Source of the DNA: a virus
DNA: 29,516 nucleotides
Virus record (IMG/VR): IMGVR_UViG_3300018482_000003
Coordinates: 1 to 29,516 of that record
Direction: 5' to 3' (one strand)
The position numbers were made by a program, and so were the translations under genes. The notes beneath the pieces were generated by a model that was not told the DNA's origin, did no database searches, and saw only the letters and a list, made by a program, of their open reading frames with translations. Shown here in pieces: positions 1-29,516 of the stretch (position 1 is the first letter of the stretch; each line of letters opens with the position of its first letter).

Positions 1-27
1 AGCTACTACCAGACCGGGGCCGCGTGA
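1..27 (+). CDS. 3' end of an unidentified upstream gene (partial)
   Basis: Only the last eight codons are in the window (SYYQTGAA, then TGA at 25-27). The frame is inferred because this TGA overlaps the ATG of the next gene by one base (TGATG), the tight junction used throughout this region. Nothing can be said about function; it is probably in one transcription unit with the membrane protein that follows. Confidence 0.45.
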   Translation, partial: SYYQTGAA

Positions 28-482
28 TGAGCGACGACCTGACCCCAGCGGGGGTGATCCGCGGGCACTGGCGCTGGCTCCCGGCGTGGACCATCGTGCT
101 TGCCACTGTGCTCGTGATTGGCGCCCTGATCACCTGGGGCGGCAGCGAATTCGGGTGGTGGCTGACCGGGCAGGCCGCCAATCATCAGGCCCGCAACACC
201 CAGAACGGCTACGCCAACCAGACGACGCTCCGCCAGCAGGTGACCAGCCTCCTCGCCCAGGTGACGACGATCACCACCCAGATCACCGAAGCCGATGGCG
301 ACCAGTCCATGGTCGCCGCCCTCAAGCCCCAGCGGATGGCCATCGCCAGCCAGGCGTGCGCCGACGCCGCGCAGGTCACCGACGGGCCATTGCCCGCCGA
401 TCAAGCCCAGTGGGCCGCCGCGAACTGCGCCGGCGGCTCCGTGTCCCCATCCTCCCCCCTCTACCAGGCAGGCCAGCCGTGA
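27..482 (+). CDS. Small membrane protein with one N-terminal transmembrane segment
   Basis: The ATG at 27 is preferred over the GTG at 24 because it overlaps the upstream TGA; the product is 151 residues. A short charged N-terminus is followed by one hydrophobic span (about residues 19-38, around VLATVLVIGALITW). A Gln/Thr-rich region follows that looks helical or coiled-coil (about residues 50-95). The C-terminal third has two cysteines (the Ala-Cys-Ala and Asn-Cys-Ala contexts) that could form a disulfide outside the cell. The likely topology is a short cytoplasmic tail with the bulk outside. It overlaps the next gene, a lipoprotein, by GTGA, so the two are probably co-translated and act together at the envelope. 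The family was not recognised. It could be host or prophage cargo. Confidence 0.7.
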   Translation: MSDDLTPAGVIRGHWRWLPAWTIVLATVLVIGALITWGGSEFGWWLTGQAANHQARNTQNGYANQTTLRQQVTSLLAQVTTITTQITEADGDQSMVAALKPQRMAIASQACADAAQVTDGPLPADQAQWAAANCAGGSVSPSSPLYQAGQP

Positions 483-1096
483 ACATCACCGTCAGCAACC
501 GCAACCGTGTCACCATCGCCGCCGTCGCGGCCATCGTGCTGATCACTGCCTCGGCGTGCACCCAGGGCACCCCGTCCGGGCAGGCGAGCGAGAACGCCCA
601 GCAGCAGGCCAACACGCTCTCGCTGGAGCAGTCCCAGCCGCTCCCGCACTACAACTGGTCCCAGATCCGCCAGACCCTCATCGACGCGGAGAACATCTCG
701 GCGGCCGGCACCCAGACCACGAGCTTCTTCTTCCAGATGGGGCTGCCAGACCCGGTGTACTCGTGCCCGTCGATCGGGATGCCTGTCGCCAACACCGCGC
801 AACTGTCCAACCCGCAGCAGGTTGAGCCGGACCCGCACTCCTCAAGTGGCTCCGTGGTGGTCTCGCAGATGGATCCGAACGGGATCTACGCGCCGTCGTC
901 CAGCATGGGAACCTACGTGATCTGCATCGCCTCTTCCGGGGCCAAGTACCTGGACTACTGGGAGGGGGATGTGCTGACCATCACTGGCGCTGCCGAGTGG
1001 GATGCGGTGAAGCACTCGCTGAAGGTCACGGGAGCGCCTACGGCTGCGATCCACACCGCCCCGGGCGCGGCCCCCTCTAGCGAGCCGAAGAAGTAG
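479..1096 (+). CDS. Predicted secreted lipoprotein
   Basis: The start is the GTG at 479, which shares GTGA with the previous stop; longer upstream versions of this frame run through the previous gene and are not credible. The 205-residue product begins with a positively charged stretch, a hydrophobic core (VTIAAVAAIVLITA) and a cysteine in the context TASAC, about residue 26, a slightly unusual lipobox. This predicts lipid anchoring on the outer face of the membrane. The mature part is rich in Ser, Gln and Pro, has two further cysteines (YSCPS and VICIA), and ends in a Pro/Ala/Ser tail. No enzymatic motif was recognised. Pairing with the membrane protein in front suggests a small envelope complex. 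The lipoprotein call is firm; the role is unknown. Confidence 0.72.
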   Translation: MNITVSNRNRVTIAAVAAIVLITASACTQGTPSGQASENAQQQANTLSLEQSQPLPHYNWSQIRQTLIDAENISAAGTQTTSFFFQMGLPDPVYSCPSIGMPVANTAQLSNPQQVEPDPHSSSGSVVVSQMDPNGIYAPSSSMGTYVICIASSGAKYLDYWEGDVLTITGAAEWDAVKHSLKVTGAPTAAIHTAPGAAPSSEPKK

Positions 1097-1273
1097 CGGC
1101 ATGTGACCGCCGTGCCCGCCATCGCGGCGCTGGCCGGGGCGCTCATGGTGACGCCCGGGCTATGCCTGTGACCGAGAGGAGGTTCTGTGGCTGAGAGAGA
1201 TCGCGGCCATGCGCCCGGTCACGGAGGCCAAGCCTAAGCAGCGCAATCACCGGCCGGCACCCAGGAGGCAGCC
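1097..1273 (+). other. Gap with possible micro-ORFs
   Basis: This 177-base stretch separates the lipoprotein gene from the zinc-ribbon gene. It can encode a 22-residue hydrophobic peptide (GTG 1103 to TGA 1171). After a strong GAGGAGG near 1176 there is a 16-residue peptide from GTG 1187. A third frame ends in the TGA that overlaps the next ATG at 1274. None is long enough to judge as protein; the Shine-Dalgarno sequence near 1176 is the only sign that something here is translated. Confidence 0.3.
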
Positions 1274-1936
1274 ATGACCGACTGCACGGCCCCCCGCCAC
1301 GGCGACCAGCCGCAGCCAGCAGCCCCGCACGCCCGCCTCTGCCACGGCTGCCGCTCCCGCCTCCGCAGCGATCTGCGCCGCCTCCCGCAGCTCCACCATG
1401 ACCTCGGCGAGCTGCTCGACCCCATCCGAGGCCTCGGCAACGGCGGAGGCGACGGCGGCGGCCTGCCATGGCACGAGCCAGCCGCCGAGGCCATGAGCCA
1501 GATCGCCCACGACACGGAGGCATGGGTGGCCATCATAGCCGCCGACCGGGAAACGGCCACCCTGCCCGGGCGCACCATCCCCGCCATGTGCGGGTGGCTC
1601 CTCGGATGGTCGCAATGGGCTAGCTACCAGCCATGGGCAGGCGACATCGCCACCGTCTTCGCCGAGGTCCGCGGCCGCGCCTGGGCCATCCTCAACCCCA
1701 TGCCGAGGGCCGAGATACCGCTGCCCCATGGTGCCCGCTGCCCGCAGTGCGGCAATCCCGGACTCACGGCGGTCATCTGGCAGGCGCCGGGCGACCAGCG
1801 GCCGTCCATGGTGTCATGCGCGTGCGGGGCGCAGTGGGACACCACCCAGTGGCTGAAGCTCGGCCGCACCATCCTCCACCAGCAAGGAATGCCAGCGGCT
1901 CGGCAATCCCAGCGTCCCGCAGCAGGCCCATGGTGA
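1274..1936 (+). CDS. Actinophage-type zinc-ribbon protein of unknown function
   Basis: A 220-residue protein whose ATG is preceded by CAGGAGG at good spacing. It has an N-terminal cysteine pair (CHGC, about residue 23). A helical middle section follows (residues 35-150) with a Gly-rich loop and several Trp residues. A C-terminal zinc-ribbon-like region has CPQC near residue 156 and CAC near residue 178. This layout is familiar from proteins encoded upstream of the terminase in many actinobacterial phages and prophages; their function is not established. The cysteine pairs suggest metal binding and possibly nucleic-acid binding. An HTH protein follows within 40 bases, which supports a role in DNA transactions, but that is inference. 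Confidence 0.75.
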   Translation: MTDCTAPRHGDQPQPAAPHARLCHGCRSRLRSDLRRLPQLHHDLGELLDPIRGLGNGGGDGGGLPWHEPAAEAMSQIAHDTEAWVAIIAADRETATLPGRTIPAMCGWLLGWSQWASYQPWAGDIATVFAEVRGRAWAILNPMPRAEIPLPHGARCPQCGNPGLTAVIWQAPGDQRPSMVSCACGAQWDTTQWLKLGRTILHQQGMPAARQSQRPAAGPW

Positions 1937-1970
1937 GCACAACGCCCTGGCCGACGCCCGGCACAACAAG

Positions 1971-2222
1971 GTGATCGCTGAGTTCCTCGCGCGCAATGCC
2001 GCCAGCGCCTACCTCACCATGGCTGACATCGCCCGCGCCTACCACGTCACCACCCGCACCGCCCGGCGGTGGGCAGCACAAGACCACTGGCGCAGGCACG
2101 GGCAGCCCATGGTGTACAGCCTCACCGACGCACAGGCCAGCTACGACAAGCGCCACGGTGAACGCATCACAAGGCACCTATCGGCCCAGCTTGAACAGGG
2201 ACTTGACAATGTGCCACCATGA
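1971..2222 (+). CDS. Small helix-turn-helix DNA-binding protein
   Basis: An 83-residue protein starting at GTG 1971, with no strong Shine-Dalgarno. Residues about 15-40 (LTMADIARAYHVTTRTARRW) match a helix-turn-helix of the MerR/Xis-like class used to choose DNA sites. The rest is charged and ends in a helical segment. In actinophages such proteins often sit directly after the zinc-ribbon protein and before the packaging genes. It could be a regulator of the late genes or an excisionase-like factor; no integrase is visible nearby to support the latter. Confidence 0.68.
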   Translation: MIAEFLARNAASAYLTMADIARAYHVTTRTARRWAAQDHWRRHGQPMVYSLTDAQASYDKRHGERITRHLSAQLEQGLDNVPP

Positions 2223-2264
2223 CAGGCATACGGTGAGCCGAGCTGTCCCCGGAAAGGGCCGACC

Positions 2265-2555
2265 ATGGGCGCGCAGCGCCTGAACGCCAGGAACACCCGC
2301 AAGATAGCCACCGCCACCGGCCTCCCCGTCATCCGCGCATGGAGCCATGGCGGCTACACCCACGACTTCGTCACCGCAGGCCATCTCCATGGCTGGTACG
2401 ACCTCAAGACCAGCCAGTGGGGCATCATCGCCAGGCCCGCGCACTACAGCACCTGCCCCGAGGGCAGCTCCGGGGGTCATGGCGAACCCGGCGCCCTGTT
2501 CCCCGATGGCGTGCCATCCCTGACCGAAGCCGAAGCGCGGGCGCAGGCTGCCTGA
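2265..2555 (+). CDS. Hypothetical phage protein
   Basis: A 96-residue protein with an ATG at 2265 preceded by GGAAAGGG at suitable spacing. It is rich in His, Gly and Trp (for example HGGYTHDF and HLHGWYDL) and has one cysteine. No domain was recognised. It lies between the HTH gene and the HNH nuclease gene, and its stop is one base from the HNH start, so it belongs to the same transcription unit. A small DNA-metabolism or regulatory role is possible but not supported by a motif. Confidence 0.55.
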   Translation: MGAQRLNARNTRKIATATGLPVIRAWSHGGYTHDFVTAGHLHGWYDLKTSQWGIIARPAHYSTCPEGSSGGHGEPGALFPDGVPSLTEAEARAQAA

Positions 2556-2556
2556 C

Positions 2557-2904
2557 ATGCCCCGCTACTACGGCAGCACCGCAGCCAGAGGCTACGGCCC
2601 CGCGCACCAGGCCCTCCGCAAGCGGCTACTCGCAGCGTGGAAACCAGGCCAGCACTGCGCACGCTGCGGCCAGCCCATGCTCTACCGGTGGCTGATCAAG
2701 CCAGACGGCAGCCAGGTGACCGCCCTCCACCTCGACCACGACGACCAGCGCACCGGGTACCGCGGGCTATCCCACGCCAGGTGCAACCTGCAAGACGGCC
2801 AGGCCAAGACCACCGCGATCAACCGCGCGCGCGGCGGGCCGACCCCAGCTCAGCAGGCGTCAATACGGTGGAAGCAATGGCAAGTCGCAGGCAGGATGCG
2901 CTGA
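2557..2904 (+). CDS. HNH endonuclease
   Basis: A 115-residue protein, the usual size of stand-alone phage HNH nucleases. A CARC cysteine pair near residue 28 begins the zinc site. The HNH core follows as LDHDD near residue 66 and GLSHARCN near residue 80, supplying the catalytic His and a second metal site. Phage HNH nucleases next to the terminase genes cut DNA and, in HK97-like phages, are needed together with the terminase for headful or cos packaging. The position about 0.5 kb before the large terminase fits that role. The call is firm; the exact cleavage activity is inferred. Confidence 0.88.
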   Translation: MPRYYGSTAARGYGPAHQALRKRLLAAWKPGQHCARCGQPMLYRWLIKPDGSQVTALHLDHDDQRTGYRGLSHARCNLQDGQAKTTAINRARGGPTPAQQASIRWKQWQVAGRMR

Positions 2905-2932
2905 CTCACGGTCACCAGCCCCAGGAGCCCGA

Positions 2933-3115
2933 GTGCCGGATGGTCGCCACCCCGGAGTCCCTGCTGCGGTTACCATCCCGCATTTCCGCAGGTCAGCGGG
3001 ATCGCGTTACCATCCTGAGACCTGCCGCCGACGCCGCAGCCTTGAAGCCTACAACCAGGCCCGTCGCGCCACGTGGCGGCCACGCAGAGTGAGGATTTCC
3101 CGGGTTGGCCGATAG
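2933..3115 (+). CDS. Possible short basic protein
   Basis: A 60-codon frame from GTG 2933, with AGGAG six bases upstream. The product is very Arg-rich and contains a stretch (about residues 17-45, including RYHPETCRRRR) that resembles the C-terminal half of small zinc-binding phage proteins, but only one cysteine is present. It overlaps the start of the next gene by a few bases. It could be a real small protein, the broken remainder of a larger one, or a chance frame. The 200 bases between the HNH gene and the next gene contain nothing better. Confidence 0.3.
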   Translation: MPDGRHPGVPAAVTIPHFRRSAGSRYHPETCRRRRSLEAYNQARRATWRPRRVRISRVGR

Positions 3116-3470
3116 CGAGGCGGTTCGCTCGCGCCGCAAGCGGCTGCACGCGGCCGGGGATCACTCGATGTGCCGTCGCTGCGCCGTGGTGCGCGGGGGT
3201 GTCATCACGATGCCCGAAGTTGGCCTGCCTCCTGGCTTCGTCCCGCCGTCGGCCGCCCTCGCCGCACTGCCGTCGCTGGCGCCCGCGAAGCTCGACCCGG
3301 CCGCTGAGCTGCGCCAGCTGGCGGCAGAGTTGCATGAGGCGTACCGGGCGGACCCGGCGAACGCGATGCTGGCCAGGGAGCTGAGGGCCACGCTAGTGGC
3401 GCTGATGCCGAAGGACGCGGGCAAGGCCGATGCCGACCTCACGGGGCTGTTCGCCGCCTTGCAGGCCTAG
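3105..3470 (+). CDS. Putative terminase small subunit
   Basis: A 121-residue protein beginning with TTG at 3105, with GAGG about 11 bases upstream. The first 30 residues are basic and hold AGDHSMCRRC, a His/Cys motif seen at the start of actinophage proteins in this position. The remainder is helical, with an acidic C-terminal helix ending in DADLTGLFAALQA. Location immediately before the large terminase, size and helical character fit the small terminase subunit, which recognises phage DNA and loads the motor. Sequence similarity in this family is low, so the call rests mostly on context. It overlaps the next gene by 41 bases if that gene starts at its first ATG. Confidence 0.55.
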   Translation: MADSEAVRSRRKRLHAAGDHSMCRRCAVVRGGVITMPEVGLPPGFVPPSAALAALPSLAPAKLDPAAELRQLAAELHEAYRADPANAMLARELRATLVALMPKDAGKADADLTGLFAALQA

Positions 3471-4356
3471 GTTCGCGACGCCGCCGACGCCGGGCAGGCG
3501 CAACCTGGCGGAGGGCATCGCGCGGACGGCGGAGATCCTGGGGTTCCGGACGTCGCTGGGGCCGGGGCTGATGCCGTGGCAGCACGAGGTGAACGCGGTC
3601 GCCACCGAGCTGGACGAGGCGGGGCGGTTCGCTTACCGACAGGTGCTGCTTGAGGTGATGCGCCAGCAGGGCAAAAGCGTGGACGTGCTGAGCATGATGA
3701 TCGCCCGTGGCCTGCGCAGGCCGGGGACGCAGATCGCGTACACGGCGCAGACGGGCAAGGACGCCCGGCACCGGATGATCGACGTGTGGTGGCCGCGGAT
3801 CCGGGCGAGCAAGCTCGCGCCGCTGATTGGCATCCGGAAGGGCAGCGGGTCTGAGGCGCTGCTGTTCGCGAACGGCAGCATGCTGTCGCTGATCAGCGCC
3901 GAGGAGACGTCGGGTCACGGCGAGAACCTGGACCTGGGCGTGATCGATGAGGCGTGGGCGCAGCGGGATGACCGGCTCGAGCAGGCGATGCGCCCGGCGA
4001 TGATGACGCGGGACGCGCAGCTGTGGATCGTGTCGGCGGCGGGGAACGAGAAGTCCTCGTACTTCCAGGGGAAGGTGTTCGCGGCCCGGGAGCGCATCGA
4101 GAACGGCGTTCCCGGGGGTGGCTGCTACGTGAGCTACAGCGCGCCGGATGAGGCGGACCCGGGCGACCCGGCGACGTGGCGGGCGTGCATGCCGGCGCTG
4201 GGGATCACGGTGAGCGAGGAGACGGTGGCGACCGACATGGGCGACATGGACCTGGCCGAGTTCCGCCGCGCCTACCTGTGCCAGTGGCCTGATGTGGCCA
4301 AGCCGGGCTGGGGCGTGATCGGCCAGGACGCGTGGGGCGCGGCGGCGGCGTCATGA
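3430..4356 (+). CDS. Terminase large subunit, ATPase domain (split gene, part 1)
   Basis: A 308-residue frame that packages DNA into the prohead by ATP hydrolysis. It has the deviant Walker A motif RQQGKS at residues 78-83 and the Walker B motif VIDEAW at 171-176, with Asp173-Glu174. An adenine-binding region (MPWQHEVN) precedes them, and a C-terminal stretch (EFRRAYLCQW) leads into the nuclease domain in full-length relatives. Here the frame stops at TGA 4356, which overlaps the ATG of a second frame encoding the nuclease half. Full-length relatives join the two in one polypeptide. The start at ATG 3430 is the first possible one and the initial 20 residues are atypical; no better in-frame start follows before conserved sequence. 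Confidence 0.85.
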   Translation: MPTSRGCSPPCRPRFATPPTPGRRNLAEGIARTAEILGFRTSLGPGLMPWQHEVNAVATELDEAGRFAYRQVLLEVMRQQGKSVDVLSMMIARGLRRPGTQIAYTAQTGKDARHRMIDVWWPRIRASKLAPLIGIRKGSGSEALLFANGSMLSLISAEETSGHGENLDLGVIDEAWAQRDDRLEQAMRPAMMTRDAQLWIVSAAGNEKSSYFQGKVFAARERIENGVPGGGCYVSYSAPDEADPGDPATWRACMPALGITVSEETVATDMGDMDLAEFRRAYLCQWPDVAKPGWGVIGQDAWGAAAAS

Positions 4357-4856
4357 GCGCGCCGGTTGCGTACGGAGCGGCGATCAGCGAGGACCGCCAG
4401 CATGCGTCGGTGGTGTCGGCTTCCCGCTCCGGTGCGGGCAGGGTGCTAGTTGACCTGGTCTTCTACGATCACCCGCGGCTGGTGGTGGCCCGCATGGCGG
4501 AGCTGTCGGCGGAGCGTGACCCGGTGGCGGTGATCGTGAACCCGAAGTCGCAGTCGGGGACGCTGATCAAGCCGCTGGCTGACGCAGGCGTGTGGGTGAC
4601 GGAGTCGTCGGCACCCGATATCGCGGTGGCGCACGGGACGTTCCTGGACCTGGTGGCGGACGGCCAGCTGGAGCACCTGAACCAGAAGCCTTTGACTGAC
4701 GCGGTGCGCGCTGCCCAGCAGCGGCCGCTAGCCGGGGCGAAGGCGTGGGAGCCGCGCCTGGAGACTGATCAGTCGCCGCTAGTGGCGGCGACGCTCGCGG
4801 CATGGGGCTTCCTGGGCTGGGAGCTGGTGTCCGAGCCGACGACGGCAGTGATATGA
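4353..4856 (+). CDS. Terminase large subunit, nuclease domain (split gene, part 2)
   Basis: A 167-residue frame starting at ATG 4353, sharing ATGA with the ATPase frame. It corresponds to the RNase H-like nuclease half of the large terminase that cuts concatemers. Recognisable parts are VAYGAAISEDR at the N-terminus, AVIVNPKSQSG, the long middle helix region, and the C-terminal TDQSPLVAATLAAWG, whose Asp matches a usual metal ligand. In related terminases the first segment carries a catalytic Asp four residues before the EDR-like end; here that place appears to be Ala10. It may work as a separate subunit, by frameshift fusion, or be impaired. The domain call is good; activity is uncertain. 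Confidence 0.8.
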   Translation: MSAPVAYGAAISEDRQHASVVSASRSGAGRVLVDLVFYDHPRLVVARMAELSAERDPVAVIVNPKSQSGTLIKPLADAGVWVTESSAPDIAVAHGTFLDLVADGQLEHLNQKPLTDAVRAAQQRPLAGAKAWEPRLETDQSPLVAATLAAWGFLGWELVSEPTTAVI

Positions 4857-4866
4857 GGAGGTCAGC

Positions 4867-5076
4867 GTGCGCTTGTCTGTCGTGCTGCTGCTGCTGGCCC
4901 TGGCCGGGGTGCTGGGCGGCGGCGCGCTGATCGGCCTGCCCGCCCTGGGCGGCTGCCTGATCTTCGACTCGCTGCTAGTCGGGGCATACGCCTGGTTCCG
5001 CGATGACGGAGCGCGGCCGCCGCAGCAGGGAGACACGACGTTGCATGCCATCTTCGAGAGGGCCCGCGCGTCGTGA
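4867..5076 (+). CDS. Small two-helix membrane protein
   Basis: A 69-residue protein from GTG 4867 with a strong AGGAGG Shine-Dalgarno. Two hydrophobic segments (about residues 3-22 and 24-44) with Gly-rich turns are followed by a charged tail. Its stop overlaps the portal start (GTGA), so it is translated with the head genes. No family was recognised. Small membrane proteins at this position occur in some actinophages without known function. Confidence 0.65.
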   Translation: MRLSVVLLLLALAGVLGGGALIGLPALGGCLIFDSLLVGAYAWFRDDGARPPQQGDTTLHAIFERARAS

Positions 5077-6494
5077 GGGTGGGCGACCGGCTGCTGCGCC
5101 GCTACGGCGACACGTTCTGGGAGGGCCAGGCGTCCGGCGCGGCGGTGCTGATGTCCTCCTACGGCTCACCGGACCGCGAGGCCGTGGTTCCGCAGCTTGC
5201 CCTGGCGGCGTCGGGCGCGTTCACGGGGAGCGCGGTGGCGTTCCCGGCGATCCTGCAGCGGATCATGCTGTTCTCCGAGGCCCGGTTCCAGCTGCAGTCC
5301 GTCTCGGACAAGAAGCTGTTCGGGAACCAGTCGCTGGCGATCCTGGAGCGCCCGTGGCCGGACGGGACGACGGGCGAGCTACTGGCGCGGATGGAGCTGG
5401 ACGTCAGCGTGGCGGGCAACGCCTACATCTGGGATTCCGGCGACGACAGGCTGGTGCGGTGGCGACCGGACTGGGTGACGATCATCTCCAAGGTTGTCGA
5501 CGGGCCGCGGGGGCCGTACCGGAAGAAGGTCGGGTACGACTTCGCGCCGCCGAAGCAGGCGTGGCCGCAGTACGGGGAGCCGCAGACCGTCCCGGCGGAG
5601 GAGGTGGCCCACTGGGCGCCCATCCCGGACCCGCAGGCCGAGTACCGCGGCATGTCGTGGCTGACGCCGGTGCTGCGGGAGGCGCAGGCCGACCAGGCGA
5701 TGACGGTCTACAAGGACGCCTACCTGGCCAACGCGGCGACGCCGAACCTGGTCATCAAGTACAGCCAGAAACTTCAGCCGGGCACGATCGACAGCCTGCG
5801 GGAGCGGGTGACGGCCCGGTACGGCGGGGTGGCGAACGCGTTCAAAACCCTCATTTTGGACCAGGGTGCTGATACGACGGTGATCGGCAACAGCCTGGCG
5901 CAGATGGACTTCTCCAACGTGCAGTCGGCGGGGACGGAGCGGATCCTGGCGGCCTCGCAGGTGCCCCCGGTGCTGGTGGGCCTGGAGCCGCTGCGCGGGG
6001 CTGGCAGGGGCTATCAGGAGTCGATCGTCAAGCTGGCGAACCTGTGGGCGCGCCCGCAGTGGCGGTCGGCGTGCGGGGCGCTGCAGAAGCTGGTGCCGGG
6101 GATCCCGGAACAGGGGATCCGCCTGTGGTACGACACGAGCGACATCGCGGCGCTGCAGGACACGGAGACGAACCAGGCGCAGGTGACCCTGGTGCGGTCT
6201 CAGGCGCTGCTGGTGCTGCGGCAAGCGGGGTACACGCAGGACTCGGCGGTGGCGTTCATCCGCAGCGGTGACCCTGGTCAGCTGAAGGCGGACCTGGCCG
6301 TTGCCGCGCCTGCGCTCCCGGGCGGGGGGACTCAGCACATGCTTCCGCAGCCTCCCGGGTCGGGGCCGACGCCGGGCGTGACGCCGCTTCCGGCGGGGTC
6401 GATAGCCCGGCTGCCGGTCGGGACGACGTCGGCGGGTGACGGCGGTAATCACACGCGGCCAGCGAGCCGCCCGGCGGCGGTGCGGAGGCCCTGA
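5073..6494 (+). CDS. Portal protein (HK97-like)
   Basis: A 473-residue protein that forms the dodecameric ring through which DNA enters the head. The start is GTG 5073, overlapping the previous stop. Typical HK97 portal features are the N-terminal region with paired acidic and hydrophobic strands, MELDVSVAGNAYIW (about residues 108-121), the PDW and VAHWAP segments, YRGMSWLTPVL, and the long helix followed by the loop ILAASQVPPVLVGLEPL. A Pro/Gly-rich disordered tail occupies the last 60 residues. Length and placement between terminase and protease fit the family. Assembly with the next protein (one-base TGATG overlap) is likely. Confidence 0.92.
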   Translation: MRVGDRLLRRYGDTFWEGQASGAAVLMSSYGSPDREAVVPQLALAASGAFTGSAVAFPAILQRIMLFSEARFQLQSVSDKKLFGNQSLAILERPWPDGTTGELLARMELDVSVAGNAYIWDSGDDRLVRWRPDWVTIISKVVDGPRGPYRKKVGYDFAPPKQAWPQYGEPQTVPAEEVAHWAPIPDPQAEYRGMSWLTPVLREAQADQAMTVYKDAYLANAATPNLVIKYSQKLQPGTIDSLRERVTARYGGVANAFKTLILDQGADTTVIGNSLAQMDFSNVQSAGTERILAASQVPPVLVGLEPLRGAGRGYQESIVKLANLWARPQWRSACGALQKLVPGIPEQGIRLWYDTSDIAALQDTETNQAQVTLVRSQALLVLRQAGYTQDSAVAFIRSGDPGQLKADLAVAAPALPGGGTQHMLPQPPGSGPTPGVTPLPAGSIARLPVGTTSAGDGGNHTRPASRPAAVRRP

Positions 6495-7009
6495 TGACCG
6501 TGACGCGGTTCAACCCGAACCACGCCGCGCCCGGCTCGGCGACAGGCGGCCAGTTCACCTCCGGCGGCAGCGGCGGCGGCAGTTCCAAGGGGAAGTCCGG
6601 CGGCGGGAAGGCTGCCTCGGCGCACCAGGCCCACGTCGCCCACGTGCAGCATGAGCAGCACCAGAAGTACCTCGCGAACCACCCCGACACCCCCGGTGCC
6701 CGCGCCGAGCGCAAGAAGGCCCTCCTCGACCAGGCGCACGCCGACCGGGAAAAGGCCGCAGCGCTGGAAAAGCAGCTCAAAGGGCTTCAGCAGCAGGAAG
6801 CCAAGGCCAAGGCGGCCGCTAAGCACACCAAGGCCGTCGTCGCCAACGCCAAGGGCGGCGCCGTCCAGCGCCGCACCGCCGCGCACAAGGCCGCCACGGC
6901 GCACAAGAAGCACGAGAGCCTCAAGGCCCGGATCAGCAACGTCCAGGACCAGATTGCCGGGCTGCTCGATAAGGCGAAGTCCCTTGAGGCGCAGGCGGCG
7001 AAGCTATGA
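6494..7009 (+). CDS. Coiled-coil, scaffold-like phage protein
   Basis: A 171-residue protein. Residues 1-24 (RFNPNHAAPGSATGGQFTSG) carry the Asn-Pro/Gly-Gly-Gln-Phe motif found at the start of many phage head-region proteins. A Gly/Ser linker follows, then a long Lys/Ala/Glu/Gln-rich segment (residues 70-171) that should form coiled coil. No cysteines or enzymatic motifs are seen. Between portal and protease, such proteins may act as assembly scaffolds or be packaged inside the head; in this phage the capsid protein also carries its own N-terminal helical domain, so a separate scaffold may not be essential. The stop overlaps the protease start by ATGA. Confidence 0.62.
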   Translation: MTVTRFNPNHAAPGSATGGQFTSGGSGGGSSKGKSGGGKAASAHQAHVAHVQHEQHQKYLANHPDTPGARAERKKALLDQAHADREKAAALEKQLKGLQQQEAKAKAAAKHTKAVVANAKGGAVQRRTAAHKAATAHKKHESLKARISNVQDQIAGLLDKAKSLEAQAAKL

Positions 7010-8127
7010 CGTCGCACACCGCGACGGCCAGCACGGTCCACGAGCCGATCGGCTCCCCGTCCGGCCCGGGCCCGATGGCCGAATGGGAAGCGGACAAGGC
7101 GGGATCAGGGAAAGCGAGGCGGTCGGCAATGGCTGACAGTAAGCCGTACGGCGACGTGAAGTACGCCGACCCCAAGAACGGCAAGTATCCGCTCGACACT
7201 GAAGCGCGCATCCGCGCGGCGTGGTCCTACATCAACAAGCCCGGGAACGCCTCGCAGTACCCCATGAACGGCGTGACTCTCGCCGAGGTTAAGGACCGCA
7301 TTAGGGCGGCCATGAAGAGCATCGGAGCCGACGTGGAAGACGACAACGGCAGCAACGCGAGCGCCTCCCGGTCGGTGCTCATGCGCGATTACCCGCTGGA
7401 AGACCTGCACATCATCCGATCCGGTGAAGGCGCTGACGGCCGCACGATGGAGGCCTTCGCCGCGGTATTCAACACCGAGACTGAGATCAGGGACCGCGAA
7501 GGTCACTATCTCGAGATCATCGAATCGTCTGCGTTCAACAAGCGGCTATCGGACCTCCAGCGTTCCCGGCAGGGATTCGGTCAGGTCAAGGTGCTGTTTA
7601 ACCACGGTCGCGACATGGAGGGCGCTCCGGCGGAGCGGTTCCAGATGCCGGTCGCGGTGCCGGTGTCGATCGAGGGCCACCCGCGAGGGCTGCTGACGCG
7701 CAGCCGGTTCGTCAATACCCCGCTCGGCGACGAGGTCCTGGAACTGGTGCGCTCCGGCGCGGTGACCGCGATGTCATTCCAGGGGCGCATTATCCGCTCA
7801 ACGCCACAGCTTGACCGCTACGGCCGACATCGTCCCGATTCGACAGGGCGGCTGACCACCGTGCGGCGCACGGAGCTGGGCCTACATGAGTTCGGGCCGG
7901 TCCTGTTCCCTGCCTATGAGGGCGCCGGAATCAACGGCGTCCGCATGTCCACTCCCGGAGCGTGGGAGCCGGACGACGAAGAGAACGGCACTTCCCCCGA
8001 TGGCGAAGCCGCCGCCGGTGAGCCGCTCAGCCGCGATGACGGCGAGCACTCGGCCCGGCACCACCAGCACAGCCTGTACGTGCTCAATTCGCAAGAGCGG
8101 CGCGCGCGGGCCGGGCTGACCTGGTAA
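7006..8127 (+). CDS. Prohead protease with N-terminal DUF6582 domain
   Basis: A 373-residue protein. Residues about 46-112 match the DUF6582 type (KPYGDVKYADPKNGKYPLD and AAWSYIN). Residues about 125-330 are the HK97-type (S78) prohead protease that trims the capsid protein and scaffold during maturation. The catalytic His is probably His200 in LFNHGRD and the nucleophile Ser257 in AMSFQGRI, with FGPVLFPAY closing the fold. The Asp/Glu-rich C-terminal tail of about 60 residues may be removed by self-cleavage. The ATG at 7006 overlaps the previous stop; a second ATG about 42 codons in, just before DUF6582, is an alternative start. The capsid gene follows 16 bases later. Confidence 0.9.
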   Translation: MTSHTATASTVHEPIGSPSGPGPMAEWEADKAGSGKARRSAMADSKPYGDVKYADPKNGKYPLDTEARIRAAWSYINKPGNASQYPMNGVTLAEVKDRIRAAMKSIGADVEDDNGSNASASRSVLMRDYPLEDLHIIRSGEGADGRTMEAFAAVFNTETEIRDREGHYLEIIESSAFNKRLSDLQRSRQGFGQVKVLFNHGRDMEGAPAERFQMPVAVPVSIEGHPRGLLTRSRFVNTPLGDEVLELVRSGAVTAMSFQGRIIRSTPQLDRYGRHRPDSTGRLTTVRRTELGLHEFGPVLFPAYEGAGINGVRMSTPGAWEPDDEENGTSPDGEAAAGEPLSRDDGEHSARHHQHSLYVLNSQERRARAGLTW

Positions 8128-8143
8128 CCAGCCGAAAGGACAC

Positions 8144-9601
8144 GTGGCGATGGCCACCCTGAAGGAGAAGCAGGAGGAGATGGCCCGCATCAAGGCCGAC
8201 CTCCAGCGGATGGAAGCAGACGACACAGTCACCGAGGAGGACTCCGGCGACCTGCGCGACACCCTCGTCGAGCGGTGGGAGCAGCTCGACCGCGAGTGCG
8301 CCCCGATCATCGAGCGAATGGAGAAGGTCCGCGGCATCACCCGGTCCGGCGCTAGCCCCGCCAACCGCGAGGACGGCGCCGACAGCGGGCCGCGCGCCCC
8401 GGAGTTCATGCAGCGCCTCGACCCGTTCGCCGACCTGGACGCCGTCCGCGGCGGCATGGTCCGCCGCGCCGACCTGATCGCCCGGGCGCTGAACGCGGTG
8501 GAGAACGACAACCGGCAGGGGCGGCTGCCCGACGACCACGCCGAGGCCGCCGTGCAGAAGGCGAAGTGGCAGCCGAACGTGGCCCGCCACATGCTGCTGA
8601 CCGGCTCCGACGACTACCAGGACGCGTTCCGCACGTACCTGGAGGACCCGATGGGCGCGGGCCGGGAGGCGGCCCGTGCGCTGTCCCTCGGCACCGGCTC
8701 GGGCGGGTTCCTGCTGCCGTACGTGCTCGACCCGACGATTGTGCTCACCTCCAACGGCAGCACGAACCCGTACCGGCAGCTAGCCAGCGTCAAGCAGACC
8801 ACGTCGAATGCCTGGCAGGGCGTGAACTCCGCGGGCATCACCGCGGCGCTGCTGGCCGAGGCGGCGGCGGCGTCGGATGCGTCGCCGACGATCGGGCAGA
8901 TCCAGATCTTCCCGCAGAAGTTCGCCGCGTGGGTCTTCGGGTCCTTCGAGGAGCTCGGCGACACCAACTTCGGCGAGCAGCTCCCCGGCCTCATCGCCGA
9001 CGCCAAGGATGTCGTGGAAGAGACCCAGTTCGCCGTCGGCACCGGCGGCACCGGCAACAGCGCCGCCCCCAACGGCGTCCTGCACGCGCTCGGCTCCAGC
9101 CAGCGCGTCGCCGCCGCCGAGGGCACCGGCGGCGCGTTCACCGGCACCGCGGCCGGGCAGGCCGCGAGCAACGTCTACAACCTCCAGGCGGCGCTCGGCC
9201 CCCGGTTCCGCAAGTCGAAGTCGGTGGGCTGGGTTGCCAACATCACCAACATGAACAAGCTCCGCAACCTCGACCAGTACGGCGGCTCGGCGTTCTGGGC
9301 GAACTTCGGGGACGACACCCCGGAGCAGCTGCTGGGCAAGCCGATCCACGAGTCGCCGTCGCTGACCACCAGCACGGCGACGGCCACCGGAACCGGCTCG
9401 GCCGTGCTGGTGTACGGCGACTGGTCCAAGTTCTACATCGTGGACCGCGTCGGGATGTCGATGATCTACGAGCCGATGATCACCGGCACCGGCGCGAACG
9501 CCAACCTCCCGACCGGCCAGTCCGGCTGGCTGGCCTACTGGCGTACAGGGTCGGACGTCGCCACCGCGGCGGCGTTCCGCTGGCTCGCGAACGGCAGCTG
9601 A
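8144..9601 (+). CDS. Major capsid protein (HK97 fold)
   Basis: A 485-residue protein, the shell subunit. GTG 8144 is preceded by GAAAGGA; an ATG two codons later is equally possible. The first 110 residues are charged and helical (delta or scaffold-like domain) and would be removed by the protease upstream. From about residue 180 the HK97 fold is recognisable: GTGSGGFLLPYVLD, the E-loop region, QIQIFPQKFAAWVFGSFEEL, a long spine helix, NITNMNKLRNL, and the C-terminal DWSKFYIVDRVGMSMIYEP. Expression should be high. It is followed by three bases and then a small Pro-rich protein. Confidence 0.94.
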   Translation: MAMATLKEKQEEMARIKADLQRMEADDTVTEEDSGDLRDTLVERWEQLDRECAPIIERMEKVRGITRSGASPANREDGADSGPRAPEFMQRLDPFADLDAVRGGMVRRADLIARALNAVENDNRQGRLPDDHAEAAVQKAKWQPNVARHMLLTGSDDYQDAFRTYLEDPMGAGREAARALSLGTGSGGFLLPYVLDPTIVLTSNGSTNPYRQLASVKQTTSNAWQGVNSAGITAALLAEAAAASDASPTIGQIQIFPQKFAAWVFGSFEELGDTNFGEQLPGLIADAKDVVEETQFAVGTGGTGNSAAPNGVLHALGSSQRVAAAEGTGGAFTGTAAGQAASNVYNLQAALGPRFRKSKSVGWVANITNMNKLRNLDQYGGSAFWANFGDDTPEQLLGKPIHESPSLTTSTATATGTGSAVLVYGDWSKFYIVDRVGMSMIYEPMITGTGANANLPTGQSGWLAYWRTGSDVATAAAFRWLANGS

Positions 9602-9603
9602 CC

Positions 9604-9825
9604 GTGAGCACGCCTTCGGCGCATGGCAACCCGGCCAGCTCGGCCGCCCAGGGCAGCGCGGGCTCGTTCCCGGCTGACAGCAGCGCGGACATCCCCGTGG
9701 TGTCCGGGCTGCCGGCCCCCCCGGTGGAGGCGGGGTCGCCGGTGTTCCCGGAGATCCGCCAGGTGCGGCCCGTTCCCCAGATGGGGATGGGATACCGCGA
9801 GGCCGCTGAGGGTGACCCGTTCTGA
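9604..9825 (+). CDS. Small Pro/Ser-rich phage protein
   Basis: A 73-residue protein from GTG 9604, two bases after the capsid stop, in a frame distinct from capsid. It is low-complexity, Ser/Ala/Pro-rich, with no cysteine and no domain; the end (QVRPVPQMGMGYREA) is the most structured part. It may be a linker or minor head protein, or act with the methyltransferase that follows. Its TGA overlaps a CTG that seems to start the next gene. Confidence 0.6.
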   Translation: MSTPSAHGNPASSAAQGSAGSFPADSSADIPVVSGLPAPPVEAGSPVFPEIRQVRPVPQMGMGYREAAEGDPF

Positions 9826-10421
9826 GCTGGGAGGATGTCGCGGCCGGGGCAGTCCGCGACTTCGGGGCGCTGCAGAAGCCGGCTGAGCTGGCCATGCTGC
9901 TGCAGCGCCTCGCCGACTGCCGGCCCAGGGTGATCGTGGAGATCGGGTCGGACGCGGGCGGGACGCTGCGGGCATGGTCGCAGCTGCCCGGGCCCCCGCG
10001 CGTGATCGGCGTGGACCTGCCGGGCGGCCCGTACTCCTCCGGCGCCGAGCTAGACGCGCACGGCGCGGTGATGGTGATCGGCAACAGCCACCTGAAGGCG
10101 ACCCGGGAGCTTGTCCGGCAGCAGCTGGCGGGCGAGCTAGCAGACGTGCTGTTCATCGACGGCGACCACACCTACGAGGGCTGCAAGGCCGACTACCTGG
10201 CGTACAAGCGGCTGGTGCGGCCGGGCGGCCTGGTGGTGCTGCATGACATCGCCCCGCATGACAACCCGAGCGTGGGGGTCCGTTACCTATGGCAGGAGAT
10301 CGCGTGCCGCTACCCGTCCCAGGAGATCATCACGGACCCGGATCAGAGGTGGGCCGGGATCGGCGTGGCCGAGATGTCGCCGCTGCCGGCTCCCGGGCCG
10401 ACTCTGCTGGCCGCGCGCTGA
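9822..10421 (+). CDS. SAM-dependent methyltransferase (class I, CmcI/Methyltransf_24-like)
   Basis: A 199-residue protein if it starts at CTG 9822, which shares CTGA with the previous stop. The first in-frame ATG, at 9894, would remove 24 residues including LSWEDVAAGAVRDF, which resembles the N-terminal helix of relatives. Motif I is EIGSDAGG (residue 40 onward), binding SAM. A VLFIDGDHTYEG motif (Asp113) is the post-I acidic loop, and VVLHDIAPHD supplies the metal/substrate site typical of sugar- or small-molecule O-methyltransferases. It directly precedes a glycosyltransferase, so a job in methylating a sugar added to virion proteins is likely but inferred. Confidence 0.85.
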   Translation: MSWEDVAAGAVRDFGALQKPAELAMLLQRLADCRPRVIVEIGSDAGGTLRAWSQLPGPPRVIGVDLPGGPYSSGAELDAHGAVMVIGNSHLKATRELVRQQLAGELADVLFIDGDHTYEGCKADYLAYKRLVRPGGLVVLHDIAPHDNPSVGVRYLWQEIACRYPSQEIITDPDQRWAGIGVAEMSPLPAPGPTLLAAR

Positions 10422-11416
10422 ACTTCATCGGCCTGGCGGCGGGGGCTGACGGCTCCGGGTACTACCGGATGTACCTGCCGTTCAAGCACCTCGCGCAGAA
10501 CAGCCGGCACCTGGCGATGATCCCGCCGCCGGGGCGCACGCCGCCGATGCCTACGCCGGGCGACATGGAGGGCGTAGACACGTTCATCGCGCAGCGGCCG
10601 GTCGGGCCGATGGGGATGCGGACGTGGGACACGCTGGAGGGCCATGTCGCGCGGGTGTACGAGGTCGATGATGACCTGCTGGCGGCGGACCCGAGCGCGC
10701 TGCCGCACCTGACGGACCCGCGGGTGAAGGACTCGATCACCTACATGCTGGGGCGTAGCGAGATGGTGACGGTGTCGACTCCGTACCTGGCCGGGATCGT
10801 CTCGGAGTGGGCCGGTAACGTCCGCGTGCTGCCGAACTGCGTGAATGGCGACCTGCTCGACCTGCGGCGCCGGCATGGCCGCGCCGGCCGCGTGACGGTG
10901 GGCTGGGCCGGGGGGCAGTCGCACCTGCCGGACTGGGCGCACGCGGGTGAGTGGATCCGGCCGGTGCTGCAGCGGCACGCGGCTACGGTGGATTTTCACT
11001 TCGTGGGGGCGGATTACTCGCCGCTGCTGCATCACCCGTGCCTGTGGACGGGCTGGGATGACGACATCTGGACGTACTACCGGGCGGTTGACTTCGACAT
11101 CGGCCTGGCGCCGCTGGCTGACATCCCGTTCAACCGGTCCAAGTCGCACCTGAAAGCGCTGGAGTACGCGGCGCTGGGGATCCCGGTGATCGCGACCGAC
11201 ATGGAGCCGTACCGCGAGTTCGTGACCGACGGCGTGACCGGCTACCTGGTGTCAACGCCGGAGCAGTGGGACAAGCGGCTGACCGAGCTGGTAAATGACC
11301 GGGCGGCGCGCGAGGAGATGGGCGCGGCGGCGAAGCGGCGGGCGGCGGAGTTCACGATCCAGGGCAACTGGCACCTGTGGGAATCGGCTTACGTGGAGGC
11401 GGCAAATGGCGCGTGA
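10418..11416 (+). CDS. GT-B fold glycosyltransferase (group 1/GT4-like)
   Basis: A 332-residue protein if it starts at CTG 10418, again a CTGA overlap; the beginning LNFIGLAAGADGSGYYRMYL looks like a genuine N-terminus, whereas upstream GTG/ATG codons in frame give low-complexity Arg-rich extensions. The C-terminal domain has the nucleotide-sugar-binding block KALEYAALGIPVIATD, then PYREFVTDGVTGYLV, as in GT4 enzymes, and a final helix. The YYRMYL and VYEVDDDLL segments near the N-terminus match group-1 phage glycosyltransferases. It probably transfers a sugar to capsid or fibre proteins encoded in the same operon. The donor and acceptor cannot be read from the sequence. Confidence 0.85.
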   Translation: MNFIGLAAGADGSGYYRMYLPFKHLAQNSRHLAMIPPPGRTPPMPTPGDMEGVDTFIAQRPVGPMGMRTWDTLEGHVARVYEVDDDLLAADPSALPHLTDPRVKDSITYMLGRSEMVTVSTPYLAGIVSEWAGNVRVLPNCVNGDLLDLRRRHGRAGRVTVGWAGGQSHLPDWAHAGEWIRPVLQRHAATVDFHFVGADYSPLLHHPCLWTGWDDDIWTYYRAVDFDIGLAPLADIPFNRSKSHLKALEYAALGIPVIATDMEPYREFVTDGVTGYLVSTPEQWDKRLTELVNDRAAREEMGAAAKRRAAEFTIQGNWHLWESAYVEAANGA

Positions 11417-11615
11417 GATCAGGCTTCAGGTCACCCAGCCCTATCACGGGCCGGGCGGCGAGCTGCTGTTCGAGCCGGGGCAGCAGTTCCCGCAGGATGC
11501 TGACCTGCCGGAGGACTTGCGGATTGCGCCGGTCATCGTCGAGGTGGAGGACAAACCCGCTGAGGCGCCGGCGCCAGCGAAGGCGGCCAAGCCTGCTAAG
11601 GGCGACGCTTCCTGA
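11406..11615 (+). CDS. Small hypothetical phage protein
   Basis: A 69-residue protein starting at ATG 11406, overlapping the end of the glycosyltransferase gene by 11 bases. The first 45 residues look like a small beta-rich fold (REIRLQVTQPYHGPGGELLF). The rest is a Glu/Pro/Ala/Lys-rich tail typical of flexible ends. Similar short proteins are found among actinophage head-region genes, without known function. Stop and next start overlap by TGATG. Confidence 0.6.
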   Translation: MAREIRLQVTQPYHGPGGELLFEPGQQFPQDADLPEDLRIAPVIVEVEDKPAEAPAPAKAAKPAKGDAS

Positions 11616-12175
11616 TGCACGCCTCGGCGATGGCGTTCGCCGTCTCGGCGCTCACTGAGCAGGACGTGGCCGGCAGGCATGTGCTTGAGGCCGGATCGAT
11701 GGACGTCAACGGCTCGGCCCGGCCGCACGTCGAGGGCCTGCGCCCCAGGTCATACGTGGGCACTGACATGCGGCCGGGGCCGGGCGTGGACGTTGTCTGC
11801 GCTGCCGAGCATCTCTCGCGAACGCAGTGCGCATATGGCGTGGTGATCTCTACGGAGATGCTGGAGCACGCATCCGACTGGCAGGCGGCGATGCGAGGCA
11901 TGATCAATGCCCTCGGCCCGGGGGGCCTGCTCGTGCTGACCACTCGCTCCGAGGGATTCCCGCTGCACGGCTACCCGGATGACCACTGGCGGTTCTCCGT
12001 GGAGGCCATGGACGCGATCGTGAAGGCGGCGCGGCTGGACGTGGAGCGCCTGGAGGCTGACCCGGACCCCGCGAGCCCGGGCGTGTTCGTAAAGGCGCGC
12101 AAGCCGTTCGGCTGGTCATGGCCGGATGTTCAGGATGCCTGGGATCAGGCGGGAGTGACGGCGATGCCCAAATGA
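11615..12175 (+). CDS. SAM-dependent methyltransferase (Methyltransf_11-like)
   Basis: A 186-residue protein starting at ATG 11615 within TGATG. It has HVLEAGSMDVNGS (motif I variant), an acidic loop YVGTDMRPGPGVD (motif II) and VVISTEMLEHASDW, the characteristic block of class I methyltransferases acting on small molecules. Gly-rich GPGGLLVLTTR follows, then HWRFSVEAMD. The C-terminus is short and basic. It is the second methyltransferase flanking the glycosyltransferase and is probably part of the same sugar-modification set; protein or nucleotide methylation is an alternative. Confidence 0.8.
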   Translation: MHASAMAFAVSALTEQDVAGRHVLEAGSMDVNGSARPHVEGLRPRSYVGTDMRPGPGVDVVCAAEHLSRTQCAYGVVISTEMLEHASDWQAAMRGMINALGPGGLLVLTTRSEGFPLHGYPDDHWRFSVEAMDAIVKAARLDVERLEADPDPASPGVFVKARKPFGWSWPDVQDAWDQAGVTAMPK

Positions 12176-12321
12176 CTGAGCCAGTCGGCTGGCAGGTGCT
12201 TGACCCTGACGGGAACGTGGTCGCGTCGGGGCCGGTGACGGTAGCGGAGATGGCTGCGGAGATCGGCGGCGTGGCCGGAGAGGACGGAGATGTCGGGAAT
12301 CGACCAGGGGATGGTCAGTAA
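12172..12321 (+). CDS. Very small hypothetical protein
   Basis: A 49-residue protein from ATG 12172, which overlaps the methyltransferase stop by ATGA. The sequence (GWQVLDPDGNVVASGPVTV) looks like a short beta-hairpin pair and is acidic towards its end. It overlaps the next gene by about 32 bases in another frame. No domain is known to me; coding character and stop-start coupling support it. Confidence 0.5.
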   Translation: MTEPVGWQVLDPDGNVVASGPVTVAEMAAEIGGVAGEDGDVGNRPGDGQ

Positions 12322-12718
12322 CATCCTGAACGCGACGACGCCGACCGGCGCGTCCGGGGCGCCCGGGTCGTTCAGCGCGGTGGGCGGCTCGGCGATGAAG
12401 GTGCGGCTGAACAGCACCGCGAGCACCGCGTCAGCGGCGGGGACGGAGCTGACCGGCACCGGGTACACGACGGGCGGCACCGCGGTCCCCGCGGCGTCGG
12501 CGGCATCCAGCTCGGGCAGCGCCGTGACCCTCCCGGCGTCGTCGGCCCTGAGCTGGACGAACGGCTCCGGCGGCTCGTGGTCGATCGTGTCCTTCGACCT
12601 GAACAGCAGCGGCGGGACGCGGACGTGGTTCGGGAACTTCAACGGCCAGCCGATCAGCATCGCGAACGGCAACACCTTCCAGATCGCCGTTGGCGGCATC
12701 TCGATCTCGCTCTCATGA
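12290..12718 (+). CDS. Phage surface/decoration-like protein
   Basis: A 142-residue protein with ATG 12290 after GGAGAGGACGGAG. It is Ser/Thr/Gly/Ala-rich with alternating hydrophobic positions, suggesting a beta-sandwich. The last part (RTWFGNFNGQPISIANGNTF followed by a short hydrophobic strand) is recurrent in actinophage proteins of unknown structural role. The high Ser/Thr content and the adjoining glycosyltransferase make it a candidate glycosylation target, which is inference. It may be a head-decoration or fibre subunit. Confidence 0.6.
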   Translation: MSGIDQGMVSNILNATTPTGASGAPGSFSAVGGSAMKVRLNSTASTASAAGTELTGTGYTTGGTAVPAASAASSSGSAVTLPASSALSWTNGSGGSWSIVSFDLNSSGGTRTWFGNFNGQPISIANGNTFQIAVGGISISLS

Positions 12719-12740
12719 GCCACTGACCTAAGGAGTTCCC

Positions 12741-13289
12741 GTGCGCCTTCCCATCGTCGGCCCGCTGACCCCGCTGCACGTCGCGGACGGCGCGGCGTTC
12801 ACGACCTTCACCACGTTCCAGGACGTCTCCCCGTCGCCTCAGCTGGTGATCCCGCAGCAGATGATGGACGTGGGGATGGAGCTGTTCATTTTCGCGAACG
12901 GCGAGTTCAGCACGACGGGCACGCCGACGCTGGCGATCGGCTTCTGGTTCAACGGCGCTGCCGGGGCGGCGCCGACGTCGATCCTTGCGCAGACGACGGC
13001 GACCACGACTGGCTCGGGCGCGGCGGCGTGGCCGTGGGAGGCGTGGTGGCGCGGCAGGCTGCGCGGCATCGGCGCGTCGGGCAGCTTCAAGGGCACCGGC
13101 ACGCTGCACCTGGGCACCAGCCTGACTGCGATGGCCGCCCCGATCCCGATGCCGACGACGCAGGCGCTGCGGACCGTGACGGTGGACACGACGGCGAACC
13201 GGGCGATCGGCGTGGGGGCCGCGTGGGGCACCAGCTCGGCGTCGAACTCGATCACCACCTACAACCTGATGGCCTGGGCCGCCTCCTGA
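12741..13289 (+). CDS. Phage structural protein, beta-rich
   Basis: A 182-residue protein from GTG 12741 with AAGGAG upstream. The sequence is made of hydrophobic/Thr-rich strands (AAFTTFTTFQDVS, GTPTLAIGFWFNG, TLHLGTSL) and a Trp-rich loop (AWPWEAWWRG). Such proteins occur in groups of two or three between capsid and connector or near the tail fibres in actinophages, and are thought to lie on the virion surface. No catalytic motif was recognised. Confidence 0.6.
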   Translation: MRLPIVGPLTPLHVADGAAFTTFTTFQDVSPSPQLVIPQQMMDVGMELFIFANGEFSTTGTPTLAIGFWFNGAAGAAPTSILAQTTATTTGSGAAAWPWEAWWRGRLRGIGASGSFKGTGTLHLGTSLTAMAAPIPMPTTQALRTVTVDTTANRAIGVGAAWGTSSASNSITTYNLMAWAAS

Positions 13290-13312
13290 CCCTCTCCTGA
13301 GAGGGGACGCCG

Positions 13313-15571
13313 ATGGCGTCGCACAACGCCGGCACCACGGCGACCCTCGGGCAGTCCGCCCACACCATCGCGTTCTCGTTCACCGTCCCGGCCGGGGTGG
13401 CGACGGGGGACGTGATGATCGTCTCCGTCAACACGTTCAGCTTCCCGCTGAGCGGCCCGGCGACGTCCACCCCCACGTCGGGGGGCGGGTCGTGGACGGC
13501 GGTCGGGCCGCTGGTCGCCGCGCAGGACGGCACCGCCGGGGTGTTCGCCACGGCCTGGTGGCGGGTCGCGACGGCGGCCGACCCGGGCAGCACGTTCACG
13601 ATGTCGTGGACGGGCGGCGTCGGCGGGACCGATGGCTTCTGGTGGACCGCCACCCTGGACTCCTACACCGGTTTCTGGACGCCGGACCCGATCGCGCAGT
13701 CGATAACGCCGACGTCGGGCGCGCAGACGGCGGTAGGAGCCTGCCCGTCGGGGACGTCGCTGCGGTCAGGCTCGTGGGTCGTCCAGCTGGGGCCGATCAC
13801 GCCGAACTCCAGCGGCACGATCACCGGCGTGCCGTCGGGGATGACGCAGCGGCAGCTGTCCAACGGCAACAGCGGCGTCTCCAATGCCTCGGCCGACTCG
13901 GGCGCCAGCGTCGGAGCCGCGGGCACCGCGATCGGCGGCGGCTCGTTCACCTCGTCGAATGCCACCGATAACTGGTGGGCTGAGTGGACGATCGAGCTGG
14001 CCACCGTCAGCGCGCCCGGCCCGCCGGTGCAGGCGCCTACCGTCGGCCCGCTGATCGCCCCGCACCCGCTGTGGACTGAGGCGCTGCTGGGCGAGGCGTG
14101 GCAGCGGGCGGACTGGCAGGCGCAGGGCGTTGCCGACCTGACGGTGGGCTTCTCGTCGACCTCGGGCGGCATCGACACCTGGAACGTCACCAGCCCGTGG
14201 AACGGCGGGACGACGCAGCACATGCGCGTGCTGGCGCCGACGGCGCCGAACGCGAACTACCCGCACGCGTTCCTCATCATGCTGCCGGTGGACCCCGACC
14301 AGGACACCACGTTCGGCGACTCGATCGGCACCGTCCAGGGCCTGGGCGCGCACAACGCCTACAACCTGACGTGCGTGCAGCCGGGCTACGCGCCGGCAGC
14401 CGGGACCGGGCCGTGGTTCGGTGACAACCCGCTCGACCCGTCGATCTCGCAGGAGAAGTTCACGCTGCTGCTGGCGGCGTGGATCCGGGCGAACCTGGCC
14501 ACGACGGGCACGGAGAAGGTGTACCTGATCGGGTTCTCCCGGTCGGGGCTGGGCGGCCAGTTCCTGCATTTCCGTCATCCGGACGTGTTCGCGGCCGTCG
14601 CGTCGTGGGACAGCCCGCTCATGATGGCCGACTATGACGGCACCGATCCCACGAACGGTTCGTCGATCGGCGGCTCCCCGGCTAACGTCTTCGGCACGTC
14701 GGCGTCCTTCGTGACGAACTACCAGCTGGCGCCGCACCTGGCGGGCTGGCAGGCGACGGGCCAGTGGGCGGTCAACCGGATATGGCTGGGCCTCGGCCCG
14801 GCCTTCCCTGCGGATCCCCCCGCCTATGACGCGGCGCTGACGAGCGCGGGGATACCGCATTCTTACGGGTTCAGCAACACGGGCGAGTCGCACGCGTGGC
14901 ACTCGGACTGGGTGGCGGCGGCGCTGGCCGCGATCATCCCGTCGAACTGGTCGCAGGCCGCGACGGTGCTGCCGCAGCAGGTACCGCATCCGCTGCTGCC
15001 GTACCTGCTGGACATTGCCACGGTGCGGCTGGACCCCGGCCTGGACGGGTCGGTGATCCAGGCGACGGCGGCGCTGTCCGGCGCGGGCGCCGTCACCGCC
15101 CTGGCCGTCCAGGGCGCCGGGGCGGCGAGCGCGGGAGCCGGGTCGCTGTCAGCCCTTGCCGTGCAGCAGGCAGGATCGGCGGTGGCCGGGGCCGGGAGCC
15201 TGTCGGCCCTCGTCGTCCAGCAGGTGACGGCGACTGCGGCGGGCGCCGGGTCGGTCACCGCGTCAGCGGGAGGCGCCGAGCAGGGAGTGGCGGCGGCGGC
15301 GGGCGCGGGAACCGTCTCGGCGGCCGGAACGCTGGCCGTCCCCGCGGCAGTCGCCGGGGCCGGGAGCGTGCTGGCGGTGGCGACGGTCCTGGCGGGCGCG
15401 CAGGTCACCGGAGGCGGCTCGGTCACGGCGCTAGCTGTCCAGGCGGCGCTGGCTTCCGCTGCCGGGGCTGGCGCGGTCGCGGCGTCCGGGGCGGAGCGCG
15501 GGCCGTTCACCGTCGGGGTCCTGACCGCCTCCACCAGCTCCGGCATTAACACGTCGACGACGAGTCCGTGA
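13313..15571 (+). CDS. Fibre-like protein with central alpha/beta-hydrolase (esterase) domain
   Basis: A 752-residue protein in three parts, with GAGAGGGG before the ATG. Residues 1-235 are a Thr/Ser/Gly-rich beta structure with the SFTVPAGVATGDVMIVS signature of phage surface proteins. Residues about 240-560 look like an alpha/beta hydrolase: the nucleophile elbow is GFSRSG with Ser409, and a C-terminal GESHAWHSDW supplies His527. Residues about 585-735 are Ala/Gly-rich repeats built on GAGSVTALAVQ-like units of about 20 residues. It could be a receptor-binding or depolymerising fibre that removes acyl groups from host glycans or lipids. The family assignment of the hydrolase is moderately sure; the substrate is unknown. 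Confidence 0.72.
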   Translation: MASHNAGTTATLGQSAHTIAFSFTVPAGVATGDVMIVSVNTFSFPLSGPATSTPTSGGGSWTAVGPLVAAQDGTAGVFATAWWRVATAADPGSTFTMSWTGGVGGTDGFWWTATLDSYTGFWTPDPIAQSITPTSGAQTAVGACPSGTSLRSGSWVVQLGPITPNSSGTITGVPSGMTQRQLSNGNSGVSNASADSGASVGAAGTAIGGGSFTSSNATDNWWAEWTIELATVSAPGPPVQAPTVGPLIAPHPLWTEALLGEAWQRADWQAQGVADLTVGFSSTSGGIDTWNVTSPWNGGTTQHMRVLAPTAPNANYPHAFLIMLPVDPDQDTTFGDSIGTVQGLGAHNAYNLTCVQPGYAPAAGTGPWFGDNPLDPSISQEKFTLLLAAWIRANLATTGTEKVYLIGFSRSGLGGQFLHFRHPDVFAAVASWDSPLMMADYDGTDPTNGSSIGGSPANVFGTSASFVTNYQLAPHLAGWQATGQWAVNRIWLGLGPAFPADPPAYDAALTSAGIPHSYGFSNTGESHAWHSDWVAAALAAIIPSNWSQAATVLPQQVPHPLLPYLLDIATVRLDPGLDGSVIQATAALSGAGAVTALAVQGAGAASAGAGSLSALAVQQAGSAVAGAGSLSALVVQQVTATAAGAGSVTASAGGAEQGVAAAAGAGTVSAAGTLAVPAAVAGAGSVLAVATVLAGAQVTGGGSVTALAVQAALASAAGAGAVAASGAERGPFTVGVLTASTSSGINTSTTSP

Positions 15572-15584
15572 GAGGGGGTAAGGG

Positions 15585-16454
15585 ATGCGTTACCCGAACG
15601 GCCAGCCGGTGCGCGTGTCCACGACGGTCCGTGACCTGTCCGGGGCGCTGGCCGCCCCCGGCGCCCTGACCCTCACGGTCAAGAGGCCGGACGCGACGAC
15701 CCAGGACTACGCCTCCCCGTCGGCTGACTCCACGGGGAATTACCACCAGGACGTCCCGGCAACGGACCTTAGCCAGCTGGGCCACTACCAGTTCAAGTGG
15801 GTAGCGACCGGTACCGGGGCCGGCGTCTCCGTCGGCGAGTTCGACGTCTACGACCCGTTCGAGGTCCGGGTGCTGAGCCGCCAGGACGCGAAGGTCATGC
15901 TCGCCATCCCGGCGGCGACGACCACGGATGACGAGGAGATCGACGTCTGGCTGGCCAGCATCGAGTCCGGCCTGGAGCGGTTCACGGGCGGCCCGGTCGT
16001 CAGTCGCACCTTCACTGAGCGGTGCGAGCTAGACGGCTCCCACTGCGTCCTCCTCGTCCGGCAGCGGCCCCTCGTGTCGGTCACGTCTATCGTGTCCGTC
16101 GCGTCGGGCTCGGCGATCGACATCAGCGCGGGGCTGGACATCGACGCGAACGCGGGCACGATCCGCACGAAGCTCGGCACCCCTTTCATCGGCCCGTTCT
16201 ACGCCTACCGGCCCGCGATGACTGTTACCGGCACGGCTGGCTGGGGGACGGCGGTCCCGGCCGCGTTCAGCGGGTTCGCGCGGATCGTCATCCAGCACCT
16301 GTGGAGTAACCGGCGGGGGCCGGTGTCGATGCCGATGGGCGGGGGGCAGCTGGTGACGCCGCCGTGGCTGGGGTTCGGGATACCGAACGCGGCGCTGGAG
16401 CTGCTGAACGGCAGCCAGGACGGGATTCCGTTCGCGGTCGAGGCGTACGTCTAG
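15585..16454 (+). CDS. Head-tail connector (gp6-like) with N-terminal Ig-like domain
   Basis: A 289-residue protein with GAGGGGGTAAGGG before the ATG. Residues about 1-90 form a beta-sandwich resembling an Ig-like or carbohydrate-binding module (SGALAAPGALTLTVKRPD to GEFDVYDPFEV). Residues about 95-280 resemble HK97 gp6-type connectors: helix-rich DDEEIDVWLASIESGLERFTG, the loop RPLVSVTSIVSV, and FARIVIQHLWSNRRG. Connectors close the portal after packaging and join head to tail. The usual position is right after the capsid gene; here 6 kb of cargo intervenes. Its TAG lies on a CTAG shared with the convergent gene on the minus strand. Confidence 0.75.
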   Translation: MRYPNGQPVRVSTTVRDLSGALAAPGALTLTVKRPDATTQDYASPSADSTGNYHQDVPATDLSQLGHYQFKWVATGTGAGVSVGEFDVYDPFEVRVLSRQDAKVMLAIPAATTTDDEEIDVWLASIESGLERFTGGPVVSRTFTERCELDGSHCVLLVRQRPLVSVTSIVSVASGSAIDISAGLDIDANAGTIRTKLGTPFIGPFYAYRPAMTVTGTAGWGTAVPAAFSGFARIVIQHLWSNRRGPVSMPMGGGQLVTPPWLGFGIPNAALELLNGSQDGIPFAVEAYV

Positions 16455-16702
16455 TGGAGATCCCGGGATGCCTCCAGCGACTTCCAGGTGCTACCGCGGC
16501 GCACCTCGCCAGCCTGCCGGATGAGCGCCAGCGCGAGTTGCTCGGCAACTTCGGGCTGCATCCAATAGCGGCTGTCGCCGATAGTCAGCCGCACGTCAAG
16601 CTCCTGCGTGCTCGCCGCTACGTGGACGTGGCCCGAGCCGGGAGGGTCACTCTCGATGCGCAGCCCATCGCTAAGATACTTATCACCGCTATAGGTGCTC
16701 AT
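16451..16702 (-). CDS. Small minus-strand protein (possible moron)
   Basis: An 83-residue protein read against all neighbouring phage genes, starting at the ATG complementary to 16700-16702. It fills the only sizeable gap among the head-tail genes (16455-16728), and no plus-strand frame here looks like protein. Its codons read as a plausible soluble protein (IESDPPGSGHVHVAAS, WMQPEVAEQLALALIRQAG). It has no transmembrane segment and no cysteine, and no domain was recognised. The 5' end is less GC-rich than the surroundings. Its stop shares CTAG with the connector stop. It could be expressed from a prophage (lysogeny cargo), but no Shine-Dalgarno is visible, so a leaderless transcript is possible. 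Confidence 0.6.
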   Translation of the reverse strand: MSTYSGDKYLSDGLRIESDPPGSGHVHVAASTQELDVRLTIGDSRYWMQPEVAEQLALALIRQAGEVRRGSTWKSLEASRDLH

Positions 16703-16728
16703 GCTCGCAACGGTAGGCAGGCAGCCGC

Positions 16729-17223
16729 GTGAGCGCCACCCGATTCAATGACGCGGTGAACGCGCTGCTGGCCCGCTACGCCGCCGCCCCCGCGTTCGAG
16801 GGCAAGCAGGTCTACGACGGTGCCCGGGCGGTCACCTGGACCGCAGCTGACTTCATCGTGGTCGGCCATGACGGCTCGCTGGTCGCCGGCCCGGGCGGAG
16901 GCAGCGACCTTAACCCCGACGCGCTGGCCGGGACGTTCACGCAGGCCGACATTGACATGCCGGACCGGCAGGAAACGGGTTACGTCAACTGCGTGATCGT
17001 CTCCTGGACCGGCGACAGCGACGACGTCTCCGGCACCCGCCAACGCGCCTCCGACCTGCTGCAGGCGGCGGAGGACGCGGCCGGGGCCAACGGCGGCTAC
17101 GACGGCACCGGCCTCATGTTCGCGGGCACCAGCGACGGGCGGTTCATCAACCTGCTGTCACAGGCGGGACTGGCGGTCATCCTCGCCTACCGGGTGGCCT
17201 ACTCCACGGAGTGGGCGCTGTGA
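16729..17223 (+). CDS. Tail-completion/head-tail joining protein
   Basis: A 164-residue protein starting at GTG 16729. It lies between connector and tail tube, where stoppers and tail-terminators are encoded. The sequence SATRFNDAVNALLARYAAAP at the start is helical. YVNCVIVSWTGDSDDVSGTRQRASDLLQAAED in two parts has the strand-helix arrangement seen in phage tail-terminator (gpU-like) proteins, and AGLAVILAYRVAYSTEWAL closes with two strands. Length also fits. The exact role (stopper or terminator) cannot be separated here. Confidence 0.6.
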   Translation: MSATRFNDAVNALLARYAAAPAFEGKQVYDGARAVTWTAADFIVVGHDGSLVAGPGGGSDLNPDALAGTFTQADIDMPDRQETGYVNCVIVSWTGDSDDVSGTRQRASDLLQAAEDAAGANGGYDGTGLMFAGTSDGRFINLLSQAGLAVILAYRVAYSTEWAL

Positions 17224-17236
17224 GGAGGTGGTGCCC

Positions 17237-18304
17237 GTGAGGTGGCTTGTTGTCCACCCTGGTTTAGGCCCCAACTTCTCTGTCGCGGATATGCATAATG
17301 GCTGGTCAGAGGCCCTTAGAAACATGGGCGAGCAGGTCATGGAGTACAACCTTGACCGAAGGTTGTCATTCTTCGACTACGCCCTGGTCCCCGACGAGGA
17401 CGCCGACCCCGACGCCGACGGCAAGCGCCCGGTCAAGAAAGCCTTCACCTTCGAGCAGGCCACCGAGCTGGCCGCCGATGACATGCTCGGCGCGTGCTTC
17501 CGCTGGTGGCCTCACGTCGTCCTGCTGGTGAGCGCGTTCTTCACGCCGCCGTTCGTGCTGGAGGTCATCCGCTCGCGCGGCATGAAGGTGGTCATGCTGT
17601 TCAGCGAGTCGCCGTACCAGGATGGCGCGCAGCTGGCCATGGCCAAGTTCGCCCACGTGTCGCTGGTGAACGACCCGGTGAACCTGGCCGCCTACCGGGA
17701 CGCCAGCGAGGTCGCCGAGTACATGCCGCACTCTTACCGGCCCGCGGTCCACTTCCCGGCCAGGCCGGGGGCGCGGCGCAAGCACGATCTCGCGTTCGTC
17801 GGGTCCGGGTTCCAGTCGCGGATCGAGTTCTTCGAGGCCATGCGACTAGACGGCCTGGACGTGGCGCTCGCCGGCTTCTGGGCCGGGCTCGCGCCGGAGT
17901 CGCCGCTGCGCCCGTACCTGGTCACCGATGCCGACGAGTGCCTGGACAACGCGAAGACGGCGGCGCTGTACCGGCAGGCGCGGACGGGCATCAACTTCTA
18001 CCGCCGCGAGGCCGAGGAAGCACACCAGGGCGAGGGGTGGGCGATCGGCCCCCGCGAAGTCGAGCTGGCCGCCTGCGGCACCTGGTTCGCCCGCGACCCG
18101 CGCCCCGAGTCCGACGAGCTGTTCCCGTTCCTCCCCGCGTTCAGCGGCCCCGAAGAGGCGGGCGGGCTCATCCGGTGGGCGCTCGCCAACCCGGCCAGGC
18201 GCGCGGCGGCAGCAGCCAGGGCACGGCAGGCGATAGCTGACAGGACGTTCGAACACTCGGCCCGGCGGCTGCTGGGGCTGCTCGGCCAGCTAGGAAAGGA
18301 ATGA
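17237..18304 (+). CDS. CgeB-like glycosyltransferase
   Basis: A 355-residue protein. Three GTG codons (17228, 17231, 17237) are possible; the last sits 8 bases after GAGGAGG and is chosen. The N-terminal Rossmann half begins MRWLVVHPGLGPNFSVAD. The C-terminal half has GPREVELAACGTWFARD, PESDELFPF and a final helix with ARARQAIADRTFEHSARRLL, the arrangement of the CgeB/Glyco_trans_1_2 group. It sits between tail-completion and tail-tube genes and is followed immediately by the tube gene. The likely job is adding sugar to tail protein; donor and target are unknown. Confidence 0.82.
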   Translation: MRWLVVHPGLGPNFSVADMHNGWSEALRNMGEQVMEYNLDRRLSFFDYALVPDEDADPDADGKRPVKKAFTFEQATELAADDMLGACFRWWPHVVLLVSAFFTPPFVLEVIRSRGMKVVMLFSESPYQDGAQLAMAKFAHVSLVNDPVNLAAYRDASEVAEYMPHSYRPAVHFPARPGARRKHDLAFVGSGFQSRIEFFEAMRLDGLDVALAGFWAGLAPESPLRPYLVTDADECLDNAKTAALYRQARTGINFYRREAEEAHQGEGWAIGPREVELAACGTWFARDPRPESDELFPFLPAFSGPEEAGGLIRWALANPARRAAAAARARQAIADRTFEHSARRLLGLLGQLGKE

Positions 18305-18305
18305 C

Positions 18306-18731
18306 ATGGCACGCCACCACGGCCGCAATGGCCGCATTTACCTCCAGGCGGTCAACGGCTCCGGCGTCCCGTCGCCGCTGCCCTTCCAGGCGAGCTGGAG
18401 CATCAACCAAGCCACCGACCGGCAGGACGTGACAGCGTTCGGCGACGGGAACAAGGTGTTCGTCGCCGGACTACCCGACTCCTCCGGCGACTTCGGCGGC
18501 TTCCTGGACGACGCGACGTCGCAGACGTTCGTCGCGGCCACCGACGGCCTGAGCCGCAACTTCTACCTGTACCCGGACGTGGTGGCCAACCCGAACAACT
18601 TCTACTGGTTCGGCCCGATCCTGGTGGACGGAAGCGCTGACGGGGCTGTCGGCGGCCCGGCCAACTTCAAGGCGACGTGGAGCGCTGCCGGGCCTATTAA
18701 CCGGTACACCCCCCTGGGCCTGAACACCTGA
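18306..18731 (+). CDS. Major tail (tube) protein
   Basis: A 141-residue protein with GAAAGGAATGAC before the ATG. It has the features of a compact phage tail-tube subunit: NGRIYLQAVNG at the start, ASWSINQATDRQDVTAFGD with the conserved DxT(A)FGD-like loop, SGDFGGFLDDA, NFYLYPD, and a final strand NFKATWSAAGPINRYT. Hundreds of copies form the tube. The small size and absence of an Ig-like extension are notable but acceptable. The TGA overlaps the next ATG (TGATG). Confidence 0.82.
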   Translation: MARHHGRNGRIYLQAVNGSGVPSPLPFQASWSINQATDRQDVTAFGDGNKVFVAGLPDSSGDFGGFLDDATSQTFVAATDGLSRNFYLYPDVVANPNNFYWFGPILVDGSADGAVGGPANFKATWSAAGPINRYTPLGLNT

Positions 18732-19216
18732 TGCCGGGCGTCGACCAGCTGGCGACCGACCTGGCGGCCATCTCCGCGCGCCTGCGGGAGGCTGGCGAGG
18801 GCGGCCTTGTCCGGCGCCTGTCCCAGGGGATCGGGAAGGCGGTCGAGCCGATCGAGCGGGAGGTCCGCGACGGCCTGCGCCCGCACATGCCGGACCGGTA
18901 CGCGGACCTGATCGGCAGCGAGCTGGAGGTCACCCGCAGGACGTTCCAGGACCCTGACGGCGCGCGGGTGAGCGTGTACGCGCGGACCACGGGCGAGGGG
19001 AAGCGGAAGATCCAGCGGCTGGACGAAGGCGTCCTGTGGCACCCGCTGTTCGGCCGGTTCCCGCGCCGTGACCCGCGCAACCGCTGGTTCATGATGACGG
19101 AGCCGCACGTCAAGCCCGGCTGGTGGTCGGACTCCGCCGACAAGGCCGCGCCCAGGGTGCGGCAGGGGATCGAGGACGCGCTGAACGACGTCACGGAGAG
19201 GATCGTCCGCCGGTGA
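18731..19216 (+). CDS. HK97 gp10-like tail protein
   Basis: A 161-residue protein of the gp10-like minor tail or tail-completion group. The helical N-terminus (VDQLATDLAAISARLREA) is followed by EREVRDGLRPHMPDRYADLI. A strand region (VSVYARTTGEG) and a basic segment with GVLWHPLFGRFPRRDPRNRW are also typical. It lies between tail tube and tail chaperone, while in many HK97-like phages it lies before the tube. It ends in a GTGA overlap with the chaperone gene. Confidence 0.78.
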   Translation: MPGVDQLATDLAAISARLREAGEGGLVRRLSQGIGKAVEPIEREVRDGLRPHMPDRYADLIGSELEVTRRTFQDPDGARVSVYARTTGEGKRKIQRLDEGVLWHPLFGRFPRRDPRNRWFMMTEPHVKPGWWSDSADKAAPRVRQGIEDALNDVTERIVRR

Positions 19217-19629
19217 AGGTGACCATCAACGGCGAGGAGTTCGAGTACGAGCGCCGGATGCCGCTGAAGGACGCGCTGGCGATCGAGGAGGAGTGCGGCC
19301 GCAGCTACGCCGAGTATGAGCAGCTGCTGGCAGGCGGCTACGCGTGGGCCTACGCCGTGCTGGCCTGGCTGCTGTGGCGCCGCGCGGGTCGCAGCGTCCG
19401 CCTGGCTGACCTGCTGCCCGGCCCGGAGGGCGAAGACCCGGAGGTCGAGCTGGACTACGGGGAAATGATGGGCTCCATCATTTCCGGCGTGGCCTTGGAG
19501 ATGCGGGCCGCTGAGGCTGCCGAGGAGGCGGCTAAGGCGGACCCTACTCCAGCCGCCGCCGCGGCCCCGGATGGCTCGGGTACGACGTCGCCCGGTACGA
19601 AGCGCTCTTCTCGGAAGTCCTCCACATAA
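19213..19629 (+). CDS. Tail assembly chaperone G
   Basis: A 138-residue protein from GTG 19213 (GTGA overlap), matching the short, abundant chaperone made from the zero frame in siphoviruses. It starts with VKVTINGEEFEYERRMPLKDA, helices follow (ALAIEEECGRSYAEYEQLLA), and the end is low-complexity Ala/Pro/Ser/Lys. A downstream frame encoding the T extension overlaps its last third, as expected for G/G-T pairs that keep the tape measure soluble during tail assembly. Confidence 0.8.
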   Translation: MKVTINGEEFEYERRMPLKDALAIEEECGRSYAEYEQLLAGGYAWAYAVLAWLLWRRAGRSVRLADLLPGPEGEDPEVELDYGEMMGSIISGVALEMRAAEAAEEAAKADPTPAAAAAPDGSGTTSPGTKRSSRKSST

Positions 19630-19718
19630 GGCCCTGGGAGATACCGCTGCTCACCACTGAGCAGTTCGATTCCCTGATTAATTACCTGCACGAGACCAAG
19701 CGCGCCGGGGAGGGCTGA
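19213..19718 (+). CDS. Tail assembly chaperone G-T (via -1 frameshift)
   Basis: The -1 frame is open from 19536 (after TAA 19533-19535) to TGA 19718 and encodes a strongly protein-like segment: PGWLGYDVARYEALFSEVL, then RPWEIPLLTTEQFDSLINYL. It has no start of its own in the right place. This is the T domain known from siphovirus chaperones. The ribosome must slip back one base between 19536 and about 19570. The best place is the CCCC at 19565-19568, where a Pro tRNA on CCG (19567-19569) can re-pair with CCC (19566-19568). The fusion would read AAAAPGWLG. The slip codon is inferred; the two frames are clear. Confidence 0.78.
19564..19570 (+). promoter_or_regulatory. Candidate -1 slippage site
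   Basis: GCC CCG G in zero frame, with four consecutive C (19565-19568). It lies within the only window where a -1 slip can join G and T without meeting a stop. It is not a canonical X XXY YYZ heptamer (only the second codon re-pairs well), so the precise site is uncertain. Confidence 0.45.
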
Positions 19719-19721
19719 GCG

Positions 19722-22415
19722 ATTCCGAGCGAGAGCCTCCGCTTTGACGTCACCGGAAACGCCTCGTCGGCGGTCAGGGCGTTCAGGGACACGGCTGCCG
19801 GGGCCACTGAGGCGTCCAGGGCGGCCAGAGAGCTGTCCGAGAAGCTGGCGACCCAGTCCAAGACGGCGCAGGTCTCCGCTGGTGCCACGATCGCCCTGGC
19901 CAAGAGCGACAAGATCCTCCGCGATGCCGAGCTGGAGCTGGCGGTAGCGGCGGGAGACCTCACCAGGGCAGAGGCCGAGCAAGGCCGCGCCGCCGAGAAG
20001 GCGGCCGTCAAGACGAGGGCCGCCGGGGAGGCCGCCAAGGGGGCGGGGGGCGGGTTCAGCGCGATGGCGTCCCCGATGGGCGCCGCGATCGTCGCCGGGG
20101 TCGCCCTGTCCCCCGTCGCGGTCACCCTCGCCGCCGGGCTGGGCGGCCTGGGCCTGGCGGCGCTGGGCGCAGCCAAGGACGCCCGGGCGATGCACGGGGT
20201 GCTGTCACCCCTCAGGGCCGAGGTCGCCGACTTCCAGAAATCCCTCAAGCCCCAGGTGCTGACCCTGTTCGGCGACGGCGCGGGGATCGCCGGGAACGCG
20301 CTGAAGCAATTGCAGCCGGTCGCGGCGGCGACCGCGAAAGGCCTGCACGGCGTGCTGGGCGGCATCGGCGCCGAGTTCAAGTCGGGCGAGTTCCAGCATT
20401 TCTTCCAGTTCATGGCGCAGACCGCCCAGCCCGATATCCAGCTGCTGGGGAAGACGTTCATCGACCTGGCCGCCGACATCCCGCCGGTGCTGGAGACGCT
20501 GCAGCCGGTCGCGTCCGGGCTGCTGAAGATCACCGACGCCGTTGCCAGCCTGCCGGGCGTGCTGGACAAGGTCAAGCAGAAGACCGGCGCTAACCAGCCC
20601 GGCTTCTGGGGCGGCACGGGGCTGGACCGGATCCGGGAGTTCATCACCTGGGGCGGGAAGAACATCCCGGGGGGCAACAAGTCGATCAGCGACCTGATCG
20701 GCCTGACCGGCCGCGCGAACGCCACCGTCCCGGCTACCGGCGTGGCGATCGCCGCGACGGGCGCCAGCGCGGCGGCGGCCGCCCCGAAGATCGGCACGCT
20801 GGCCGGGGACATGGCGACCCTGAACGCGACGGTCGGGTCGGGCAACTCCGTGCTGGCGGCCTATTCAGACTTGTGGGACAAGTTCGTCGGCAAGTCGGTC
20901 AGCGACCAGCAGGCGGTGCTGTCCCTGAAGCAGGCGTTCGAGGGCTACAACAGCGCCGTGACGCAGTCGGGCCGCAAGAGCACCACCGCCCAGCAGGCGT
21001 TCCTCAGCATTTTCACGACGCTCGGCAGCGGCCTGGACACGCTGCACAAGAACCGCGCGAGCATCGCCGACATCAACAGCCTGTACGACACGACCATCGC
21101 CCGGCTGTCGGCCCTGCACGGGCTGACGCCGCAGCAGCAGGCCGACGTGCAGGGTGTCACCAAGGACTACCTCGCGTGGGCCGGGTCGGTCGACCGGCTG
21201 TCCGGCAACGCCGTGAACGCCGCCACGCAAATCAAGAACACGCTGCTGGCGCAGCTTGGCTTCGCTCACACGCTCACCCCGCAGGTCAGCGGCGACATGA
21301 GTACCCTGGCCAACGCGATCCTGAAGACGGGCGACCGCTCCCGCGCGACGGCCATCGACCGGGCGCAGCTGATCAAGGACTTCGAGAAGTCCGGCCTGAC
21401 CGCGATCCAGGCGCAGCAGGCCGCCATCGATTTCCAGGGGCAGATCGACAAGCTGCACGGCAAGACGGTGAAGGTGGACGTGACCGCGTCCGGGTCCGGC
21501 GGGATCAGCGTGGGGGCGACGGGCCTTCAGGCCCGGATCTTCAAGCTGGCGCACCTGGCCACGGGCGGCGTGGTGCCCGGCGGCTACTCGCGCGCTGACA
21601 ACCACCTCGCGCTGCTGCGGTCGGGAGAGGGAGTGCTGCAGCCCGGCGCCGTCGCGGCACTCGGCGGGCCGCAGTTCATCAGCCAGGCCAATGCCAGGTT
21701 CGGGGACGTGCCGGTCAGCCACTTCGCCGCCGGCGGCGTCGCCGGGCTGCCCCCGTGGGTCGGCGGCCAGGAAGGGTCCGTCCTCGGCGGCTGGGCCGGG
21801 CAGGACGTCGCGTCGATGCTGGCCTCGGTGATCGCGGCGCTCAAGGCGACCGCCGCGGCGTCCGGGTCATTCACCCCCGGCGCCCCGGCGACTGGCAGCG
21901 CGGCGGCGGCGCAGGCGTTCGCCCGGTCGATCCTCCCGGCCGGGTGGTCCTGGCCGGACCTGCGCGCCCTGTGGAACCGCGAGTCGGGCTGGAACGCGTA
22001 CGCGGTCAACCCGTCCAGCGGCGCCTACGGGATCCCCCAGGCTCTGGGGCACGGGCACCCGTACAACCTGGGCGACTACGCCAACCAGGTCCGCTGGGGG
22101 ATCTCCTACATCGCGGGCCGGTACGGCAACAGCCAGAACGCGTGGGCGCACGAGGTCGCGTTCAACTGGTACGACAAGGGCGGCATGCTGCCTACGGGCC
22201 TATCCCTGGCCTACAACGGCACGGGGCGGCCGGAACCGGTCATCCCGGCCGCCCGGCTCGGCCGCGGTCCGGCCAGCGTGACGATCGTGATCGAGAACCA
22301 CGGCATCATCGGCAGCCAGGCCGAGGCTGACCGGTTCATCAAGTCAGCCGTCGACCGGCTGGCCACGGACGGGCAGCTTGCCTACGCGCTGCGGCACTCC
22401 CCGTCGGCGGCCTGA
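19722..22415 (+). CDS. Tape measure protein with C-terminal transglycosylase domain
   Basis: An 897-residue protein if it starts at ATT 19722, seven bases after GGAGGG. The first in-frame ATG (20064) would cost 114 residues that look genuine, starting SESLRFDVTGNASSAVRAFR and continuing as coiled coil. No ATG, GTG or TTG exists in frame before it. Residues about 115-150 are hydrophobic, as usual for tape measures, followed by long helices. Near residues 730-815 a lysozyme-like domain appears: LWNRESGWNAYAVNP with catalytic Glu754, SGAYGIPQALGHG, and QVRWGISYIAGRYGN. It sets tail length and should cut peptidoglycan during DNA entry. Confidence 0.87.
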   Translation: MPSESLRFDVTGNASSAVRAFRDTAAGATEASRAARELSEKLATQSKTAQVSAGATIALAKSDKILRDAELELAVAAGDLTRAEAEQGRAAEKAAVKTRAAGEAAKGAGGGFSAMASPMGAAIVAGVALSPVAVTLAAGLGGLGLAALGAAKDARAMHGVLSPLRAEVADFQKSLKPQVLTLFGDGAGIAGNALKQLQPVAAATAKGLHGVLGGIGAEFKSGEFQHFFQFMAQTAQPDIQLLGKTFIDLAADIPPVLETLQPVASGLLKITDAVASLPGVLDKVKQKTGANQPGFWGGTGLDRIREFITWGGKNIPGGNKSISDLIGLTGRANATVPATGVAIAATGASAAAAAPKIGTLAGDMATLNATVGSGNSVLAAYSDLWDKFVGKSVSDQQAVLSLKQAFEGYNSAVTQSGRKSTTAQQAFLSIFTTLGSGLDTLHKNRASIADINSLYDTTIARLSALHGLTPQQQADVQGVTKDYLAWAGSVDRLSGNAVNAATQIKNTLLAQLGFAHTLTPQVSGDMSTLANAILKTGDRSRATAIDRAQLIKDFEKSGLTAIQAQQAAIDFQGQIDKLHGKTVKVDVTASGSGGISVGATGLQARIFKLAHLATGGVVPGGYSRADNHLALLRSGEGVLQPGAVAALGGPQFISQANARFGDVPVSHFAAGGVAGLPPWVGGQEGSVLGGWAGQDVASMLASVIAALKATAAASGSFTPGAPATGSAAAAQAFARSILPAGWSWPDLRALWNRESGWNAYAVNPSSGAYGIPQALGHGHPYNLGDYANQVRWGISYIAGRYGNSQNAWAHEVAFNWYDKGGMLPTGLSLAYNGTGRPEPVIPAARLGRGPASVTIVIENHGIIGSQAEADRFIKSAVDRLATDGQLAYALRHSPSAA

Positions 22416-23831
22416 GTGGCACCGCCGAACTGGCCGCAGGTGATCGTGGAGGGCGGCTTCGTCACCACCTCCCCGGTGCAGCCCGCGGGCACGTTCATCC
22501 TGGACGACGCGGTGAACGGCGTGCTGGGGACGTCCATGCTGGGCGCGGACGTCACCTGGTCGGACCTGTCCGCGTTCACGCGCTCGGGGAGCGTGACGCG
22601 GGCGGCGACGCGGCAGCAGGGGCCGGTGTGGGGCTACCAGCCTGGCACTGCGTCGGTGGCGCTGAACAACAAGGACGGCCGCTTCGACCCGGACAACCTG
22701 TCCGGCCCGTACGTGGCGGCCGGGGTGACGCAGCTGACCCCGCGGGTTCCGGTGCGGGTCCGCGCGACGTGGATGGGCGTCACCTACGGCCTGTTCTCCG
22801 GGTTCGCGAGCTCGTGGGCTCCGGAGGATGGCAATAACTACGCGGGCCGCTACGCGGAGGCGACCGTCTCCGCGACGGACGGGCAGCGCATCCTGGCGGG
22901 CATCACCCTCCCTGCCACGGGCGCGGTCGGCGCGGGCGAGGACAGCGGGGCGCGGGTGACCCGCGTGCTGAACGCGGCCGGGTGGTACACCGGCAGCGGC
23001 CAGCGGCAGGTGGCCGCAGGCGATTCCACGGTGCAGGCGTACGCGGGCGCCGACACGGCCTGGAACCTGATGCAGGCCGCCGCCGACGCGGAGATCGGGG
23101 AGCTGTACATCGACGGCTCGGGGCGGCTGGTGTTCCGCAACCGGCAGGCCATCCTCACCGACTCGCGCAGCAACACGCCGCAAGTCGTGTTCGGGGACAG
23201 CATCGGCACCGTCGAGGCCGGCGGCACGGAGCGACCGTACCGGACGGTCACCCGGGCACGCGATGACGCGACGCTGGCGAACGACGTCCAGGCGACAAGG
23301 ACGGGCGGCTCCCTGCAGCAGGCGAAGGACACCGCCAGCATCGCCAGGTACCTCTTCCCCCGTAGCTATGCCCGTTCCGACCTGATCCTCCAGGACGACG
23401 CCACCACGCTGAACTGGGCGCAATGGGTGCTGTACGTGTCCAAGTCCGACGAGGACCGGTTCGACCAGCTCACCGTGTTCCCGCTGCGTGACCCGGCGAA
23501 CCTGTGGCCGCAGGCGCTCGGACGGGAGGTCGGCGACCGCATCCAAGTGTGGCGGCGGCCGCCCGGGGTGGGCTCCCCCGTGGTCAAGGACTGCTTCATC
23601 CGCGGGATCAGCCATCAGTGGAGCGTCTCCCCGGCGTCGTGGGTGACCACGTGGACGCTGCAGGACGCGGCTAAGTACGGCTCGTTCCTGGCGCTCGATA
23701 ACCCTATCCTCGGCGCGCTCGACGCGAACGCGCTGGCGTTCTTACGGCAGGAGATGCGCGATGCCCGTCGACATGAGGCCGCACACGCCGGAAGAGGTCA
23801 GGCGCTGGGCGCACCAGCGCCGCCCGCATGA
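22416..23831 (+). CDS. Minor tail protein (distal tail/hub)
   Basis: A 471-residue protein starting at GTG 22416 directly after the tape measure stop. The order matches distal-tail and hub proteins of actinophages. Segments such as VTWSDLSAFTRSGSVTRA, SVALNNKDGRFDPDN and VRVRATWMGVTYGLFSGF show the beta-rich core common to tail-tip proteins, including the Asn-Lys-Asp-Gly-Arg-Phe motif. The C-terminal part (WVTTWTLQDAAKY) matches the strand set that ends these proteins, followed by a short helical tail. It is probably a baseplate hub component. Confidence 0.8.
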   Translation: MAPPNWPQVIVEGGFVTTSPVQPAGTFILDDAVNGVLGTSMLGADVTWSDLSAFTRSGSVTRAATRQQGPVWGYQPGTASVALNNKDGRFDPDNLSGPYVAAGVTQLTPRVPVRVRATWMGVTYGLFSGFASSWAPEDGNNYAGRYAEATVSATDGQRILAGITLPATGAVGAGEDSGARVTRVLNAAGWYTGSGQRQVAAGDSTVQAYAGADTAWNLMQAAADAEIGELYIDGSGRLVFRNRQAILTDSRSNTPQVVFGDSIGTVEAGGTERPYRTVTRARDDATLANDVQATRTGGSLQQAKDTASIARYLFPRSYARSDLILQDDATTLNWAQWVLYVSKSDEDRFDQLTVFPLRDPANLWPQALGREVGDRIQVWRRPPGVGSPVVKDCFIRGISHQWSVSPASWVTTWTLQDAAKYGSFLALDNPILGALDANALAFLRQEMRDARRHEAAHAGRGQALGAPAPPA

Positions 23832-24216
23832 GCGCGAGCCCGCTCCTGGGGCTGGTGATCGCCTGCTGCTGCGCGAGGAGAACTTCGGCCCCGCCGTCCC
23901 CGCCGTCGTGGTCGCAGTACAGGAAATGACCACGCCAGGGAGCCACTGGAACCAGCACGGGCAGCTAGCGGAGAAGCTCGGGCTCGGGCTACCCGACCCG
24001 TCCGTGTGGGCGTGGGAAGAGGCGCGCGGCGAGTTCCGGCTGCACGATGACCCGTGGCCATGGGTGCAGGTGCGGGTGATCACCGGCACTGAAGAGGACG
24101 GCAGCCCGGTGCTCGCGCCGCCACGCTGGTGCAAGGAGGCCAGGGTGCGCGGGTCGGCCGGATGGATGCGCGAGGGCTCGCGCTGCCACGTGGGCGATTA
24201 CCAGGAGGAACAGTGA
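23761..24216 (+). CDS. Hypothetical tail-region protein
   Basis: A 151-residue protein from ATG 23761, overlapping the previous gene by 71 bases in another frame. The first 30 residues are basic and His-rich. The rest (PAVVVAVQEMTTPGSHWNQH to PRWCKEARVRG) looks like a compact mixed fold with conserved Trp residues. The overlap is long for this operon, so a later start is possible, but the next gene is linked by GTGA, which supports translation to the given stop. It is a minor tail component or assembly factor of unknown function. Confidence 0.6.
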   Translation: MPVDMRPHTPEEVRRWAHQRRPHEREPAPGAGDRLLLREENFGPAVPAVVVAVQEMTTPGSHWNQHGQLAEKLGLGLPDPSVWAWEEARGEFRLHDDPWPWVQVRVITGTEEDGSPVLAPPRWCKEARVRGSAGWMREGSRCHVGDYQEEQ

Positions 24217-24713
24217 GCCCTCCCGTCTGGTCGGTCGGCCAGGTGCTGACCGCGAGCGACGTCAACACGTGGTTCGTCCCCCTGGCGGTCGTCAAGCCAT
24301 CGAGTGAGTCCGTCACCAGCTCGACCACGCTGCAAAATGATGACCACCTGGTCCTCGCCGTCGCCGCCAGCGCCACCTACGAGTTCACCTGCCAGCTGTT
24401 CTTCATCGCCGCGTCCGGCGGTGACATCAAGTGGACGTGGTCACTGCCGGCCGGGGCCAGCCTCACCTACCAGAACCTGCACAACGAGGGCGGCGGGACG
24501 GGAGTGGGGAACGCGTGCCTGGCGAACTCTGACCTTGACACGCCGACTGCGGCCGGGGGCGGCTCCGCCACGGAGGCCGCACGCATGACCGGCAACCTGA
24601 CGATAGCCGGGACGTCGGGCAACGCGCAGCTGCGGTGGGCGCAGAACGCCTCGAATGCGACGGCGACACAGGTGAGGTCCCCTAGCCAGCTGATCCTGCG
24701 GAGGATCGGGTGA
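24213..24713 (+). CDS. Minor tail/fibre-like protein
   Basis: A 166-residue protein starting at GTG 24213 with AGGAGG close by. It begins SPPVWSVGQVLTASDVNTWF, a motif frequent at the start of actinophage tail-tip and fibre proteins. A beta-rich domain of the TNF/C1q-like appearance follows (DHLVLAVAASATYEFTCQLF, WTWSLPAGASLTY, TQVRSPSQLILRRIG). It probably forms part of the tail tip that contacts the host. Confidence 0.75.
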   Translation: MSPPVWSVGQVLTASDVNTWFVPLAVVKPSSESVTSSTTLQNDDHLVLAVAASATYEFTCQLFFIAASGGDIKWTWSLPAGASLTYQNLHNEGGGTGVGNACLANSDLDTPTAAGGGSATEAARMTGNLTIAGTSGNAQLRWAQNASNATATQVRSPSQLILRRIG

Positions 24714-24868
24714 CGTCCCTGGCGGACCTGCGGGCGAGTGACCAGTTCCTGTTCGCCGCACAGGTCACGGGGCATAGACGCCAGCGGCTTTCACCTGGCG
24801 CTGTTCGGCCCGGCGGCGACCGCAGCGGCGGGGCTGGACGATCATCGGGCACGCGGACCTGTAGGTGA
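24710..24868 (+). pseudogene. Short tail-region gene, apparently frameshifted
   Basis: A GTG at 24710 (GTGA overlap) opens a 52-codon frame, but only its first part (VTSLADLRASDQFLFAAQVTG) looks like protein. From about 24770 the sensible reading moves to another frame (GIDASGFHLALFGPAATAAAG), and near 24833 to a third (WTIIGHADL, then TAG). Joined, these would make a roughly 50-residue protein with one membrane segment, of a type familiar just before holin-like genes in actinophages. Two indels in 160 bases suggest decay or sequencing errors. Confidence 0.45.
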
Positions 24869-24890
24869 CGAGCGGGAGAGAAGGGGCGCG

Positions 24891-25166
24891 GTGGGATGGC
24901 TGACGCGCTGGCCCGAGCTGCGGGACGTGGTGATCACGCTCATCGGCGCCGTGATCCTGCTGGCCGAGCTGGCCGTGTGGGTAGTGACCGGGCGGCCGCC
25001 GGACTACGTGCTGACCGGGGCGGCCCTGTCGGCGCTGGGCCTGACGGGCGTGCTGGCCGCGCGGCGCATCATCTCAACTGGGCCGTCGTCATCATCGCCG
25101 CCGCCGGGATCGCCGTTGCCCTTGCCCTCCTCGCCGTCGCTGCCGGAGGCCCCTGATGGCGGCTGA
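24891..25166 (+). CDS. Holin-like small membrane protein
   Basis: A 91-residue protein from GTG 24891 with GAGAGAAGGGG upstream. Two hydrophobic spans (about residues 11-30 and 38-58) are separated by a short charged turn (GRPPDY) and followed by a Ser/Pro-rich cytoplasmic tail. Size, two-span topology and position just before two cell-wall enzymes fit a class II holin, which opens the membrane for endolysin release. No sequence family was recognised, so it could also be an accessory membrane protein. Confidence 0.6.
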   Translation: MGWLTRWPELRDVVITLIGAVILLAELAVWVVTGRPPDYVLTGAALSALGLTGVLAARRIISTGPSSSSPPPGSPLPLPSSPSLPEAPDGG

Positions 25167-25611
25167 GGGCGAGGGGATGGCCGTGCGCCGCCGGGATGAC
25201 CCGGAGCGGATGACGCGGGGGGCGCGGCACGCGTTCGCGATCCTGGCGCTGGTGGTGCTGGCGCTCGGCGTGCTGTGCGTGGCGTTCACGGTCTTCTACG
25301 CCAACTCGACCGCGCGCGGCCAGCATAGGACCATCGCCCGGCTGGACGCGCAGGCGCGCAGGCAGGACGCGATCATCGCGCAGCTGCGCCGCCAGCAGCT
25401 GGCGCAATGCGCGTCGTACGCCGACCTGGGCACCGCCGTGCTGCCGGCCAAGCCGCCGCCGTCGCGGTTCGCGGTCCGGATCGTGACCGATAACCGGAAG
25501 GCGTGGTACGGCAACGGGTGCGGGCAGCCGGGGTCGCTGCCGGTCCCGGCTGGGCTGGCGGCGGCGGCGCGGCGTTACGGCATCCCGGTGAACGGGAAGC
25601 CCGGTGCCTGA
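25156..25611 (+). CDS. Single-span membrane protein with coiled coil
   Basis: A 151-residue protein from ATG 25156, overlapping the holin-like gene by 11 bases. A basic N-terminus is followed by one transmembrane segment (about residues 26-48, FAILALVVLALGVLCVAF). A coiled-coil stretch comes next (ARLDAQARRQDAIIAQLRRQ), then an outer domain with two cysteines. The topology resembles a spanin-like or i-spanin-like protein, although actinobacteria lack a conventional outer membrane, so the function is unclear. Being in the lysis cassette points to lysis or its timing. Confidence 0.6.
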   Translation: MAAEGEGMAVRRRDDPERMTRGARHAFAILALVVLALGVLCVAFTVFYANSTARGQHRTIARLDAQARRQDAIIAQLRRQQLAQCASYADLGTAVLPAKPPPSRFAVRIVTDNRKAWYGNGCGQPGSLPVPAGLAAAARRYGIPVNGKPGA

Positions 25612-26131
25612 GCCGGCGCCCGGCGACGTCTGGGCCGTGCGCACAAGTGGCCGCCCGGCGTGGTGGATCCGGATTGGCGCGGCGCTGAGGGACGAGCCGA
25701 ACCTGTCCAATCACGTCCTGGTGCCGCATCACCAGGATGCGGCGGGCACCTGGTGGGCGATCGAGGGGCGCCCGGGCGGGGTCGGGTGGGTGGACTGCTC
25801 GCTCTACCTGGAGTCGCCGTGGCTGATCACCAATGCCGCGCAGCCCAAGACGAGCATCGAGCGCCGGTCAGTGTGCGCCACGATGGAGGCGCTGCTCGGC
25901 ACCGCCTACGACTGGTCAGCGATCGTCGCTGACGGGATGGCCGACCTTGGCTTCAGGGTGCCCGGGTGGGACCCGTCGTGGCATGGAACGGTCCCGGCGC
26001 ACGTCGTGTGCTCCAGCTCGGCGGCCTACGCCTACGCGAAGGCGGGGCTGCCCTGTCCCAAGGGCGACCGGCTGGTGCAGCCGGCCGACTGGGACAGCTT
26101 CATCATCAACCGGGCATGGGAGGCCACGTGA
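25604..26131 (+). CDS. NlpC/P60-type (permuted papain-fold) hydrolase
   Basis: A 175-residue protein of the circularly permuted papain-like amidase type. The N-terminal GDVWAV segment is followed by SNHV with a candidate catalytic His37, and then PAHVVCSSSAAYAYAKAG with candidate nucleophile Cys136. GTAYDWSAIVADGMADLG precedes the Cys, as in YiiX/NlpC-like proteins. It likely cleaves peptide bonds of peptidoglycan or another amide and may act with the endolysin three genes on. The 8-base overlap with the previous gene supports coupling. Residue assignment is from position in motifs only. Confidence 0.68.
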   Translation: MPEPAPGDVWAVRTSGRPAWWIRIGAALRDEPNLSNHVLVPHHQDAAGTWWAIEGRPGGVGWVDCSLYLESPWLITNAAQPKTSIERRSVCATMEALLGTAYDWSAIVADGMADLGFRVPGWDPSWHGTVPAHVVCSSSAAYAYAKAGLPCPKGDRLVQPADWDSFIINRAWEAT

Positions 26132-26283
26132 AGGTCACGACCGTAATCGCGCTGGCGCTGCTGGCGCTGGCCACCGTCCTGGCGGTCCTGGCCGCGCTGC
26201 GGGAGCCGAACGGCGGGGCGCTGGCCCGGGCGGCGCTGGCGTCGCTCGCGGCCGGGGTGTTCTTCGCGGAGATGCGGGCATGA
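26128..26283 (+). CDS. Tiny two-span membrane protein
   Basis: A 51-residue protein from GTG 26128 (GTGA overlap) made mostly of two hydrophobic helices (VIALALLALATVLAVLAAL and LARAALASLAAGVFFA) with a short turn EPNGG. It lies between two lysis enzymes. It could be a second holin or an antiholin-like regulator. The frame is coupled to the endolysin by ATGA, which supports its reality. Confidence 0.58.
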   Translation: MKVTTVIALALLALATVLAVLAALREPNGGALARAALASLAAGVFFAEMRA

Positions 26284-27041
26284 CCGCGATCTCTTACACC
26301 CTGATGCGCGACGGCATCGCCACGCTGGCGGCGGGGATCGCCCGGGACTTCGCGGGCGAGCCGCGCGTGGCCGGGTACGCCGATGGCCCGTACGCGTGGT
26401 CGCAGGCCGAGTGGGACCTGTTTCCCGGCGTCAACCACGTCAAGATCGCCGTGCGCGCGAGCTTCAACGGCGGCGACGTCCTGGACGTCGAGAAGGGCGA
26501 CGCGACGCTGCACGAGGCGCCCGGCTGGATCGACATGCGTCACGCGGCGGGGCTGTATCGTCCTACGGTCTACTGCTCGCTGTCGGCGGTGCCGGCGGTG
26601 CGGGCGGCGACCGGGCATCGCATCCTGGGCCGCGACTATGACATCTGGGTCGCCGAGTACACCACTCGTGCCACGCCGCCCGCAGTGCCGGGGCTGCCGC
26701 CTGCTGGCTATGCCGCCTGGCAGCGCAAGAGCACGGGCGCCTGGGATGAGTCCCTGGTGCTTGACCAGGGATGGCCGCACCGTTCGCCGGGCCACCCGGC
26801 CCCGATCCCGATCCCGGTGCCGGCTGGCCCGTCGGGGACGGCGACGGCGGCTAACGTGGCGTGGGGGGCGGTGCCGGGGGCGGTGGCGTACCGGCTGCAG
26901 CACCGTGACGGCGCGGGTGTGGTCATCCAGTCGATGGTGGGCGGCACGCACGCGTCGGTGGCGCTGTCCGGCCCTGGCCCGCACTCGTGGCGGGTGCAGG
27001 CGGCCGGCGGGGCGTGGACTGCCTGGCTGGCGATCGGCTAG
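26280..27041 (+). CDS. GH25-like endolysin with C-terminal FnIII-like domain
   Basis: A 253-residue protein starting at ATG 26280 (ATGA overlap). Residues about 25-165 resemble the TIM-barrel lysins of actinophages (GH25-like): RVAGYADGPYAWSQAEW, the strand HVKIAVRASFNGGDVLDVEKG with the acidic Asp-Val-Glu motif, PTVYCSLSAVPAVRAA, and YDIWVAEYTT. Residues about 180-253 form a small fibronectin-like domain with a conserved Trp pair, probably for wall binding. It should cleave peptidoglycan at lysis. The enzyme family call is inferred from motifs. Confidence 0.75.
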   Translation: MTAISYTLMRDGIATLAAGIARDFAGEPRVAGYADGPYAWSQAEWDLFPGVNHVKIAVRASFNGGDVLDVEKGDATLHEAPGWIDMRHAAGLYRPTVYCSLSAVPAVRAATGHRILGRDYDIWVAEYTTRATPPAVPGLPPAGYAAWQRKSTGAWDESLVLDQGWPHRSPGHPAPIPIPVPAGPSGTATAANVAWGAVPGAVAYRLQHRDGAGVVIQSMVGGTHASVALSGPGPHSWRVQAAGGAWTAWLAIG

Positions 27042-27050
27042 TCAAGCCAG

Positions 27051-27108
27051 CTTGAATGACGCGGGCGCTTATTCAGTTATTCAAGTTCGCGTCCGATTAG
27101 CTGAATAA
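27051..27108. promoter_or_regulatory. AT-rich ATTCA/TGAAT box cluster (putative operator or promoter)
   Basis: This stretch is much less GC-rich than its surroundings. It contains CTTGAAT (27051), tandem TTATTCAG and TTATTCAAG (27069, 27077), and CTGAATAA (27101). TTATTCAG and CTGAATAA are an exact 8-base inverted pair, CTTGAAT and ATTCAAG an exact 7-base pair. It precedes the last phage gene and probably controls it. Confidence 0.5.
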
Positions 27109-27124
27109 CCGAGAGGGGGATCGC

Positions 27125-27406
27125 ATGCAGCCGACCGTAGGCCGCGTCGTCCATTACGTCAGCCACGGAACGCCAGTGAACCCGGACGGGTCGCAGGCGT
27201 TCACCAGCGAGTGCCGCGCTGCCATCGTCACCGAGGTGACCGAGGCCGAGGTGAACGAGCAGAACCCGGCGGGAGACGGCACGTTCCGGCAGGCGGTCGG
27301 CCTCGCCGTCCTCAACCCAACCGGGCAGTTCTTCAACCGGGGCGTCCTGGAGGATGAGGACGGCCACGCCGGGGGAACCTGGCACTGGCCAGAGCGCGCC
27401 GGCTAG
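27125..27406 (+). CDS. Conserved actinophage protein of unknown function
   Basis: A 93-residue protein with GAGAGGGGG before the ATG. The sequence (VGRVVHYVSHGTPVNPDGSQ, CRAAIVTEV, VGLAVLNPTGQFFNR, GGTWHWPER) is of a type common near the ends of actinobacterial phage late or accessory regions. It has a single cysteine and no catalytic motif that I recognise. It is separated from the lysis genes by its own AT-rich control region, and followed by a terminator, suggesting an independent transcript. Confidence 0.72.
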   Translation: MQPTVGRVVHYVSHGTPVNPDGSQAFTSECRAAIVTEVTEAEVNEQNPAGDGTFRQAVGLAVLNPTGQFFNRGVLEDEDGHAGGTWHWPERAG

Positions 27407-27425
27407 GCTCGGCGGCCACATCCGG

Positions 27426-27471
27426 GCGAAACGATAACGCCCCCCGACTCCGGCGGGGGGGCGCCTTTCGC
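27426..27471. terminator. Strong stem-loop terminator, possibly bidirectional
   Basis: CGCCCCCC (27438-27445) pairs with GGGGGGCG (27456-27463). GCGAAA (27426-27431) and TTTCGC (27466-27471) extend the symmetry, giving a T tract after the stem in both directions. It ends the phage transcript on the left and probably the cas1-cas2 transcript arriving from the right. Confidence 0.82.
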
Positions 27472-27506
27472 GTTGGTGCCGCCCGATCGCTGCGGCGCTG
27501 GCCAGC

Positions 27507-27845
27507 TTACCGGTGCGGCCATTCTGTTCCGTGCTCATGCTGAGCCACTAGGGGGCCCCTGCGCTCGCCCGGACGGCGCACCAGCGTCAGGCCCTCGAAG
27601 TCGACGGGAAGCCAGCGGTCCCGGCCCGTGGTCAGGATCTCGAATCCCTGCTCCCGCCCGGGCGCGGCGACGACCATGATCGCGCAGCCGTCCCTGATGA
27701 GCCCGTAGCGCACCCGCAGCCACAGCATCTCCCGCACCCGGCGGGAGACCCGGCCGACGAACACGCCCGGCGCCACCTCCAGCAGCCACCGGGACAGGTC
27801 GCCCCGCATCCCGGCGGGAACTGCCGTCAGGACCAGGACGATCAC
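27507..27845 (-). CDS. cas2: CRISPR-associated protein Cas2, type I-E
   Basis: A 112-residue protein starting at GTG (27845-27843), sharing GTGA with the cas1 stop. The N-terminus VIVLVLTAVPAGMRGDLSRW, then LLEVAPGVFVGRVS and REMLW, and GFEILTTGRDRWLPVDFEGLTL match the I-E family (Cas2e), which forms the dimer core of the Cas1-Cas2 integrase that inserts spacers. The C-terminal tail is longer than in E. coli by roughly 18 residues. The gene ends about 40 bases from the phage terminator. Confidence 0.9.
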   Translation of the reverse strand: MIVLVLTAVPAGMRGDLSRWLLEVAPGVFVGRVSRRVREMLWLRVRYGLIRDGCAIMVVAAPGREQGFEILTTGRDRWLPVDFEGLTLVRRPGERRGPLVAQHEHGTEWPHR

Positions 27846-28786
27846 TGATCGTCCTGGCCGTAGGCGGTCCCCCCGGCCACGGTGCCGCCGGGCTCCCATA
27901 GTTCGGCGACCGCCCGCTGCGGCTCTTCCGGGGTGCCGAGCAGCTGCTTGACGTCGCCCGCGATCCGGCCAAGGAGGCGCTCCCCGGCGATCACGTCGCG
28001 GACGGCCCGCCTGGTCCGGCCTTCAAGGTCACCGCCGCCGGCGCCCGCGATGGCGAACGCGGCCGGGATCGTGACCTCGGCCTTGTACAGGTCGGCGACA
28101 TCGTAGACGAAGCTGAGCTGGTGCCCGGTGTGGATGAACCCCAGGCCCGGCGAGCAGCCCAGGTGCAGGATCGCCGCATGGCAGATGCCGTACAGCGCGG
28201 AGTTCGCCGCCGACAGGCACTGGTTCACCGTGTCGCCGCCGGCCCAGTCCGACAGGTCGTACTTGCGGCCGCCCCACTGGATCCCGTTGGCTGCGGCGTG
28301 CTCCCGGTAGCAGGCCCGGACCCGGGCGCCCTCGCGGCCGCGGAGCTGCTGCATCGTCTGCCCTGAGGTGTCCTCGCCGGGGAACCGCATCGCGTACATG
28401 GCCCGGGCGACCTGCAGCCGGGACCGCTGGCTGCTGACCAGCGCCGCCTGGCGCAGCAGCAGGCCGGCGGTCGTCGCCGCGGCCACCGTCCCCGCGTACA
28501 GGCGCACCCCCTGCTCACCGGTCCACGCGACACTGCACCCGCTCCTGGCCAGCAGCGACACCGCCGCCTGCGTTATCCGCGTGCCAGGCCCGAGCAGCAA
28601 GCACGCCAGCATCGCCACCGGGATGCTCGCCGGGCCGTCATCATGCCAGAACGCGACCCCGTTCGCGTCCCGGTCAACCACCGCGTGCTCCACGTACACG
28701 AAGCTCAGCCGGTCACTGAGCCTCCCCAGCTCCGTCGCCGAAGCCGGCATCTCGCTAACCCGCACAGCCAAACCCCCGTAACGCAT
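27842..28786 (-). CDS. cas1: CRISPR-associated endonuclease/integrase Cas1, type I-E
   Basis: A 314-residue Cas1e. The N-terminal beta domain has DRLSFVYVEH, LLGPGTRITQAAVSLLARSG and GVRLYAG. The catalytic metal ligands are in place: Glu152 in GREGARV, His219 in GFIHTGH, Asp229 and Asp232 in FVYDVADLYKAE. It inserts new spacers with Cas2. The ATG at 28784-28786 has no clear Shine-Dalgarno; the next Met, at residue 13, is an alternative. Transcription runs away from the array, and cas2 is co-translated behind it. No cas3 or Cascade gene is in the window. It may be host or phage DNA. Confidence 0.93.
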   Translation of the reverse strand: MRYGGLAVRVSEMPASATELGRLSDRLSFVYVEHAVVDRDANGVAFWHDDGPASIPVAMLACLLLGPGTRITQAAVSLLARSGCSVAWTGEQGVRLYAGTVAAATTAGLLLRQAALVSSQRSRLQVARAMYAMRFPGEDTSGQTMQQLRGREGARVRACYREHAAANGIQWGGRKYDLSDWAGGDTVNQCLSAANSALYGICHAAILHLGCSPGLGFIHTGHQLSFVYDVADLYKAEVTIPAAFAIAGAGGGDLEGRTRRAVRDVIAGERLLGRIAGDVKQLLGTPEEPQRAVAELWEPGGTVAGGTAYGQDDQ

Positions 28787-28846
28787 ATGGACGGTGAGCA
28801 GCCCGTCATCCCCCGTATGCGTTGTCCCGTCAACGACCGGGACAAC
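28780..28846. promoter_or_regulatory. Two adjoining palindromes over the cas1 start
   Basis: AACGCATA (28780-28787, covering the cas1 start codon) is exactly inverted in TATGCGTT (28816-28823), and GTTGTCCCG (28821-28829) is exactly inverted in CGGGACAAC (28838-28846). They lie in the divergent region between cas1 and the array and could bind a regulator of either. Confidence 0.45.
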
Positions 28847-29119
28847 GTCCCGTCATCCCCCGCGCCCCGCCAGACCAGCGCAATCCCCCGATCCGGACTC
28901 CCCGTAATCCCCGCAGGCCAATGGATAGCCCCCAGCCACGGCCCTCTCGACGCTGCCGCTCCCCGTCGTCCCTCGGCGTGGCCTAGTGACCCGTCGTCCC
29001 CGCAAAGTGATCAAGGGCAGCACCCCCGTCGCCCCGCATCGAGCAGACCCGTCGTTCCCCGCGCTGCCACCCAAGCCAGCGGCACCGGACGCCTTCCGCC
29101 GGAACCTGAGCCGTTACCC
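28803..29119 (+). repeat. Degenerate CRISPR-repeat copies in the leader region
   Basis: At least seven copies of a CCGTCGTCCCCGC-like motif, the 5' half of the repeat, begin near 28803, 28850, 28902, 28963, 28991, 29026 and 29049. Those at 28850, 28963 and 29026 also keep a GACC-like end, so they are near full length. Some units abut without a spacer; 28902 to 28963 is a regular 61-base step. No gene was seen in this 333-base gap apart from the leader and these copies. Confidence 0.62.
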
Positions 29120-29514
29120 GTCGTCCCCGCGCTCGTGGGTCGGACCTGGTAGCGCACCCGCATGCGGGAGCGCAACACCCGTCGTCCCCGCGCTCGTGGG
29201 TCGGACCGAAATAGCCGCGATCAGGGGGGCATCAGGATAACCGTCGTCCCCGCGCTCGTGGGTCGGACCGGGCGAGGACGCCGATTCCTTCGGGCGGGAA
29301 CCCGTCGTCCCCGCGCTCGTGGGTCGGACAGGTCGGCACGCACTCGGTGCCCCAGCGGTACCCCGTCGTCCCCGCGCTCGTGGGTCGGACAGCGGGGTAC
29401 GGCGTCACCCTGTCCGCCCCGTCCCGTCGTCCCCGCGCTCGTGGGTCGGACCGCGGCGTGGGCGCCAAGCCCCGCCCGCGCGCCCCGTCGTACCCGCGCT
29501 AGTGCGTCAGACCG
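29120..29514 (+). CRISPR. Type I-E CRISPR array, seven repeats, six spacers
   Basis: Repeats begin at 29120, 29181, 29243, 29304, 29365, 29426 and 29487, each 28 bases. The first half reads GTCGTCCCCGCGCTCG, the second starts TGGGTCGGAC and ends in CG in most copies. Spacers are 33 bases (one of 34). The repeat folds into a five-base stem (CCCGC/GTGGG) with a four-base loop, and the last eight bases (TCGGACCG) correspond to the crRNA 5' handle of type I-E, so transcription runs rightward. The repeat at 29487 carries several changes, which usually marks the old end. The array may continue past the window or stop there. Confidence 0.93.
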
Positions 29515-29516
29515 CC

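Follow-up and report, generated by a model that had tools for sequence, protein, structure and literature searches.

The gene for the HK97-fold major capsid protein (8144–9601; Phage_capsid, 1.5e-31; phrog_10) in the viral sequence analyzed here, a stretch of 29,516 nt referred to as the window that also carries terminase, portal and tail genes by Pfam and PHROGs, is separated from the gene for the head–tail connector, or adaptor (15585–16454; phrog_442, 1.8e-21), by genes for two methyltransferases, one GT-B glycosyltransferase, a small protein and three Ser/Thr-rich proteins. As called by a codon-model gene caller made for this analysis and used for both the window and its relatives, the capsid gene is followed by a Methyltransf_24 enzyme (MT24, 9894–10421), the glycosyltransferase (GT1, 10418–11416; 10430–11416 in the open reading frame listing), the small protein (sm, 11406–11615), a second methyltransferase from another family (MT23, 11615–12175), the proteins S1 (12290–12718), S2 (12741–13289) and S3 (13313–15571) and then the connector, with all genes described here lying on the plus strand. 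The analysis confirms the coordinates and the gene order given in the initial annotation, which had described two methyltransferases around a glycosyltransferase followed by three Ser/Thr-rich proteins; its inventory had overlooked sm, a 73-aa ORF at 9604–9825, a second glycosyltransferase gene (GT2, 17228–18304) and a lipase-like domain in S3. Neither the 73-aa ORF nor the 69-aa sm has a Pfam match; the latter is conserved among closer relatives, where it usually lies directly after GT1. It has to be noted that the large terminase is split, which was considered as a sign of a decaying prophage and rejected, as the halves lie in different ORFs in 21 of the 55 sequences having both, the window included.

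The activities of the three enzymes are predicted from their families. MT24, a predicted class I SAM-dependent O-methyltransferase, matches Methyltransf_24 at 49.5 bits (cut-off 26.3) and RMNT_CmcI at 27 (cut-off 23.2), has O-methyltransferases and CmcI as its PDB profile matches, and has its residues D89, D91, H92, H117 and D118 kept in 12 of 12 aligned homologues. GT1 is matched by Glycos_transf_1 (PF00534; 44.8 bits, cut-off 26.4), PF13692 (44.9, cut-off 27), phrog_7162 (2.9e-49) and PDB profiles of group 1 glycosyltransferases, including PimA. MT23, likewise a predicted SAM-dependent methyltransferase, matches Methyltransf_23 (30.6 bits, cut-off 27), phrog_32762 (2.5e-21) and, among PDB profiles, UbiG-type O-methyltransferases. 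Family-conserved residues are intact in the aligned window enzymes. In the window, MT24 and GT1 are not fused but encoded in two frames by ORFs that overlap. GT1 lacks an ATG start; its candidate starts are a CTG at 10418, which shares the sequence CTGA with the stop codon of MT24, and a GTG at 10349.

The enzyme set is by no means peculiar to the window. Both a glycosyltransferase and a methyltransferase follow the capsid gene in 32 of 35 dereplicated viral contigs selected by their capsid, counted between capsid and connector or, if no connector was seen, downstream of the capsid; this led to rejection of the idea that the gap holds a one-off cargo insertion. Of these 32 contigs, 21 carry GT1 along with one or more methyltransferase matches, and 11 carry an approximately 630-aa GT4–FkbM protein (checked with Pfam on one of the 11). 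The three enzyme-free contigs (L131, L136 and L140) have capsid–connector gaps of 813, 1398 and 258 bp, and the other 20 of the 23 contigs with both landmarks have gaps of 2.5–9.9 kb. The proposal in the initial annotation that the usual capsid–connector adjacency is interrupted holds against classical phages such as Gordonia phage Mcklovin and prophiGD02-2, but what it took for an exception is the rule in the virus's own lineage. The sample derives from at least 80 capsid-selected loci dereplicated to 67, of which 35 were kept because a connector was visible or the sequence ran on for 5 kb or more past the capsid, and 32 with too little sequence were dropped; it is mildly biased, because the capsid query profile was partly built from GT1-found contigs. 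A second sample, of at least 106 GT1 loci dereplicated to 79, included 59 flanked by 1.5 kb in either direction, which served for methyltransferase and fusion counts; the viral-contig scans entered the best 80 of 109 and the best 80 of 81 loci.

Among the 35 capsid-selected contigs, glycosyltransferase and methyltransferase are fused in one ORF in 18, and in three unlike ways, namely as MT24–GT1 (6), MT23–GT1 (1) and GT4–FkbM (11), and at least two methyltransferase domains are found in 19. The relative L009 adds a DegT/StrS sugar aminotransferase (1.4e-88), an RMNT_CmcI enzyme (8.3e-32), a GNAT acetyltransferase and a Glycos_transf_2 enzyme, an addition that, judged by family, is sugar chemistry. 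Taken with the placement in the head module, these fusions and extra enzymes suggest that the enzymes act on the phage's own virion and that glycosylation is joined to methylation, as the initial annotation had proposed. In the model considered probable on these grounds, the locus is a head-operon virion-glycosylation module. GT1 would take a sugar from a nucleotide sugar of the host and attach it to a protein of the virion, the major capsid protein being the likeliest target, and MT24 and MT23 would then add successive O-methyl groups to that sugar and so cap it. GT2 would probably do the same job as GT1 for the tail tube, and S1–S3 would form a separate set. The capsid is named as the most likely acceptor from gene position alone, that is, because GT1 follows the capsid gene. 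An alignment revealed no insertion or column block in enzyme-bearing capsids that is absent from enzyme-free ones, and a Ser/Thr insertion peculiar to the former was not supported, the Ser/Thr counts of the loop examined (5–13) overlapping with those in eight capsids taken as enzyme-free controls (2–9).

That the methyl groups would go onto the sugar is proposed from the fusions and from an analogue in chloroviruses. In PBCV-1, A064R and A061L are described as methylating the terminal rhamnose of the major capsid glycan, first at O-2 and then at O-3 (PMC9614988). There, A064R joins glycosyltransferase and methyltransferase domains and A061L is a second, free methyltransferase, which resembles the one glycosyltransferase and two unlike methyltransferases found here; fusion in one polypeptide is seen in the relatives, whereas the window has separate ORFs. 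The likeness is one of architecture only. PBCV-1 is a eukaryotic algal virus with an N-glycan on another capsid protein and a GT-A type domain 1. By analogy, the purpose of the modification may be shielding or an altered surface.

Alternatively, the enzymes might modify sugars of the host surface, in superinfection exclusion or receptor masking, and owe their place in the late operon to timing only. Enzymes acting on bacterial surface glycolipids are known both among group 1 glycosyltransferases and in the RMNT_CmcI family, the match of GT1 to PimA fits with such a role, and the hydrolase-like domains in S3 and its counterparts in relatives imply that the chemistry of the host surface is of concern to the phage. 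This alternative is nevertheless regarded as unlikely, as the head-operon position of the enzymes is kept across capsids down to approximately 50% identity, GT2 adjoins the major tail gene, and none of GT1, MT24 and MT23 has a membrane segment (largest 19-residue hydropathy 0.84, 0.89 and 1.12, respectively). Serotype-converting Gtr systems differ in that they combine a membrane glucosyltransferase with GtrA/GtrB, whereas GT1 has no membrane-like stretch, and no Gtr family match was found among the window proteins scanned.

The same conserved position, together with the three kinds of fusion, speaks against a further reading, in which the genes would be moron-like cargo without a fixed partner, modifying, for example, phage DNA or a small molecule. 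A substrate is indeed not fixed by sequence family alone, and remote members of the GT1 family are found without a capsid gene nearby: neither methyltransferase profile matched within 2.5 kb in 18 of the 59 dereplicated GT1 loci with flanks, and 14 of the 49 with enough upstream sequence showed no capsid match within 6 kb. As many of these capsid- or methyltransferase-free loci are distant relatives, the GT1 family also lives elsewhere. No modified-nucleotide gene was recognized among the 32 window ORFs scanned with Pfam or PHROGs, the record being a fragment, and cargo of this kind is considered very improbable.

The three proteins downstream of MT23 are rich in Ser and Thr (S1 30.3%, S2 22.5% and S3 20.2%, or the 99.6th, 93.2nd and 88.4th percentiles among the 1435 proteins of 120 aa or more called in the window and its relatives). 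S1 weakly resembles the fibre protein gp80 of podophage GP4 (E 0.027; PF23140 at 15.3 bits, under the cut-off of 27), and its profile had a single match in the PDB, at 0.063. S2 is modeled as a beta jelly roll (pLDDT 83.6), nearest in fold to TNF-like lectins and parts of phage tail-spike proteins; its best fold match is BC2L-C (Z 8.3, 3.1 Å over 123 residues), with legume lectins at 7–8, whereas Foldseek against the PDB gave nothing at E 0.001 and a search of phage records gave no match. S3 consists of a Ser/Thr-rich N-terminus (1–235), a domain resembling α/β-hydrolase lipases and esterases (approximately 236–560, with a GFSRSG motif; phmmer to PDB lipases, E 1.4e-4) and C-terminal Ala/Gly repeats; it has no curated Pfam match (Abhydrolase_1 16.1 bits against 25.8, Esterase 15.6 against 22), and its structure predicted from three sequences has a mean pLDDT of 34. 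Among the genes past the tape measure in the window, no other protein is as large as S3.

Being fibre-like, the immediate neighbors of the enzymes in the window and the proteins with the highest Ser+Thr content, S1–S3 could themselves be the acceptors instead of the capsid, and of 150 sequences, counting the window, 13, 28 and 5 have a homologue of S1, S2 and S3, respectively. In seven contigs, however, a capsid, a methyltransferase and GT1 are followed by the connector with no S1–S3 homologue in between, which implies that the enzymes are not accessories of these proteins, and relatives differ in the large protein preceding the connector yet retain the enzymes. Modification of S1–S3 rather than the capsid is thus held to be quite unlikely, and the part of the earlier proposal that placed the Ser/Thr-rich proteins in the same device as the enzymes is not supported; an enzyme of broad specificity could act on both the capsid and S1–S3. 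The signatures in the surface proteins of the window and its relatives, a lectin-like fold and lipase-, apiosidase- or GH16-like domains, fit a different role: S1–S3 probably make up a module of their own for contact with the host, exchangeable, lectin-like and with a domain that may cleave carbohydrates or lipid esters, which would lie downstream of the enzymes by chance.

The virion-glycosylation model extends to the tail through GT2, which matches PF13524 at 50.7 bits (cut-off 25), has one hydrophobic stretch (1.88) and immediately precedes the gene for the major tail protein (18306–18731; phrog_10528), whose product is its possible acceptor. Among 21 GT2 loci in relatives, which include three pairs of duplicates or near-duplicates, a major tail protein gene lies at most 47 nt downstream in 17 and 435 nt downstream in one, the remaining three having no major tail protein match. 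GT2 is missing from five of 16 suitable GT1 loci. It had no match in phage records at 1e-5, and no confirmed relative was obtained with the connector query in viral contigs or with the GT1 profile in genome contigs.

Virion glycosylation by phage enzymes has precedents. Phage glycosyltransferases of Che8, Corndog and Myrna glycosylate the capsid and the tail tube (Freeman et al. 2023, cited in PMC12363180 and PMC11256854), the very two proteins encoded next to GT1 and GT2 in the window; the available text of the two citing papers makes no mention of methylation. In Corndog (Cluster O), gp35–gp38, an O-methyltransferase, two glycosyltransferases and a putative N-acetylglucosaminyltransferase, lie between portal and protease, and a proposal from 2015 has them modifying the capsid (PMC4351075). 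The view in the initial annotation that paired methylation near a capsid gene is less established than glycosylation has to be tempered accordingly, an O-methyltransferase gene standing beside sugar transferase genes inside the head cluster in both cases; unlike the present locus, that of Corndog does not follow the capsid gene, and no fusion is mentioned in the text available from that source. As regards kinship with Che8 gp110 and Corndog gp38, a tblastn search with GT1 gave 41 phage records, with Mycobacterium absent among the best 10 of 11 organism names. In the uncultured freshwater podophage ctQWt234 (MW202801.1), genes for an Fe-S oxidoreductase, a glycosyltransferase, PhyH, a methyltransferase, a NodB-like protein and a second glycosyltransferase, which matches GT1 (29.9% over 53%), lie between the capsid and stabilization genes; these enzymes differ from those of the window, and no glycosyltransferase–methyltransferase fusion is annotated. 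A literature search, with most subscription journals outside its scope, returned no account of such an arrangement after a phage capsid gene.

A more far-reaching version of the model, which is regarded as doubtful, would have a large lineage of mostly uncultured soil actinophages evolving more than once, convergently with chloroviruses, a glycosyltransferase coupled to methyltransferases that would give every capsid protein a doubly O-methylated, capped sugar, together with a second glycosyltransferase for the tail tube. The main host-contact proteins, the lectin-like S2 and the exchangeable hydrolase S3, would have been relocated to the head cluster, and adhesins and enzymes would then be borne by the head or neck as well as by the tail tip. 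Virion glycosylation in phages is known so far from a few mycobacteriophages. If the virion-glycosylation model is true, such glycosylation is the norm across a broad soil lineage and is tied to methylation, and its fixed head-operon place makes it predictable from sequence. By a simple rule, each glycosyltransferase would then modify the product of the gene it is paired with, GT1 the capsid and GT2 the tail tube. Convergence of glycosyltransferase–methyltransferase fusion in phages and an algal virus would suggest a shared benefit of capped sugars on virus shells, for example that such shells withstand glycosidases or lectins in soil. The gene arrangement, kept in many related soil viruses, suggests that these viruses coat their own particles with sugar and cap that coat.

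Gene calls and family searches of the 29,516-base viral record, in which no end repeats were found, place the phage genes on the plus strand in the order terminase (two frames, 3430-4356 and 4332-4856), portal and protease, and capsid (8144-9601). Between the capsid and the connector gene (15585-16454) lie a 73-aa ORF, the methyltransferase MT24 (9894-10421; above the cut-offs of Methyltransf_24 and RMNT_CmcI), the glycosyltransferase GT1 (ending at 11416; above the cut-offs of group 1 glycosyltransferases), a small conserved protein (11406-11615), the methyltransferase MT23 (11615-12175; above the cut-off of Methyltransf_23), and the surface-like proteins S1, S2, and S3 (12290-15571). This bears out the gene stretch, with its coordinates and gene kinds, that the initial annotation had described between capsid and connector; absent from that description were the lipase-like core of S3 and a second glycosyltransferase, GT2 (17228-18304; above the cut-off of Glyco_trans_1_2), which is followed by the major tail protein and tape measure genes. 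A GH25-like lysin, also on the plus strand, is a weak candidate.

The large terminase (3430-4856) consists of two overlapping ORFs in different frames, which may reflect a split gene, frameshifting, or an intron. The gene is likewise split, its two profile matches lying 23-46 nt apart, in nine further sequences (L002, L004, L005, L014, L099, L100, L107, L108, and L112); in other split sequences the halves are 154-384 nt apart, and 21 of the 55 sequences that have both halves are affected overall. Capsid genes are also interrupted in some contigs, in L006 by a group I intron (538-913; RF00028, 85 bits) and in L009, L016, and L050 by 256-958 nt, with no Rfam match for the interruptions in L009 and L016. 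Directly after the last phage genes, on the minus strand (27507-29516), are type I-E-like cas2 (PF09707, 7.2e-31) and cas1 (PF01867, 4.1e-15), with a CRISPR array (29120-29512) of at least seven repeats with a period of 61 extending to the end of the record. The phage may have been integrated, with this region as its host flank, or it may itself carry the adaptation genes; a search of viral contigs confirmed no close relative of Cas1, and the spacers had no convincing match among the loci compared.

An actinobacterial host is supported by the G+C content of about 70% and by the capsid relatives, which in isolated phages comprise 64 records, none of which reaches 60% identity (Gordonia 43, Mycobacterium 15, Rhodococcus 5, and Mycolicibacterium 1), more distant capsids being present in two actinobacterial genomes. 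The classical capsid-connector adjacency exists outside the lineage of the window, as the capsid and adaptor genes are one small gene apart in Mcklovin and three in prophiGD02-2, and the capsid and connector profile matches lie less than 300 bp apart in L085.

The arrangement extends further, and has better support, than could be told from the window alone. Viral contigs were retrieved with the GT1 profile (best 80 of 109 loci) and the capsid profile (best 80 of 81), and all were mapped with HMMs grown from the proteins of the window; the capsid-selected set was dereplicated to 67, of which 35 had sufficient sequence. A methyltransferase match was present in 31 of these 35 and GT1 in 21, counts to be taken with caution as the capsid profile included three contigs originally found via GT1. 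Eleven of the 35, all without GT1, encode a protein of about 630 aa similar over its full length to L089:12039-13952, which is by Pfam a group 1 glycosyltransferase joined to an FkbM methyltransferase. Both activities are thus found in 32 of the 35, and the three that do not combine them have the shortest capsid-connector gaps.

Single-ORF fusions occur as MT24-GT1 (about 530 aa; 6/35), MT23-GT1 (525 aa; 1/35), and glycosyltransferase-FkbM (11/35); among the 59 usable GT1-bearing loci, nine are fused, seven with MT24 and two with MT23. Since domain order and methyltransferase family differ, and the glycosyltransferase of the FkbM kind falls outside what the GT1 profile matches at its threshold, the three kinds are read as separate events, as far as sequence comparison indicates.

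Profile comparisons with the PDB lead from MT24 to O-methyltransferases and CmcI, from MT23 to UbiG-type enzymes, and from GT1 to GT-B enzymes. The alignments of MT24 (D89, D91, H92, H117, and D118 kept in 12/12 sequences) and GT1 (a long C-terminal block conserved in 6/6) retain residues expected in active enzymes, presumably for metal or substrate binding given what is known of these families. In both the window (10349-10430) and L002, the MT24 stop overlaps the GT1 reading frame at CTGA and GT1 has no ATG start; translation of GT1 may begin at the CTG or at a GTG further upstream, or may depend on a frameshift.

The major tail protein gene begins at most 47 nt downstream of GT2 in 17 of 21 loci, of which L012/L117 and L009/L141 are each one contig counted twice and L016/L017 are near-identical. 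Between capsid and tail genes, L009 carries an enlarged sugar island (4742-9800), in which a fused methyltransferase-glycosyltransferase is accompanied by a CmcI-type methyltransferase, a DegT/StrS aminotransferase, a family 2 glycosyltransferase, and a GNAT acetyltransferase; these four additions we take, from family knowledge, to be a tool kit for an N-acylated amino sugar. An island of sugar, PhyH, NodB, and methyltransferase genes (4991-9654) also lies between the capsid and stabilization genes of an unrelated freshwater podophage (L152, MW202801.1).

Homologues of S2 were found in 28 and of S1 in 13 of 150 sequences. The predicted S2 structure is a jelly roll (pLDDT 83.6), nearest among viral models to uncharacterised phage proteins and, lower down, to tail-spike/depolymerase proteins such as that of KP34, and among solved structures to TNF-like lectins, where the Z of 8.3 is middling. 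At the C-terminus of S3 (13313-15571), Ala/Gly repeats at residues ~585-725 are predicted as regular, short, solenoid-like strands at a pLDDT of only ~30-68, the rest of the model being unreliable. The large protein preceding the connector resembles a lipase in the window and an apiosidase in L091, and L002, where the connector is not visible, has an apiosidase-like protein downstream of the enzymes; by Pfam, nine such large proteins include two apiosidase-like ones, six without a match, and one with coiled-coil noise only, and L019 has an fn3 and GH16 protein (8376-9497) in the same gap. The large protein at this position is exchanged among relatives. Seven contigs run from capsid through methyltransferase and GT1 to the connector with no S homologue in between, and therefore, given also the swapped large proteins, the enzymes and the surface proteins are separable modules. 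Of the initial interpretation, the core, a putative virion glycan that the phage would build and methylate, stands, and the tie of S1-S3 to the enzymes is not supported in view of these seven contigs.

In Corndog (PMC4351075), an O-methyltransferase accompanies sugar transferases in the head cluster; during infection these enzymes were detected in the cells, they were not among the proteins identified in virions, and capsid peptides were strikingly scarce. Later work, as cited in PMC12363180 and PMC11256854, is reported to place glycans on both the capsid and the tail tube of phages of this kind. In PBCV-1 (PMC9614988), A064R combines two glycosyltransferase domains with a methyltransferase acting on the capsid glycan, and A061L methylates only once A064R has done so. 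A search of the capsids for a glycan-acceptor signature found no alignment block private to those that accompany the enzymes, and the Ser/Thr counts of the loop compared overlapped, with 5-13 in these capsids against 2-9 in eight capsids serving as controls without the enzymes. For the window, the most economical reading of the gene content is that GT1 would put a sugar on the capsid protein, onto which one or two O-methyl groups would then go, a scheme like that of PBCV-1, in which virus enzymes build and methylate the capsid glycan (PMC9614988).
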